Positions 1-64,000 of a stretch of 64,000 nucleotides of DNA are shown here, piece after piece. Below the pieces are notes generated by a model. It had not been told where the DNA came from. It searched no databases and worked only from the letters and a program-made list of their open reading frames with translations. The position numbers and the translations under genes were made by a program. Location: contig NC_012691.1 of the NCBI RefSeq assembly GCF_000023065.1, positions 1,222,501-1,286,500 of the forward strand, in the 5' to 3' direction. How positions within the stretch are numbered: position 1 is the first letter of the stretch; every line of letters begins with the position of its first letter. This stretch comes from Tolumonas auensis DSM 9187. GTDB lineage: Bacteria > Pseudomonadota > Gammaproteobacteria > Enterobacterales > Aeromonadaceae.

Positions 1-453
1 ACGCGGACATTCACGCCATTCGGCCAGCATGCGCTCATATTTATCATGCATGGCAATTTCAGAATTAAGACCTGCACAACATTTGCCTAAATCCGGGAAC
101 CGTTTTTCCACATCCAGCAGATAGCAGACATAATCAGCCAGTTCTTTCTCATAGCCGCGGGCATAACCGATAAAATCAAGGCGGGAAGGGGAGAGCTGAG
201 TCTGATCTTCTGCCGACAGATTTTCATAAGAAACTTTCAATGCATGATGCATTTCCAGTATATCAATTACTTCCCGGCATTCTTCTTCAGTCAGATGACC
301 AAATTCTTTTTCTAACTCCAGCATCTGTAAACAATAACCACGTTCTACAATTGTTTTACAGCGATGGTAATAATCGGCTTTTTCCGGATTCAGCTTACTC
401 AGAATTTCATATTGATTACTGAGGATCAATCGCTGCGCATGGTTCATATTCAT
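1..453 (-). CDS. yfbU: YfbU family protein (3' end cut by window)
   Basis: The minus-strand reading frame begins MNMNHAQRLILSNQYE and runs off the left edge after 151 codons; E. coli YfbU is about 164 residues, so only the last few codons are missing. The N-terminal AQRLILSNQY and the ERGYCLQMLELEKEFG region match YfbU as I remember it. The start is supported by AGGAA seven bases upstream. YfbU is a conserved soluble protein of unclear biochemical role, linked in some studies to toxin-antitoxin induced cell death. Nothing abnormal is seen. Confidence 0.85.
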   Translation of the reverse strand, partial: MNMNHAQRLILSNQYEILSKLNPEKADYYHRCKTIVERGYCLQMLELEKEFGHLTEEECREVIDILEMHHALKVSYENLSAEDQTQLSPSRLDFIGYARGYEKELADYVCYLLDVEKRFPDLGKCCAGLNSEIAMHDKYERMLAEWRECPR

Positions 454-669
454 AAGTCGTTCCTGCTGTAATAGATGTATTTAGTGTATAGGTAATCATG
501 GATTACAAGCCCGTATCTGTATCTATATCAAAAAGCAGGCGAAAACGTTTGTTAAGAGTGTCAAGTTATCTGAATGGATATATTTTTGTGTGATCAAGCC
601 ATCACTCTCTGTTGTTTCTCTGAGTTCTGAATTAGGATTGGCGCAAACAATAATGAGGTCAGCAGCATT

Positions 670-1221
670 ATGACTCGCAGTGTTAAATTTCTCTTTATTC
701 TGGCGTTTCTTTCTCTGAGCGCTTTTTACTTATACGTTCTTTATCTTGCTAAACATCCGGATACCTCTATGGCATACCGTATGTATTATCTGGAAAAGAA
801 AACCCGCGTCTGGAACCGCAACCAGAGTCTTGCTTATATCCCCGGTACCGTGATGGATCTTGCTAATGAGCGGGAGCGTTGTGCCTATCTTTCCCGTGAG
901 GGCTGGGATATACCTGCAAAAGATGGTTCTGGTTCTCTGTTCTCCGGTAAGGGTGGTTTGTATTTCACCTTGCACCAGGTACTAGGCTCATTGAAATTTG
1001 AAGGCACATTGACGACTAAAACAGCGAACACGGAATTAAGTTTTGCTGTCGGTGATAAATGGTCTGAAACCGTCAAATTTGAAAAAGCAGGCTCCCAGAC
1101 ATTTGAGGTGTCACTTCCGGCTGGTGTATTCATAGCAGATCCGATGGAACCAAACTATCTGTCATTGCAAAGTAATAATTCTATAATGTTCAAAACATTC
1201 AAATTATCCCGCGCGGGATGA
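670..1221 (+). CDS. Membrane-anchored extracytoplasmic protein, unknown function
   Basis: 183 residues with one N-terminal hydrophobic segment (about residues 7-28) that could be an anchor or uncleaved signal, followed by a soluble domain rich in beta-prone stretches. I do not recognise the family. A GAGG motif lies upstream of the ATG. It ends 7 bases before a GtrB-like glycosyltransferase and is followed by GtrA-like and GT-C genes in the same direction, so it probably belongs to this surface-sugar operon, perhaps as a periplasmic partner or target. That role is inferred only from position. Confidence 0.6.
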   Translation: MTRSVKFLFILAFLSLSAFYLYVLYLAKHPDTSMAYRMYYLEKKTRVWNRNQSLAYIPGTVMDLANERERCAYLSREGWDIPAKDGSGSLFSGKGGLYFTLHQVLGSLKFEGTLTTKTANTELSFAVGDKWSETVKFEKAGSQTFEVSLPAGVFIADPMEPNYLSLQSNNSIMFKTFKLSRAG

Positions 1222-1228
1222 GGTCAGT

Positions 1229-2221
1229 ATGAGCAAACAATCATTTACTATTTCCCTGGTAGTACCGGTTTATAACGAAGAAGAAAGTATCGATACCTTT
1301 ATCGAAACAATTGATAAAGAGCTGGCACCATTGCGTGATCAGCTGGAAATTGTTTTCGTTAACGATGGCAGCCGGGATAAAACCCGCGAAGTTGTCGAGA
1401 AAGCAATCGAGCGTGATAGTCGCGTTACCTTGATCAATCTGGCCCGTAACTTCGGTAAAGAAGCGGCGATGACTGCTGGCCTAGCGCATGCCCGTGGTGA
1501 TGCGATTGTTCCAATGGATGTCGATTTGCAGGATCCGCCAGCACTGGTGCTGGAATTCGTACGCATGTGGCAGGAAGAAGGTTATGACACCGTCTATGGT
1601 GTGCGTACCGATCGTAATGCTGATACACCTATGAAACGTCTGACCGCAGGCGGTTTCTATCGTTTCTTCAACGCCGTGTCTACAACCACTAAGATCCCGG
1701 AAAATGCAGGTGACTTCCGTCTGATGGATCGCCGTGTCGTTGAGGCTATCAATCAGTTGCCAGAACGTAACCGTTTCATGAAAGGTCTGTTTGCATGGGC
1801 CGGATTCCGTTCTATTGGTGTTCCTTATGCTCGTCCGGAACGCGCTGCCGGTACCACGAAATTCAATTACTGGAAACTGTGGAACTTCGCTCTGGATGGT
1901 TTGTTCAGCTTCTCCAGCTGGCCATTGCGCGTGTGGAGTTACATCGGTGCTGCTGTTGCCGGGATCAGTTTCCTTTACATGATGGTCATCATATTAAAAG
2001 TGATTTTCATCGGAGTTGATAGCCCGGGATATGCCTCTCTGATGTGTGTGATTCTGTTTCTCGGCGGTATGCAATTACTGTCTATCGGGATCATGGGGGA
2101 ATATATTGGTCGTATGTTCCTGGAAGTTAAGCAGCGTCCGGTATTCCTGATTGAGGGTGTATATGGTCAGTATGCTCATCAGAAAACGGCTGAAATCAAA
2201 GAAGAAGATAAAAAGGCATGA
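1229..2221 (+). CDS. GtrB-like polyprenyl-phosphate glycosyltransferase (GT2)
   Basis: 330 residues. The GT-A fold of family GT2 is shown by VVPVYNEEES near the N-terminus, the nucleotide-sugar signature FVNDGSRD, and the DxD-type motif MDVDLQDP around residue 95. Two hydrophobic segments near residues 235-260 and 268-292 are typical of GtrB/DPM1-like enzymes that load a sugar onto undecaprenyl phosphate at the inner membrane. Its stop overlaps the start of the GtrA-like gene (ATGA), which implies coupled translation. The pair should make and flip a lipid-linked sugar donor for the downstream GT-C enzyme. The sugar cannot be read from sequence. Confidence 0.88.
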   Translation: MSKQSFTISLVVPVYNEEESIDTFIETIDKELAPLRDQLEIVFVNDGSRDKTREVVEKAIERDSRVTLINLARNFGKEAAMTAGLAHARGDAIVPMDVDLQDPPALVLEFVRMWQEEGYDTVYGVRTDRNADTPMKRLTAGGFYRFFNAVSTTTKIPENAGDFRLMDRRVVEAINQLPERNRFMKGLFAWAGFRSIGVPYARPERAAGTTKFNYWKLWNFALDGLFSFSSWPLRVWSYIGAAVAGISFLYMMVIILKVIFIGVDSPGYASLMCVILFLGGMQLLSIGIMGEYIGRMFLEVKQRPVFLIEGVYGQYAHQKTAEIKEEDKKA

Positions 2222-2589
2222 TAGCAAAAGCTGAATTCTGGCGTTTGTTCCGGTTTGGCCTGGTCGGTGGCGGTGCAACAATAGTTGATTTAGGCATAGC
2301 AACCCTATGCCTTCATTTATGGCCAGAGATCTCCGAATATCTGGTTACATCGATAGGCTTTTTTGTTGCTTTCTGGTTTTCTTTTTTTGGACACCGATAC
2401 GTCACGTTCCAGAAACACGGTAAAGTCAGCAAGTTTTTACTGGTAGCGCTCAGTTCTCTGGGCGTCCGCTACGTGTTGTTAACTGGTTTACTGTGGATTG
2501 GTCTGTCAGGTCTGCTGCCAATCGTAATAGCGACACTGGCGGTCACGATCCTGACGTATGTTTTATCCCGGATTTGGGTTTTTGCCTGA
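2218..2589 (+). CDS. GtrA-like flippase family membrane protein
   Basis: 123 residues, almost wholly hydrophobic with about four transmembrane segments; the N-terminal RFGLVGGGATIVDLG and the GHRYVTFQ region are characteristic of the GtrA/DPMS family. It is thought to help move polyprenyl-phosphate-linked sugars across the inner membrane. The start codon overlaps the stop of the upstream GT2 gene. The gtrB-gtrA order is reversed from the common phage gtrABC order but common in chromosomes. Confidence 0.85.
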   Translation: MIAKAEFWRLFRFGLVGGGATIVDLGIATLCLHLWPEISEYLVTSIGFFVAFWFSFFGHRYVTFQKHGKVSKFLLVALSSLGVRYVLLTGLLWIGLSGLLPIVIATLAVTILTYVLSRIWVFA

Positions 2590-2607
2590 GTAATGCTGGA
2601 GTAGATT

Positions 2608-3789
2608 GTGCAGACAGATAAGATCAATATTATTTATGCTCCACTGCATATTAGTCGTCAGGACTGGGGAATCATTGCGCTGGCCTTTCTGGTCAGCCGC
2701 ATTATGTTGTATGCAATTGGCTATTTTGGCGCTATGCACTATAACGTCGAGACGGATCAGATTGGCCGGCTTGACCTTGTCGATTCACTGGAAACTGACG
2801 TCTGGAGCGTATTCTGCCAGTTCGACTGTGCCTGGTTTAAGAGTATTGCCGATATTGGCTATGATACGTACCCACATGGATTAACAACCGGACATGCCGC
2901 AAACTGGGCCTTTTTCCCGCTGTTTCCTATTCTGGGACACTACATTGCTGACCTGGTGGGGCTGCCATCGTTATACGGTTTTTATGTAATTACCAATATC
3001 TCCTCTTTTGCCATGTTGCCGCTTTTCTTTCTTTGTCTGCGTCAACTGGGTCAGGAGCTGGATGTTGCTCGTTTTGGGGTTTGGATGCTGGCATTTTCGC
3101 CTTATTCCGTTTATTTCGTCGCCCCTTATACGGAGTCACTGTTTATTGCGCTGACGATGGCTGTGTTCCTTTTTGCATACAGACATGAGTGGTTCTGGGT
3201 TGCGGTAGCTGGCGTGGTATTGACGGCAGCGCGGAATCTCGGCGTTATGATCGTTTTTTCCGTTGCTATATTGGCATTACAGGCTTATGGCTGGCGGGAA
3301 TTCGTCAAATTCGGTGAGCGTAGCTTCCGCGTAATCCTGGCTATCTGGTGTATTCCGCTCGCGATGTTCGGCTATATGCTCTATATGCACTACCATGTAG
3401 GTGATGCTTTTGCGTTTAAAAATATACAGTTAGCGTGGGGCCGTATATTTGATAATCCGTTCGAGTATTGGCTTGAAGGCTTTGAAACAGGTGGCCGTAA
3501 AATTTATCTGTCCATCATGATCGTGGTTGGATGGGCAATTAATATCTACCTGTTCAAACAGAAACGGTATGCAGAAGCGTTATTTATGCTGATTTGTACA
3601 TTTGTACCTCTGGTTACCAGTACAAATGCAATTCCGCGCTATTTGTTTGGCTTATATCCAACGTCACTGGCTATCGTCCTGATTGCCCGTAACCGGCCTA
3701 ATCTGAGACCGGTTATGCTTGCAATGTCAGCGCTACTGTCCAGTTACTTTGTGATTGCCTGGGTTAACGCCAAGTTCTTCACCGTCTAG
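2608..3789 (+). CDS. Multipass GT-C family glycosyltransferase (PIG-V-like)
   Basis: 393 residues from a GTG start preceded by GGAG. There are about nine to ten hydrophobic segments. The early FDCAWFKSIADIGYD and FFPLFPIL motifs resemble the PIG-V/Gpi18-like mannosyltransferase group of GT-C enzymes, which use polyprenyl-phosphate sugars on the outer face of the membrane. With the GtrB-like and GtrA-like genes just upstream it forms a complete donor-flip-transfer route, probably decorating a surface polymer or the neighbouring unknown extracytoplasmic protein. Acceptor and sugar are unknown. A bidirectional terminator follows. Confidence 0.75.
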   Translation: MQTDKINIIYAPLHISRQDWGIIALAFLVSRIMLYAIGYFGAMHYNVETDQIGRLDLVDSLETDVWSVFCQFDCAWFKSIADIGYDTYPHGLTTGHAANWAFFPLFPILGHYIADLVGLPSLYGFYVITNISSFAMLPLFFLCLRQLGQELDVARFGVWMLAFSPYSVYFVAPYTESLFIALTMAVFLFAYRHEWFWVAVAGVVLTAARNLGVMIVFSVAILALQAYGWREFVKFGERSFRVILAIWCIPLAMFGYMLYMHYHVGDAFAFKNIQLAWGRIFDNPFEYWLEGFETGGRKIYLSIMIVVGWAINIYLFKQKRYAEALFMLICTFVPLVTSTNAIPRYLFGLYPTSLAIVLIARNRPNLRPVMLAMSALLSSYFVIAWVNAKFFTV

Positions 3790-3806
3790 GACATCAGACT
3801 CTCATT

Positions 3807-3837
3807 AATAAAGCCGGAATACGCATCCGGCTTTATT
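3807..3837. terminator. Bidirectional rho-independent terminator
   Basis: A perfect 12-bp inverted repeat (AATAAAGCCGGA / TCCGGCTTTATT) with a 7-base loop lies between the convergent GT-C gene and bcp. A T-rich end on one strand and the A-rich foot on the other allow termination in both directions. Confidence 0.85.
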
Positions 3838-3841
3838 ATTT

Positions 3842-4309
3842 TCAGAGCGAATCCAGATAATCAATCACAACCTGATGGTGATTACTGGTTTTAAAATCAT
3901 CAAATACCTGTTCGATCACGCCCTGCTCATTGATCAGAAAACTGATGCGATGGATGCCATCATATTCTTTACCCATAAATTTCTTGGGGCCCCAAACACC
4001 GAAAGCATCAGCCACCTGATGATCCTCATCACCCAGCAATGTGAAATTGAGCTCATCCCGGGCTTCAAATTTTTTCAGTTTTTCTGACGCATCAGGACTG
4101 ATGCCGAGTACTACAACATTCCGTTGATCCAGTTCTGATTTGCTGTCGCGTAAGGCACAGGCCTGCGTGGTACAACCGGGTGTCATCGCTTTCGGATAAA
4201 AATAAACCAATACTTTTTTACCCTGAAATGTACTTAACCGGGTCATGACGCCATTTTGATCCGGCAGTTCAAAATCAGGTGCGGTAGTTCCCGCGGTTAA
4301 TCTATTCAT
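3842..4309 (-). CDS. bcp: Thioredoxin-dependent thiol peroxidase (BCP/PrxQ)
   Basis: 155 residues, the usual length for Bcp. The peroxidatic and resolving cysteines are seen as Cys46 and Cys51 in PGCTTQAC, preceded by VYFYPKAMT; APDFELPDQNG at the N-terminus is the standard peroxiredoxin entry. The enzyme reduces hydrogen peroxide and organic hydroperoxides in the cytoplasm using thioredoxin. The start has AGAGGA upstream. It is divergent from dapA across a 164-base spacer, matching the E. coli neighbourhood where bcp lies near dapA. Confidence 0.95.
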   Translation of the reverse strand: MNRLTAGTTAPDFELPDQNGVMTRLSTFQGKKVLVYFYPKAMTPGCTTQACALRDSKSELDQRNVVVLGISPDASEKLKKFEARDELNFTLLGDEDHQVADAFGVWGPKKFMGKEYDGIHRISFLINEQGVIEQVFDDFKTSNHHQVVIDYLDSL

Positions 4310-4473
4310 CGCTATATCCTCTCAGGTATTTTCAGCAGCAAAATTATCATAATAACAATACGCTATACGGGATAAGACAGATCAGGATTTTGTTCCCGGA
4401 TAGGTGTTTTGCCTTGTTTTTGCCTATAGGCCGCCGTACCATTAGCTGCCCTCAAAAAGGAGTCTGTGCTTTT

Positions 4474-5352
4474 ATGTTAACCGGTAGTCTTGTCGCTTTG
4501 ATTACGCCCATGAACTGTTCTGGTTCCGTTGACTGGCAAGCTTTAGAGCAGTTAATTGAATATCATATTCAGTCTGGAACCAATGCATTGGTCGTTGCCG
4601 GCACTACCGGGGAATCAGTCACACTGACAGACGACGAACTGTTTACTCTTCTTGATCGGACACTTGAATATTGTGCAGATCGTATACCGGTTATTGCCGG
4701 ATGCGGTTCAAATAGCACTGCGCATGCCAAGCAGATCGCGAAACAGATCTGTAAACTTGGTGTGTCCGCAGGTCTTTCTGTCACCCCGTACTATAATAAA
4801 CCTACGCAGGAAGGGTTATATCAGCACTATGCTGCTATCGGAGAGTACAGCGGATTACCTCAGATTCTCTATAATGTTCCGGGTCGTACAGGTTGTGACT
4901 TAAAGCCTGAAACTGTGGCCCGGCTGGCAGGTAACTTTGGTATCTGTGGTATAAAGGAAGCAACCGGCGATTTATCCCGGGTAAGTCAGTTACGGGCGTT
5001 GTGCGGAAGTGATTTCGCTCTGTATAGTGGTGACGATGCTTCCTGCCGTGAGTTTATCTTGCAAGGTGGTAACGGTGTTATTTCCGTGACAGCAAACGTG
5101 GCCGCCAAGGCAATGAGCCGGATGTGTGCTCTGGCGTTGGCAGGTGAGCGTGAACTGGCGACAGAAATGGATGAATATTTACAGCCACTTCATCGCGAGC
5201 TTTTTATTGAATCTAATCCAATTCCTGTAAAATGGGCAGCTGCCAGAATGGGGCTAATAAATCATGCCGATTTACGCCTGCCATTAACATTGCTTTCTAC
5301 CCCGGCACAAGCAATAGTTGAAGCGGCACTTGTGAAAGCGGAGTTAATCTAG
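4474..5352 (+). CDS. dapA: 4-hydroxy-tetrahydrodipicolinate synthase
   Basis: 292 residues from the ATG at 4474, exactly the E. coli length, with AAAAAGGAG upstream; an open frame extends 84 bases further 5' but is not family-like. Visible catalytic elements are TPYYNKPTQ (Tyr), YNVPGRTG (Arg) and the Schiff-base lysine in GIKEATGD; GTTGES is the pyruvate-binding loop. It condenses pyruvate with aspartate semialdehyde in the diaminopimelate/lysine pathway. bamC follows closely, as in E. coli. No lysine riboswitch was evident in the short leader. Confidence 0.97.
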   Translation: MLTGSLVALITPMNCSGSVDWQALEQLIEYHIQSGTNALVVAGTTGESVTLTDDELFTLLDRTLEYCADRIPVIAGCGSNSTAHAKQIAKQICKLGVSAGLSVTPYYNKPTQEGLYQHYAAIGEYSGLPQILYNVPGRTGCDLKPETVARLAGNFGICGIKEATGDLSRVSQLRALCGSDFALYSGDDASCREFILQGGNGVISVTANVAAKAMSRMCALALAGERELATEMDEYLQPLHRELFIESNPIPVKWAAARMGLINHADLRLPLTLLSTPAQAIVEAALVKAELI

Positions 5353-5368
5353 CGTGCAAAATAATAAA

Positions 5369-6877
5369 ATGAAATTGTCCCTGTTGCCTTACAGTATTCT
5401 GTGTGTTTGTGTGCTTTCTGCCTGTAGTTCTGATGCCGAAAAAGCACAAGCTAACCGCGATTTTAACTATACTGCTGCCGCTCTGCGTCCGCAGTTGAAG
5501 ACACCTGCACCATTGCAAAGTCCTTCATTTTCGCAAGAGTATCGTTTACCCGTTGAAACCAGAAAAGGTGTTCTGGCGGAAGAGGTGGATGTTCGTCCTC
5601 CTGAACAGATTATGCCTTTTGTTTCAAGCAGCCGTGCAGATAACAACCGGAACGCGCTCGTGTTGTGGTTTTCAGCACGCAGTCTGAGCCAGAATATTGA
5701 TGACGATCTCTGGGCATGGCTGAATGGCTATATGGCCACAAACAAGATTGCTGTGACTCGTCGTGATGACGTGAATAAGGTGCTTGAAACTGGCCCGGTG
5801 TCTGTCACCTTTGAAGGTGAGAAAGAAGACGATATTCCGCCGGCACCGGCGCAGCATTTCCGGTTCCAAGTCAAAAATGACCCTGAAACGCATCGTGCCG
5901 GGTTGATGGTGAAATGGCTTAGTACTGCTGACGGGCAGGAAACAGCGCCAACGATTTTTGAGCAACGTCGTTATGCTACCCGTCTGCTTAATAATGTCAG
6001 TGAGTATGCAGACTCTCATAGTCGCAGCCTGTATGCACCAGCGGCCAGCAGTCAGATTCAGCTGATGCTTGGTGAAGATAGTGCCGGTTCTCAGGCTATT
6101 GTGGCTCAGAATAGTTTTGTGAGCACATGGCAGTGGTTGCTGACGGTGTTACCAAAAGCCGGCTTGCCAATAGAACAAAGTTCGCAGTCCCAAGGGTTGA
6201 TTGTGTTTAATTATGAAGGCGACTCTTCAGTCAGTATGCTTCAGGTATTGACCTTCTGGGAGCCAGTGCAAGAAACCGATGGTCTGGCATTGTCGGCGGG
6301 TAAATACCGTCTGCAGCTGGCTGATCGTGGCCATGAAACATCGATTACCCTGCTGGATGACGGTAACAAGCCTGTCTTAGTGTCTGCTGTCGAGAAACTG
6401 TATCAACGTCTGCAGAGATACACCAATGTATCTGCTGCCGTAATTGCTGATACCAGTACGCAGAAAACACAAGTACAAGCTGAAGCTCAACCTGCTGAAG
6501 CCATTGAGCAACCAATTCATCTGGTGAAAACGAATGGTGTATGGGTTGCTGATGCCCCGGCAGATCAGGTATTAAGCCGGATGTCGGCAGAGCTGTCTCA
6601 ACTGGGATGGACAATTAAACAGACGGATACAGCGGCACAGCGTATTAATGTTGAGTACACCGTGCAGGATGGTAGTTTGCTGGATGCTTTTGCAATATGG
6701 AAACCGCTGCCACCGAATTATAGTGGTCTGAATCCGGGTTCATATATTTTCCAGCTTAGCCAGATGGCGAAAGGTACACAGATTGAATTGCTGACAGCCT
6801 CACAACAAGCTGTACCGGCAGCAACCGCTGAGCAGGTATATCAGGCTCTGGCGAAGAAATTACAGATCAAAAAGTAA
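5369..6877 (+). CDS. bamC: Outer-membrane assembly lipoprotein BamC, enlarged
   Basis: A lipoprotein signal peptide ends in the lipobox LSAC, so the mature protein begins at that Cys. An alternative GTG start at 5354 would add five residues; neither has a strong ribosome site. BamC helps the BAM complex insert beta-barrel proteins and sits directly after dapA in enterobacteria, as here. At 502 residues it is much longer than E. coli BamC (about 344). Residues about 240-345 and 385-500 look like repeats of one helix-grip unit, both with a W/LTFWEPV or FAIWKPL strand, suggesting an additional domain. Family assignment rests partly on synteny. Confidence 0.82.
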   Translation: MKLSLLPYSILCVCVLSACSSDAEKAQANRDFNYTAAALRPQLKTPAPLQSPSFSQEYRLPVETRKGVLAEEVDVRPPEQIMPFVSSSRADNNRNALVLWFSARSLSQNIDDDLWAWLNGYMATNKIAVTRRDDVNKVLETGPVSVTFEGEKEDDIPPAPAQHFRFQVKNDPETHRAGLMVKWLSTADGQETAPTIFEQRRYATRLLNNVSEYADSHSRSLYAPAASSQIQLMLGEDSAGSQAIVAQNSFVSTWQWLLTVLPKAGLPIEQSSQSQGLIVFNYEGDSSVSMLQVLTFWEPVQETDGLALSAGKYRLQLADRGHETSITLLDDGNKPVLVSAVEKLYQRLQRYTNVSAAVIADTSTQKTQVQAEAQPAEAIEQPIHLVKTNGVWVADAPADQVLSRMSAELSQLGWTIKQTDTAAQRINVEYTVQDGSLLDAFAIWKPLPPNYSGLNPGSYIFQLSQMAKGTQIELLTASQQAVPAATAEQVYQALAKKLQIKK

Positions 6878-6898
6878 TTTCACAGGTTATAAAAATGG

Positions 6899-6925
6899 AA
6901 AAGGGGTGGTAACACCCCTTTTTTT
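6899..6925 (+). terminator. Rho-independent terminator after bamC
   Basis: The stem AAAGGGGTG / CACCCCTTT with a GTAA loop is followed by a run of seven Ts, 22 bases after the bamC stop. Confidence 0.85.
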
Positions 6926-6966
6926 ATCCACACCAGATAGAACAGTCCGGATATCAATGCCGCAGG

Positions 6967-7118
6967 CTACTTGTCTTCCTCGTCATCTTCTTTCGGGACT
7001 TCTTTGATCTTATCTTTGTATTTCGGTAACTGCTTTTCGAGCTGTTTCATATCCTTGATGGCATTCAGAAACAGCCCCAGTAAAAATAGTAACGGAATAC
7101 CAATAATTAGCCACAGGC

Positions 7119-7122
<4 letters not shown>
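6967..7122 (-). CDS. ypfN: YpfN-like small membrane protein (UPF0370)
   Basis: 51 residues beginning MSLWLIIGIPLLFLLG: one N-terminal transmembrane segment, an LNAIKDMK stretch matching E. coli YpfN, and an acidic tail (EDDEEDK). I chose this internal ATG because its ATGA overlaps the stop of the upstream peptidase gene and because E. coli ypfN likewise lies downstream of dapE. The function is unknown. A longer open frame upstream (to 7293) is only a shadow of the peptidase gene. Confidence 0.78.
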
Positions 7123-8949
<1,827 letters not shown>

Positions 8950-8965
8950 TTATTCATTTACCTGA

Positions 8966-9313
8966 TTAATTTATCAATGAGTTATACGCAGATTCAGAAA
9001 ATCCGATCATGATGTTTTCTTCTGATACCAGAACCGGACGCTTGATAAGCAATGGGAATTGATGCATCAGTGCGATTGCCTGTTCTTCATCATGAACAAC
9101 CTTTTGTTCCGGAGGCAATTCCCGGAAGGTTTTACTCTGTTTATTCAGCAGCTTTTCCCATCCGGCTGACTGACACCACTGAGATATCTGTGCTTCGTCT
9201 GGTGGTGTTTGCTTAAAGTCGATCAGTTCAAATGCAATGTTATTTTGCTTTAACCAGTTTTGTGCTTTTTTGACGCTATCACAGGTCTTGATACCGTAAA
9301 TAGTAACTGCCAC
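8966..9313 (-). CDS. yffB: ArsC/Spx-like protein YffB
   Basis: 115 residues, thioredoxin-like fold of the arsenate reductase (ArsC) family: YGIKTCDSVKKAQ holds the single N-terminal cysteine, and FELIDFKQTPP and RELPPEQK follow. YffB is suspected to be glutathione dependent but has no firm role. The start is GTG at 9313, three bases after the yciN stop, with GGAG inside the yciN end, so the two genes are probably co-translated. Confidence 0.9.
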   Translation of the reverse strand: MAVTIYGIKTCDSVKKAQNWLKQNNIAFELIDFKQTPPDEAQISQWCQSAGWEKLLNKQSKTFRELPPEQKVVHDEEQAIALMHQFPLLIKRPVLVSEENIMIGFSESAYNSLIN

Positions 9314-9316
9314 TGC

Positions 9317-9562
9317 TTACTCCAGCGTATATTGTAGTGAAAGAACTTGGGCTAATCCTTTGTAAACATTAAATACAGCCGTGGTTTTTGGCGTAGGCAG
9401 ACCTTGTTCATCAAGGAAATACTCACCTTTAAAGACTAATACACCTGACTTTTCGGTGACGTCTGTTACTGCCATGCCGGCTAAATAATCGTCATGCTCT
9501 TGCATGATGTGGTTTGCCAATTCGAGCAAAGAGACTTTATTGATAGGTTGTTTGGTTTCCAT
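9317..9562 (-). CDS. yciN: DUF2498 protein YciN
   Basis: 81 residues matching E. coli YciN in layout: [37 protein letters not shown], and [16 protein letters not shown] very strong ribosome site (GGAGGTGATAT) precedes the ATG. YciN is a small conserved cytoplasmic protein without an assigned function. Here it heads the yffB-dapE group rather than lying alone as in E. coli. Confidence 0.85.
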
Positions 9563-9591
9563 ATATCACCTCCGGGGATCTGTATATGAAA

Positions 9592-9618
9592 CAAAACCGC
9601 ACATATAGTGCGGTTTTG
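9592..9618 (-). terminator. Terminator hairpin after ompA
   Basis: An 11-bp perfect inverted repeat (CAAAACCGCAC / GTGCGGTTTTG) with a 5-base loop lies 24 bases beyond the ompA stop, upstream of yciN. The U-rich part lies within the distal arm on either strand. Confidence 0.7.
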
Positions 9619-9642
9619 TATGCAGGCAATAACTGAGAAAGA

Positions 9643-10668
9643 TTATTTAACAGTAACTTTCTTAGTGCCTTTAACTTCAATGTTTACGCGACGATCAGGT
9701 GCCAGGCAAACGATCAGATCTTTCTTGGCTTTGATCGCATTGCAGCTGGCCGGGCTTACTGGATCCGCTTCACCACGACCTACCGCAGTAATACGGGTAG
9801 CCGACAGACCTTTAGTGGTCAGGAAGTCAGAAACAGTTTTAGCACGATCCTGAGACAGCTTCAGGTTGTAACCGTCAGAACCGATGCGGTCAGTGTAACC
9901 GTACACGACGATATTTTTGTCGTCCATTTCCAGGGTCTGGATCTGATTGTACAGTTGTGACAGTGCGGTTACGCCGGCTGGTTTCAGAGTTGATTTGTTG
10001 AAATCAAACAGTACATCTGAAGTCAGAGTGAAGTTTTTGGTTTCTTCAACTGGCTGTGGTGCTGGTGCCGGAGCTGGTTCCGGAGCCGGAGTTACAACTG
10101 GAGCCGGAGTGCTGCTACGGGTTGGATAGTAAACAACATCCAGACCAAGGCTTTCGCTATCAGATTCGCCGGTCTTCGCATCACCGACACCATCGATATG
10201 ACGGTAGCGAACTTGTAAATCAACCGGATCAGATACGCGGTAAGCCAGGCCGATACCAAAAATTGGTGAAACACCAAAATCGCTGACATCAGTGCCTTCA
10301 TTAGTAGCATCCCAACGCATTGCACCCAATTCACCCAGCAGTGACAGGTCTTCTGTCAGTGGGTAACGTGGTAACAAAGAGATGTTTGCACCATGAGCTT
10401 TAAAACGTTCGCCATCTACACGGCCATTGCCCAGCCAGTTATAGCCGGCTTCTGCACCAATGTATTCGTTGAAAGTGTAACCACCGAATACGTGTGCAGC
10501 AGGGGTGCTGCTTTTATCCGCTGTACCCACATCACCCAGTTCTGAGTAATTGTTACCGCCAAAGCCGGCACCCAGGAATGCGCCTTCGGCGTCGTTTGCA
10601 GATGCTGAAACTGACATTGCAGAAGCAACAAACCCTGCGATTACTGATAATACCACTGCTTTTTTCAT
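9643..10668 (-). CDS. ompA: OmpA family outer-membrane porin
   Basis: 341 residues from the ATG with GGAGA upstream (longer frame to 10701 rejected). A signal peptide ends SVSASA-ND. Residues about 22-190 form an eight-stranded barrel with alternating aromatic strands, followed by a Pro/Ala-rich linker (PAPEPAPAPAP) and a C-terminal OmpA peptidoglycan-binding domain with the diaminopimelate-binding Asp and Arg region in YGYTDRIGS and LSQDRAKTVSDFL. Two late cysteines (SCNAI, IVCLA) match E. coli OmpA's disulphide. It anchors the outer membrane to the wall. It has its own promoter and terminator. Confidence 0.93.
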   Translation of the reverse strand: MKKAVVLSVIAGFVASAMSVSASANDAEGAFLGAGFGGNNYSELGDVGTADKSSTPAAHVFGGYTFNEYIGAEAGYNWLGNGRVDGERFKAHGANISLLPRYPLTEDLSLLGELGAMRWDATNEGTDVSDFGVSPIFGIGLAYRVSDPVDLQVRYRHIDGVGDAKTGESDSESLGLDVVYYPTRSSTPAPVVTPAPEPAPAPAPQPVEETKNFTLTSDVLFDFNKSTLKPAGVTALSQLYNQIQTLEMDDKNIVVYGYTDRIGSDGYNLKLSQDRAKTVSDFLTTKGLSATRITAVGRGEADPVSPASCNAIKAKKDLIVCLAPDRRVNIEVKGTKKVTVK

Positions 10669-10718
10669 GATTGTCTCCAGACTATGCTCAGAAGAATCCA
10701 CTTTTGTTATACACTTTC

Positions 10719-10746
10719 ATTATCTACCAGCTTGCGAATTATGCAA
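10719..10746 (-). promoter_or_regulatory. Likely ompA promoter
   Basis: On the minus strand TTGCAT (10746-10741) and GATAAT (10724-10719) are 16 bases apart, about 50 bases upstream of the ompA start. The spacer contains the short palindrome CTTGC-N7-GCAAG overlapping the -35. This is prediction by eye. Confidence 0.45.
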
Positions 10747-10871
10747 GAATCCAGGGCGTTGTTTGTCGAAATGTTATCCACCGCACGTTTTTTTATGCAC
10801 CGATTGCCTGTTCCGAATGTACCAGCTGTTTACGCCGCATTATTTAGTGATTAATATGAGCCTCTTTTTTC

Positions 10872-10898
10872 TTGCATCGCAGAAATACAGACTATAAT
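10872..10898 (+). promoter_or_regulatory. Likely promoter of the HTH gene at 10994
   Basis: A consensus TATAAT at 10893 has TTGCAT 15 bases upstream; a second TATAAT lies at 10904. The implied leader is about 90 bases long. The region is AT-rich. Confidence 0.4.
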
Positions 10899-10993
10899 AA
10901 AAATATAATAAAACGGAGCCGGATAAAGCTGTTTAACACCAAACTAGATTCGTTATTGGTAACAGTGAAATTCGCAAATGCGTGAGGAAACAT

Positions 10994-11263
10994 ATGAGTC
11001 TCGCTCCTGTGTCTGTTGGTCAAAAAATTCGTCATATTCGTGAAACAATGGGGCTTAGCCGTCCGAAATTTGCGGAGCTGCTGGGTGTACCACCAACTAC
11101 ACTGAAAAACTATGAATTAGGCTATCGTGAAGTTGGCGGTGCTTTTTTGGTGGCATTAGCTCATCAGGAACAGTTGCATAAATTCACCCTATGGCTATTG
11201 TCAGACAAAATTGCGCCGGAAATCGGTCAGATCAGCCCTGCTGAATATGTCGTTCAAAAATAA
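10994..11263 (+). CDS. Small XRE-type helix-turn-helix regulator
   Basis: 89 residues. An HTH_3 domain occupies residues about 8-60: IRHIRETMGLSRPKFAELLGV followed by the recognition helix PPTTLKNYELG. The ATG at 10994 has GAGGAA upstream; a GTG twelve bases earlier is an alternative. A C-terminal tail (WLLSDKIAPEIGQI) resembles transcription factors of the type found singly beside ompA in related genera. The target is unknown. It is a single-gene unit with its own terminator. Confidence 0.8.
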   Translation: MSLAPVSVGQKIRHIRETMGLSRPKFAELLGVPPTTLKNYELGYREVGGAFLVALAHQEQLHKFTLWLLSDKIAPEIGQISPAEYVVQK

Positions 11264-11277
11264 GTCTGATTGAAAAG

Positions 11278-11306
11278 AGAGCCAGTATTGCACTGGCTCT
11301 TTTTTT
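11278..11306 (+). terminator. Rho-independent terminator
   Basis: Perfect 9-bp stem AGAGCCAGT / ACTGGCTCT, 5-base loop, then six Ts, 15 bases after the HTH gene. Confidence 0.9.
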
Positions 11307-11342
11307 ATGGATTTTTTGCTACTATCGGATGCAAACCAATAG

Positions 11343-12329
<987 letters not shown>

Positions 12330-12341
12330 GTGAGTGCAGAA

Positions 12342-12368
12342 GAATGAAGCCGGTTGCCGGCCTCATTC
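12342..12368. terminator. Hairpin between convergent genes
   Basis: 12-base arms GAATGAAGCCGG / CCGGCCTCATTC with one G-U type mismatch and a 3-base loop lie between cysB and the convergent dehydrogenase. There is no U tract, so termination may be weak. Confidence 0.45.
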
Positions 12369-12385
12369 ATAGAACCTGCGGATGG

Positions 12386-13618
12386 TTACAATGCGGTATG
12401 CAAAATTTCTTCGCAGGTTTTCAGTGTCACAGAGCCATTTTCTCCGATCCCTGTCATGCCATGTTTCAGTAGTTTGGCTGCGATTTCCGGGAAATGTTCC
12501 GGACCAATGTTATAGGCGGACAGTTTAGATCCCAGGCCGATGGATCCAAAGAAGGCAATGGTTTTATCAATCGCTTGCTGTATCACTTCATCCGCGTTGT
12601 CACCACGGATACCCCAGATCCGGTCAGCATACTGCAGTAATTTTTCTTTTTTCTCTTGCTTGCGAACAATCATGGTTGCCGGCAGCACAATCGCCAATGT
12701 CTGAGCGTGATCCAGTCCGAATAACGCCGTCAGCTCGTGGCCGATAGCATGAGTGCTCCAATCTTGCGGGACGCCTGCGCCAATCAGGCCATTCAATGCC
12801 ATAGTCGCACACCACATCAGATTGGCTCTGCTATCGTAGTCTTCCGGTTGCTGGTAGCTTTTGATCCCATCTTCCAGCAAGGTCAGCAGGATGCTTTCGG
12901 CAAATCTGTCCTGCAGGTGGGCATTAACCGGATAGGTTAAATACTGTTCCATGACATGACAAAATGAATCGGCGATACCGTTAGCTATCTGAACTTTAGG
13001 CAACGTAAAGGTGACAACCGGATCAAGCACCGCAAATTGTGGAAATACCTTGTGGCTTGAGAATGCGAGTTTTTCACTCTCGATGCTGCTTTGCATCGAC
13101 ATCGCACCGGAATACCCCTGAGATCCACTGGCTGAAGGCAGAGAGATCTGACGGTTTTTGCGACTGATAACTGCATGATGATTCATTTCTGAACCCGTGG
13201 CAGGTAATGTCAGAACGCATCCGAAAGGGATCACATTTCTGATCCCTTTGCCCTGATTATTCAGAATTTCCCACGGGTCGCCTAACTCCCAGCAGGAAGC
13301 CGCAGAAATAAATTTTGTGCCATCAATGACGGAGCCGCCACCGACTGCCAGCAGATAGTTGATCCGTTCTTCTTTTACAATCGCCACTGCCTGCATTAGC
13401 GTCGCATAGTCAGGATTTGGTTCTATGCCGCCAAATTCTGTGATTTTCCGACCAGCCAATGCTTTTCTGACCATATCCATGGTCCCGTTGGCAATAACAC
13501 TTCCCCCGCCATAAACAATCAATATCCGGGCATCAGAAGGGATTTCATGGCTGATTTTTGCGATTTGTCCTTTCCCAAACAATACCTTGGTTGGATTTTG
13601 ATATTCAAAATTCAGCAT
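12386..13618 (-). CDS. yqhD: NADPH-dependent iron/zinc aldehyde reductase, YqhD type
   Basis: 410 residues of the iron-containing alcohol dehydrogenase family. The NADP-binding loop YGGGSV and second glycine motif AVGGGSVIDG, GGIEPNP, and metal ligands in GIADSFCHVMEQ (Asp, His) and HAIGHELTALFGLDHAQ (two His) follow the YqhD/BDH pattern. It reduces short toxic aldehydes with NADPH. Compared with the 387-residue E. coli YqhD there are about 23 extra residues near position 160-182 (after AVISRK, containing ASGSQGYSGAM). The usual GSESN is GSEMN here. It is a single gene next to the tRNA. Confidence 0.87.
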   Translation of the reverse strand: MLNFEYQNPTKVLFGKGQIAKISHEIPSDARILIVYGGGSVIANGTMDMVRKALAGRKITEFGGIEPNPDYATLMQAVAIVKEERINYLLAVGGGSVIDGTKFISAASCWELGDPWEILNNQGKGIRNVIPFGCVLTLPATGSEMNHHAVISRKNRQISLPSASGSQGYSGAMSMQSSIESEKLAFSSHKVFPQFAVLDPVVTFTLPKVQIANGIADSFCHVMEQYLTYPVNAHLQDRFAESILLTLLEDGIKSYQQPEDYDSRANLMWCATMALNGLIGAGVPQDWSTHAIGHELTALFGLDHAQTLAIVLPATMIVRKQEKKEKLLQYADRIWGIRGDNADEVIQQAIDKTIAFFGSIGLGSKLSAYNIGPEHFPEIAAKLLKHGMTGIGENGSVTLKTCEEILHTAL

Positions 13619-13871
13619 ATGGTCCCTCGATAAATGTGTATAAATTCATATCCATTATATACAGTAACATTAACAGCTTAAGATCACCTGATTTTCAGAA
13701 ATCAGCATGAAAATGGATTTACGCTTACAAAAACAGATTTTGGGCTGTTTGCGTGTCTGACCTGTATATGTTTATGATCCTAACCTTATAATTATGAATC
13801 AGTTTTACAGATAAAATAGTTGGAAATGATAATAAACAGTAGCAGAATAAATTAAGTCGGAAGACTCAATT

Positions 13872-13947
13872 GCCGGTGTAGCTCAGTTGGTAGAGCAGCG
13901 CATTCGTAATGCGAAGGTCTGGGGTTCGATTCCCCACTCCGGCACCA
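13872..13947 (+). tRNA. thrW: tRNA-Thr (anticodon CGT), with 3' half supplied by the island
   Basis: A 76-base cloverleaf with encoded CCA: acceptor GCCGGTG, D-arm GCTC/GAGC, anticodon loop TTCGTAA, T-arm TGGGG-TTCGATT-CCCCA and 3' acceptor strand CTCCGGC. Positions 6 and 67 are both U, giving one acceptor mismatch; the displaced 3' half at 52399-52444 would pair there (A67). The anticodon arm matches E. coli thrW as I know it, including the 27-43 mismatch. This is the island's attachment site. Confidence 0.95.
13902..13919. other. Left attachment core (attL)
   Basis: The 18-base ATTCGTAATGCGAAGGTC inside the tRNA anticodon arm is repeated exactly, in the same orientation, at 52399-52416. 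Sequence diverges on both sides of the core, as expected for site-specific recombination. Confidence 0.88.
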
Positions 13948-14465
13948 ATAAAATCAATTTGTTATTCATGTTTATGTCTGGTTGTCTCAACTTTTTCTAA
14001 GTTTATGTAACGGTTGGTGTAAGCGATGTGATTCAACACTAATCAACATTATCTTTTTGTCGGGTAGAAGCAGAATAGAACACTGTAGGCCAGAGAACCT
14101 GCGTTCACATAACCGTGCTCCTGTTCTATGAATTCCGAGTCATTATTTATTCGTTCCAATACCCTGTAGTGCATTCCCAATCGCAAACTGGATTTGAAAA
14201 ATCCTTAGTTGTTATTACAGCCAAGGTACATCAATCACCTTCATGTCTATCTTGAATTCTGCTATTTCCGCTATTAATAGCGGAAATAGCAGAATTCATG
14301 CACATCGTGTTCTGCGTTACATTACTTAATTAAGCCCTATCGAGTCTCTCTTGCCAGCACTAAGCCAAATATATTCAAACCTATATTACTACTGTGACTG
14401 AACGGGAATTGCATCTCCAGTATCCATTTCTTGCTCTTAATTATAGACCTATCACAGGAGGCTCT
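13948..14465. other. Left-end non-coding region of the island
   Basis: 518 bases without a credible gene. It holds a 46-bp perfect palindrome (14253-14298), an 8-base inverted repeat (ATAGAACA at about 14073 / TGTTCTAT at about 14122), and a TTATGTAAC element near 14004 similar to TATGTAAG/ATGTAAC by the integrase gene, a possible arm-type integrase site. A strong ribosome site for the DUF932 gene closes the region. Confidence 0.5.
14253..14298. repeat. 46-bp perfect palindrome
   Basis: Two 23-base arms, beginning TGAATTCTGC and ending GCAGAATTCA, meet with no spacer at 14275/14276. The arm contains GCTATT twice (GCTATTTCCGCTATT), so there are four half-sites in all. No U tract follows, so it is not an ordinary terminator; it is more like a protein-binding site or single-strand hairpin origin. 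Confidence 0.9.
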
Positions 14466-15419
14466 ATGGCTCATTTGGTTGAAACGATGGCGTACGCTGG
14501 TAGTACACCATGGCACGGTTTAGGCAATCATCTCACTGAACAACAGCCCATTCAGGTCTGGCTAAAAGAGGCTGGAATGGACTGGACGATTGAACAAAGT
14601 GATGTTCTGTTTAATGTCGATAGCAGTGCATTACACATTCGTCCGTATGCTGATTCCAAAGTCTTGTTTCGTTCTGATTCTCTAGCACCACTCTCTGTTG
14701 TTTCTAATCGTTATCAAGTTGTTCAGCCGCATGAGGTCTTGAACTTCTATAAGGATTTAGTTTCAGTTGGTGGCTTTGAATTAGAAACTGCGGGTGTTCT
14801 GAAAGGAGGAAAGAAACTCTGGGCGTTAGCCAAAACAGGTCAGGAAGCCAAGATGAAGGGCAATGACCGCATCAAAGCGTATCTGTTACTGGCAACCAGT
14901 TGCGACGGTACGTTATGCACTACTGCGCAATTTACATCTGTTCGGGTGGTTTGTAATAACACCTTACAGATGGCAACTAAGCAGAACTCAGGTGCGGTTA
15001 AAGTACCTCACTCTACGAAGTTTGACCCGAAACAAGTCAAGGAGGCATTAGGTCTTGGTTTCTCATCTTGGGATGCCTTTACGCGGGATTTGAAACAACT
15101 CAGTCAGCGATCGGTCTCACCACAAGAAGCGGAAAACTATATTCGTGCGGTGCTGGATGAACCTGTACTTACAGATGATCCTACTACCGATTCTAAAGCC
15201 TTTCAGCGCATTTCTGGTCTTTATCAGGGCGAAGGTGTGGGCTCTGAATTGGTGTCTGCCAATGGCACCGCATGGGGCTTGTTGAATGCATTTACAGAAT
15301 ACGTGGATCATCATCGCCGAGCGCGTAATCAGGATAATCGGCTGGATTCAGCCTGGTTTGGTCAGGGCGCGTTGCTGAAACAAAAAGCCTTCAATCAGGC
15401 GTTAACACTGCTCCACTGA
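14466..15419 (+). CDS. DUF932 phage/plasmid-like protein
   Basis: 317 residues from the ATG with AGGAGG-type site (ACAGGAGGCTCT); the frame stays open 72 bases upstream without a ribosome site. The beginning AHLVETMAYAGSTPWHGLGN and the later WALAKTGQ, LLLATSCDGTL and TSVRVVCNNTL are typical of the DUF932/TIGR03299 family carried by plasmids, ICEs and phages next to recombination genes. Its biochemical role is not established. YqaJ-like exonuclease and an RDF-like protein follow, a standard set in conjugative elements. Confidence 0.87.
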   Translation: MAHLVETMAYAGSTPWHGLGNHLTEQQPIQVWLKEAGMDWTIEQSDVLFNVDSSALHIRPYADSKVLFRSDSLAPLSVVSNRYQVVQPHEVLNFYKDLVSVGGFELETAGVLKGGKKLWALAKTGQEAKMKGNDRIKAYLLLATSCDGTLCTTAQFTSVRVVCNNTLQMATKQNSGAVKVPHSTKFDPKQVKEALGLGFSSWDAFTRDLKQLSQRSVSPQEAENYIRAVLDEPVLTDDPTTDSKAFQRISGLYQGEGVGSELVSANGTAWGLLNAFTEYVDHHRRARNQDNRLDSAWFGQGALLKQKAFNQALTLLH

Positions 15420-15443
15420 TACTCTCATCAATTCGTATCAAAG

Positions 15444-15480
15444 AACCCCGGATAGGTTTTCCTGTCCGGGGTTTTCTTTT
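15444..15480 (+). terminator. Rho-independent terminator
   Basis: The stem AACCCCGGA / TCCGGGGTT with a 12-base loop is followed by TTTCTTTT, between the DUF932 gene and the yqaJ-like gene. Confidence 0.85.
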
Positions 15481-15496
15481 ATGTCCGGAGGATAAA

Positions 15497-16477
15497 ATGA
15501 AAACACGTTATCACCACGCGATCCGTCTGGCGTCTACCTCAAATCTCACCCGTGATGCCTGGCTGCAGATCCGGCAACAAGGGATCGGTTCATCGGATGC
15601 CGCAGTGGCTATCGGTCTTTCACCGTACAAAAGTCCGTTATCGCTGTGGCTTGAGAAAACTCAGCGTAAAGCAGCGGATGATCTATCGGAAAAAGAGGCG
15701 GTGATTTGGGGAACGGTATTAGAACCGGTATTGGCGTCAGTTTATGCTGAGCGAACAGGTAAAAAGGTACGCCGCGTCAATGCGGTGCTACAGCATACGG
15801 AATATCCCTTCATGCTGGCGAATCTCGATCGGGAAGTCTTAGACCCGGCAGGGAACGGTGTGCTGGAAATCAAAACGACGGGTTATCACTCTGCACCACA
15901 GTGGGAAGAGGGCGTACCGGTCGCTTATCAATGTCAGGTGTTGCATCAATTGGCTGTAACCGGTCATGCCTGGGCGGATGTTGCGGTGCTGATTGGCGGG
16001 CAAGATTTCCGGATTTATCGCATTCATCGTGATGATGACAAGATCACTGATCTGATCCGGCGGGAAGCGCAATTCTGGCAGTGTGTCTCTGATGACCGAC
16101 AACCGGAACCGGATGGTTCAGATGACGCAGGGCAAGCCTTACAGTGGTTGTTTCCCCGTGATGACGGGCAAACCATCGATCTCTCTGAGTCCGCCGAATA
16201 CAACGAGCTCTTTTCTGAACTGCTTCATTTACGTCAGAGTAAAGAAGAAACCGAACGACAGGAATCACAGGTCAAACAACGGTTACAGGTCGCTTTAGGT
16301 TCTGCCACCGCAGCCGTTTTCCAGAATGGTCGCATTACTTGGCGTAAAGCCAAAGATCGGCTGGTCCCTGATTTGGACAAACTCATATTGGAACATCCAG
16401 AAATTATTCAGCAATACGGCAAACCGGTTGTGGGTAGTCGCCGTTTCCTGATCCAACCTGAAAGGAGCGCATCATGA
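15497..16477 (+). CDS. YqaJ-family recombination exonuclease
   Basis: 326 residues. The lambda-exonuclease-like (YqaJ viral recombinase) core is shown by RQQGIGSSDAAVAIGLSPYKSP near residue 28, GTVLEPVLA, ANLDREV, and the PD-(D/E)xK active-site stretch VLEIKTTG around residue 118, followed by VPVAYQCQVLHQL. It is expected to resect double-stranded DNA for annealing-type recombination. A TCCGGAGG site precedes the ATG; the gene overlaps the next by four bases. The C-terminal part is a coiled-coil rich in E, Q and R. Confidence 0.88.
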   Translation: MKTRYHHAIRLASTSNLTRDAWLQIRQQGIGSSDAAVAIGLSPYKSPLSLWLEKTQRKAADDLSEKEAVIWGTVLEPVLASVYAERTGKKVRRVNAVLQHTEYPFMLANLDREVLDPAGNGVLEIKTTGYHSAPQWEEGVPVAYQCQVLHQLAVTGHAWADVAVLIGGQDFRIYRIHRDDDKITDLIRREAQFWQCVSDDRQPEPDGSDDAGQALQWLFPRDDGQTIDLSESAEYNELFSELLHLRQSKEETERQESQVKQRLQVALGSATAAVFQNGRITWRKAKDRLVPDLDKLILEHPEIIQQYGKPVVGSRRFLIQPERSAS

Positions 16478-17403
16478 TCAAAGGACTGGCAATTACACCG
16501 CCTGTCATCGGACGGATCTCCATTGGCCGTTTGGTCTGTAAAAACGACAAATGGCTACCCGAGAAAGATGATAGTTTTACTTTAACCACACAGGTGAAAA
16601 ACAAAGGGGAGTGGTTACTGCATCCGTTGCATCAGAAGTTGGTAGAGTCGGCACCGAATAACAAAATCCGCGCCATTCCGGTTCGGATGTTATTCAACGA
16701 CACTGACCTGAATCTGAGGGCGGAATACAGCGCGTTTGACCGTAACACTGGCCGTCCGCTTTGTGTTGGGAACGGGGAGAGTGCAAAGCGAGTCAATGAA
16801 CAGGGTGGCACCGATGAACAAGCGTGTGCGGGTCCGCAGTTTTGTCCATTTGCCCGACAACACGGTTGCAAACTGTATGGCCGACTCAATGTTCAGGTGG
16901 ACGGGCAAAACGATGAACTGGGTAGCTTTATCTTCCGTACCACCGGCTATAACTCGGTGCGAACACTGGCCGCCCGGCTGCAATACTTCCATGCCATCAG
17001 TGGTGGGCTCACTCGTTATCTGCCGCTGTTACTGAGACTGCGCGCCAAAAGCACCACCCTCTCATATCAGACCCCGGTCTATTACGTGGACCTGACCTTA
17101 AGAGAAGGGATTGAGCTTGCTTCAGTCATTGCACAGGCGAAAGAGGCTGCTGGATCAGATATTGAGGCTGGCTTAGTTCTGGAGGCACTGGAACAAACCG
17201 CCCGTCAGTTATTACAGAACGGCCAGTTCGAAGATTCAGAGGAAGAAATACCACTGGTGATGGAAGAGTTCTATCCGGAAGAAAACCCGTTAGATCCATC
17301 AGCTAACCAGTTGGAGCAGCCCGTCTCGGCTCAGTCGGCGACCCGTCGTACCGCAACCAGACCATCCAGACTCACGGACAAGCTGGGTTCGGTAACACAG
17401 TAA
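16474..17403 (+). CDS. Metal-binding / recombination-directionality-factor-like protein
   Basis: 309 residues, translated from an ATGA overlap with the YqaJ gene. The type commonly annotated as 'hydrolase or metal-binding protein' in ICEs and plasmids, with similarity to phage Gp3-like recombination directionality factors. Visible cysteines in ACAGPQFCPFARQHGCKLYG could bind a metal. An acidic C-terminal tail may bind partners. Given the YqaJ partner, a role in recombination (possibly single-strand annealing) is likely. I am confident of the family class, less of the activity. Confidence 0.65.
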   Translation: MIKGLAITPPVIGRISIGRLVCKNDKWLPEKDDSFTLTTQVKNKGEWLLHPLHQKLVESAPNNKIRAIPVRMLFNDTDLNLRAEYSAFDRNTGRPLCVGNGESAKRVNEQGGTDEQACAGPQFCPFARQHGCKLYGRLNVQVDGQNDELGSFIFRTTGYNSVRTLAARLQYFHAISGGLTRYLPLLLRLRAKSTTLSYQTPVYYVDLTLREGIELASVIAQAKEAAGSDIEAGLVLEALEQTARQLLQNGQFEDSEEEIPLVMEEFYPEENPLDPSANQLEQPVSAQSATRRTATRPSRLTDKLGSVTQ

Positions 17404-17427
17404 TCACCTTATTTCTTATTCAATCAG

Positions 17428-17450
17428 CGCCCCGTCATTGGGGCGTTTTT
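17428..17450 (+). terminator. Rho-independent terminator
   Basis: CGCCCC / GGGGCG stem with a 6-base loop followed by five Ts, 25 bases after the previous stop. Confidence 0.85.
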
Positions 17451-17474
17451 ATTTCCGGGATCAGGAGAATTTAT

Positions 17475-18125
17475 ATGCAAATCGGCGATCACGTGGTAAC
17501 CCCCAGAATAGGCTATACCCATCACGGTCTATATCTCGGGAATAAAGAAGTCATTCATTATGAGGGCAGCTCCTTGGGAGATCTGTCAGGTCGGATAACC
17601 CAGGTTAGTCTTGAGCAATTTTGTCAGGGGAATGGTTGTACGGTCAGGGAGTATCCCATCCGGATTTATGGCCGGAAGGAAAGTGTACAGCGGGCTTATA
17701 CGCGGTTAGGGGAGGCACAGTACGACGTGTTGTTGAACAACTGCGAGCAATTCGTGACCTGGTGCATCATGGGGTTTGCTTACAGTGAACAAATTAATGA
17801 ACTGGTTGCGCTGGGCATAGTGGGAAAGTCGGTGATGAAGTCACTTAGCCATCAGGCAGAGCCGGTCGCTATGGCAGGTTATCTGGCTACGCAATCCGTC
17901 AACAATGAGACGGTGCGTCACACTGTACAAGCGGTATTACCTGCGAGCTCGTCGCTGGTTGCTAGTACTGCCGGTGCAAGTGTGGCCCTTTCATCAGGGA
18001 CCGCCTTAGTGAGCAGTGGTCTGACTATCACATCGGTGACGCCATTGGCTATGCCGATTGTTGCGGGGGTAGTGGTGGGTTACGGCATCAAAAAGGTCAT
18101 TGATTGGGTATGGGATGAATTATGA
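17475..18125 (+). CDS. LRAT-domain (NlpC/P60-like) protein with hydrophobic C-terminus
   Basis: 216 residues. The N-terminal half is a lecithin:retinol acyltransferase domain: GDHVVTPRIGYTHHGLYLG and VIHYEG supply histidines and LLNNCEQFVTWCI contains the catalytic-type Cys (NCEQF). The C-terminal 90 residues are Ala/Ser/Val rich and hydrophobic, likely membrane inserting. Bacterial LRAT proteins are predicted thiol acyltransferases or phospholipases; their role in mobile elements is unknown. It overlaps the radC-like gene (ATGAG). A decayed copy of its C-terminal part is present right of the island (52558-52650). Confidence 0.85.
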   Translation: MQIGDHVVTPRIGYTHHGLYLGNKEVIHYEGSSLGDLSGRITQVSLEQFCQGNGCTVREYPIRIYGRKESVQRAYTRLGEAQYDVLLNNCEQFVTWCIMGFAYSEQINELVALGIVGKSVMKSLSHQAEPVAMAGYLATQSVNNETVRHTVQAVLPASSSLVASTAGASVALSSGTALVSSGLTITSVTPLAMPIVAGVVVGYGIKKVIDWVWDEL

Positions 18126-18619
18126 GAAATACAAAATTTAAAATCGATGAGACGAACGGAACCTATACGGTGGCCTCACCGGTTACAGAAAAAGACATAT
18201 TGATCATGGCCCGGCGATTGGCTAAAAATCGCTTGGCGAAAGGCTGTAGCATTGAACGCCCGTCATCGGCATTTATCTATTTGCAAGCACTCATGGGGAA
18301 TTACGAAAATGAAGTATTCGGCTCGTTGTTTCTGGATAATCAACATCGGATCATTTGTTTTGAAGAACTATTCCGCGGCACACTCAATGTCACGAACATT
18401 CATCCGCGGGAGGTTGTAAAGAGGGCATTGGCTGTCAATGCCGCTGCGGTTATTTTCGTCCACAATCACCCATCCGGAGAACCCGAGCCCAGCGAAGCAG
18501 ACAAAAAAATCACAGTTCAACTACGGGAGACGCTTAATCTGATCGACGTCAGGGTTTTAGATCATATTGTGGTCGGAGCTAAGGCATGCATTTCTATGGC
18601 TGAACGAGGACTGGTATGA
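18122..18619 (+). CDS. radC: RadC-family JAB/MPN+ protein
   Basis: 165 residues. The JAMM metal motif is intact: Glu in CFEELFRGT, then HNHPSGEPEPSEAD (HxH...S..D). Only the C-terminal JAB domain is present, without the helix-hairpin-helix of full-length RadC, as in plasmid and genomic-island copies. The function of these short RadC proteins is not settled; they usually travel with anti-restriction and recombination genes. It is co-translated with the LRAT gene and followed by a terminator. Confidence 0.88.
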   Translation: MRNTKFKIDETNGTYTVASPVTEKDILIMARRLAKNRLAKGCSIERPSSAFIYLQALMGNYENEVFGSLFLDNQHRIICFEELFRGTLNVTNIHPREVVKRALAVNAAAVIFVHNHPSGEPEPSEADKKITVQLRETLNLIDVRVLDHIVVGAKACISMAERGLV

Positions 18620-18666
18620 TTTGAGTACAGGTGAGTGATGAAGGCAGGAAAGGGCGAGATTGCAAC

Positions 18667-18696
18667 GAGGCCGGATGTAATGGCCTCTTTTTTTTT
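18667..18696 (+). terminator. Rho-independent terminator with T9-G7 run
   Basis: GAGGCC / GGCCTC stem, 9-base loop and nine Ts, directly followed by seven Gs. Confidence 0.8.
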
Positions 18697-18728
18697 GGGG
18701 GGGTAAATTGACAGATGATTGACAAACA

Positions 18729-18857
18729 GAGTTCTCCATAGAGACTTTGCAGTCTGATCTGGGTATCTGGTTAGGCTATTACAATAATCAATCAACACAT
18801 CAAGGGAAAATGTGTTGCGGTCATACGCAGCTCATATTTGGTGCATGGATTACATGA
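18729..18857 (+). pseudogene. 3' relic of an IS481-like transposase
   Basis: Read in one frame to the TGA at 18855, the DNA gives LQSDLGIWLGYYNNQSTHQ then GKMCCGHT. This is the C-terminal end of rve-core transposases of the IS481 kind (usual form LQADLD.WL..YNN.RTHQGK..CGRTP). The catalytic DDE part is absent, and upstream codons are disrupted. It overlaps the 3' end of the minus-strand gene at 18850. It shows that an insertion sequence once lay after the radC gene. Confidence 0.72.
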
Positions 18858-19476
18858 TCAGGTTCTTGCAGGAGTATATTTCGCTATCAAATTTACTTCT
18901 GAGCTCTACTGAATCATTTACCAATCCTTTAGATGTAAATTCATGTTCAAGCATGAACTCAATAAATCCATTAATTCTGAGATCCATGCTTGAGAGTAAC
19001 AATGATTTGCCACGTTCAAGACAGAGTGGAACGATTAGTTGTTCCGTTTCTCGTTTAATGTTTTGTAGTGTACTTACTGGGCCGTCTAAATTAATTCTGG
19101 CTGTGCTACCGGCCAAAGTAACTGCATCATCCCATTGTTTAACGATGTCATTGATTCTTTCGTACGATTTTGAAAATTCTGTCCTTTCCTGCTCTCGTTT
19201 CTGGGCTATCTTCAGCGCTCTTTCTTCAGCTTCTAGCTGTGCTTTCCTGGCTTGATTCTCTAATTCAATAGCATCTTGCTGCTGTAATCGGACGGCCTCT
19301 GCGGCAGAGTCCGCTTTTTGTCTGGCGATCAAAGCTTGAGCTTGAACCTCTTCTTGATTTCGTTTGTGAACATGAAGCCCGATTAAAGCAGCAAGCGAGA
19401 TTATTAAAACAAGGAGAATATGGAAGAAGGTTATTTTTGATTTTTTCTGATAACCATCAAAATCAAAGTAAGTCAT
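18850..19476 (-). CDS. Membrane-anchored coiled-coil protein, unknown
   Basis: 208 residues: a short cytoplasmic start (MTYFDFDGYQKKSK), one transmembrane segment at about residues 14-34, then a long Ala/Glu/Gln/Arg-rich coiled coil (about 40-115) and a globular tail. I do not recognise a family. The arrangement resembles a single-pass anchor or lysis/spanin-like or sensor protein, but no motif decides. It is transcribed opposite to the RadC block. Confidence 0.6.
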   Translation of the reverse strand: MTYFDFDGYQKKSKITFFHILLVLIISLAALIGLHVHKRNQEEVQAQALIARQKADSAAEAVRLQQQDAIELENQARKAQLEAEERALKIAQKREQERTEFSKSYERINDIVKQWDDAVTLAGSTARINLDGPVSTLQNIKRETEQLIVPLCLERGKSLLLSSMDLRINGFIEFMLEHEFTSKGLVNDSVELRSKFDSEIYSCKNLIM

Positions 19477-19581
19477 ATCGCTAATCCCTTAGCATTTGTA
19501 AAGAAACGTAAAGTTATCTTAACCAACCAAAGGGGCGATATGAATCTTATTGTTGATTCATTTAAGTTTTTTTGATCTGGA

Positions 19582-20145
19582 TTACCACAATTTAGACGAC
19601 CACCACACTCGGCCAAGCATCGTCACGCTGTCCTGGCGGTCTTCTCTGTTAAGAACTTCATCAGGGTAGTTATCTCGGTTGAATGATCTGATTAGCAAAC
19701 CACCATCTGAACGCTCGATCAGGATTTTTACCCGCAGTAAGTCACCATCGCGAATAGCATATGTATCGCTGTCTATTACCTTTGTCTTGCTGGTATCAAT
19801 GCCTACAAGGTCGCCGTCTTTAGCTACGGGCTCATGCTGTTCCTATCTGGCTACCTTGGCGCAGGTGGGGCTGACGCCCTGTTTATTCAGCGTGTAGCGG
19901 CGGAATGGCTGCTCGTATTTCTCAACGTCAACAATAGAGGGAGCCCCATTCCCGGCAAATAACTCAACACCAATCAACGGCACTGTTACGTACTCATTTT
20001 TATCTTGATCCATAGATTTCCACTCAACCGGGGTTAGCTTGCTTTCTAGCGCATTAGGTTCCGGCCCCTCTCCGGTAAGCAACCACTCAGGTTTTACCTG
20101 AAACACTTTGGCTAATTTACGGGGCAAAGATATTTTCCACGGGAT
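19582..20145 (-). pseudogene. Relic of a CI-like phage repressor (S24 peptidase type)
   Basis: The minus strand reads KLAKVFQVKPEWLLTGEGP (the end of an HTH domain), a linker, then an S24 autocleavage domain with EPVAKDGDLVGID, SDTYAIRDGDLLRVK and a normal C-terminus MLGRVWWSSKLW at a TAA. It is broken: the N-terminal HTH is missing, and a TAG near 19853 interrupts the domain. Around that stop, NSM (the expected catalytic Ser motif) appears in a shifted frame, so two compensating indels are likely. Not functional as a repressor. Confidence 0.75.
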
Positions 20146-20229
20146 AAAACATCATGAATTGGAAACAGTTTTGTGAGTTTTACCAGGTGGCAGTGATAAC
20201 AGGGTCCAGAATAAATGCTGACCCAAAAG

Positions 20230-20300
20230 AAAAGCCCCGTGCTGCATAACGCCGGGGCTTCAGATTATAAATTGGAGTTTATATTGCATTTTTTCTAACC
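20230..20300 (-). terminator. GCCCC hairpin unit, copy 1
   Basis: On the minus strand the stem AGCCCCG / CGGGGCT is followed by TTTCTTTT, so it is a minus-strand terminator. Just before it the strand has a conserved block (GGTTAG, A-rich, then ATAAACTCCAATTTATAATCT) that is shared with copy 2. Confidence 0.6.
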
Positions 20301-20440
20301 AAAAAACTGAACCATTAGATCAAGTGAATCCATTCGTGTGTATGTTCCGATGGAGGACATTCAGTCCTATTTAAAAGTAGTTGCTGAAAGCAAAAGGGTC
20401 AAATGATGGAAGGAGGGAAAAGCTACATGCATCACAAAAG

Positions 20441-20510
20441 AAAAGCCCCTGACTAAGAGGGGCGGGGCTCAAGATTGTAAACCGGAATTTATGGTGTTTT
20501 TTAACTAACC
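20441..20510 (-). terminator. GCCCC hairpin unit, copy 2
   Basis: Same organisation as copy 1: minus-strand GGTTAGTT, A-run, CATAAATTCCGGTTTACAATCT, then AGCCCCGCC / GGGGCT and TTTTCTTTT. Weaker relatives occur at 21233-21290 (with GTAAACCGGA on the plus strand) and 21411-21436. Confidence 0.6.
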
Positions 20511-20857
20511 AAGCGCGTCGTTCCATCGAGCCAAGAAATGCGATCAAGGGCACATTATTTTCCATGTGCCGGACGGGAAGTCCTCATTAAAGGTAGTCGC
20601 AGATATATAAGGCTTCAAATAAATAAGGCAAAAAATCCACTCTGTTAACAAGGAAATTTACCATGTGATAAACAGAAATGAGCGAGAACAAACGGCCCCT
20701 TCTGTCTCATCATTAGGGCTAAACCGACTTCTCGACACAGGTGTCCGGCTCCGTCACCGCAATTCTTCTCAGGAAAAGGCTAAAATTGTCAGTCAGCCGA
20801 GGATGCCCGGCGATTCTGTTTGCTATAACAAGATTAACTGGGTATCGGAGAGCAATA

Positions 20858-21208
20858 ATGATAGTCGGTATTGAGGCATTAACTCGAGAGCTTATTTCTC
20901 AGCATGACTGGATTTTCCCTGTTGTTAATGGAAAAAGAATAGGACATGCGATAGACATGGCCTCTGTTTATTCATTACATGGGATCAAAGTACTCATAGT
21001 CCATGGAACAAGCATTCTTGAGGTTGAAATTGAAATCGATTCTGTAGAAAACCGAGAAATGCTGCATGAAAAGATCCGAGCTTTACTTGAACAACCGCTT
21101 ATTTATCCGCCGTATCAACATGGTGATCAGAGCTTAACCGCTAATAGAAGAAAATACCCTAGTCTGGATAAATATAGGGCAATCATGAGTGATAAAACCG
21201 GAATGTGA
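20858..21208 (+). CDS. Small protein of unknown function
   Basis: 116 residues from an ATG with GGAG eight bases upstream. The composition is that of a soluble globular protein (MIVGIEALTRELISQHDW, HGIKVLIVHGTSILEVEIEI), and the frame continues upstream without a ribosome site. I do not recognise it. It lies alone in a region of phage relics, so it may be a cargo or phage accessory gene. Confidence 0.5.
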   Translation: MIVGIEALTRELISQHDWIFPVVNGKRIGHAIDMASVYSLHGIKVLIVHGTSILEVEIEIDSVENREMLHEKIRALLEQPLIYPPYQHGDQSLTANRRKYPSLDKYRAIMSDKTGM

Positions 21209-21913
21209 GTGAATCAAAATCAGCAGGCAAGAAAAAGCCCCATACATAGGTCGTCAGAGAGCGCGTATGAGGCTTTATACGTAAACCGGATTTCCAAGCG
21301 ATGCTACTTTTTATTGTGAGTTCTATTTAACGTTAGACCATACATCAAAATTTGCCAAAGATAGTCATTAACTACTTAGCTAGAATCCAAATTCACCAAG
21401 CATGAAAAAAGCCCCGAGCATGGTGTTGCTCGGGGCAAATCGGTTTTACGCATACGGGATAAGCTGCATTATCAGCTATGAGCAGACTACAGATTCAAAT
21501 GCGATAAGTCTAGTTCTATAAACGACGGAGAGAGGGTGATCATCTGTAGTATTTCGCGCAGCATAATGAGACGTAGAAAATTAGAGCACTAGACTTTGAC
21601 CTGTCCTGACAATAGTGGAGCTCACATTTCTTAGGGTACCCAGCGTGAAAATGACCTGCAGATTAGGAAAACGGCAGAAGAAATTGACTAATCAGGCAGC
21701 GCTTCCTGCAGCAGATGGCGATAATGATCCTGTTGCTCGGGAGAGTAGAGATAGAGCATGGACTGATCCTCATGATCGGGTAATCAATAGAATTATAAAA
21801 ACATAATCATCACGACAGTTTCATACATGATTTTACATATTTAATGTATTCCTGATGACTTTTATAGATATATTTAATATCCTATTGAATCCATACCTTT
21901 GTATCAGGTGAAG
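21209..21913. other. Non-coding stretch before the polysaccharide operon
   Basis: 705 bases with no supported gene. A GCCCC-type hairpin lies near 21233, and a perfect one at 21411-21436. A 63-codon frame at 21615 has no ribosome site and low-complexity composition. The last 100 bases are very AT-rich and probably contain the operon promoter, but no clear -35/-10 pair was chosen. Confidence 0.4.
21411..21436 (-). terminator. Minus-strand rho-independent terminator
   Basis: A perfect 10-bp stem GCCCCGAGCA / TGCTCGGGGC with a 6-base loop is followed on the minus strand by TTTTTT. No minus-strand gene is recognised to its right. Confidence 0.7.
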
Positions 21914-23260
21914 ATGAAGTTTTTTCTGTTGGGACGTCAGACGTCAAATCCTATTCTGAATCGCTTGCCGGCTATGTCTCATCTCTCTTCATTACCTGAT
22001 GCAGTTGATGAGCCATCTTGCTTTATCCTCAATCTGGATGATCCGGTGCAGCAGGATCAGTTATTGGTACAGATCAGGAAGCACCCCCGCTGGTTTGCTT
22101 TTCCGGTTTTCACCGTTCAGCCAAGTCAGCTGTCTGCGTATTTATCGGATGGCAATATCCCGGATGATCTCCAGATCAGGATAGAACAATTTGCACAGCG
22201 ATATCAGATATTAAAAGTTGATCCGGAAAAGGGGATCACCGAACGTTTACTGACCTATCTCTGGCTATGGCAGGGACGTTCGCTGAGTGCCAAGCCACAC
22301 CCGGAGAGTGCCCGGCTGTATGATTATCCGCTGGCTGCGCTCTGGGTTGATCAGGATAACGAACTGTTCCCCTGGCTCCATTCGCTGGAACGTGAAGGAC
22401 TCATCGAAGGAGCGACGCTGGTTGATCGGGTTCGTTATTGTTCTGTTTGTCACAGCGGCCATCTGAATTATGTCGAATCCTGCCCGGAATGCGGCAGTAT
22501 TGATGTGGCGGCTGAATCGGCCTTGCATTGTTTTGCTTGCGGGCATGTTGCTACTCAGGCTGATTTTTTACACGCCGGGCATCTTTCCTGTCCTAATTGC
22601 CTGAGTCAGTTGCGGCATATTGGTGTGGATTACGATCGTCCGCTGGAAAACTATCGCTGCCATAGTTGTGATGCGTTATTTACAGATGGTGTCGTAAAGG
22701 TCCGCTGTCTGGAAAGCGGGCATGAGCAAACACCGGAACAGTTGATTATGCGTGCCATCCGGCATTACAAGCTGACAGACAGTGGTGTGATGTATATGCG
22801 TAATGGTGCGCTGCGGGATCTGATCCCGGAATGGGTTGGCGGTCACGTCGCAGAAGAACATTTTTACTGGTTATTGCTCTGGCAAAACAAACTCGCATTA
22901 CGTCATCAGAACTCACATCTGGTCGTTGCACTTCGTTTTACTGAGTTAGGTGCTGTGATTTATCAATTGGGCGAGGCGGAGGCCATTACCCGTATTGATG
23001 CGCTGACTCAGCGTTTGCAGTCGGTAATGCGGCACACCGATGTTTGTTGCCACTACCGGGATGATGTGTTGCTGTTCTTTTTACCCAATACACCCGCGGA
23101 TCACGAGAGTGTGATTACAAATAAACTCAAATCATTAGGTGAAGAGCAGATAACGCATAATCTGCAGCTTGATTTCAGACTGCGTGCTTTGCCTGATCCA
23201 CAGTTAGATGATGATGCAGCAATCTGGATCCAGCAGTTACTCGGGGAATTTACTTCGTGA
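21914..23260 (+). CDS. TackOD1-like zinc-finger protein with degenerate GGDEF domain
   Basis: 448 residues. The first 150 resemble a receiver-like or sensor domain without a clear phosphoacceptor. Residues about 180-270 carry four CxxC-type pairs (CSVCHSG, CPECGS, CFACGH, CPNCLS, CHSCDA), the pattern of the TackOD1 output domain. The C-terminal 150 have the layout of a GGDEF domain, but the signature is replaced by HYRDDVLLFF, so no cyclase activity is expected; it may bind c-di-GMP or be purely structural. It is translationally coupled (GTGA) to the polysaccharide synthase, which suggests it controls synthesis. Confidence 0.72.
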   Translation: MKFFLLGRQTSNPILNRLPAMSHLSSLPDAVDEPSCFILNLDDPVQQDQLLVQIRKHPRWFAFPVFTVQPSQLSAYLSDGNIPDDLQIRIEQFAQRYQILKVDPEKGITERLLTYLWLWQGRSLSAKPHPESARLYDYPLAALWVDQDNELFPWLHSLEREGLIEGATLVDRVRYCSVCHSGHLNYVESCPECGSIDVAAESALHCFACGHVATQADFLHAGHLSCPNCLSQLRHIGVDYDRPLENYRCHSCDALFTDGVVKVRCLESGHEQTPEQLIMRAIRHYKLTDSGVMYMRNGALRDLIPEWVGGHVAEEHFYWLLLWQNKLALRHQNSHLVVALRFTELGAVIYQLGEAEAITRIDALTQRLQSVMRHTDVCCHYRDDVLLFFLPNTPADHESVITNKLKSLGEEQITHNLQLDFRLRALPDPQLDDDAAIWIQQLLGEFTS

Positions 23261-24588
23261 GTGAGCAACTGCTGATCATCAGTTATTTTTTTCTGCAGTT
23301 TAAACATACGTTATTATCGGATCTTTCGGCTGTTGCATTATTTCTGCCGATGTTTCTGATATTTGATGTGCCGCTGAGTCTGATGGTGCTATTGGGCATA
23401 GGCCACTGGTTCTGGCGTAAACATCATGAGCAGGAAAAACCGTATTACAGTCCGCTGGTTACCTGTGGGATCGCCTGTTACAGCGAAGGTGAGGATATAA
23501 AAAAGACCATTCTGACCCTGTGTGAACAGGTATACAGTGGTCATATTGAAATTATTGTTGTGGTTGATGGTGCCAGCATTAATAAAGCCACCTATCAGGC
23601 CGCGCTAGAATGCCGGGAGATCGTGGCGCGTTATGCTCGCCGGAAGTTAATCATTTTACCGAAATGGCAGCGTGGGGGACGGGTTTCGTCGTCGAATGCG
23701 GCGTTGAATATTGCGAAAGGCGAGTTGTTTTTCGCTTTAGATGCGGACACTTCATTTGATAATAATACGGTCAGTCAGATAGTGCAGGAATTTACCGATC
23801 CGAATGTTCCGGCTGTTGGCGGTTCATTACGGGTCAGAAATGACAACGTAAGTCTGGTTTCCCGTATGCAGGCTCTGGAATATATGATTTCATTGCAAGG
23901 GGCGAAAACCGGACTGGCAGAATGGAATGTAATCAATAATATTTCAGGTGCTTTTGGTGCATTCCGTACGAAATTTGTTCGGCAAATCGGCGGATGGGAT
24001 ACGCATTCGGGTGAAGATTTGGATATTACGTTACGTATCAAGCAGTATATGGCCAGACACCCCGAGTTAAGAATTCCTTTTGCGGCGCATGCCATGGGCT
24101 ATACGGATGCGCCAACCACAGCCAAATCTTTGTTTATGCAAAGAATAAGATGGGATGGTGATCTTTGTTTCCTTTATCTCCGAAAACATAAGCAGGGGCT
24201 TTCTCCCCGGTTGTTAGGCTGGAAAAATTATATCTCGACTGTGTTATATGGTGTTGTTCAGAATATACTTCTGCCATATCTGGTCGTTTTTTATACCCTG
24301 TGGGTTTTCTTTAATTATCCTGCACAGGTCGTGTGTGCCGGATTTGCCATTCAGTATTTATGTTATTTGTTTTTTACTGTATTACATTTTCTGGTTTTTT
24401 TGATCGCTGTTTCCAAGCACCCGACAAAAGATATCCATTATTTTAAATGGTTACCGTTTTATCCGATATACGGTTTTATTATGCGCATAGTGAATGCCAT
24501 TGCTGTATTAAATGAACAAATTCGACGTAGTCATGAAGAAAGTAACATGGCACCGTGGTGGGTGTTGAAAAGAGGAAAACGTTTCTGA
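23257..24588 (+). CDS. Processive GT2 polysaccharide synthase (BcsA/BgsA-like)
   Basis: 443 residues. Motifs of inverting processive GT2 synthases are in order: VVVDGAS, FALDADTSFD (DxD), SGEDLDITLR (catalytic Asp region, TED equivalent), and QRIRWDGD (Q-x-x-R-W). Two hydrophobic segments precede the catalytic domain and about four follow it (PYLVVFYTLWVFF onward). No PilZ domain is present. The GTG start overlaps the stop of the TackOD1-like gene. Beta-linked hexose polymer synthesis at the inner membrane is expected; the downstream GH16 gene hints at a beta-1,3 or mixed beta-1,3/1,4-glucan. The product is inference. Confidence 0.87.
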   Translation: MSEQLLIISYFFLQFKHTLLSDLSAVALFLPMFLIFDVPLSLMVLLGIGHWFWRKHHEQEKPYYSPLVTCGIACYSEGEDIKKTILTLCEQVYSGHIEIIVVVDGASINKATYQAALECREIVARYARRKLIILPKWQRGGRVSSSNAALNIAKGELFFALDADTSFDNNTVSQIVQEFTDPNVPAVGGSLRVRNDNVSLVSRMQALEYMISLQGAKTGLAEWNVINNISGAFGAFRTKFVRQIGGWDTHSGEDLDITLRIKQYMARHPELRIPFAAHAMGYTDAPTTAKSLFMQRIRWDGDLCFLYLRKHKQGLSPRLLGWKNYISTVLYGVVQNILLPYLVVFYTLWVFFNYPAQVVCAGFAIQYLCYLFFTVLHFLVFLIAVSKHPTKDIHYFKWLPFYPIYGFIMRIVNAIAVLNEQIRRSHEESNMAPWWVLKRGKRF

Positions 24589-24589
24589 T

Positions 24590-25663
24590 ATGAAAATTAA
24601 ATTTCATCTCGATAAGCAAAAAAATCCTGCACAGCATGGCGGTGTAAAAATCAATTATGGTGCGGGAAAACGAATAGCATTTCGTTTGCGCTGGTATCTG
24701 ATTTTGTTCTTAATTATAAGTCCGGTGCTTATTTTTGTCTGGTATATCACCAAAGACAAAGTAATTGTGGAATCGCCGGGTATTCTGACTACGGAGCCTT
24801 TAACTCTTCAAATGAGTCAGGACGCAGTTATATCTGCTGTAAATATCAAACAGGGACAGCATGTTAAGCAGGGGAATTTACTTATTTCTCTGGAAAAGCC
24901 AGCATTACAGGCTGAAATTAAACAACTGGAAGAGAACATTCAATCCTTAGATAAAACCTTGTCTGAAGAGTGGAATAAACAAGAGATATTATTAAAGCAA
25001 AAAGTGAGTGTTGCTGAGAGAGATCTGAAAGAAAAAAATGATTTATATCGGAAATATATGGGTTTTAATGAGCATGGTCTGCTGCAGCTTGAACAGTGGG
25101 CCAATGTAAGCCAGCTGAGAGTCAATGCGGAATTATTGCTGCTGGAAAGTAACCGTAATTTACATGCTTTAAATCAAGATAAAATCAGTGGTGGTGCAGC
25201 CCAGTATCTGAATGAACTGAAATTACGTTTACAACTCCTGAAAGCCAGACAAGCCGAATTACAGTTAATGGCGCCCATGGATGGTGAAGTTAAAGATGTG
25301 CTGGTACAGCAGGGTATGACTATCCAGAGTGGTGAGCCGCTGATGCTCTATGCTATCCGTTCACAGCCTGTGGTGATGGCTTATCTGACTCCGTCAGAGG
25401 TGCAGTTTTCCGGTATCGGACAGCAGGCCACAGTGACATTGCCCGGCGGTGAAACGATAGCGGCGACGGTCAGTGAACCGACTAAAATTACCGAGAAGGT
25501 ACCGACACAGCTATCCGGCCCGTTTGATAACAACAAATCTGCATTAAAGGTGGTATTAAAACTGGAGCACATGCCGGCACAGGTCATTGAAGGTTTATCG
25601 GTATCGGTACGTTTTCATTACACCAAAAGCAATTTGTGGTCGCATATCCGCAATATATTCTGA
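24590..25663 (+). CDS. HlyD-like membrane-fusion protein for polysaccharide export
   Basis: 357 residues, starting one base after the synthase stop. One transmembrane segment at about 35-53 (WYLILFLIISPVLIFVW) is followed by a lipoyl-like half (VNIKQGQHVKQGNLLISLE), a long coiled coil (about 100-215), the second lipoyl half (MAPMDGEVKDVLVQQGMTIQSGEPL) and beta-barrel. This is the adaptor family also seen beside alginate (Alg44), and bgsBA mixed-linkage glucan synthases. It would link the synthase to the cell envelope for secretion. Confidence 0.85.
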   Translation: MKIKFHLDKQKNPAQHGGVKINYGAGKRIAFRLRWYLILFLIISPVLIFVWYITKDKVIVESPGILTTEPLTLQMSQDAVISAVNIKQGQHVKQGNLLISLEKPALQAEIKQLEENIQSLDKTLSEEWNKQEILLKQKVSVAERDLKEKNDLYRKYMGFNEHGLLQLEQWANVSQLRVNAELLLLESNRNLHALNQDKISGGAAQYLNELKLRLQLLKARQAELQLMAPMDGEVKDVLVQQGMTIQSGEPLMLYAIRSQPVVMAYLTPSEVQFSGIGQQATVTLPGGETIAATVSEPTKITEKVPTQLSGPFDNNKSALKVVLKLEHMPAQVIEGLSVSVRFHYTKSNLWSHIRNIF

Positions 25664-25709
25664 TGAGGTGGCCGGATAATTTCATATTTCACAACAATGT
25701 ACGGAGACA

Positions 25710-26477
25710 ATGATGCAGATACAAAAAAGATATGGATGGTTATGGCTGTTGGTTGTGTGGTGTTTCATGGGAACTGCGGCAGCTAAAACGCTGACGTTTG
25801 CCGGTGAGCAATGGGAAGTGAAAAACGGCATTGCAGCACCGGGACCCAATAACTGGAGTGAAGATAACGCGTGGGTGGATGAGCTCGGGCAGTTACATTT
25901 AAAGATCAGTTATCTGAACGGCACCTGGTACAGTGCGGAAGTTTATCAACTGACCAATAAAGGCTTTGGTAATTATGAATGGCATGTCAGTGGTCAGTTA
26001 GATCAATTTGATGAAAATGTCATTCTTGGTTTGTTTCATTACCAGGGCCCGGACGGACAGAATGAAATTGATATCGAAATGGCTAAGTGGGGCGATGCGT
26101 CCGCACCATTAGGTAATTTTACGGTTTATCCGGCTTCATCAACGCTGCCTCTGGTAACACAGACTTTTAATGTGAATCCGACCGGATTGGATACAATTCA
26201 ACGTTATAGCTGGCGTAGTAATGCTGTTTGCTTCCAGATGTTTAATGATAACGGCAGTGATGAACCCGCACTCAGTGACAACATTGCCAGCTGGCAATTT
26301 GCACCGAAAAACTACAGGAAAGCGATCCCGCAGATAACGATGCCGCTGCATATCAACTTATGGTTACGACAGGGGTTGGCACCGACAAATGGTCAGGAAG
26401 TAGAAGTAGTTATTAAGCGGTTTAGTTTTACACCAAGCCAGGATGTACCGACTGACACAGCATCATGGTGCCAGTAG
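25710..26477 (+). CDS. Secreted GH16 beta-glucanase
   Basis: 255 residues with a cleavable signal peptide (WLLVVWCFMGTAAA-K). The GH16 active site is NEIDIEMAKWG (E-x-D-x-E, nucleophile and acid/base), preceded by GLFHYQGPDG, typical of lichenase-like enzymes. It should cut beta-1,3/1,4-glucan or a related glucan in the periplasm or outside. As the last gene of the synthesis operon it probably trims or releases the polymer. The 46-base gap from the membrane-fusion gene contains a ribosome site (ACGGAGACA). Confidence 0.88.
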   Translation: MMQIQKRYGWLWLLVVWCFMGTAAAKTLTFAGEQWEVKNGIAAPGPNNWSEDNAWVDELGQLHLKISYLNGTWYSAEVYQLTNKGFGNYEWHVSGQLDQFDENVILGLFHYQGPDGQNEIDIEMAKWGDASAPLGNFTVYPASSTLPLVTQTFNVNPTGLDTIQRYSWRSNAVCFQMFNDNGSDEPALSDNIASWQFAPKNYRKAIPQITMPLHINLWLRQGLAPTNGQEVEVVIKRFSFTPSQDVPTDTASWCQ

Positions 26478-26487
26478 GTTATCGGTT

Positions 26488-26650
26488 TTAAGCCAGTACT
26501 TTCAGTGCTGCGTTGTAGTTTGGTTCGTGAGTAATTTCCATTCACCAGTTCTGCATGCAGCACTTTATCTTCTTCATCCAGCACCACCCCGGCACGGGCA
26601 GTCAGGCTAGTCAGAACGTGATTGGAATGAATGGTATTAATTGGTTGATA
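26488..26650 (-). pseudogene. tpx: C-terminal relic of thiol peroxidase (tpx)
   Basis: The minus strand reads LTARAGVVLDEEDKVLHAELVNG, then after a one-base frame shift EITHEPNYNAALKVLA and a stop at 26488. This is the C-terminus of Tpx. The catalytic N-terminal part is absent. It is a scar left by an insertion or deletion. Confidence 0.75.
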
Positions 26651-26654
26651 TATA

Positions 26655-26958
26655 TCAGCTGACGGCTTTGTTCCCATTCATAAGCTCGTTTATACAAACC
26701 TGAATTTGATTTCGGCCAGATCGCTTTGCCAGATAAAGCGCACTATCGGCTGCATTAATAGCAGAGTCTAAGTTTGAATTTGTTGATGATGTAGCAATAC
26801 CAATACTAACGGTCACATGGATCTGGTTTCCTTGGGTGATTACTTCTCGGGATTCAATTTGCCGCCTGACTCGTTCCGCCCAGTTTCGCGCCTGCTGTAA
26901 ATCACAATCGATTAATGCAACCACAAACTCTTCACCACCATAGCGAGTTTGTATGCAG
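26655..26958 (-). pseudogene. C-terminal relic of a diguanylate cyclase
   Basis: The minus strand gives TRYGGEEFVVALIDCDLQQ, VTVSIGIAT and ADSALYLAKRSGRNQIQV, the C-terminal two thirds of an active-type GGDEF domain. The sequence stops matching just before RYGGEEF, so the N-terminal half including the metal-binding Asp is lost. Not an active cyclase. It abuts the tpx relic. Confidence 0.8.
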
Positions 26959-27056
26959 ATGGGGTGATTTGGCAATCAGTGTTCACATAGAAGAAATCAG
27001 AGATAGCCAGGACGTAAGCTCGGGTTAATCTGTCTACCACAAGGAAGGAAAGATAA

Positions 27057-27677
27057 ATGATTCTGATTATTGAACATAGTTCGACAGATTTTGAGTTCGG
27101 GACACAGCGAAATTACCTGCTTCTGCAGGATGAAAGTGAGATCACGACGGAGTTACTTACAAAAGCAGAAATCGTTTTGCTGATCAACCCTGAATTCCGT
27201 CAATTGATTGAGGTGCGGCATACCCGATTCAGAATGAAAGATGTGTATGTTGCCCTGAATGAAAATTGTCCGGATGATGTTAGGTACTATGCGGAACGTT
27301 ACGGGTACTGTCTACTGAGTTTTTCGTCTGCAAATGAAGCATATTTCATTAACTCCATACTGGCCGTTTTTCATGCTCGTATCAGTTTTGGTGCGGATGT
27401 AAATGATTTCAGAAAAATGATGGAGGGACCAGGTAGGGTTGAATACCGTCATGTGATGACACCGAGCCTAGAAGAAGAGATTGTACAGATAAAACCTGCA
27501 CGGCAAACGACATCAATCCTGACGACATTGTTTTATAATGAGTCGTATTCATTTGATGCTATTGATCGGTTGTCTGTGAAGCTGAAAGAGCATTTTTCAA
27601 CTGTAAACATCGTGTCTGTGTTTACGGAAAGTGAAGATCAGCCTGTGTCTTTAGGGTTGTTTCTGGCGATCGAATAA
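27057..27677 (+). CDS. Unknown family A protein (paralogue of the gene at 41586)
   Basis: 206 residues with an excellent ribosome site (AAGGAAGGAAAG). It is collinear with the 204-residue protein at 41586: both start M-I/M-LIIE, share a VYVAL strand, SILAVFHARISFGADVNDFRK versus AMLSVFNAKRSFGADLADIRK, LFYNESYSF versus VFYDAAFSF, and end SLGLFLAIE/LD. I know no named family. The C-terminal half resembles the FtsZ/tubulin C-terminal domain layout (T7-loop-like FGADxxDxRK, then beta strands ending in LxLAI), without an obvious tubulin GTP-binding motif. That comparison is inference. Confidence 0.7.
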   Translation: MILIIEHSSTDFEFGTQRNYLLLQDESEITTELLTKAEIVLLINPEFRQLIEVRHTRFRMKDVYVALNENCPDDVRYYAERYGYCLLSFSSANEAYFINSILAVFHARISFGADVNDFRKMMEGPGRVEYRHVMTPSLEEEIVQIKPARQTTSILTTLFYNESYSFDAIDRLSVKLKEHFSTVNIVSVFTESEDQPVSLGLFLAIE

Positions 27678-27722
27678 TAAGCTGTTTAGTTGATAGTTAC
27701 TGGTATCGGATAGGGATATAAA

Positions 27723-28259
27723 ATGCAAGTCATCATTAATTAAGAGAAAATCGATCAAATTAACCGTCTACACGACATTCTGAAATCTGAAGGGTTCAGT
27801 GATGTCGTTCAGAAGCACAATGCTAAAAGAAGTAGTGATTGTTATACCTACATTACAAAAGAGCTGTTCAACGGGTTAACGATTATGATTTTTACCAGCC
27901 ATGGGAATAAGGCTGAATTAAAAGTGGAATTGTCGGTCAGAGGAAAAAATCCAACATCCAAACGTGTTCTGGCGAATATAACGCATAAGGCGAATCAGCT
28001 GGTTCAAGAGCAACAGCTATCAGGTTTTGAGGCGCTGATCGTGGACTACATTCAACCGAAAAGTGAACGATATCGTCAGAGTTATGAGATCAATAAGGTT
28101 GTTTTTCAATCACCAGCAGGGGCAGTAGAGCCTGTTGGTACAACGCAGCCTTACTCAGGCTATTGCATGCAACTGGCAAAATATAACAAAGGATGCCAGG
28201 AGCGAGAGATTCCTTATGTAGTTGCTCAGTTGACGAGACTGCTTGAATTTCTGCGCTGA
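27723..28259 (+). pseudogene. Unknown protein gene interrupted by an early TAA
   Basis: An ATG at 27723 with AGGGATAT upstream opens MQVIIN, then TAA at 27741-27743; the same frame continues EKIDQINRLHDILKSEG and onward to 28259 without another stop (178 codons in all). The downstream part is clearly protein-like. Either a point mutation broke the gene, translation restarts at a weak codon, or the stop is read through. It follows family A gene 27057 by 45 bases. No family recognised. Confidence 0.6.
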
Positions 28260-28341
28260 GTATAGAAGATTAATTTATCTGTCAGCGGGGCTCGTTTTGG
28301 TGCGTTCGCTGACAAAGATTGGCATGCACTAGTAAATCATT

Positions 28342-28569
28342 TCAAAGGACTTGATATAGCCCTCGTGAAACTTTGTTAAATATATGATGTTGGCCTGAGA
28401 AAGGATCTTTGTTCTTGTGGTTGTCACAAAAATCGCTTGGGAGAATGCTGCCCTCTGGGATTTCAGGATAATGGCGTTGGACCGTATCGATAATTTCTCT
28501 TGTTGATACCTCGCTACCTTTCGAGAATGTTCGAGTTATTGCATCGCGTATTTTATCTTTTCTATCCAT
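28342..28569 (-). CDS. Small R-M-associated protein (DUF7669-like)
   Basis: 75 residues beginning MDRKDKIRDAITRTFSKG. It has a winged-helix-like pattern (STREIIDTVQRHYPEIPEGSILPSDFC...FNKVSRGLYQVL) seen in small proteins beside restriction genes; I think it belongs to DUF7669, but this is from memory. It is divergent from hsdR across 334 bases and could be a regulator. Confidence 0.6.
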   Translation of the reverse strand: MDRKDKIRDAITRTFSKGSEVSTREIIDTVQRHYPEIPEGSILPSDFCDNHKNKDPFSGQHHIFNKVSRGLYQVL

Positions 28570-28903
28570 TTTCTGGCTTCTCAATAAACATGGTTTGAGC
28601 TGCTCACGAATGAACGAAGAGCAGAATCGTAGTGTTAGCTGCTAGCCGTTAGAGTTTGACGAAAAGAATATCCAATTCTACTCAGACAGCACAGCGATTT
28701 ATCTTCAGATACGAATAGGCTCTGTTTGAAAAAATTCATAACGACAGGATATTTCAAAATATGGTTTTTCCAAGCTTACGATCCACACTCTTCTTCAGAA
28801 GCAATTAATCTTCAAACTGCACCATATCCATGATTTTGCACATCGCTCTGGTGTGCAAAGTTTGGTATAACGAAGTAAGTTCTGTTTGGAGACTCAGCAA
28901 CAT
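28570..28903. other. Intergenic region upstream of hsdR
   Basis: 334 bases without a gene between the divergent small protein and hsdR. AT-rich; a TTGAAA near 28726 with a TATTT element 18 bases on could be a promoter, but it is weak. Nothing else seen. Confidence 0.3.
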
Positions 28904-31900
28904 ATGGCGACTTCTTTAAATTTTGAATTGATCCGTGGTCACAATGAGAAGCTTGCGAACATTGGCATGTTGGCTGAGCAGATTTTATATCTCGATCCGG
29001 GAAGTGCGATCACTCGGCTAAGAGGGTTCGCGGAAGAAGTCACCAAAGAGATCTATGAAATCGACTGTTTGCCAAAACCGCCAACAGCCAATTTCATGGA
29101 TTTATTGAAAAATGATGCCTTTGTGAATATCACGGAAAGCAGACTACGCGATCTGCTTCATTTCTTACGTAAAGAAGGCAACGATACCGCACATGGTGGC
29201 GATGGTTCTTTAGATAAAGCGTTTGCTGCGTTAGGTGTTGCTCATCAGTTGGGCCAATATATGGCCATCAACTATTATGGTTTTTTCCAGTCTGATTTAT
29301 CTGCGCTTAGCTATCCACCTAAGCCGGGTAATTTAAACATTGCACAAAAAGAGCTCGAAAAATTACTGGAAGAGAACCAGGCTAAGCAAGAACAGCTCTC
29401 TCATGAGTTAGAAATGGAGCGTAAAGCTCGTCAGCATGCGGAGGCAACTGCTGAGAAACTGCAGGCTGCCAGAGTTCGAAGTCAGCAAACTGCAAACAGC
29501 TTGGCGTGGGATGAAAACCAAACCCGCAAGATGTTGATTGATACACAATTGGCAGCGGCAGGTTGGGATCTCTCAGACCCGGAACAAGTCGGCTTAGAAA
29601 TCGAAGTTCTTCATCAACCAACAACGTCTGGCATTGGCTATGCGGACTATGTTTTATGGGGCGACGATGGTAATCCGTTGGCCGTAATTGAAGCGAAACG
29701 CTCACGCGAAACTATGCAAAAGGGGCGGGAACAGGCGCGTTATTACGCGGAAGGGCTGGCTAAACAGTTTAATTGCCCGATGCCTATCGTTTTCTATACC
29801 AACGGCTATGAGATCTGCATTTGGGATACCAAACAATACAACGCATATCGGCAGGTATTTGGTTTTTACTCCAAAGACAGCCTGATGTTTTTGCATTACC
29901 AGCATCAGCATAAAGAAAAAAATCTGGAAGTGCTAAACCCTGATCCCTCCATTGCGGGCCGCCCATATCAGATTGAAGCAATTAAATCGGTGACAAACCG
30001 CTTCCAAAATCAGCGCAGACAAACGCTGATTGTTCAGGCGACAGGCACCGGCAAAACTCGTGTATCAATTGCGCTAGTGGCATTGCTGTTAAAAGCGCGC
30101 TGGGTGAAGCGTGTTCTCTTTCTATGTGATCGCAAAGAACTCCGTCGTCAGGCTGATGACGCGTTCAAACTCCATTTAGCGTCAGAGCCACGCTGTGTTG
30201 TGGGTGAATCAAATCGGATTGATCAGTCAGCTCGTATATTTGTGGCTACGTATCCCGGCATGATGAACCGGTTCTCTCAGTTGGATGTAGGTTTTTTTGA
30301 TCTCATCATTGCTGATGAATCGCACCGCAGTATCTACAACAAATACCGCGACATTTTCGATTACTTCGATGCTTTACAGGTGGGGCTTACCGCAACACCA
30401 GTGAAGTTTATTGCTCGTAACACCTTTGATCTTTTCGGCTGTGAAAACGGCGACCCGACCTTTAACTTTGATCTGGCGGAAGCAATTGCCCATGAACCGC
30501 GTTATCTGAATCCGTTCCGGGTTAAAGAGTTCACTACGGAATTCCTGCGCGATGGCATTCATTATAAAGATCTGACACCAGAACAGCGGGAACAGCTGGA
30601 AGAAGATCTGGGTGCAGAAGAAGCTCAGAACGTACACTTCAAAGGCAAAGAGATCGGCAAAAAGATCTTCAGTGCATCAACCGATTGCCAGATATTAGAA
30701 AACCTGATGACGAATGGCATCAAAGACGCCACTCAGTCGCTGGTGGGTAAAACTATTATTTTTGCCCAAAGTCAGGAACACGCGGAACATCTGGAATCGA
30801 TGTTTGTAAAACTCTACCCGCAATATGGCACCAAGGTGTGCAAGGTCATCCATAACAAGGTTGATCGACCTGAAGCGCGAATTGATGAATTCAAGAGTCC
30901 GGATAATCCATTCCGCATCGCGATTTCAGTCGATATGTTAGATACCGGAATTGATGTGCCGGAAGTGGTCAATCTTGTCTTCGCTCGTCCGGTGAAGTCA
31001 TGGGTGAAATTCTGGCAGATGATTGGCCGTGGCACTCGTTTATGTGAAAACTTGTTCGGGCCGGGTAAAGACAAAGAAGAGTTTTTAATTTTTGACCATT
31101 ACGGAAACTTTAAATATTTTGATGAGGAATATACCGAAGCGGAAGTGGTGGCGAGCCGTTCGCTATTGCAAACGGTATTTGAAGCACGCCTGACGTTGGC
31201 TGATACCGCCATGAAGAAAACGTCAGTTAAAGCGTTTGAGTTGGCGGTAGCGTTATTGAAAGCCGATATCTGTGATTTACCCGAAGATGCTATTGCTGTG
31301 CGTCGTGAATTGCGGCTGGTGAAATTGCTACAAGAAAGCGACATGCTTAGTAGCATGGAAGCTTCAACACGCCATTCATTAGAGAAAATCATCGCGCCGT
31401 TGATGGGTTCTCGTCCGTTGAAAGACATGGATGCCTCGTTATTTGATCGTTTGATCGCTGAATTGCAAACCGCGCATTTACTGGCCAGCAGTGAGCTAGA
31501 AAACCTGAAAGCGGAACTGATTGCTGCGGTGCAAAATCTGGCGGTGACTATCAATGACGTGCGCCTGAAAGCCGATGAAATGGAAGCAGTGCAAAGCTAC
31601 GATTACTGGGCCAATTTATCGGTAGCGCGATTAGAGCAAACCCGGCTTGAGTTGCGAGCTATCATGAAGTTCAAAAAACGTAGCGTTGGGCCGGGTTATA
31701 CCACACCAGCCACCTCGACATTTGATGATGGGGCGCAAATCAATGAGCGTATTGTGACCCTAAATCCGAACGATGCTTATGTCTATCGGAAACGCCTGAA
31801 AGAGATCCTGGATGCCATGCTGGAGAAAAACCCGGTGCTGCAGAAGATCTACAAAAATGTGCCGGTGACAGAAGATGAGCTGACCTCACTGACATCAACG

Positions 31901-32275
31901 GTGCTAACGCAATATCCGGGTGTTGACCCGCGAGTATTAAACGAGTTTTACGGTCGCTCACCGCAACAATTGAATATTACGTTGTGTCAGTTGGTCGGTT
32001 TAGATGCCAAAGAGGTGGATAAATGTTTCACTGACTTTTTGCAAAAAGCACAATTAACCTATCAGCAAACACAATATCTGAATCAGTTAAAAATCTTTAT
32101 CGGCCGTTATGGGCGTATTCAGTTGGCTGAATTATACGAAGGCCCGTTTAAACATATTTCGAACGGTGATGGCCTTGAGATTTTTGATGAAACGCATATT
32201 GAACAACTAACACAGCTCATGCAGCCGTTCCTGTTACCAAATAATCCAGTTATCAGTCCGTTGATGAAAGCCTGA
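28904..32275 (+). CDS. hsdR: Type I restriction enzyme HsdR subunit
   Basis: 1123 residues. An N-terminal DUF4145 region (about 1-120) and coiled coil are followed by the PD-(D/E)xK nuclease (IEVLHQPTTSGIGYADYVLW, VIEAKRS, about 235-270), then SF2 helicase motifs: QATGTGKTRVSIAL (Walker A), IIADESHRSIYNKY (DEAH-type), GLTATP, SVDMLDTGIDVPEV and QMIGRGTRLC. It translocates DNA and cleaves unmodified targets with HsdM and HsdS. The start was set at the ATG after GGAG; a TTG 18 bases upstream is the alternative. hsdM follows 86 bases later. Confidence 0.95.
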   Translation: MATSLNFELIRGHNEKLANIGMLAEQILYLDPGSAITRLRGFAEEVTKEIYEIDCLPKPPTANFMDLLKNDAFVNITESRLRDLLHFLRKEGNDTAHGGDGSLDKAFAALGVAHQLGQYMAINYYGFFQSDLSALSYPPKPGNLNIAQKELEKLLEENQAKQEQLSHELEMERKARQHAEATAEKLQAARVRSQQTANSLAWDENQTRKMLIDTQLAAAGWDLSDPEQVGLEIEVLHQPTTSGIGYADYVLWGDDGNPLAVIEAKRSRETMQKGREQARYYAEGLAKQFNCPMPIVFYTNGYEICIWDTKQYNAYRQVFGFYSKDSLMFLHYQHQHKEKNLEVLNPDPSIAGRPYQIEAIKSVTNRFQNQRRQTLIVQATGTGKTRVSIALVALLLKARWVKRVLFLCDRKELRRQADDAFKLHLASEPRCVVGESNRIDQSARIFVATYPGMMNRFSQLDVGFFDLIIADESHRSIYNKYRDIFDYFDALQVGLTATPVKFIARNTFDLFGCENGDPTFNFDLAEAIAHEPRYLNPFRVKEFTTEFLRDGIHYKDLTPEQREQLEEDLGAEEAQNVHFKGKEIGKKIFSASTDCQILENLMTNGIKDATQSLVGKTIIFAQSQEHAEHLESMFVKLYPQYGTKVCKVIHNKVDRPEARIDEFKSPDNPFRIAISVDMLDTGIDVPEVVNLVFARPVKSWVKFWQMIGRGTRLCENLFGPGKDKEEFLIFDHYGNFKYFDEEYTEAEVVASRSLLQTVFEARLTLADTAMKKTSVKAFELAVALLKADICDLPEDAIAVRRELRLVKLLQESDMLSSMEASTRHSLEKIIAPLMGSRPLKDMDASLFDRLIAELQTAHLLASSELENLKAELIAAVQNLAVTINDVRLKADEMEAVQSYDYWANLSVARLEQTRLELRAIMKFKKRSVGPGYTTPATSTFDDGAQINERIVTLNPNDAYVYRKRLKEILDAMLEKNPVLQKIYKNVPVTEDELTSLTSTVLTQYPGVDPRVLNEFYGRSPQQLNITLCQLVGLDAKEVDKCFTDFLQKAQLTYQQTQYLNQLKIFIGRYGRIQLAELYEGPFKHISNGDGLEIFDETHIEQLTQLMQPFLLPNNPVISPLMKA

Positions 32276-32361
32276 GCGAACGGAGTTTGTAAACTTACGA
32301 ATTTCGTTTTGCTCGGTATAATCGGCATCATTGCAGCAAGCACTTCATTTAAGAGAACACT

Positions 32362-33903
32362 ATGTTAACTGGCCAACTCCGTAACGATATCGACAGCCTG
32401 TGGGAAAAGTTCTGGACGGGTGGTGTCACCAATCCGCTGGTGGTCATCGAGCAAATCAGTTATCTGATGTTTTCGCGCATGCTGGATATTCAAGAAACAC
32501 AGGCTGAAAAAAAAGCACAACGCACAAACTGCCCATTCCAGCATCTGTTTCCTGATTCGCCGGAAGGCCAGTTATTGCGCTGGCAGAATTACAAAAACAT
32601 GTCGGGTAAAGAGTTATTACCGCACCTGCGTGACAAGGTGTTTCCGTATTTTGCGAATGTAGAATTAGCCGGTTCTGATATTGCACAGTTTATGGCTACC
32701 GCGGATTTACAGATCCGCAGTGAAGCGGTGATCACAGCGGCGGTGGAAATGGTCGATAAGCTGCCGCTTGATAAAAGCGATGTGAAAGGCGATATCTACG
32801 AATATCTACTGAGTAAGCTCTCGTCTGCAGGCATCAACGGTCAGTTCAGAACCCCGCGCCATATCATTGATATGATGATTGAAATGATCGACGTGCAACC
32901 AACAGAAACGGTCTGCGACCCTGCTTGTGGTACGGCAGGTTTCTTGGCTCGCACGATGGAATATTTAACCCGCAAATACTCCAGCCCTGAATCAATCTAT
33001 AAAGATGAAGATGGGAACCCGGTTTATTCGGGTGATTTATTGGCTCCATATTCTGAACACATTAATAAAGAGATGTTCTGGGGCTTAGATTTCGACAGCA
33101 CCATGCTGCGTGTTTCTGCGATGAATATGATGTTGCATGGTGTCAGTAATGCACATATCACCTATCAGGACAGCCTCAACAAATCTTTTGTCGGTAAACC
33201 GCAGGAAGAAAACTACTTCGATAAAATTCTGGCCAATCCACCGTTTAAAGGCAGCCTGGATGAAACCTCGGTGAATCCGTATGTGCTGAAAAAGGTGAAA
33301 ACCAAGAAAACAGAATTGCTGTTTGTGGCGCTGATTTTACGCATGCTGAAACTCGGTGGCCGCAGCGCCACTATCGTGCCTGATGGTGTGTTGTTTGGTA
33401 GCTCATCGGCGCATAAAGACCTACGCAAAGAGCTGATTGAAAATAACCAGCTCGAAGCCATGATCTCACTGCCCAGTGGCGTGTTTAAGCCGTATGCCGG
33501 TGTTTCAACTGGCATTCTGATTTTCACCAAAGGCGGCAGCACCGATCGCGTGTTTCTATATGACATGAAAGATGATGGCTATTCGCTCGATGATAAACGC
33601 ATTAAGAAGGATCATGATGGCGATATTCCTGATGTGATTGCTAAGTGGAAACGTTATACCGCGCTGTATGAGAAAAATGATGTTGCCACTATCGAAGCGG
33701 AGTTTTCTGACAAAACTAAGCCTGCATTTACGGTGTCAATCGATGAGCTGAAAGCCCAGAACTATGACTTGTCGCTAAACCGTTATAAAGAAGTGGTGTA
33801 TCAGGAAGAAAGCTACGAAAACCCAAAAGTGATTTTAGGCAAGCTGAAAGCGTTAGAGAATGAAATTCTGGCAGACCTGAATGCGCTGGAGGGGATGCTA
33901 TGA
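32362..33903 (+). CDS. hsdM: Type I DNA methyltransferase HsdM subunit
   Basis: 513 residues. HsdM_N helical domain at 1-140, then the N6-adenine methyltransferase domain: VCDPACGTAGFLAR (motif I, SAM binding) at about 188 and ILANPPFKGS (motif IV, NPPF) at about 290. It modifies host DNA at the site chosen by HsdS and completes the restriction complex. The stop overlaps the hsdS start (ATGA). Intact. Confidence 0.95.
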   Translation: MLTGQLRNDIDSLWEKFWTGGVTNPLVVIEQISYLMFSRMLDIQETQAEKKAQRTNCPFQHLFPDSPEGQLLRWQNYKNMSGKELLPHLRDKVFPYFANVELAGSDIAQFMATADLQIRSEAVITAAVEMVDKLPLDKSDVKGDIYEYLLSKLSSAGINGQFRTPRHIIDMMIEMIDVQPTETVCDPACGTAGFLARTMEYLTRKYSSPESIYKDEDGNPVYSGDLLAPYSEHINKEMFWGLDFDSTMLRVSAMNMMLHGVSNAHITYQDSLNKSFVGKPQEENYFDKILANPPFKGSLDETSVNPYVLKKVKTKKTELLFVALILRMLKLGGRSATIVPDGVLFGSSSAHKDLRKELIENNQLEAMISLPSGVFKPYAGVSTGILIFTKGGSTDRVFLYDMKDDGYSLDDKRIKKDHDGDIPDVIAKWKRYTALYEKNDVATIEAEFSDKTKPAFTVSIDELKAQNYDLSLNRYKEVVYQEESYENPKVILGKLKALENEILADLNALEGML

Positions 33904-35015
33904 GTTGGCCAATCGTAAAACTACATGATATTTGTAGACCAAGACAAAGGAAAACAATAGCAGCAAGTAGCTTGCTTGATTCTGGTTATTCTGTTTACGG
34001 CGCAAATGGGAAAATTGGATATTATTCTGAGTTCACTCATGAATTCCCTACATTGATGATCACTTGCCGAGGGGCAACCTGTGGTAATGTTCATATTTCA
34101 GAGCCGCGATCTTATATCAATGGCAACGCAATGGCTATTGATGATATCGATCCTCTCATTGTTGATCTCAAATATCTATATTACTTTTTTTTGAAGAGAG
34201 GATTTGAAGATGTGATTTCAGGTTCTGCACAACCTCAAATTACAGGCCAAGGTCTGACGAAAGTTGAAATCCCTCTTCCCCCATTAGAAGAGCAAAAACG
34301 CATTGCCGCGATTCTCGATAAAGCCGATGCCATTCGCCAAAAACGCCAGCAAGCCATTGAGTTGGCAGACGAATTTCTGCGTAGTGTGTTTTTGGATATG
34401 TTCGGCGACCCAGTGACGAATCTGAAGGGGTGGGAGGTTGAATCATTATCATCGCTAATTCATGTTCAGGGTGGATATGCATTTAAAAGTGCTGATTTCG
34501 GCACAGAAGGTATACCAGTAGTTAAAATTGGAAATGCAAACAAAAAAGGCTTTACTGCTGAAAGTATAGATTTTGTACAGCCAACACACCCTGAAAAACT
34601 AAAACAATATGAGCTGTTTTCCGGTGATTTATTAATGAGTTTGACTGGGACAGTCGGGAAAGATGACTATGGAAATATCACGGAAGTAACCGAAGAATAT
34701 AATAAGTATTATTTGAATCAACGTGTGGCAAAAATATCTATCAAATCCAAGAAAATAAATAAAGAGTATTTAAAATACTGTCTATCTCATCAGGCCATGA
34801 AAAATGAGTTAATTAAAAACAACCGAGGAGTCCGACAGGCTAATATTAGTAATTCTGATATATATCAGTTAGTGGTTCCTGTTCCTGAATTAAATGATCA
34901 AGATTTTTTTTGTGATATTGTGAAGAACATTGAAAAACAAAAAAACAGATTGGAAGGTTTTTATGTTGAATCAAATGAACTTTTTGCGTCTTTAAGTGCT
35001 GAGTTATTTTCATGA
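33900..35015 (+). CDS. hsdS: Type I specificity subunit HsdS
   Basis: 371 residues. Two target-recognition domains, the first beginning WPIVKLHDICRPRQRK, are separated by a conserved helical spacer (IPLPPLEEQKRIAAILDKAD...). The second half is more AT-rich than hsdM and hsdR, common for recombining TRDs. The C-terminal conserved helix is short. It sets the DNA site for methylation and cleavage. The recognition sequence cannot be read from protein sequence. Confidence 0.92.
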   Translation: MSWPIVKLHDICRPRQRKTIAASSLLDSGYSVYGANGKIGYYSEFTHEFPTLMITCRGATCGNVHISEPRSYINGNAMAIDDIDPLIVDLKYLYYFFLKRGFEDVISGSAQPQITGQGLTKVEIPLPPLEEQKRIAAILDKADAIRQKRQQAIELADEFLRSVFLDMFGDPVTNLKGWEVESLSSLIHVQGGYAFKSADFGTEGIPVVKIGNANKKGFTAESIDFVQPTHPEKLKQYELFSGDLLMSLTGTVGKDDYGNITEVTEEYNKYYLNQRVAKISIKSKKINKEYLKYCLSHQAMKNELIKNNRGVRQANISNSDIYQLVVPVPELNDQDFFCDIVKNIEKQKNRLEGFYVESNELFASLSAELFS

Positions 35016-35038
35016 ATAAAGATTGAAGGTTGTTAAAT

Positions 35039-36502
35039 ATGAAAATAAAATCCTTAATCGTTGGTGGATTTAAAGGTGTTCAGGATAAGGTCATAATTCC
35101 TCTATCATCGATTACTCTCCTTTTTGGAGCTAATAGCACAGGTAAAAGCACTGTGTTACATGCTTTGTTGTATCTTTATGAAGTGATTGTTGCGAGAAAT
35201 TTTGACCCTCAATACAGCCAAGTTACCGGTGAAAAACTCTGGCTTGGTGGTTTTCAAAATTTAGTTCATGGGAAGAAAACGAATAACGTTATAACTCTTG
35301 GTGCAACATTAGATTTCAGTGATGGTGTTGATGTATGGAATGATTTTTTATCAACAGCCGAAACATGGTTGCTAGAATCACATTTAGGTTTTACTCCTGA
35401 TGCAACGACTAAAGTTATGTCATTTGAAATTGATATAGAATGGGATAATTTTGCAAAAAAAACTTATATCAGCCGCTTTGAGTGTTTCAGTTGTGATCAG
35501 CCATATCTGAGATTTGAATCTCAAGCAGGGAAGCAAGAATCTGTAATCACACACTACTCTCCATTATCTGATTGGCAAGTTAGTGAACCATTTGAAATTA
35601 ACAATATCTTCGAATCTGGGGAATGGGAAGCCGTTTATATTCCTTCTCGCGATGCATTACCTCCACTAATTAAAAGAATAGATTTATCAAATTGTCCTTT
35701 TGATTGGAGTAATGTCTTTCCTGAACACCCACTTGCGGCGCAAGTTTTTGCTGAAGCTGCACTTTCTCAGTCATCTTTAGCTCCCTTAAGGATATTAGGG
35801 CGAAAATTATTCAACTTATTACATATTGGGCCATTACGTGTTGTTCCTTGTCGCAATTTTATTTTAGAGGAAACAGCTACACCGGCGCGTTGGTATGATG
35901 GTTCAGCTGGCTGGGATCAATTTGCTTATGGTTCAGAATCACTGAGAAAACAGGTTAATGAGTATTTCGGTAAGTCATTTTTAGAATCGAACTACATTTT
36001 CGATATTCAAAAAATACCTGATGAAACAATCAAATACCGACAGGTGATATTGAAAGAGACTCAAACATCAACCAATTTAAGACCATCAGATGTTGGAATT
36101 GGTGTTTCTCAGGTATTTCCTTTTATTGTTGCATGTAGCATTAATCAAGACGCTATCATCTCTTGTGAACAACCAGAACTGCATATTCATCCCAAATGGC
36201 AATTGAGTTTAGCTGACATGATACTTGAATCATGTTATCAAAATTCTGGTCGCATGTTTCTTATTGAAACTCATAGTGAACATATTATGCTACGACTATT
36301 AAAGCGTCGGAGGCAAACGGCGGATGAGGTGCTTTCTGTTGATGACCATTTCTCTTGTTTCAAGCATGATGTTCAAATCATTTTTTGTGAGCAGGTTGAT
36401 GGAAAAACCATATTTCGAACAATAAAAACAACAGATGAAGGTGAGTTTGATAGTTATTGGCCGAATGGTTTTTTTGATGAACGAAGAGAGGAACTATTCT
36501 GA
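35039..36502 (+). CDS. OLD/DUF3696-like AAA ATPase
   Basis: 487 residues from an ATG with GAAGG upstream. ABC-type ATPase features: FKGVQDKVIIPL (N-terminal strand), LLFGANSTGKSTVLHAL (Walker A), a signature region near SDVGIGVSQVFP, SCEQPELHIHPKWQLSLADM (Walker B) and LIETHSEHIMLRLL (switch His). This is the AAA_21/DUF3696 group of SMC-like ATPases that pair with effectors in phage defence. No TOPRIM domain follows in the same chain. The next gene overlaps by one base (TGATG), so they likely form an ATPase-effector pair appended to the R-M operon. Confidence 0.82.
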   Translation: MKIKSLIVGGFKGVQDKVIIPLSSITLLFGANSTGKSTVLHALLYLYEVIVARNFDPQYSQVTGEKLWLGGFQNLVHGKKTNNVITLGATLDFSDGVDVWNDFLSTAETWLLESHLGFTPDATTKVMSFEIDIEWDNFAKKTYISRFECFSCDQPYLRFESQAGKQESVITHYSPLSDWQVSEPFEINNIFESGEWEAVYIPSRDALPPLIKRIDLSNCPFDWSNVFPEHPLAAQVFAEAALSQSSLAPLRILGRKLFNLLHIGPLRVVPCRNFILEETATPARWYDGSAGWDQFAYGSESLRKQVNEYFGKSFLESNYIFDIQKIPDETIKYRQVILKETQTSTNLRPSDVGIGVSQVFPFIVACSINQDAIISCEQPELHIHPKWQLSLADMILESCYQNSGRMFLIETHSEHIMLRLLKRRRQTADEVLSVDDHFSCFKHDVQIIFCEQVDGKTIFRTIKTTDEGEFDSYWPNGFFDERREELF

Positions 36503-37386
36503 TGTTGCATCTTGAATTCGCTATTTCTCCATCTGCTGTTAATACTTTATCTGATCTAACTATTATTCAATCTCGATTTGGTTATGCAAAAGGAGCATTG
36601 GTTTCTCAATTCCCTAAAGGATGGTTTCGAGAAGTAATTGAAAGGTTAAATTTACAAAATGAAATGCAAAAGAAAAAAGCTGAAGAAAAACTTAGAATTA
36701 TTAAGGACCAATCGCTGATCTCTCTATCAAGGGTATACAATGGTAAAACATGGTTAGAAGCAGCGGAAAACAGCCATTCAGAAGAACGATTTCACCGAAT
36801 TATTGATACTTCAGCTGTTGCCAATGAATATATTAAATCAATATTAGATGATCTTGATGATGATGATTTTAAATTTACTACTGAATATCAAAGAAAATCA
36901 ACATCTTTGGCTTATGCTGCAAAAGCATTGTTGATTAATGCAGAAAAAGTGACTCTTTTCGATCCGTATATATGCTCGACAAATATTGGATCAATGAATG
37001 TTTTAAATCAACTGATGTTATATTGTTATAAATCAGATGTTGAGTTTTATATTTTTAGTGATGAAGATAGAAAACCTTCATGGAATGAGCGAAAGGATAA
37101 ACTTGTAGAAATAGTAAAAACAATGCCAAAGAATATCAAGCTCTATTGGTATTCAGTTAATGATAATGGTTCTGGATTGATGCATAAGCGAGGATTGTTT
37201 ACATCTAAGGGTGGTCTTATCTATGATCGAGGATTTCAAGAGCCGAGAGATATAGACCAACAAAAATTATTTACAGATATCGCGCCTATGCCACTACAAA
37301 TGTTCGAGGCAGATTCTCAATTATATAACTCATCAACCAATCATGAAAATTTCAGAATTGTATATCAATGGTGTTCACATTCTTAA
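36502..37386 (+). CDS. Candidate PLD-like effector paired with the AAA ATPase
   Basis: 294 residues, coupled to the ATPase gene. I do not recognise a Pfam match with certainty. The second half has a phospholipase D-like layout: a strand with EKVTLFDPYICS, a helix-strand region with VEFYIFSDEDRK, then LMHKRGLFTSKGGLIYDRGF, similar to the H-x-R...T..GG..GF pattern of divergent PLD-type effectors, but a canonical HxKxxxxD is not present. Strikingly AT-rich, as is the ATPase gene, unlike hsdR/hsdM. A defence effector is a reasonable inference. Confidence 0.6.
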   Translation: MLHLEFAISPSAVNTLSDLTIIQSRFGYAKGALVSQFPKGWFREVIERLNLQNEMQKKKAEEKLRIIKDQSLISLSRVYNGKTWLEAAENSHSEERFHRIIDTSAVANEYIKSILDDLDDDDFKFTTEYQRKSTSLAYAAKALLINAEKVTLFDPYICSTNIGSMNVLNQLMLYCYKSDVEFYIFSDEDRKPSWNERKDKLVEIVKTMPKNIKLYWYSVNDNGSGLMHKRGLFTSKGGLIYDRGFQEPRDIDQQKLFTDIAPMPLQMFEADSQLYNSSTNHENFRIVYQWCSHS

Positions 37387-37435
37387 TAGTCAGTAAACCG
37401 TTTGAAGCACTTAGTTTGCACCAAGTGCTTTAATT

Positions 37436-38161
37436 CTAATAACTAATCCTTTTCGTCGGCACAAACCCATTCCGCCCTTGTAGCCAGCGACGAGCCTCTT
37501 CTACCGTAATCAGTACCTGAGCACCTTCTTTTATAAATGACAACGGATCAGTCTTACTGAATTGAGCATTACGAACACTACGAATATTACTCATGCCTGC
37601 CAGTAAAGCTAACTCAACGAGTGTTAAGTGCCGTCTATGTGTATCTGGATACCAACCGGCAGATAAAGGAACAAGGCCATTCCGTGCATCAGAATGAGGC
37701 AAGGGATCAGGATTATCTTCGGGGCTATAGTCCCCATCAAAATCCCATCGGTAGTTGAGTTTAATTCGAGCAATAAACTTATAAATTACTTTGATAGCTG
37801 CTTGGTTCAGCGGTGTTTCATCATATTCAAGTATCGGGTTTGCTGCGGTGATCCATTTTGCTAAATCGCCCAACATATCTGACAAGTGGTATTCAATAAC
37901 GTCTAATGGTTCGCCTAGTTCGGCAAACAGATACATTGGGTAGATATATTTCCACATCAATGAGTTTTCGAGCAATTTGATTTGCTTGGGCTCACCAAGA
38001 AAATCAATGACACCACAGCTCGTATCTGCCTCTCCGTGTCCGTGTGCGCTGTTACATAAGATCTCTAAAACAGAAAGCATTTCATATACAGAATGCTGTA
38101 ACTGATCTTCAGTAATAGGGAGCAGGTTAGCATTCTTCTTGATGGTTACACCAACTTGCAT
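37436..38161 (-). CDS. Unknown protein, possible regulator, divergent from the CARF cluster
   Basis: 241 residues from ATG 38161 with AGGAAA upstream. A helical N-terminal domain (about 10-130) precedes a C-terminal part with LVELALLAGMSNIRSVRNAQFSK and ITVEEARRWLQGRNGFVPTK, which resembles helix-turn-helix plus DNA-contacting helices of excisionase- or MerR-like proteins. Family not recognised. It is divergent from the 38302 gene across a 140-base region with repeated ATATGTA-type motifs, so regulation of that cluster is plausible. Confidence 0.55.
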   Translation of the reverse strand: MQVGVTIKKNANLLPITEDQLQHSVYEMLSVLEILCNSAHGHGEADTSCGVIDFLGEPKQIKLLENSLMWKYIYPMYLFAELGEPLDVIEYHLSDMLGDLAKWITAANPILEYDETPLNQAAIKVIYKFIARIKLNYRWDFDGDYSPEDNPDPLPHSDARNGLVPLSAGWYPDTHRRHLTLVELALLAGMSNIRSVRNAQFSKTDPLSFIKEGAQVLITVEEARRWLQGRNGFVPTKRISY

Positions 38162-38229
38162 TGAGTATTTCCTAGCTGAGTTCTTCTGCCGAAAATAATA
38201 GCACAAAATATGTAATCTAAAAGTGCATA

Positions 38230-38267
38230 TGTAGTTATTGACTACACATTGGCTTGTGTCCTATTGT
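38230..38267 (+). promoter_or_regulatory. Promoter with overlapping inverted repeat
   Basis: TTGACT (38238-38243) and TATTGT (38262-38267) are spaced 18 bases. The inverted repeat TGTAGT-TATTG-ACTACA (38230-38246) covers the -35, and related ATATGTA motifs occur to its left, so an operator for repression is likely. Confidence 0.5.
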
Positions 38268-38301
38268 AAATATGTACTTTATGAATACATATGGAGTTGC
38301 C

Positions 38302-39090
38302 ATGTTTAAGCATGAATCAGTGGCGAAAGCAGAAGTTAAAGGGGCGTTCCGCAAAGCAACCCAACGCTATGACGAGTTTTACAAAAAGCTCAAAACTGGA
38401 CTCGTGAAGTTCAACTCACGAAAAAATCATCTGCGTTATATTGAAGAATTAGCGCAGTGCCGTGGTGAATTCATGCTCGATCATCGGGTTTGTCACCATC
38501 ATTCAAGCTGGCATTTCCAGTCAGTGATGACATCGCTTGAGACAGAGTTTCATCATCTAAACAATATCGGCAATATGTGTTGTTTGGTGATTGATGGGTG
38601 GGATAGCCGGAAAATGATGAAAGGGGATATTAAAGGTCATCGTCGATTTTTAAGCCGGTTATTTTTACATGAGCATTTCCTGATCCGCATCGTGCAGCGA
38701 TTAGGGCTGACGGGTATCAAGAATATCGGCAAGGTGCTATTCCCGCTTTTTAGCTACATTTTGCGCGAGAATCTGTCATTTTGTTTATTAGGCAATGACG
38801 TACATTTCGTTATGCCCGGTTATGTGCTGGTGGCAGAAAAACTGCCCAATAATTACGGGCTCGTATTCAAAACCATCTTGATGCGTGAGCATTTTAGTGC
38901 AGCTCAGCAGGCGCACTATAACCCTGCCTATCAAGTGATGATTAACCAGCAAAGTGACTGTGTGATGTTGAACGGTGATACTGGCCATTTGGTCGCGATG
39001 CATTTCGATGAGCCCGGCATCAATACAACATTATTAAACGAATCATTCTGGATGCGCGACGTTTTATCAGAACTGGCACCGTGCGCTTAA
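38302..39090 (+). CDS. Unknown protein, first gene of the CARF cluster
   Basis: 262 residues from ATG 38302 (GGAG upstream; the frame is open earlier). The chain is soluble and rich in histidine: CHHHSSWHFQSVM, EFHHL, GHRRFLSRLFLHEHFLIR. These could be metal-binding, but no known motif is matched. I do not recognise the family. The UDG-like gene follows 25 bases later and the CARF gene three genes later, all same strand. Confidence 0.6.
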   Translation: MFKHESVAKAEVKGAFRKATQRYDEFYKKLKTGLVKFNSRKNHLRYIEELAQCRGEFMLDHRVCHHHSSWHFQSVMTSLETEFHHLNNIGNMCCLVIDGWDSRKMMKGDIKGHRRFLSRLFLHEHFLIRIVQRLGLTGIKNIGKVLFPLFSYILRENLSFCLLGNDVHFVMPGYVLVAEKLPNNYGLVFKTILMREHFSAAQQAHYNPAYQVMINQQSDCVMLNGDTGHLVAMHFDEPGINTTLLNESFWMRDVLSELAPCA

Positions 39091-39115
39091 TCGACCTATT
39101 TAGCAGGAGTTTTAT

Positions 39116-39889
39116 ATGTTATTCGAACAACACACCGCAAAAATGAAAAATTATCAGTCAACTTCAGACCATCAATTACCAGCCAATTTAAAAATGGCGG
39201 ATGACGGTAAGCTGTCTGTCTATTACGCACCATTTGATTACATCAACCATGATGCAAAGATAGTGATTTGCGGTATTACACCAGGCTATCAACAAGCCGA
39301 TTTAGCATTAGCAGAAGCACAAAGACAGCTGGTAGCAGGATGCTCGCAGGAAACAGCTAAGCAGAAGGCAAAAGAGACGGCCAGTTTTGGTGGGCCTATG
39401 CGTAGCAACCTGATTGCTTTACTTGATTATATTGGGGTTAATCAGTTACTAACACTTGAATCGTGTGAACAGCTTTTCTCATCGCATGCTCACTATGTGC
39501 ATTATACATCGGCGTTACGTTATCCGGTGTTTGTCGATGGTCAAAACTACAGCGGCACTCCGGCGATGTTGAGTCGTCCATTACTGAAACAGCAAATCGA
39601 TCAATATCTGGCAGACGAGGTAGCTTCATTACCTTCAGATTGTCTTTACATTCCACTAGGCCCAAAGGTATCGCAGGTATTCGACTATCTAGTCAAACAA
39701 GGCAAAGTCAAAGCAGAGCGTGTGCTAAATGGCTTACCGCATCCGTCTGGCGCTAATGCCGAACGGATCAGCTATTTCCTTGGCCGCAAAGCGAAAGAGA
39801 GTCTCTCTGCCAAAACCAATGCAGAGCAAATTGACTCAGTTCGCCAGCAGTTACTGAATCAGATGGCTCAGTTGATCCATACCGCATAA
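39116..39889 (+). CDS. Uracil-DNA glycosylase-superfamily-like protein
   Basis: 257 residues, AGGAG upstream. KIVICGITPGYQQAD resembles motif A (GxxPGxxQ) of the UDG superfamily and VLNGLPHPSGANAERI resembles motif B (HPS). Between them lie TSALRYPVF and DCLYIPLGPKVSQVFDYL with the usual LGxxA/V strand. Not a classic UDG: the catalytic Asp of family 1 is not evident. It may recognise modified bases or nucleotides. In a defence context it could act on phage DNA carrying modified bases; that is inference. Confidence 0.68.
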   Translation: MLFEQHTAKMKNYQSTSDHQLPANLKMADDGKLSVYYAPFDYINHDAKIVICGITPGYQQADLALAEAQRQLVAGCSQETAKQKAKETASFGGPMRSNLIALLDYIGVNQLLTLESCEQLFSSHAHYVHYTSALRYPVFVDGQNYSGTPAMLSRPLLKQQIDQYLADEVASLPSDCLYIPLGPKVSQVFDYLVKQGKVKAERVLNGLPHPSGANAERISYFLGRKAKESLSAKTNAEQIDSVRQQLLNQMAQLIHTA

Positions 39890-39930
39890 TCAAGCACACC
39901 ATATAGACGTTTAAACTAAGGGATATAACG

Positions 39931-40251
39931 ATGAGTTTTTTACAAATCGAATTAACGCAGGGCAATATCAACCAGGGGCATTTCTATTTACAAGATTGCC
40001 ATCATTTTTTTCCTGCAGCTTGCTTGGGCGGTAAGAACAAATCATTAGCAGGTGTTTCTGTATCTGTGATGTTCGATGGCACAGGTGAATCGGTGGAAAC
40101 CGATATTGATGCAACCAAACGTTTATTTCGGGGTGCTAGGGGACAGAGTAAACGCTTCCTCTCGTTTTTCAACTGCAAAGCAGGAGATACGATCTATATT
40201 CAGCAGGACGTTTCTGGAAATTATCGAGTTTCAACCAGAAAACCGCAGTGA
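39931..40251 (+). CDS. Small predicted beta-barrel protein, unknown
   Basis: 106 residues with AGGGA upstream. The text VSVMFDGTGESVETDID, FRGARGQSKRFLSFFNCKAGDTIYIQQDVSGNYRV looks like an all-beta barrel that could bind nucleic acid (the pattern recalls B3/EcoRII-N-like barrels, a weak comparison). It lies between the UDG-like and CARF genes. Confidence 0.55.
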   Translation: MSFLQIELTQGNINQGHFYLQDCHHFFPAACLGGKNKSLAGVSVSVMFDGTGESVETDIDATKRLFRGARGQSKRFLSFFNCKAGDTIYIQQDVSGNYRVSTRKPQ

Positions 40252-40343
40252 GTTTAACGAATTATCTCAAACAGACTTGATTTAACTAGGCGTCACCAGA
40301 GACTATGGACTCATCAGAAGTGGATGCAATGATTGAGACCGTA

Positions 40344-41471
40344 ATGAAAAATATTCTGGTGGCAGTGACTGGAGCCAGCCCACAGGTATTAACCGAGACG
40401 TTATATGCACTCTACACCCAAGGGAAAATCTTTCCCCAAGAGGTGTATGTCATTACCACACAAAATGCGAAAGACATCTTAGTCGAAGGGCTTTTTCACG
40501 ATGGTCACTGGCAACGCCTGATAACGGATTATCAGATGCCAGCCATCAAGTTTGATGAAAGTCATATCTGGCTGATTGCTGATGATGAGGGCAGGGTGCT
40601 TGACGATGCCAAAGCAGAAGCCGATCAGACCATCATGGCCGATTTCATTACCCGGAAAACAGCTGAGTTAACGGCAGATCCAGACTGTTCCGTTCATGCG
40701 TCTTTGGCTGGTGGACGTAAAACGATGGCATTTTACATGGGCTATGCCATGTCATTATATGGCAGAGAGCAAGATGCGTTAAGCCATGTGTTTGTGAATG
40801 ATGAGTTTGAGTTCGTTAAAGATTTTTATTATCCGACCCCATACGACAATGTGATCACTGGCAAAAAACCGGGAGACACGGTGAATACCCGTGATGCGAT
40901 TGTTACGCTGGCCGAAATTCCGTTTGTGCGTATGCGCCGCCATTTTGAGCAAGATTTACTGACACACATTCAAGATGCCTCGTTTTCTAAAACTGTTGCA
41001 CTCATGAATGCAGCGCAGCAGGCGGATCATCTGGATGTCGCCATTTCCTATAAAGCCCGAACTGTGAGTGTGCTAGGTGTCGATATCAAATTGTCAGCAA
41101 AACTACTGGCGCTTTATTTAATGATCGCTGAACAACCCAATCGCACCATGAAGCTGAGCTCCGCATTTCAAAGCAGCATCGAACCGACTAAGCAATATTT
41201 AGCGCATTTCTTTCGTTTGCAAGGTGATGTGCGTGTCTACAACACGTTTGGATTGGAAGATGAAGGTGACTGGCAACATCAGCGTTTTGAAAAGTTGAAA
41301 CCGCTGACACCGAAATTTATTCAGGAAGTATTGAGTCAGTTACACAAAAAGTTAGCGGAGCATCTCCCTGTAGAAGTGGTTGATAAGATCAAAGTGCATT
41401 CTGATGGCGCAAAGGGTGGGAGCACCTATTTCATTAATGGGCAGCTAATCGTGGCGCTAAACAAACCCTAA
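40344..41471 (+). CDS. CARF-domain protein of CRISPR-associated NE0113 family
   Basis: 375 residues from ATG 40344; a frame-compatible ATG at 40305 is less family-like. MKNILVAVTGASPQVLTETLYAL, the following VYVITTQNAK, and HASLAGGRKTMAFYMGYAMSLYGREQD with LSHVFVNDEFE and YPTP are hallmarks of the NE0113 family (TIGR02584/PF09623), a CARF fold that binds cyclic oligoadenylate and includes ring-nuclease-like members. The C-terminal about 170 residues are helical with no HEPN R-x4-6-H that I can see. No CRISPR array, Cas10 or other cas gene is visible anywhere in the window. Confidence 0.83.
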   Translation: MKNILVAVTGASPQVLTETLYALYTQGKIFPQEVYVITTQNAKDILVEGLFHDGHWQRLITDYQMPAIKFDESHIWLIADDEGRVLDDAKAEADQTIMADFITRKTAELTADPDCSVHASLAGGRKTMAFYMGYAMSLYGREQDALSHVFVNDEFEFVKDFYYPTPYDNVITGKKPGDTVNTRDAIVTLAEIPFVRMRRHFEQDLLTHIQDASFSKTVALMNAAQQADHLDVAISYKARTVSVLGVDIKLSAKLLALYLMIAEQPNRTMKLSSAFQSSIEPTKQYLAHFFRLQGDVRVYNTFGLEDEGDWQHQRFEKLKPLTPKFIQEVLSQLHKKLAEHLPVEVVDKIKVHSDGAKGGSTYFINGQLIVALNKP

Positions 41472-41585
41472 GCATCGCTGTTTTTGCTTGCTATTTCCGT
41501 GATTTGCAAGCTTATGAAAAATTACTATGTCGCAGAGCGAGTATCTTTTGCTAAAGAAAGATACTTATCAAGGCGGCAAAAACAC

Positions 41586-42200
41586 ATGATGTTGATCATT
41601 GAAAAAGACAGCGTTACCGATATCGTCGGATTAAAAAGACATTACAGCATTTGGACTGATGGCAGCATGGTGCCTGTTAATTTGTTCGAAAAAGTAGAAA
41701 TGGTGATGTTGATTAGCCCCAATTTTGAGCAGTTGGAGCAAATTAAAAAATCAAACATGACCGCCTGTAATGTCTATGTTGCGTTAACTGCGTCAGCTGA
41801 TCAGTTAGTTAGATTCAATGCCGAATGCAGTGGCTTCCGCGTGATGACTTATGATGTGGGCGATGAAAATAACCTGATCAAAGCCATGCTGTCAGTCTTC
41901 AACGCCAAGCGAAGTTTTGGCGCTGACTTGGCGGATATCAGAAAGCTTTTCAGCAAATCTAGCAATATTCATTACAAGCACGTAAGCAGCCAAATAACGG
42001 CTGAATCTATTCAAAACATTCAGCTTGCTGGTAATGCGACCTCTATTGTATCTACTGTCTTTTATGACGCTGCATTTTCGTTTGAGATACTCGAGAACGT
42101 ATTCACATGGCTGAAAGATCGATTTTCCACTGTCGATATTGTCGCTTCCTATTCCAGTGATGCAGCTGCATCGCTCGGCTTATTCTTAGCGTTGGATTAA
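41586..42200 (+). CDS. Unknown family A protein (paralogue of 27057)
   Basis: 204 residues from ATG 41586 (AGGCGG upstream). It parallels the 27057 protein along its whole length, with the shared RSFGADLADIRK block at about residue 110 and the SLGLFLALD end. It lies 114 bases after the CARF gene on the same strand. See the 27057 entry for the tubulin-C-terminal-like reading. Two copies 14.5 kb apart in one island suggest that the family is a specific component of the cargo. Confidence 0.68.
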   Translation: MMLIIEKDSVTDIVGLKRHYSIWTDGSMVPVNLFEKVEMVMLISPNFEQLEQIKKSNMTACNVYVALTASADQLVRFNAECSGFRVMTYDVGDENNLIKAMLSVFNAKRSFGADLADIRKLFSKSSNIHYKHVSSQITAESIQNIQLAGNATSIVSTVFYDAAFSFEILENVFTWLKDRFSTVDIVASYSSDAAASLGLFLALD

Positions 42201-42386
42201 CACGCACTCTTTTTATGTGGTTACTGATGTTTATCGCAGTTGCCAAAATGAAAACATTCATTTTGGTTCATATGGCGCTGAGACTCATTTAATTGTAAGC
42301 TTACGAAAAGTAATGTTTAGGCTACATGGGTGATATTAGGTGTAAGCCAATTCCTCCGATTAATCATCAGCATAAAACTGCTAAGG

Positions 42387-42599
42387 ATGACACTCGTGCC
42401 ACTACCACCATCACCCGTTGTACTTGAGTGCCCCGCTTGCCATTGGACGAAGCTCGTTGCCCCGCAAAGTGATTGTCTAACAGATCGATCTTACTTGATT
42501 GATCAGTGTCCCCAATGTGGGAACGGAGAGATTAGGCGGCGCAAGCCTGACCTAGTAGAAACAATTAATTGTAAATTTAAAGATGTATTTAACCGTTAG
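42387..42599 (+). CDS. Small zinc-ribbon protein
   Basis: 70 residues from ATG 42387. Two CxxC pairs (CPACHW and CPQCGN) separated by 28 residues form a zinc ribbon; the tail is KPDLVETINCKFKDVF. The upstream frame extends to 42330 without a ribosome site. Small zinc ribbons of this kind accompany island cargo genes; function unknown. Confidence 0.6.
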   Translation: MTLVPLPPSPVVLECPACHWTKLVAPQSDCLTDRSYLIDQCPQCGNGEIRRRKPDLVETINCKFKDVFNR

Positions 42600-42885
42600 T
42601 TTAGCTATCGGTATCGTAGTATAGCTTATCCATCAGGTCGTATTTAGTTTTAATGAGAGACTTATAAATTACTGATATTAGATTAAAGGTTGTTAAAAAA
42701 ATATGAGTCTCTTGGGTTTATGGAGGTTACAAAATAAATCTAACAATCTATTGGTTTCGTGTGGAATTGTTTAATGTTTGATTGTAAACGTGTGTAACGT
42801 TATGTTTTAACTGGTTTTGTAGTTGGCTGAAATAGCATTGATGAATAATAGCCCTTGAATAACAACAATATGATAAGGAATGTTA

Positions 42886-45384
42886 ATGAATAATAATTTG
42901 AATTACCCTTATTTGCTGGCTGTCCATGCCTTGTGTGTCGATGGTCAATTGCACAAAAATGAACTTCAATTTTTACAGTCGCTAGCAAAAACAATTGGCA
43001 TTGAACCAGCTACAGAAGCAGCAGCAGAATTAATCTTAGCTCAAACAGATCAGCATCTGAATCAGGATATCATTCTACAGCGAATCGTTCCTGAACAACG
43101 ATTATTGGCTCTTTCGTTAGTTGCGTTAGCTACGCATTTTGATGGTGTGTTAGACCGAACAGAACAAAGATTGCTGGAGCAATTAAGACAGCGATGGAAT
43201 ATCAGCAATGATGTTTTTGAACAAATACAGAGTCAGGCCTGCAAGGAGGCTCAACGCTTAATTTCAGAACTAAAAACAACTAGCCGTAACGAAGTATCGA
43301 CTGGTGCCAAAATGCTAAGTGGCTTGGAAACTGTGCTAGGCAAAACTGTCGTTGATCGTGTAGTAGGTGTTTTAGGTTCCGAATCAATGAAGGAGCGTAT
43401 TGAGGATTACCGCATTGAAGCGCTGTTATCAGGCCCTAAATATGACAAGGCCATCAGTGAGTGTCGGGATGTGGGTTTACGCGATATCGAAATAGCAGAT
43501 ACGTGCTTGCATGCAACAGTCCATGCATTGAAAGAAATAGAGTCAAAGCTAGATGCTCAGATTGCAGAAATTCAGTTACAAATTGGGGATAAACCCGCAC
43601 AAGCTGCCCGTGAGGCTCTTCGTACAATGAGAGAGGATCGTGCAGAAATTATTAGGGTAATAAACCAAGAGCTACAGGAATTTCAGGAGCTTCAGATCAA
43701 GAAACGCCGCGCCATGAACTATTACACGATTGCATTCATGGGCCGCAGCAAGGCTGGTAAAAGTACCTTACATGCAGTAGTTACTGGTGGTGGCTGGGAT
43801 CAGATCGGTGTTGGCCGTCAGAATACTACACGCTTAAATCGAGTTTATGAATGGAACAACATTCGTATTATTGATACACCAGGTATAGCTACGCCCGGTG
43901 GTGAGGAACTAGAATCAGTGGCTGAAAGCATAATTGATGAAGCAGATCTAATCTGTTTTGTGGTCACTAATAACAATCAGCAAACTTCTGAATTCGAATT
44001 CCTTAAGCAGTTAAGACGTAAGGGGAAACCACTGCTTATGCTATTGAATGTAAAAGAAGACCTGAGTCATCCAGTACGTCTTAAACGTTTTTTAGAGAAG
44101 CCGGAGCAAGCATTTTCGGAGGACAAAGATCGCCTTGGTGGTCATATCGACAGAATTCGTCGTGATGCAGCAGATCACTATGGTACATCTAGTTTTCCAA
44201 TCATTCCAGTGCAACTTTTGGCTGCGCAGATTGCACAACAACAGCCTGAGCACGAACATGCAAAAACCCTAATGAAATCCAGCCGACTTCAGCACTTTTT
44301 GGATTCCGTTAGGTTATCACTGCTTGATGAAGGCCTGTTACGGCGTAGCCAAAATCTGCTGGGCAGTACAGTGACTGATATTGAGCGTCCTTTTCACTAT
44401 CTAAACGCTCGTTCAGAATTCTATATTAAATTTTCTAATGAAATTTCCGAGAGAGCCAAAGATAGCGTCCAACGGCTTAAAAAGGCACAGGATGATCACG
44501 CTCGCCAGCTTGAACAAGATCTTCGTGGCATATTTGCAGCTTTGCAACAGGAAGTTCCTGACTTTGCGGAGGATCACTGGGATGACTCGGAGAGTAGTCT
44601 GAATGATGCGTGGTCAGATGCAATTCGTTACTTTGGTATGGAGAAAAAAATTAATGATGCACAAGAGAATTCACTAATAGCATTTTCTAATGATATGAAG
44701 GAATTGCTTGACGAAGTAAATCAAGAAATAAATCTACAGAGAAAACTCTCATATTCGTCTAACAAATTGGATGAGCAAGATTCTAGTGTTTGGTTTAGCA
44801 AGACTTTGCAATGGGGCAGCGGTCTGGCTGGGCTTGGTATCGCCGTAGTTGCACTAGCAAATTGGTGGAATCCTGCGGGATGGGTGTGGGGTGCAGTGGC
44901 AGCAGTTGGTTTTATTGCATCTCTTTTTGAATCTAAGGCATCTAAGCGCCGAAAGGCTGTTGCTAAAATATCTAGCGCACTAGAGTCTCAAATTGAGAAA
45001 CAGGAAAAACAGATCGTGGAGGATGCTTTGATGCATTTCAGAGAGCAATGCTTCCTAGGCGCAGCCGAAGTGAAAGAGTATTTTCGGCTATCCAGCGATG
45101 GTCTAAATTTTGTCGGTAAAACACTTGGAAATGGTGCCGAAAAACTGCAAGAACAAAGCCGTATTCTGAATACGCATTTTGCCGCACGAATTATTGATTT
45201 TGCTGGCCATAAACCATCTGAATCCTCCGCACAGGCATTACGGAATCAAATTAACGAAGTTCGCCGTAAGGTAGGAGAGAGCATCAACATTGAAGTGTCC
45301 TCTAAAATGAGAGTGCCAAAAAATATGAATATTATCGAGTCTGTGATTCAAGAAAAAATCACCCTTCAAAAAGCCGGAGTTTAG
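42886..45384 (+). CDS. TerB-like domain + dynamin-like GTPase
   Basis: 832 residues from ATG 42886, spaced seven bases from AAGGA (ATG 42880 is too close). Residues 1-120 resemble a TerB-like helical domain (LLAVHALCVDGQLHKNELQF, LATHFDGVLDRTEQ). Then a GTPase: FMGRSKAGKSTLHAVV (G1), IIDTPGIATPG (G3), LLNVKED (G4). A helical middle follows and a hydrophobic patch about 645-680 (LAGLGIAVVALANWW), then a coiled-coil end. The layout is that of bacterial dynamin-like proteins, which remodel membranes. The partner gene begins two bases after the stop. Confidence 0.8.
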   Translation: MNNNLNYPYLLAVHALCVDGQLHKNELQFLQSLAKTIGIEPATEAAAELILAQTDQHLNQDIILQRIVPEQRLLALSLVALATHFDGVLDRTEQRLLEQLRQRWNISNDVFEQIQSQACKEAQRLISELKTTSRNEVSTGAKMLSGLETVLGKTVVDRVVGVLGSESMKERIEDYRIEALLSGPKYDKAISECRDVGLRDIEIADTCLHATVHALKEIESKLDAQIAEIQLQIGDKPAQAAREALRTMREDRAEIIRVINQELQEFQELQIKKRRAMNYYTIAFMGRSKAGKSTLHAVVTGGGWDQIGVGRQNTTRLNRVYEWNNIRIIDTPGIATPGGEELESVAESIIDEADLICFVVTNNNQQTSEFEFLKQLRRKGKPLLMLLNVKEDLSHPVRLKRFLEKPEQAFSEDKDRLGGHIDRIRRDAADHYGTSSFPIIPVQLLAAQIAQQQPEHEHAKTLMKSSRLQHFLDSVRLSLLDEGLLRRSQNLLGSTVTDIERPFHYLNARSEFYIKFSNEISERAKDSVQRLKKAQDDHARQLEQDLRGIFAALQQEVPDFAEDHWDDSESSLNDAWSDAIRYFGMEKKINDAQENSLIAFSNDMKELLDEVNQEINLQRKLSYSSNKLDEQDSSVWFSKTLQWGSGLAGLGIAVVALANWWNPAGWVWGAVAAVGFIASLFESKASKRRKAVAKISSALESQIEKQEKQIVEDALMHFREQCFLGAAEVKEYFRLSSDGLNFVGKTLGNGAEKLQEQSRILNTHFAARIIDFAGHKPSESSAQALRNQINEVRRKVGESINIEVSSKMRVPKNMNIIESVIQEKITLQKAGV

Positions 45385-45386
45385 TA

Positions 45387-47054
45387 ATGACGATTACAGC
45401 GGCCGTTCACGGCCAGAAATTTGAAAGCATCCTTGCTCGTATGGGCGAATTACTAGCTGCTCCAGTGCTTAAAGAAAGATGTATTGCTACTAAGCTAGAG
45501 CAAGATTTGAAGGTGTTCCGTGAGCGTGGATTTTTAACAATTGCGTTTGTCGGGGAATACAGCGCAGGAAAAAGCTCTCTCATTTCTGCTCTCACAGGCA
45601 GAAGAGATCTGGCAATCTCGGCAGATATCGCAACAGACCAGTGTCGAGAATATGAATGGAATGGTGTCAAATTGATCGACACTCCTGGTTTATGGACAGA
45701 GCGAAAAGACCATGATGCACGCACTTACGAAGCCATCGCAAGAGCAGATCTTTTAGTATATTGCCTAACCTACAGTTTGTTTGACACTACTACCTTAGCT
45801 AATTTCAAAGAACTAGCGTTTGAACGTAATTATCAAACAAAAATGCTGTTGCTTGTAAATAAGATGTCCGCTGAAGCTGGCGATGTCGAGCAGCGTATTG
45901 AACACTACAATGAATCATTAAGGCTATCTTTTGAGCCACACGATTTATCGCAATTTCCAATTGCATTTTGTGATGCAAGAGATCAACTTGACGGTGAGGA
46001 CGAGCATGATGAGGAGCTGAAAGCTCTTAGTCGCTTCGATAAACTAACCGCGTTACTCAACAAATTTATCGATGCCAAAGGTGCAATGGCTCGCCTAGAT
46101 ACACCGTTGAGGATCGTGCTGTCATCCTTGGACGAAGTAACGGAATTTTGCACACGCGATGATGGACGTGATGATCAACAAGTTCACTTATTGAAAAAAT
46201 TGACCGGTGTAGTAACAAGACAGAGACGAGCGCTTTCAATAAAGGTTGAAGGTGAAATATCTAACCTAGCTTACAGTATTCAGAAAATAGGTAGTAGCTT
46301 CGCTAAAGATATCGGTATCAATCCTGATCTTCAGTATGAACTAGAGCAATCACAATATAAAATCGAGGCATTGTGTCAACAATCGTCAGATTTGCTTCAG
46401 AAAGAAGTTGAAGCAGCTGTTGAATCACTACGTGAGGAAATGGGGGAAGAGTTTGAAAGCCCTTTAATGGCTGACTTTATTGGCTCTGCAAATACTCATA
46501 CCGATACCAGCGAGCCTCAGACTACAGATCTATCAGGTGGTCTCAAAAAGAACGTCGCAATGTTTAAAAAAATTGCTGATACCTTAGGAGTGAGCACAGG
46601 GAAAAGTTTGGTAAGTGCTTCTCAAGCCAGTAAATCTGGGCTAGCTACAGGAATTCGGACAATTGGGAAATGGGTTGGCTTCAAATTCAAACCTTGGCAG
46701 GCTGCTAACTGGACAAAAAATTTGACCAATGCAGTACCATATATTGGTGTCGCATTAAGCGTATTATCCTTGGCTTCTGATGTTGCATCCGAAGTAGAGG
46801 AAGCAAATAATGAAGCGAAACTCAGAGAAGCCAAAAGGGATTTACTTAACCACTTCAATAACGTTGCAGAGTCTGTGAGTATGGAGATTCGCAAGGCTAG
46901 TACTGACGCTATGGATGGGATCTACGGCCAGGTAGAAGCTGTATTGTCAGAAATGAAAGCGACCTATGAAAATGAACTGGGAGCAAACAACGCGACTATT
47001 CGGAATGTTGCGATTTTGCGAGCTGATTGTGAGGACTTATTGAAATTGATTTGA
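45387..47054 (+). CDS. Second dynamin-like GTPase of a tandem pair
   Basis: 555 residues. GEYSAGKSSLISALTG (G1), KLIDTPGLW (G3) and LLLVNKMSAE (G4) define the GTPase; helices follow, with a hydrophobic stretch at about 448-470 (VPYIGVALSVLSLASDV) as a membrane paddle. Shorter than its neighbour, as in other bacterial tandem dynamin pairs where a long and short protein act together. No TerB-like domain. A terminator follows 100 bases after. A role in envelope protection, for example against phage lysis, is possible but unproved. Confidence 0.8.
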   Translation: MTITAAVHGQKFESILARMGELLAAPVLKERCIATKLEQDLKVFRERGFLTIAFVGEYSAGKSSLISALTGRRDLAISADIATDQCREYEWNGVKLIDTPGLWTERKDHDARTYEAIARADLLVYCLTYSLFDTTTLANFKELAFERNYQTKMLLLVNKMSAEAGDVEQRIEHYNESLRLSFEPHDLSQFPIAFCDARDQLDGEDEHDEELKALSRFDKLTALLNKFIDAKGAMARLDTPLRIVLSSLDEVTEFCTRDDGRDDQQVHLLKKLTGVVTRQRRALSIKVEGEISNLAYSIQKIGSSFAKDIGINPDLQYELEQSQYKIEALCQQSSDLLQKEVEAAVESLREEMGEEFESPLMADFIGSANTHTDTSEPQTTDLSGGLKKNVAMFKKIADTLGVSTGKSLVSASQASKSGLATGIRTIGKWVGFKFKPWQAANWTKNLTNAVPYIGVALSVLSLASDVASEVEEANNEAKLREAKRDLLNHFNNVAESVSMEIRKASTDAMDGIYGQVEAVLSEMKATYENELGANNATIRNVAILRADCEDLLKLI

Positions 47055-47153
47055 TGATGGCTGCCATTTTATTAGCTTATGAGGTGTCAGTAGCTAAATT
47101 TTTCAATGAAGCTGTATATTATTATTTATTATCAAATTGATGTAAAAGTCAGT

Positions 47154-47187
47154 AAAAACCGCTTAGTTTAAGGCTTGGCGGTTTTTT
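47154..47187 (+). terminator. Rho-independent terminator after the GTPase pair
   Basis: AAAAACCGC / GCGGTTTTT stem with a 15-base loop ending in a run of seven Ts. Confidence 0.75.
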
Positions 47188-47283
47188 TACTTTAGTACAC
47201 AGGATTGTAGAACAAAAAATAAGCAGCCACATCAAACGTAGTTACAAATAAAAATAATAGTAATTCGTACTTCTATTATTAAT

Positions 47284-47658
47284 GTGCAACCTAGTTCTGG
47301 TTGGTTTTATTTTTATTTTCACAAGTTACTGACTGAATCTGATCAGAAAAGCGACTGTTCAGCATTTATTGAATTTTTGCTACAGGCAATAGAAGACAGT
47401 TTACAGGAAGCTATCAGCACACAACCAGATGTTGTGTCGGAAAAAACGCGGGTAGAAACGCGGGTAGAAATGCAGGTAAAAACACCGGAACAGATCCTGT
47501 TGTTGTTACAGCGAAACCCTCATATGACACTTTCAGAAGTGGCAGACGCTATTGGCAAATCAGTCAGTACTGTCGAGCGAGCCGTAGCTAAATTGAAAAA
47601 ACAAAACAGGCTGGTTTATCATGGGCCTAAAAAAGGCAGTTATTGGATATGCCAATAG
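47284..47658 (+). pseudogene. C-terminal remnant of a Fic-family protein
   Basis: 124 codons from a GTG without a ribosome site. FHKLLTESDQKSDCSAFIEFLLQAI matches the C-terminal region of Fic proteins, followed by a winged HTH (MTLSEVADAIGKSVSTVERAVAKLKKQNRLVYHGPKKGSYW). The catalytic Fic core (HPFxxGNGR) is absent. A tandem ACGCGGGTAGAA occurs twice in the linker. Probably a leftover from a deletion; could still be a stand-alone wHTH protein. Confidence 0.65.
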
Positions 47659-47741
47659 CATTATCTAAGGTTTTGTTCTTTGGGTCACAAATCTATAATG
47701 GACGTAGATTTAATGGGCTGCTATTGAACAGCCCACGTTTC

Positions 47742-48380
47742 TTATCTATTACTGCACCCAAATGACCGATATTGTGGATTTATATTTTTGCTTTTAGCTT
47801 TTGCCATATAACTAATTCGATATATAAATCTATCCAGATTTAAATTAAAATCTGGTTTGTTGACATCGAGGTAATAGCAAGGGTTTTCAGGGAGGTGCAC
47901 TAACTCTCTAGCTAAATCAATATGCAATCCTAATGCACTACTCCAAGCAGACATAATTATGTAAGCCAAATTGTTTATGCCAGTGTATTGCCCTAAAAAT
48001 GCATACGTATCCTTGTTCAATAAGATAAATGTGTGATAGTGATCTTTATGTTCATTGTTTTGCTCTTTGACCCAAGCATATCTTAGTGTACAAGAATGAA
48101 CTCTAGTACCTGTACGTTTCCTAGCGTTAATATCAGAAATAATTTTTGCTTCTAAAGAAGAAAAAAATCTAGATATTACTGACGAGTCAGTTTTAGCAAA
48201 TGATGTTGGCATGTCATGCTCCATTAGAGGAGCATGACACCCTAATCCAGGAAGTCTTAGATCAATCCTGATTGCAAATGTTCTAGGGTGTTCATTTACC
48301 CCTTTATTTATTACATCCATCATTCTTGATAAGTATGATGGAGTTAACTCTCCATGATTGAGGTTGATGTTCTTATTCAT
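47742..48380 (-). CDS. YagK/YfjJ-type (inovirus Gp2-like) replication protein
   Basis: 212 residues from ATG 48380 (AAGG upstream; frame open to 48551). The chain TFAIRIDLRLPG, ISRFFSSLEAKI, and the RYAWVKEQNNEHKDHYHTFILLN stretch with its HYH motif (HUH-like) are characteristic of YagK/YfjJ domain proteins found in P4-like satellites and E. coli CP4 islands, thought to act in replication initiation. It follows a DUF3987 gene and belongs to the integrase module. AT-rich. Confidence 0.75.
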   Translation of the reverse strand: MNKNINLNHGELTPSYLSRMMDVINKGVNEHPRTFAIRIDLRLPGLGCHAPLMEHDMPTSFAKTDSSVISRFFSSLEAKIISDINARKRTGTRVHSCTLRYAWVKEQNNEHKDHYHTFILLNKDTYAFLGQYTGINNLAYIIMSAWSSALGLHIDLARELVHLPENPCYYLDVNKPDFNLNLDRFIYRISYMAKAKSKNINPQYRSFGCSNR

Positions 48381-48565
48381 ATGAATAACCTTATTATCAG
48401 AGATATACATATTTAAATACTCTGTACTGAGTAATAGATACACATATATATTACCAATCCGACAAATAAATAATGCCATACTCAGGCTAAATCTATTATT
48501 TTCAAGGGAAAACTCAATAAAAAATAGTTGAAATAAATTCCACTTAAACAAAAATAACTCTGGAG

Positions 48566-50002
48566 TTAGTTTGTGATTGTAAATCCAGATTGTATATAGG
48601 GTATATTAGGGTTTTGACCTATACCTATATAGTTTGTTTTATGAGCATTCCATAGCCAGATTCTGTTTTGTTGACAAAGAATGTTCAATAAAAAATCAAG
48701 TCGTCTCTTTTCTCTAAACCTATTAGGGCCATATTGGAGTAAATGGTTTTTTTTGAAATATGTAATTCTATTGGTCATGCAGAAGTTGTTAATCCAAAGA
48801 AATAATTCATTGGACTCTAATTGCATGCTTTGCTCTTCATTTGGTACAGAAAAAACTCTAATATACTCATTTAAGTACCAGCGGCTGAGATGTATTGCAC
48901 TAGTCATGACTTGTCGTGATATATCACCATCATTACCAATAAAATAGTGAATTAATGCTGCAATCCTTGCTGCGTTATCTGCTACTTTTGACGCATAATC
49001 TCTAAAATGATAAAGATATCCATCGGGTAAAAGTTGGGACTCTATTTCATTAAAATAGTCTATCCAGCATTTTTTGGCTTCATGATCGAGGTTAAGCGTT
49101 ATTGGATCTTTATCTTCATGTAAGATCGATTTCATTCGTTCATGAAATACCTGCAAGTGTTCGGTAGATGTTACGGGGTTAGTAATATACCTAGTGCCTT
49201 GTGTACTAGGTGGATAACAGAATAAAAATCTGGCTAAAAAGCCAGAACCTCTAGCATTTTCTCCTTGACGAATTAGATAGGCATTTAAAACGCTACTTTG
49301 AACCAAGATCGACATTGTCAATCGTGCACCAGTAATATGATGGCTAGGTATTGTTTTTCTTTCAGTGGAATAATCTGAACCATCCCATAATTTATTGAGA
49401 AAAGAAAGGTCATCAACTATCTTGGCATTTAGTATAGTACCTCCTTCATCAGACATTATGCCTATAGACTTATTGTGCTCTCCAAGATAGTGTTTGATTG
49501 CTGCTGGTGTGGCATCATTAAATTTCATCTTTTTTCTTTTGGGGATTACTGGTTTTTCTATAAAAAGCTCTTCAAGCTCTTTCGTTAAATGATCATGTTT
49601 TTCATTGCTGTTTATTGCTTTTTTTATTTTAGATGCGATTATTTTCTTTTTTTGTTCCCATGCAAATTTTTTTGCATCAAAGATGGCTAATTCCTTTTTA
49701 TATGCATCTAAGAGCATGTTTTCCATTTCCTGGATCGGCTCCATTAATTTATTTTCTGTGCCGGTTTTTCGTTCTCCTGAATCCCCAACAGACATTACGA
49801 ATACAGAACATGGGGAGATCAAACCCTCCATGCGGCAAACATTTACTTTGTTTTGGCATACCAATGATACGACACCTATCGCTAAATTTGCTACCATATC
49901 TAGTGGCGCTTTTGTCTGATTGGCAGTTTCATAGATAGCATTTGAAAATATCGGAGGTAATCCATTTACCGGACACTCTTTATAAGGGATCATGGGATTC
50001 AT
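48566..50002 (-). CDS. DUF3987 (YfjI-like) protein
   Basis: 478 residues with GAGG upstream. Begins with a DUF3987-type helical region (PPIFSNAIYETANQTKAPLDMVANLAIG) and has a P-loop-like FVMSVGDSGERKTG near residue 72, then a coiled-coil, and GIMSDEGGTIL as a possible Walker B. YfjI-like proteins are common in P4-type islands and are probably replication ATPases, with YagK-like proteins beside them. AT-rich as the neighbours. Confidence 0.78.
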   Translation of the reverse strand: MNPMIPYKECPVNGLPPIFSNAIYETANQTKAPLDMVANLAIGVVSLVCQNKVNVCRMEGLISPCSVFVMSVGDSGERKTGTENKLMEPIQEMENMLLDAYKKELAIFDAKKFAWEQKKKIIASKIKKAINSNEKHDHLTKELEELFIEKPVIPKRKKMKFNDATPAAIKHYLGEHNKSIGIMSDEGGTILNAKIVDDLSFLNKLWDGSDYSTERKTIPSHHITGARLTMSILVQSSVLNAYLIRQGENARGSGFLARFLFCYPPSTQGTRYITNPVTSTEHLQVFHERMKSILHEDKDPITLNLDHEAKKCWIDYFNEIESQLLPDGYLYHFRDYASKVADNAARIAALIHYFIGNDGDISRQVMTSAIHLSRWYLNEYIRVFSVPNEEQSMQLESNELFLWINNFCMTNRITYFKKNHLLQYGPNRFREKRRLDFLLNILCQQNRIWLWNAHKTNYIGIGQNPNIPYIQSGFTITN

Positions 50003-50017
50003 TTTTGTTACCTCAGG

Positions 50018-50254
50018 TTAATTAAATAAATTTTTGTTTCGAATTGAGTGTAAATAGTCTTCAACATCATAAACACTCCATACATGTCTATTGCCTAGTT
50101 TATTTGGTTTAACTAAGCCAGAGGGTAACCGATCTTTACAAATCCATTTTCGAATGGTTTGTGGTTTGGTGTTTATTATTTCTGCCAAGTCTTTTATGTA
50201 TATTAAATACTGACCATTGGTTATATAGGGTTGCAAAATAGAAATGTTATTCAT
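50018..50254 (-). CDS. AlpA-like HTH / excisionase-type regulator
   Basis: 78 residues with a winged MerR-like HTH: YIKDLAEIINTKPQTIRKWICKDRLPSG then RHVWSVYDVEDYL. Strong ribosome site AGGAGATGG. AlpA-like proteins activate the integrase gene or act in excision in P4-type islands. The ATG overlaps the stop of the preceding gene (ATGA), so translation is coupled. Confidence 0.82.
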   Translation of the reverse strand: MNNISILQPYITNGQYLIYIKDLAEIINTKPQTIRKWICKDRLPSGLVKPNKLGNRHVWSVYDVEDYLHSIRNKNLFN

Positions 50255-50673
50255 TTGGCCATCTCCTCTGCTGAGGTTACGGCAAATAAACTGGGCTGTA
50301 GAGGAAATATGGAGAATAGAATGAAAATTAAATCATAGAAGGGATGAAATGAACAATGATTAACTCTGTCTCCGGGACCATCGCTATCGGAGGATTTCGA
50401 ACCACTCACATCTTTTTTTACAGTTTTCCGGCAGGAACTAGTTCTGCAGTTAGAACCGCTAATATGTAAAATCCGTTTACATATTGTTTTATATGTTAAT
50501 GATAACACTTTCGATCTAAAACGATTAATTATATTACGGCATTTTGCCTGTGCTTCATTCAGTATGCTGTTTACTTCTTGCATACTTAGATTTCCAGCAG
50601 ATACATGCTCCTTCTGAGTTGTTGGCTTTGCTGCTGATAAAATATTATCAGCACACAATTCAAGTTCAGTCAT
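50251..50673 (-). CDS. Small protein upstream of the AlpA-like gene, unknown
   Basis: 140 residues. The start has a strong AAGGAAGTGAT site and the stop is coupled with the next gene, so translation is credible. The first half is helical (MQEVNSILNEAQAKCRNIINRFRS); the rest is Ser/Cys rich then hydrophobic and ends LFAVTSAEEMAK, similar in position and end to Icd-like/Ash-type small proteins of P4-like phage satellites, though I cannot confirm this. Confidence 0.5.
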   Translation of the reverse strand: MTELELCADNILSAAKPTTQKEHVSAGNLSMQEVNSILNEAQAKCRNIINRFRSKVLSLTYKTICKRILHISGSNCRTSSCRKTVKKDVSGSKSSDSDGPGDRVNHCSFHPFYDLIFILFSIFPLQPSLFAVTSAEEMAK

Positions 50674-50910
50674 ATCACTTCCTTCTGAGGGTAGTTAACA
50701 GTATTTACAGAAAGCATAGTTAATACTCAATTAAAAAGTCAAGAGGAAAAATGCTAGGTAATCATATATACATCTAAATCAACAGTACGTGTATTTAGTA
50801 CAAGGTTATAACTTGTTAAATAATGCTCCAAATGGGATTATTTTACTGAGAAGTAAATGAATCCATTCCTGACTGAATCTCAAAATATTAAATTCATTAA
50901 TATCATTAGG

Positions 50911-52215
50911 TTAATAGTCATGTATGGTTGCCTGTTCTAATATCCAAGCCTCTATCCTTACATGCCATTTCCTGAGTAAGTCGAGAGGTCTTCTCCGATA
51001 ATGTTTTTCGGCTAGAGCGCTAGGTTTATGTCCCATAATTTGGGCTACGATACCTGTTGGTACTTCAATCCATTCGGTCAGTGTACCAAAACTTCGTCTC
51101 AAACCGTGTAAACTGAGATGAGGTAGTTTTCCGCTTTTTAGGGCTCGATTGTGAGCAATGCGTGGTTCGACAATTTTTCCGCTTGCACTTGCTTTACTAG
51201 AAAAAACCCACGGGTTTTGAGTTCCATCAGGGAATGTTGAGTGAGGGAGTTTTTTGAGTAAATGGGCTACATATGGTGTTAGTGGTATGATTCGTTCACC
51301 TTCAATTTTGTCTTTGATCCGTAAACTTTCCCAGTCAAAATCCACATCCTGCCAACGTAATGACGCTAGCTCTTCTCTACGAGCACCAGTTAGTAATAGT
51401 GCTTGTAAATAAGTTGATTGCACTGGATTGTTCAGTTTTTTTATTTCTGTAAACCAAACATCTAGCTGTTCTTTCTGCAAGCAGTCCCCATCTTTACTAA
51501 GTGATCGAGGGACTACTTTTCTGACGTTATCATCTTGAATTTCATCCTGTTTTATAATTCCTCTGTATTTTGGTTGGCAATTAAGCCATCGAATAAAAGC
51601 TCGTAGTAATCTGTATGCATGTGCGGTGGTTGTTGGTCTGGTTTGTCGTTCTATGCTTAGCCAATCGGCAATTTTAGAAGCCGTTATATTTGACAGAGGT
51701 AAATCAAGAAAAAATGCTAAAGGACCTGGAACTTTTACACCTTCACCCCGTCTTTTTTTGTCTCCTCCTGGATTAGATAGGTTGAGATGATCTTCAATAT
51801 ACCTACTTGAGTAAGGGCGCTTTGTTTTTGAGCTAATGCCGGTTTTCAATTCTGAAATATATTCATCCCAAGCTTCGTGAAACAATACTTTACCTTTACG
51901 TTTCTCAATAAAACGAAGATTTGCCTCCGCTAATTTCTGCGCTTTTTCTTCTCGTGGATCAATACCGGTATCAATGAGCGTTTGCAAACGACGAGCTTCC
52001 GATCGAGCATCATCAATTCGCCAATCATTAACCTTGCCAATGGTCATTCGAATAGTTTTACGAAGAAATATGCCTTGAAAAATAAAACATTTCATATTTT
52101 TCGTTACACGACACGCAAGCATAGGAACATCAGAATCCCAAAGGAATGACTGGTCTTTACCATCAGGCAATGAGAATTTTCTGATGCGATCTGTAGTGAG
52201 TTTTTGCCGTGACAT
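50911..52215 (-). CDS. int: P4-type tyrosine site-specific integrase
   Basis: 434 residues. N-terminal DUF4102-type arm-binding domain (MSRQKLTTDRIRKFSLPDGKDQ...), a core-binding domain, and the catalytic domain with TGARREELASLRW (Arg), LHGLRRSFGTL (H-x-x-R) and EKHYRRRPLDLL (Tyr nucleophile). All catalytic residues are present. AGAGGACG precedes the ATG. The gene starts 183 bases from the tRNA-derived attR and reads into the island, so it is the likely recombinase for the tRNA-Thr integration. Confidence 0.94.
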   Translation of the reverse strand: MSRQKLTTDRIRKFSLPDGKDQSFLWDSDVPMLACRVTKNMKCFIFQGIFLRKTIRMTIGKVNDWRIDDARSEARRLQTLIDTGIDPREEKAQKLAEANLRFIEKRKGKVLFHEAWDEYISELKTGISSKTKRPYSSRYIEDHLNLSNPGGDKKRRGEGVKVPGPLAFFLDLPLSNITASKIADWLSIERQTRPTTTAHAYRLLRAFIRWLNCQPKYRGIIKQDEIQDDNVRKVVPRSLSKDGDCLQKEQLDVWFTEIKKLNNPVQSTYLQALLLTGARREELASLRWQDVDFDWESLRIKDKIEGERIIPLTPYVAHLLKKLPHSTFPDGTQNPWVFSSKASASGKIVEPRIAHNRALKSGKLPHLSLHGLRRSFGTLTEWIEVPTGIVAQIMGHKPSALAEKHYRRRPLDLLRKWHVRIEAWILEQATIHDY

Positions 52216-52235
52216 TCTACGTCCTCTTAAATATA

Positions 52236-52255
52236 GTTACATAGTGCCATGTAAC
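52236..52255 (-). promoter_or_regulatory. Inverted repeat in the integrase promoter region
   Basis: GTTACAT-AGTGCC-ATGTAAC, 7-base arms, 21 bases upstream of the int start; another TATGTAAG follows at 52259. Likely an integrase/AlpA-like protein binding or promoter element. Confidence 0.4.
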
Positions 52256-52398
52256 AGTATATGTAAGTGAAATTTATCAATAAATGTGATCGTTGGTCAA
52301 CAAATATCCACATGGATTTTATTATAGTGCATTGAAAATAAACAAATTAAATATAATTTTCATTGTGTTTCAATATGTTGATATTAATTGATTTTCGG

Positions 52399-52444
52399 AT
52401 TCGTAATGCGAAGGTCGCAGGTTCAACTCCTGTTACCGGCACCA
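52399..52444. other. Right attachment site (attR) with tRNA-Thr 3' fragment
   Basis: Begins with the exact 18-base core ATTCGTAATGCGAAGGTC, then GCAGGTTCAACTCCTGT (T-arm) and TACCGGCACCA (3' acceptor with CCA). This is a tRNA 3' half without its 5' half. Its acceptor strand pairs with the GCCGGTG of the tRNA at 13872 better than that gene's own 3' end, so it is probably the displaced original. Confidence 0.88.
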
Positions 52445-52499
52445 GTTAAATCAATGAGTTACTGATTGGTTGATTCCTTGTTTCGTGTATTTTTTGCTT

Positions 52500-52533
52500 C
52501 ATACCCCTCTCCATACCCCTCTCCATACCCCTC
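52500..52533. repeat. Short tandem repeat, about 2.8 x 12 bases
   Basis: Units CATACCCCTCTC, CATACCCCTCTC and a partial CATACCCCTC, 56 bases right of attR. Could result from slippage or be a remnant of a repeated protein-binding site. Confidence 0.85.
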
Positions 52534-52685
52534 CGATGTCATTCAATGAATACCAGCGTGTTCGTTGCTGATTGCCAATACCGCTGGTGCGAGTGTGGCA
52601 CTCTCATTAGGTCACCCCAGTGAGCCGTGACCTAGCTAGCACGTTGGTGATGCTGTAATCCCCCTCTAATGCCATTCATTGAATA
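52528..52685. repeat. Imperfect direct repeats flanking the LRAT relic
   Basis: CCCCTCCGATGTCATTCAAT at 52528 and CCCCTCTAATGCCATTCATT at 52661, both followed by GAATA, agree at 21 of 25 positions. Confidence 0.6.
52558..52650 (+). pseudogene. Decayed fragment of an LRAT-domain gene
   Basis: The DNA is about 70 percent identical by eye to 17944-18040 inside the LRAT gene; a frame gives SLLIANTAGASVALSLGH against SSLVASTAGASVALSSGT. It lies outside the present island boundary, so it is left from another related element. Confidence 0.7.
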
Positions 52686-52843
52686 TGCGACTTCCTGATC
52701 TAAATGAGGGGCCATATTTGCACTTGTAGAGTCGTTGTAGCTGTTTCTCGTACTTCTTTTCTGATGTAGCAGATTGGTTAGCTATGGCAACTCACTGAAT
52801 GCGTTACTGAAAAATGAACTTTGAAGTTGTTTCTTACAATGCA

Positions 52844-52859
52844 TGTGATTCACATCACA
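52844..52859. promoter_or_regulatory. CRP-cAMP binding site
   Basis: TGTGATTCACATCACA matches the TGTGA-N6-TCACA consensus at all ten fixed bases. It lies 116 bases upstream of the IclR-type regulator, placing the rhamnonate operon under catabolite control. Confidence 0.8.
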
Positions 52860-52974
52860 ATTCAATTTCAATATTTTCCAGTCCTTTGGAATCTCTATCG
52901 TATCCGATCTGTGTCACAAAATTGGCTCTGCTGTACCACAATAATGATTCCAAGGTAAAAGACAGGAGTCCAGT

Positions 52975-53757
52975 ATGTTGGAATCAAGTAAAGTCCCAGC
53001 GCTAACACGAGCTATAGAAATTCTTAATCTGATCGCTCGTATTGGCCCCTGCAGTGCGGCGACCATTATTGCTGAATTAGGCATCCCCAAAAGCACTGCA
53101 TATTTATTATTGTCTGAATTAAAAATGCATCGGTTTCTTCGGCTTGACTCAAATGATAATTATTGTTTATGGACTAAGTTAGTTGAATTGGCTGGTCATG
53201 CACTTAGCAAAATTGACTTGCGCGAAATTGCTCGCAAGCCACTTACTGATTTAATGGAGGATACCGGATTATTGTGTCATCTCGGGATCATCGATAAGGA
53301 TAACGCTTATTACATCCTGAAAATTGAATCTGCTTCCACCATTAGTGTTCGCTCACATGAAGGTAAAAGTCTCTCTTTATATCGTTCAGGGATCGGTAAA
53401 TGTCTGTTGGCATGGCAACCCGAGACTTTACGAAACAACATCATTAGTCATTTAACCTTTGAGCTGGCTACTCCTACAACTATATCTACGCCTGAAGCCT
53501 TCAACGAAGAGCTGAAACTGATCCGTACTCGCGGCTGGAGTTATGACAACGGCGAAGATTATGCCGATGTTCGTTGTGTCGCTGCACCCATCTTTAATAC
53601 TGATAACGAATTGATTGCTGCGATTTCAGTGGTGGGGACAAGCCTGCAAATTAATGAAATCAATCGTGAACAATTAGCCGAAAAGGCCATTGTTTGCGCG
53701 AAAGATATATCCCGTTTATTAGGATGGAAAAGCATCCCCAACTTAAAAGTTTCCTGA
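52975..53757 (+). CDS. rhmR: IclR-family regulator of rhamnonate catabolism
   Basis: 260 residues, AGGAG upstream. N-terminal winged HTH ([41 protein letters not shown]) and C-terminal IclR effector domain ([26 protein letters not shown], and the typical [24 protein letters not shown]). E. coli carries an IclR-family yfaX (rhmR) next to the same pathway genes. It probably senses rhamnonate or KDR. It is the first gene, 19 bases before rhmD, so it would be autoregulated. Confidence 0.87.
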
Positions 53758-53776
53758 AAATAACAAGGAGAACAAC

Positions 53777-54982
53777 ATGGTATTGCCAAAAATTAAAGAA
53801 GTTCGAGCTTGGTTTACTGGTGGCGCAACTGCGGAAAAGGGCGCCGGTGGGGCTGATTATCACGATCAGGGTAATCATCATTGGATCGATGATCACATTG
53901 CCACGCCGATGAGCAAATATAAGCAGTATGAACAGTCAAGACAGTCCTTCGGTATTAACGTTCTTGGTACGTTAGTTATCGAAGTGGAGGCCGATAATGG
54001 GCAGATTGGCTTTGCTGTTTCCACTGCTGGAGAAATGGGCTGTTTTATCGTTGAAAAACATCTAAATCGATTCATCGAAGGGAAATGTGTCAGCGATATT
54101 AAATTGATCCATGACCAGATGCTGGGCGCCACAATGTATTATGCCGGATCTGGCGGTTTAGTGATGAATACAATTTCTTGTGTGGATTTGGCTCTCTGGG
54201 ATTTATTCGGGAAAGTAGTCGGCTTACCCGTTTATAAATTGTTGGGGGGAGCAGTCAGAGATGAAATCCAGTTTTATGCAACAGGTGCCCGACCTGATTT
54301 AGCCAAAGAGATGGGATTTATTGGTGGAAAAATGCCAACGCATTGGGGCCCTCATGATGGTGACAAAGGCATTCGAAAAGATGCAGCAATGGTTGCAGAA
54401 TACCGGGAAAAATGCGGCCCTGATTTCTGGCTGATGCTCGATTGCTGGATGAGCCAGGATGTTAATTACGCGACAAAACTGGCCTATGCTTGTGCGCCAT
54501 ACAATCTGAAATGGATTGAAGAATGTTTACCTCCTCAGCAATACGAAGGTTATCGTGAATTAAAGCGAAATGCCCCTCCTGGCATGATGGTGACCAGTGG
54601 CGAACATCACGGCACACTGCAGTCTTTCCAAACTTTGTCAGAAACAGGCATTGATATTATGCAACCTGATGTTGGTTGGTGCGGCGGGTTAACCACTTTA
54701 GTTGAAGTGGCTGCGATTGCAAAAGCCAGAGGCCAGCTGGTTGTGCCACATGGTTCATCCGTTTATTCACATCATGCGGTGATCACATTTACTAATACTC
54801 CATTTAGTGAGTTTTTGATGACCAGTCCTGACTGTTCAGTATTACGGCCACAATTTGATCCAATTCTTATTAATGAACCGGTTCCAGTGAATGGTCGAAT
54901 TCACAAATCTGTGCTCGATAAACCCGGTTTTGGTGTGGAACTTAACCGGGATTGTAAGTTGAAACGGCCTTATACCCACTAA
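53777..54982 (+). CDS. rhmD: L-rhamnonate dehydratase
   Basis: 401 residues, nearly collinear with E. coli RhmD ([41 protein letters not shown]). Mandelate racemase subgroup of the enolase superfamily: Mg ligands in MLDCWMSQD (Asp), WIEECLPP (Glu) and TSGEHHG (Glu), and the His-Asp dyad region QPDVGWCGG / [10 protein letters not shown]. It dehydrates L-rhamnonate to 2-keto-3-deoxy-L-rhamnonate (KDR). AAGGAG precedes the ATG. Confidence 0.97.
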
Positions 54983-55054
54983 AACGAGAAGTCACGGCCT
55001 GCAGGCTGGTTTTCAGTGGCCGTGACAGAAAATATATTACTAGAGGATCCTGCT

Positions 55055-56344
55055 ATGATGACCCAATTGGATGTTGTGGTTAAGAAGAATCGCGCCCGTT
55101 TGATACCATTTATGCTAGCTCTTTATGTACTGGCATTTCTGGATAGGTCAAATATCGGTTTTGCTAAAGAAGCCTATCAAATAGACACGGGGCTAAGTAA
55201 TGATGCCTATGCGCTTGGCGCCGGTATCTTTTTCGTCGTATATGCATTTTTGGGTGTTCCGGCCAACTTATTGATGCGCCGTTGGGGAGCAAGGAGATGG
55301 ATTGGCAGTATCACAGTGATATGGGGATTTTTATCAGCCGGAATGGCTTATGCCGACACTGAAGCCAAATTTCTGATCGTCAGAACATTATTAGGTGCTG
55401 CAGAGGCTGGTTTTTTCCCTGGGATGATTTATCTGACTTCGCTCTGGTTTCCACAACAAAACCGAGCCAGCATCATGGGGCTCTTTTATATGGGTGCTCC
55501 CTTAGCCCTGACATTAGGTTCCCCTCTTTCTGGTGCATTACTCGAGATGCATGGCTTCATGGGAAATCCTGGATGGTACTGGATGTTTATGATTGAAGGT
55601 CTGCTAGCAGTAGTAGCAGGTTTCTTTACCTTCTATTGGCTGGATGATACACCGCAATCTGCTCGCTTCCTGTCTAATGACGAAAAACAAGTTCTTTTAA
55701 CTCAACTAGCCAGTGAAGAGGAGAAGAAAGTTGCGTCTCATATTAGTGAAGCCATCAGTAATCCACGTATATGGCAGTTGGCGTTAATTTATCTGACGAT
55801 TCAAATTGCGGTTTATGGCCTGATTTTCTTCTTACCAACTCAAGTAGCAGAGTTGATGGGCACTAAAGTTGGGTTTATGGCCTCAGTAGTTACAGCTATT
55901 CCCTGGATCGCTGCATTGTTCGGAACCTGGTATATACCACGTTACTCCGATCGTATAGGTGAAAGACGAAATGTAGCTGCACTGACCCTGCTTGCAGCCG
56001 GGATTGGAATTGGCGTCTCAGGTTTGGTGTCACCCTTGCTGGCAATTCTGGCACTCTGTGTTGCAGCGGTCGGATTTATCGCTGTCCAACCCGTATTCTG
56101 GACAATGCCAACTCAACTCCTCTCAGGTACAGCTCTGGCTGCTGGTATCGGTTTTGTAAATCTCTTTGGTGCTGTCGGTGGCTTTCTGGCCCCCATCATC
56201 CGCGTAAGAGCCGAAGCCTTTTTTAATAACAGTGCGGCAGGTCTTTTGACGTTGGCCGGGATCGCAATCGTGGGTTCATTCATCATCTTCAGTCTTCACG
56301 TTGTACGTCCTGAACCTTTAGCTTGTAAAGCTACTCAACATTAA
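55055..56344 (+). CDS. rhmT: MFS rhamnonate transporter
   Basis: 429 residues from ATG 55055 (TAGAGG upstream); an in-frame GTG 39 bases earlier is rejected. Twelve hydrophobic segments; the beginning [23 protein letters not shown] is that of the anion:cation symporter family of MFS and matches E. coli RhmT (YfaV). It should import L-rhamnonate by proton symport. It lies between rhmD and rhmA in one operon. Confidence 0.95.
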
Positions 56345-56364
56345 ATTCAGATGTGAGACAAATT

Positions 56365-57171
56365 ATGAACGATTTATTAGCAAATCCTTTCAAAGCAGGT
56401 TTATTGAAAGGAGAAATCCAGATTGGTCTCTGGTTAAGTTCAACTTCGTCCTATGTGGCAGAAATTGCAGCAACATCCGGATATGACTGGCTATTAATTG
56501 ACGGAGAACATGCACCTAACTCAATCCAGGATCTTTATCATCAATTGCAGGCTATCGCACCTTATGCCAGTCAACCTGTGATCCGTCCTGTCGAAGGGCG
56601 TCGCAGCCTTATCAAGCAAATTCTGGACATTGGAACGCGGACGCTCTTGATCCCGATGGTAGATACACCTGAACAGGCAAAAGAAATTGTGGCGGCGACA
56701 CGGTATCCACCTGTGGGTACAAGAGGTGTCGGGGCCAGTGTGGCTCGTGCAGCTCGATGGGGACGTATTGATAACTACATGGCAAAAGCCAATGAGGAAT
56801 TATGTCTTCTGATCCAGGTGGAAAGTAAAACAGCGCTGGATAATTTGGATGCGATATTAGATGTTGAAGGTATTGATGGTGTATTCATTGGCCCGGCCGA
56901 CCTGTCTGCTTCATTAGGTTATCCGGATGATGCCGGAAATCCGAAGGTCCAGCAAATCATTGAACAAAGTATTCGCCGGATCCGAAAAGCAGGTAAAGCA
57001 GCTGGCTTTTTGGCTGTTGATCCTGATATGGCTAAAAAATGTATTGAATGGGGTGCTAATTTTGTTGCTGTAGGAGTAGATACCATGCTTTATACACAAG
57101 CATTGGATAATAGGTTGAAAATATTTAAAGGTGAAAATATCAAAGCAACAAAAATAAATAATAGTTATTAA
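56365..57171 (+). CDS. rhmA: 2-keto-3-deoxy-L-rhamnonate aldolase
   Basis: 268 residues of the HpcH/HpaI class II aldolase family. [34 protein letters not shown] (catalytic His-Asp pair and Arg next), [14 protein letters not shown] (metal Glu), [13 protein letters not shown] (metal Asp) follow. It splits KDR into pyruvate and L-lactaldehyde. ATG 56365 was chosen from homology; the frame is open 12 bases earlier. GTGAGA is the only ribosome-like signal. Confidence 0.96.
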
Positions 57172-57218
57172 TTGCCTCTTTGTGAAATAAAATTAAAAAC
57201 GTTACTTTGTGGTTATTA

Positions 57219-57252
57219 AGTTAACAGGCGTTTATACAAATGCCTGTTAACT
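57219..57252. promoter_or_regulatory. Perfect 11-bp inverted repeat between rhmA and the dehydrogenase gene
   Basis: AGTTAACAGGC / GCCTGTTAACT with a 12-base loop and no U tract. It could be a regulator's operator or a weak terminator/processing hairpin separating the last gene from the rest. Confidence 0.6.
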
Positions 57253-57367
57253 AATTCAGCGTTAATTTGTTTTTATTTTTCAGATTTGTATATTTTTACG
57301 TGTATTTAAGTGATTTATATGCAGCGCAAACATATACACCTTAACCTTATGGAAATAGGATATTGTT

Positions 57368-58519
57368 ATGGCCTTTTCACTATGTTTACCTCAAATCAGT
57401 TTATCTGGGAATAATGCACTTCAGGATTTGGTTTCTAGAATGGTAACCAAAGCCATTCAACGCCCGTTAGTAGTAACCGAAAAAGCATTACTCGATATTG
57501 GATTACTTGATAGCCTAATGAGTGCGTTGCGTGATGCAGGGATTACGCCTACAGTATTTGATGGTGTATTAGCGAACCCAACCGATAAAGTGGCTGAAGC
57601 TGCTTATGCAGCATTTAAAGAAAGTAACGCAGACGCCCTGATTGGTTTTGGCGGTGGCAGTGCGATGGATACTGCAAAAGCTATTCGTGCTATGGCAGCA
57701 AATCCAGACAAAACAATTTATGACTTTGAAGGAATCGGCAAAGTTGGGCTAGTTGGTCCGTTTTTGGCTTGTGTCAGCACTACATCCGGGACTGCGGCAG
57801 AAGTGACTAGTAATGCAGTGATTACTGATACTCGACGCAAAGTCAAAATGGTGATCATCGATAGCGCTCTAATTCCTGATATCGCGGTGAATGATCCATC
57901 ACTTATGGTTGGCTTGCCTAAGTCAGTTACTGCAGCAACCGGGATGGACGCATTAACCCATGCGATAGAAGCATACGTATCTATTGGCGCTCACCCGCTG
58001 ACCGATCATTCTGCATTGGCATCAATCAGTATGATTGCCGAATACTTACCACAAGCAGTCACCAATGGTAAGGACTTAAAAGCTCGTGAAATGATGGCGC
58101 ATGGCCAATTCCTGGCGGGCATGGCATTTAACAGTGCTGGTTTAGGATATGTGCATTCATTAGCACATCAGCCTGGAGCCACGCACAACCTACCACATGG
58201 GATTTGTAACGCCATCATATTACCTGTTGTATGTGAATTTAACCTGCCAGTGAAAGAGGCTCGTTTTGCAGATATTGCAGTTGCGATGGGAGTTGATACA
58301 TCTGAAATGTCACAAGCTGAAGCAGCCAAAGCCGCAATTCAGGCAATTCGCAGTTTATCAAAAACCGTAGGTATTCCGGCAGGTCTACATGAAATCGGAA
58401 TTAAGGAAAGTGATCTGGCTGGTTGGGTAGATGCAGCAGAGGCTGATCCGTGCTCTGGGTGTGCGCCTCGTATTGCTACTAAAGCTGAATTGTTGGCAAT
58501 GTATCAGGCAGCATTCTAA
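57368..58519 (+). CDS. Iron-containing alcohol dehydrogenase, likely L-lactaldehyde reductase
   Basis: 383 residues of the group III (Fe-ADH) family, FucO/YiaY-like. IGFGGGSAMDTAKA (NAD loop), TTSGTAAEVTSNAVI, TGMDALTHAIEAY (Asp and His ligands), SLAHQPGATHNLPHGICNA (His ligands). Because RhmA makes L-lactaldehyde, this enzyme probably reduces it to 1,2-propanediol, completing the pathway; substrate is inferred from context. AGGA upstream. The 196-base leader separates it from rhmA. Confidence 0.88.
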   Translation: MAFSLCLPQISLSGNNALQDLVSRMVTKAIQRPLVVTEKALLDIGLLDSLMSALRDAGITPTVFDGVLANPTDKVAEAAYAAFKESNADALIGFGGGSAMDTAKAIRAMAANPDKTIYDFEGIGKVGLVGPFLACVSTTSGTAAEVTSNAVITDTRRKVKMVIIDSALIPDIAVNDPSLMVGLPKSVTAATGMDALTHAIEAYVSIGAHPLTDHSALASISMIAEYLPQAVTNGKDLKAREMMAHGQFLAGMAFNSAGLGYVHSLAHQPGATHNLPHGICNAIILPVVCEFNLPVKEARFADIAVAMGVDTSEMSQAEAAKAAIQAIRSLSKTVGIPAGLHEIGIKESDLAGWVDAAEADPCSGCAPRIATKAELLAMYQAAF

Positions 58520-58554
58520 GAAATCTAAAATTCCTTTTATCAAAATGTAGTCAT

Positions 58555-58615
58555 ACCACTTAACAGTAGAGGACTTATTAGGTTTTTTGCTGTTAAGTGG
58601 TTTATATATTTTTTT
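58555..58615 (+). terminator. Terminator of the rhamnonate operon
   Basis: Perfect 12-base arms ACCACTTAACAG / CTGTTAAGTGGT with a 23-base loop containing TTTTTT, then TTATATATTTTTTT. It lies 35 bases after the dehydrogenase stop. Confidence 0.7.
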
Positions 58616-58810
58616 ATAGCAACAAACACAACTGCACTGCTGCAGGAAGTGAAATCTCTTCAATGACTCAAAAACACATGGATGCAATTTGAACATATCC
58701 AGTATGAAAATACTGATATTTCATATTAGACCGAATTTTTTTGGATTTAAATGTAGATTTTGGCCATGCCAACTCATGTCCACCGGAACCTTTCTCTTGT
58801 GCTCCCGATC

Positions 58811-58835
58811 TTAGTTAGCTAATTTAGCTAACTAA
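58811..58835. promoter_or_regulatory. Operator-like palindrome upstream of the R-M HTH gene
   Basis: Perfect arms TTAGTTAGCT / AGCTAACTAA separated by AATTT, 27 bases before the ATG of the small HTH protein. Typical of an autoregulatory operator. Confidence 0.7.
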
Positions 58836-58862
58836 TCAAATTCCTGATGCTTGTTGGCAAAA

Positions 58863-59102
58863 ATGACAGAACAAGAAATCTACCACCGCATCAAACAAGC
58901 CTTGGCGGATGCGCCTCGCAACCAATACACCTCAGAACTTCACCTGCAGATGCTCAAATATGCTGATGAGCTTAAACACATTACGGCGAAAGAGTTTTGC
59001 GAAGGGGTTGGTTTGCGCGAGAGCTTGGGCACTGAATTCAGCAAGATGCGTAATCTAACGCAACGACTAAAAGCTGCCGGTTTGAATACCGGTCTGATCT
59101 GA
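58863..59102 (+). CDS. Small HTH-like protein leading the second type I R-M locus
   Basis: 79 residues from ATG 58863 (TTG starts twelve bases earlier are possible). Helical throughout: TEQEIYHRIKQALADAPRNQ, ITAKEFCEGVGLRESLGTEFSKMRNLTQRL, with a likely HTH in the second half. Such proteins are often found immediately before hsdM and probably delay or control R-M expression. The operator palindrome upstream supports self-regulation. Confidence 0.7.
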   Translation: MTEQEIYHRIKQALADAPRNQYTSELHLQMLKYADELKHITAKEFCEGVGLRESLGTEFSKMRNLTQRLKAAGLNTGLI

Positions 59103-59143
59103 TTTTTTACTTAGCGGTAATGCAAAGAATTTAAGGAACAACC

Positions 59144-61561
59144 ATGGCGATTAAAAAGACGGAACTCTATTCCTCTCTCTGGGCGAGTTGTGATGAGTTG
59201 CGTGGTGGTATGGATGCCAGCCAGTACAAAGATTATGTGCTCACCTTCCTGTTCATGAAATATGTCTCTGACCGTTATAAAGGCGACCCGTATGGCATGA
59301 TCGTTATTCCGCTGGGAGCCAGCTTTGATGACATGAAAGCGCTGAAAGGTGACAAAGAGATCGGCGATAAGATGAATAAAATCATCAGCGCACTGGCGGA
59401 AGAAAACGACCTCAAAGGTGTTATCGACGTGGCTGACTTCAATGATGAAGACAAGCTGGGTAAAGGGAAGGAGATGATCGACCGCCTTTCTAAGCTGATC
59501 GGTATTTTTGAAGGGCTCGATTTGTCGGCTAACCGTGCCGATGGCGATGACCTGTTGGGCGATGCGTATGAATATCTGATGCGCCACTTTGCCACCGAAT
59601 CAGGCAAAAGTAAGGGCCAGTTTTATACCCCGTCGGAAGTCTCGCGCATTCTGTCGAAAGTCATTGGCATTGACGCCAGCACGCCGCAAGATGCCACTGT
59701 CTATGACCCGACTTGTGGTTCAGGTTCGTTGTTGCTGAAAGCCAGTGACGAAGCTGAACGTGGTTTGTCGATCTACGGGCAGGAAATGGATAACGCGACC
59801 AGTGCATTGGCACGCATGAACATGATCTTGCACAACAACGCGACGGCGAAAATCTGGAAGGGCAACACACTTGTTGATCCACAATGGAAAGAGGCGAATG
59901 GTCAGTTAAAAACTTTCGACTTTGCAGTAGCCAACCCGCCATTTTCAAATAAGAACTGGACGAGTGGCCTCAACCCGAATGAAGACCCATTCGACCGTTT
60001 CACGTGGGGCATTCCGCCCGAAAAGAATGGCGATTACACCTTCCTGCTGCACATCATTAAAAGCCTGAAAAGCACCGGCAAAGGCGCGGTGATATTGCCG
60101 CATGGCGTGCTGTTTCGTGGTAATGCTGAAGCGCGTATTCGTGAAAACCTGCTAAAACAGGGCTACATCAAAGGCATTATTGGCCTGCCTGCTAACCTGT
60201 TTTATGGCACGGGTATTCCGGCCTGCATCATCGTGATTGATAAAGCCCAAGCGCACAGCCGTAAAGGCATTTTCATGATCGATGCCAGCAAAGGCTTTAT
60301 CAAAGACGGCAACAAAAACCGTCTGCGGGCGCAAGACATTCACAAAGTGGTTGATGTGTTTACCAAGCAGTTGGAACAGCCGCGTTACAGCCGCATGGTG
60401 CCACTCAGCGAGATCGCGGCGAATGACTATAACCTCAATATCCCACGTTATATTGATGCCAGCGAACCGGAAGATCTGCACGATCTCACTGCACATTTAC
60501 AGGGCGGCATTCCTGATCGTGATATCAATGCATTAGCACCTTACTGGCAGGTGTTTCCGTCGATGCGTGATGCGCTGTTTGCACCGGTGCGGGCAGGTTA
60601 CAGCCAGGCACAAATTGAAGCGGGAAAAATCAAAACCACCTTACTGGAATATCCGGAATTCAAAGACTTTGCCCAGCGAGCGATGACACTGCTTACGCAA
60701 TGGCAGCAACAGATTGCACTGCAGGAACTTAGCGTTGGCGATAACCCGAAAGCATTGATCGATGAAATTTCAGAAGCTTTATTAGCGCAATATGCCGACA
60801 CCGCATTGCTGAATAACTACGACGTTTACCAGATCTTGATGGATTACTGGAACGACACCATGCAAGACGATGCTTATCTGCTGACGCAAGATGGCTGGTT
60901 GGCTGGCAAGGTGTTGCGTGAACTGGTGGCAGAGAAAGGCGAAAAACTCAAAGAAACACCCGATATCGTTATCGACAAAGCCAAGTTCAAAGCTGACTTA
61001 ATCCCACCATCGCTGATCATTGCCCGTTATTATAAAACCGAACAAAAGAAGCTGGATCAGTTGCAGGCCGATCTCGATAACGCGACCCAAGAGCTGGAAA
61101 GTTATCTGGAAGAACACAGCGGTGAAGACGGCTTATTGGCAGAAGCGCTGAATGACAAAGATAAAGTCACCAAAGTAACCATTACGGCGCGCTTAAAAGT
61201 GGCAACTGATAAAGAAGAAAAAGCGGCATTAAAACAGGCTAAAGCCTTATTTGATGCGGAAGCTGACAGCAAAAAAGCATTGAAAGAAGCACAAGACCAG
61301 CTAGACCGTGCGGTGTTTAAACACTACGCCACCTTGTCGGAAGACGATATCAAAACCCTGATTGTGAATGACAAATGGCACACCACATTACAAAGCCGCA
61401 TTCAGGCTGAAATCGAGCGCATTATTCAGCAATTGGCTAATCGCGTGAAAGAATTAGAAGAGCGCTATGCCGAAGCATTACCGACCATCAGCCAATCTGT
61501 CGATGTGCTTAGCCTGAAAGTCGCGGCACATCTGAAAGCCATGGGGCTGGAAACAATATGA
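59144..61561 (+). CDS. hsdM: Type I DNA methyltransferase HsdM subunit (second system)
   Basis: 805 residues. HsdM_N region, then DPTCGSGSLLLKA (motif I, about residue 190) and VANPPFSNKNW (motif IV NPPF, about 262). Much longer than the first HsdM (513), because of a C-terminal extension of about 300 residues with Glu/Lys/Asp-rich coiled coil (LDQLQADLDNATQELESYL). This long form is seen in a type I subgroup. AAGGAA precedes the ATG; the stop overlaps the next gene by four bases. Its hsdR is outside the window. Confidence 0.93.
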   Translation: MAIKKTELYSSLWASCDELRGGMDASQYKDYVLTFLFMKYVSDRYKGDPYGMIVIPLGASFDDMKALKGDKEIGDKMNKIISALAEENDLKGVIDVADFNDEDKLGKGKEMIDRLSKLIGIFEGLDLSANRADGDDLLGDAYEYLMRHFATESGKSKGQFYTPSEVSRILSKVIGIDASTPQDATVYDPTCGSGSLLLKASDEAERGLSIYGQEMDNATSALARMNMILHNNATAKIWKGNTLVDPQWKEANGQLKTFDFAVANPPFSNKNWTSGLNPNEDPFDRFTWGIPPEKNGDYTFLLHIIKSLKSTGKGAVILPHGVLFRGNAEARIRENLLKQGYIKGIIGLPANLFYGTGIPACIIVIDKAQAHSRKGIFMIDASKGFIKDGNKNRLRAQDIHKVVDVFTKQLEQPRYSRMVPLSEIAANDYNLNIPRYIDASEPEDLHDLTAHLQGGIPDRDINALAPYWQVFPSMRDALFAPVRAGYSQAQIEAGKIKTTLLEYPEFKDFAQRAMTLLTQWQQQIALQELSVGDNPKALIDEISEALLAQYADTALLNNYDVYQILMDYWNDTMQDDAYLLTQDGWLAGKVLRELVAEKGEKLKETPDIVIDKAKFKADLIPPSLIIARYYKTEQKKLDQLQADLDNATQELESYLEEHSGEDGLLAEALNDKDKVTKVTITARLKVATDKEEKAALKQAKALFDAEADSKKALKEAQDQLDRAVFKHYATLSEDDIKTLIVNDKWHTTLQSRIQAEIERIIQQLANRVKELEERYAEALPTISQSVDVLSLKVAAHLKAMGLETI

Positions 61562-62604
61562 ACGACAATACCCCAACACGGCTGAGTTCATTGGCCGATG
61601 CGATTGCTACGCAGATTGAGCAGGCCCGAGGGCAATTACGCCAAACTGTGAACAGTGTAATGGTGCAAAGCTACTGGAATATTGGCCGACTGATTGTTGA
61701 AGATGAACAACAAGGTGAAAGCCGGGCTGTTTATGGCAAACAACAGTTACAGCAGCTATCCCAGCAATTGACCGAGCGATTAGGGAAGGGGTTTGATGTC
61801 GGTAATTTACGGAATATGCGCCAGTTTTATCAGACTTTCTCAATTCGCGACGCAGTGCGTAGTGAATTGAGCTGGACGCATTACCGAACCTTAATGCGAG
61901 TCGATAATGTGCAGGCCAGAGATTGGTATTTACGCGAAGCTATCGCTCAGAGCTGGAGTGCCAGAGCGTTAGAGCGGCAAATTGGTACGCTTTATTACGA
62001 ACGTCTGCTCGCGAGTCAGAATAAAGCGCTCGTTGAACAGGAAGCGCAGATGAATACACAGCCTTTGGCAGAAACCGCGAAAGATTATCTGCGTGATCCT
62101 TACATCCTCGATTTTTTAAATCTGCAGGATAAAACCTATCAGGAAAGTGAGCTGGAACAGGCCATTATCAGCAACCTGCAACAGTTTTTGCTGGAACTGG
62201 GCAAAGGCTTTGCGTTTGTTGAACGTCAGCAGCGCATTCGCTTTGATGATGACGATTTTTATATCGATCTGGTGTTTTACAACTTTAAACTCAAATGTTT
62301 CCTGCTGGTTGATCTGAAACTGGGCAAACTGAAACATCAGGATGTCGGCCAGATGGATACCTATGTGCGTTTGTATGATGAACAGCGCAAAGGCAGCGAT
62401 GACAACCCGACTATCGGCCTGGTGCTGTGCAGTGAAAAGAGTGAGGCGGTGGTGAAATATTCGGTGCTGGCTGATCAGAAACAGCTGTTTGCCGCTCGCT
62501 ATTTGCCTTATTTGCCAACCGAAGCAGAGCTGAAACGCGAGCTGGAACGTGAGCGCATGCGGGCAGTGGCGCAGTTACAGCAGAAGGGGCAGGGGGAAGA
62601 ATAA
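61558..62604 (+). CDS. yhcG: YhcG-family PD-(D/E)xK nuclease (DUF1016)
   Basis: 348 residues. N-terminal DUF1016 helical domain (LRQTVNSVMVQSYWNIGRLIVEDEQQGESRAVYGK; LSWTHYRTLM) and C-terminal nuclease with YIDLVFYNFKLKCFLLVDLKLGKL (D...D-x-K type). YhcG proteins cluster with type I R-M genes and are presumed nucleases. The gene is coupled by overlap on both sides (ATGA with hsdM, one base with hsdS), so it is co-produced. Function in R-M is unproved. Confidence 0.88.
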   Translation: MNDNTPTRLSSLADAIATQIEQARGQLRQTVNSVMVQSYWNIGRLIVEDEQQGESRAVYGKQQLQQLSQQLTERLGKGFDVGNLRNMRQFYQTFSIRDAVRSELSWTHYRTLMRVDNVQARDWYLREAIAQSWSARALERQIGTLYYERLLASQNKALVEQEAQMNTQPLAETAKDYLRDPYILDFLNLQDKTYQESELEQAIISNLQQFLLELGKGFAFVERQQRIRFDDDDFYIDLVFYNFKLKCFLLVDLKLGKLKHQDVGQMDTYVRLYDEQRKGSDDNPTIGLVLCSEKSEAVVKYSVLADQKQLFAARYLPYLPTEAELKRELERERMRAVAQLQQKGQGEE

Positions 62605-63941
62605 TGACAGAACAAAAGCAAGTAATACCAGAAGGGTATAAGCAAACTGAGGTTGGGGTGATTCCTGAGGATTGGGATATCCAAAGGTTAGGTGTACATG
62701 CAACATTTAAGACCGGTCCGTTTGGTAGTGCATTGCATAAATCAGACTACGTTGATGGAGGAATTCCGGTAGTAAATCCCATGCAGATCATTGATGGAAA
62801 AGTTAAGCCAACGTCATCTATGGCTATTTCTGACGAAGCTGCGAAAAAGCTATCGGAATACAGGCTGATAGCTGGCGACATTGTCATAGGGCGACGGGGA
62901 GACATGGGGCGATGCGCTGTTATTTCTGAAATAGAGAACGGCTGGTTATGTGGCACAGGATCAATGATTGTTCGAGTAAAAGAAAATGCTGATGCTGCGT
63001 TCTTACAGAGAGTTTTATCAAATCCCCAAACTATTACTGCAATTGAGAGTGCTTCTGTCGGCACTACGATGATAAATCTCAATCAAGGAACATTGAGGGC
63101 GCTGTTAATATTAATTCCTCGTGACAAACAAGAACAAACCGCCATCGCCAATGCGCTCTCTGATGTCGATGCGCTGATCAACGAATTAGAAAAACTCATC
63201 GCCAAAAAGCAGGCCATTAAAACCGCCACCATGCAGCAACTGTTGACTGGTAAAACCCGTTTGCCACAATTCGCCCTGCGCGAAGATGGCACGCCAAAAG
63301 GCTATAAAGCCAGCGAACTGGGGGAAATACCGGAGGATTGGGAGGTTGTTTCTCTAGCAGAAATTGGGCAAACGATAATAGGATTAACCTATAGTCCTAA
63401 TGATGTTGCTGAACATGGAACATTGGTACTTAGATCCTCTAATGTTCAAAATAATGTATTAGCTTACGATAATAATGTTTATGTAAATATGGATTTGCCG
63501 GAAAGAGTTATAGTCAAAAAAGGCGATATTCTCATTTGTGTTCGTAATGGTAGTCGCCAATTAATAGGCAAATGTGCGCTCATAGACAAAAATGCGGATG
63601 GTGCTGCTTTCGGTGCCTTTATGTCTATATTTCGCACCAAGTCATTTGGTTTTGTTTTCTATCAATTCCAATCAGATATTATTCAAAATCAAATTAATGA
63701 AATTATGGGAGCGACCATAAACCAGATAACCAATAAAGATATGGCGGGATTTAGAATTCCACTTCCTACATTACAGAAGGAACAAGTAGCCATTACTTCT
63801 ATCTTGTCTGACATGGATACTGAAATTCAATCCCTACAACAACGACTGACTAAAACCCGCCAAATCAAACAAGGCATGATGCAAGAACTGCTGACCGGTA
63901 AAACCCGTTTGGTGAAACCAGAGGGAAGTGTGCATGCATAA
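62604..63941 (+). CDS. hsdS: Type I specificity subunit HsdS (second system)
   Basis: 445 residues with two TRDs. Each begins with a similar phrase (GYKQTEVGVIPEDWDIQRLG and GYKASELGEIPEDWEVVSLA) and ends with LLTGKTRLPQF or LLTGKTRLVKP, so the protein is a clear internal duplication; the DNA of the two ends is also near identical for about 20 bases (63241 and 63891). Such repeats allow TRD exchange. The next gene starts inside its last codons. Confidence 0.92.
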   Translation: MTEQKQVIPEGYKQTEVGVIPEDWDIQRLGVHATFKTGPFGSALHKSDYVDGGIPVVNPMQIIDGKVKPTSSMAISDEAAKKLSEYRLIAGDIVIGRRGDMGRCAVISEIENGWLCGTGSMIVRVKENADAAFLQRVLSNPQTITAIESASVGTTMINLNQGTLRALLILIPRDKQEQTAIANALSDVDALINELEKLIAKKQAIKTATMQQLLTGKTRLPQFALREDGTPKGYKASELGEIPEDWEVVSLAEIGQTIIGLTYSPNDVAEHGTLVLRSSNVQNNVLAYDNNVYVNMDLPERVIVKKGDILICVRNGSRQLIGKCALIDKNADGAAFGAFMSIFRTKSFGFVFYQFQSDIIQNQINEIMGATINQITNKDMAGFRIPLPTLQKEQVAITSILSDMDTEIQSLQQRLTKTRQIKQGMMQELLTGKTRLVKPEGSVHA

Positions 63942-64000
63942 GCTGGATAAACAGATTGTGCCAGTCAGGGAACTGTTGGCAGAACCTTCGTTATCAATTC
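63934..64000 (+). CDS. Start of a DUF262-like protein (cut by window)
   Basis: An ATG overlapping the hsdS stop opens HKLDKQIVPVRELLAEPSLSI and leaves the window after 22 codons. The phrase VRELL...LSI is how many DUF262 (GmrSD-like/ParB-like nuclease) proteins begin before their PxYQRPYxW motif. Too short to be sure. Confidence 0.4.
   Translation, partial: MHKLDKQIVPVRELLAEPSLSI

Follow-up and report, generated by a model that had tools for sequence, protein, structure and literature searches.

A CARF–winged-helix protein encoded outside CRISPR in Tolumonas auensis, possibly a regulator of neighbouring defence systems

CARF domains usually sense alarm molecules produced by CRISPR immunity, and a CARF gene with no CRISPR locus around it raises the question of what its product senses and which system it serves. 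Such a gene lies at 40344..41471 (+) of the stretch analysed here (the window: 64,000 nucleotides, positions 1,222,501-1,286,500 of the complete 3,471,292-base genome of Tolumonas auensis DSM 9187). Between the type I restriction-modification genes hsdR, hsdM and hsdS (28886..35015, +; PADLOC REase_I, MTase_I and Specificity_I) and an adjacent defence module, a pair of LeoBC-like and LeoA-like dynamin-family GTPase genes (42880..47054, +; PADLOC LeoBC 1.6e-101, LeoA 3.1e-99), one finds seven genes: R37, A38, UDG39, B39, the CARF gene, X41 and a zinc-ribbon ORF. The initial annotation placed these ORFs correctly and took them together as a possible signalling-based defence system or viral countermeasure. 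A tyrosine integrase (50911-52215) and adjoining element-like genes occupy 47742-52215, suggesting that the defence genes sit on an integrated mobile island. The window also holds a RadC gene (18122-18619), and an Rfam scan of it returned a single match, a tRNA.

The assignment of the protein to the NE0113 family of CARF proteins is secure. The longest ORF opens at 40305, and from a conserved ATG the gene encodes 375 aa, which match PF09623 at 1.9e-43 (149 bits, against a curated cut-off of 23), TIGR02584 at 1.3e-65 (221 bits, cut-off 80.65) and the PADLOC CARF5 model at 5e-126; the CARF groups were reportedly defined by Makarova in 2020. The AlphaFold model has a pLDDT of 90, and fold comparison of the N-terminal part (residues 1-220, the CARF domain) gives the CARF domain of Cad1 and the Crn1 ring nucleases as the nearest structures. 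The last 155 residues, modelled separately (pLDDT 89.5), have as their top structural matches nearly all response regulators with OmpR-type DNA-binding domains, at E values of 0.03 or above. No sequence profile in Pfam or the PDB matches this C-terminus convincingly, and so the assignment of residues 221-376 as an OmpR-type winged helix, as which they model, rests on modelling. Pfam scans gave no WYL match to the protein. The NCBI name Csm6 is unsuitable because no nuclease domain was found in it: none of 11 members matched HEPN, and the C-terminal part models as a winged helix instead.

The putative ligand pocket can be compared with that of the protein's stand-alone relatives described below, here called orphan CARFs. 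In the alignment, the pocket residues are identical in 34 of 34 sampled orphans, and their pocket motifs are common to the sampled CRISPR-linked CARF sequences too. K127 of the window protein, likewise conserved in all 34, is the counterpart of K106 of Cad1, and in the Thermus enzyme TaqCad1, which belongs to the same CARF5 group, the K106A mutation abolishes degradation of cA4 and impairs its binding (PMC12669630).

What might supply a ligand for this pocket? Searched again, the window yielded neither a repeat array nor a match to the cas queries, in agreement with the earlier reading that no Cas10, other cas gene or array lies within the 64 kb. That absence is true of the window but not of the host, which carries a complete type I-F system (Cas1f, Cas3f and Csy1-4 at C1:1489371-1497769, with an array beyond at L178, the part read of which has at least 52 repeats) some 200 kb away. 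Type I-F CRISPR is not known to signal through cyclic oligoadenylate. A type III locus elsewhere in the genome, which the initial annotation had named as evidence that would tell against it, was sought with the Cas10 models Cmr2 and Csm1, and neither matched the host genome. No SMODS nucleotidyltransferase match was found there, nor any known nucleotide synthase, whether near the CARF gene or elsewhere in the genome. Two familiar roles were set aside: that of a type III CRISPR accessory protein, there being no Cas10 in locus or genome and the host CRISPR being of type I-F, and that of a CBASS component, CBASS requiring a CD-NTase. Given a host with neither Cas10 nor SMODS synthase, and a CRISPR system of a type not known to signal, the ligand would be one of three things: something else altogether, a signal from incoming elements, or the product of an unrecognised synthase. 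There is precedent for the first of these. The regulator RtcR responds to RNA ends. It also carries a divergent CARF domain (PMC4012209), and so offers an example of a CARF protein with a non-CRISPR ligand.

The window protein is not alone in lacking CRISPR company. A scan of GTDB genomes recovered 79 loci with CARF relatives, and in 46 of these (L073-L118), all with full-length proteins, flanks of up to 10 kb on each side yielded neither a cas gene nor an array to a detector that combined cas proteins from a handful of plasmids with a plain search for repeats, and which very divergent cas genes could escape. In 27 of the 33 loci L119-L151 the same detector did pick up an array or cas genes of type III-B, and since this sister group gave matches, it works for the kind of cas gene to be expected. 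All 46 loci fall into a single clade together with the CARF of the window and two copies from plasmids (SH-aLRT 100), on a stem that measures 0.92 changes per column, with its sister group in type III-B CRISPR loci; the tree comes from a quick search with SH-aLRT as its measure of support, and some CRISPR-linked rows sit on long branches where their placement is unsure. The E. coli genomes searched gave no match. A CARF protein does, then, exist outside CRISPR, as the initial annotation held.

Might these genes simply be functionless leftovers of type III CRISPR, passively carried in gene-rich islands? The CRISPR-linked sister group, the rapid turnover of neighbours and some apparently broken copies (L026 and matches in genomes G110 and G260) would fit such an origin. 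We nevertheless regard it as very improbable: dozens of species hold orphan CARFs that are intact and highly conserved, their pocket is invariant, no cas remnant was found near any copy, and they show a positional preference, just ahead of hsdR. The CARF protein without CRISPR probably serves in defence.

The company that the orphans keep bears directly on which system that might be. Within flanks of up to 10 kb on each side, with genes called as simple ORFs, recognised defence systems occur in 38 of the 46 loci and fall into seven kinds or more, each name resting on a single HMM match. Type I restriction is the most frequent (19 of 46), followed by Zorya and a PP2C/kinase/vWA set with an MkoA-like helicase (7 each), Druantia III (6), McrBC (5), LeoA-like GTPases (4) and IetA (2). 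In one Photobacterium locus (L106:10004-16583) an IetA-like gene pair lies between two different orphan CARF genes. Directly upstream of the CARF gene in seven loci (L089, L091, L093, L095, L100, L106 and L118, at about 8.2-9.9 kb) is a gene for a protein of ~530 aa, the N-terminal part of which, where tested, matches PADLOC PDC-M16A, as does the N-terminus of HsdR.

With type I restriction the arrangement is more regular. The hsdR gene comes next after the CARF gene, on the same strand and with a gap of 15-119 bp, in 15 of 45 loci, as against 1 of 578 other genes, although the 15 are not independent, 10 of them falling in one subclade of 11. These loci span several HsdR groups, pairs of HsdR proteins often being less than 30% identical. 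In the subclade, a conserved DNA unit starts ~10-270 bp before the CARF gene and continues into the restriction genes. For this subclade one may entertain the stronger proposal that the CARF protein belongs to the type I restriction operon as a genuine component, gating restriction or its expression in response to a nucleotide, cyclic or with a 2',3'-phosphate, that would come from a not-yet-recognised synthase or from nucleic acid damage; we hold this to be doubtful, though a real possibility.

Outside the hsdR-linked subclade the CARF gene seems to travel alone. The CARF proteins of L083, L085, L087 and L088 are 83-92% identical, and these loci have no nearest genes in common on either side; at the DNA level they resemble one another from the CARF start codon, or a point no more than ~20 bp from it, to near the stop. 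Between the window and its nearest relatives, too, DNA similarity is confined to the gene. No operator or motif shared by the upstream regions of the CARF genes was found, inverted repeats there scored little above chance (mean best score 7.0, against 6.0 for shuffled sequence), and the Aliivibrio copies had no conserved DNA upstream of the CARF gene.

The main rival to a regulatory role is that of a ring nuclease, in which a CARF dimer would cleave cyclic oligoadenylate, shielding the island or the host from the toxicity of incoming type III CRISPR or CBASS systems, and the winged helix would act in dimerisation only. Its attraction is clear from the protein itself, the nearest structures of which are ring nucleases and the pocket of which retains, invariant in the aligned orphans, the equivalent of the lysine that TaqCad1 needs to degrade cA4. 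One Shewanella genome (G395), moreover, has an orphan CARF (L073) together with a CARF of a CRISPR III-B locus (L126). This pairing also makes it a natural test case for cross-talk. Against such a role, carriers seldom have a source of the substrate: Cmr2 was above cut-off in 1 of the 46 relatives' genomes, with weak matches in two more (the search for Csm1-type Cas10 covered the host and nine relatives), and SMODS synthases occur in 4 of 46. Nor would it explain the place directly ahead of hsdR or the conserved C-terminal domain. We consider a ring nuclease unlikely on balance, but well worth keeping in view. A viral countermeasure, as first suggested, found no backing: a search of 50,697 phage records and of IMG/VR brought up no CARF relative, and the best fold match to a viral protein was weak.

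We return to the proposal that the seven genes form one unit. By that account CARF, UDG39, R37, A38, B39 and X41 make up a single signalling system with an unknown synthase, and A38, UDG39, B39, CARF and X41 are indeed co-directional with short gaps. The arrangement is not kept, however, in any of the 46 close CARF relatives. Close relatives from the order-level search and from plasmids, 45-70% identical across nearly the whole protein, include none beside A38, UDG39, B39, X41 or R37. Among all the loci there is one exception, L107, in which a UDG relative adjoins the CARF gene. Even there the UDG gene is convergent to the CARF gene, and the C-terminal part of its product diverges from the family. 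The UDG family itself recurs with R37 and without CARF, and none of these proteins has a synthase-like match. That the seven-gene cluster is a single system is highly improbable, and the other genes mostly belong to unrelated neighbouring modules. What survives of the idea of signalling-based defence is a CARF protein outside CRISPR, probably in defence; the seven-gene system does not.

Some of these neighbours are simply rare. X41 (41484..42200, +; the "family A" protein, with a start probably near 41586) has a paralogue of 37% identity at 27057-27677, upstream of hsdR, and hardly any further relatives, with none in plasmids. For the small, very rare B39 (39931..40251, +) relatives were found only on Bradyrhizobium plasmids, one of them (L163:5899-6327) within a WYL/helicase/ATPase/DUF1156 gene cluster that is probably another defence system. 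The zinc ribbon and small barrel of the initial annotation do have matches, but only below threshold.

For the remaining three genes the most plausible interpretation is a module for defence by base excision, independent of CARF. UDG39 (39116..39889, +) had been called UDG-like, a call that is weak for the window protein (E 0.005, below cut-off) and firm for its family, in which 18 of 18 members match PF03167, at best with 1.1e-6; by sequence, the family has no significant match in the PDB. It extends to 35 plasmid records and 11 IMG/VR contigs. SMUG/MUG-type enzymes carry an N at the motif that in UDG39 reads GITPG, a point of difference. The regulator-like R37 (37436..38206, −) is the recurrent partner: an R37-like gene lies within 600 bp of the UDG gene in 11 of 30 UDG-family loci, as judged by a profile built partly from those 11, five of which were new. 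The His-rich A38 (38254..39090, +) is rare and absent from the plasmids searched, and a marginal match in L165, antisense to a longer housekeeping-like ORF, looks spurious. Its homologue (5e-28) lies in L164:5038-7795, where a different UDG-superfamily gene is followed by an R37-like gene, the A38 homologue and a small ORF. L164 holds the glycosylase module in a second form and is the one place elsewhere with all three gene kinds together. These gene kinds recur without CARF, and CARF recurs without them.

The reading that we prefer, tentatively and at a little short of an even chance, is of a ligand-responsive CARF regulator serving neighbouring defence systems. It builds on the clade, on the lack of detectable cas genes nearby, on the diversity of neighbours, on the hsdR linkage and on pocket conservation. 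The window protein would be a stand-alone member of a CARF–winged-helix clade that left type III CRISPR, and the members of which may now serve whichever defence system adjoins them. Most likely its CARF domain has kept the ability to bind a nucleotide that is made during infection and is similar or related to cyclic oligoadenylate; binding would alter the C-terminal winged helix, and this in turn would control the expression or activity of the neighbours, type I restriction foremost and also Zorya, Druantia, McrBC and the LeoA-like GTPases. R37, A38 and the UDG gene, as an independent Brig-like module, would stand beside it by chance. The ligand, the regulation and the control of partners are what we infer. 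We do not put the reading higher because no operator is visible upstream of the CARF gene; the lack of a shared operator, of a known ligand source in the host and in most relatives, and of strong E values for the C-terminal fold all count against it. A transcriptional role for NE0113 was predicted as early as 2014 (PMC4012209).

Were it true, nucleotide signalling, so far the province of CRISPR, CBASS and a few others, would also regulate restriction-modification and several further defence systems, and the question of which molecule a CARF protein senses in genomes with no known synthase becomes directly testable. For the orphan clade, the name "CRISPR-associated ring nuclease Csm6" that automatic annotation assigns is misleading.

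Parts of the locus have counterparts among known systems. The NE0113/TIGR02584/CARF5 proteins of type III-B loci belong to the same HMM family as the orphans and have the same pocket motifs and a similar length, but the orphans form a separate clade, with no detectable cas genes or arrays. With Cad1 and Crn1 the orphans have in common the CARF fold and the GG-K motif, in which lies the lysine that TaqCad1 requires; they differ in having neither a deaminase domain nor a CRISPR locus, in carrying an OmpR-like winged helix, and in an activity that is only putative. UDG39 resembles the anti-phage DNA glycosylases Brig1 and Brig3-BapA, by description and not by sequence, as a UDG-superfamily protein with partner genes near defence genes (PMC11078745, PMC13160076), and R37 and A38 would be only putative counterparts of BapA. 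There is a parallel in organisation with BrxR and CapW. Regulators of the BrxR family, which is unrelated, with a WYL domain and a winged helix, stand beside many unrelated defence systems, type I restriction included (PMC9122601). Like them, the orphan CARF combines a probable ligand-binding domain with a winged helix among diverse defence systems; here CARF replaces WYL, no operator was found upstream, and regulation, which has been shown for BrxR, is putative.
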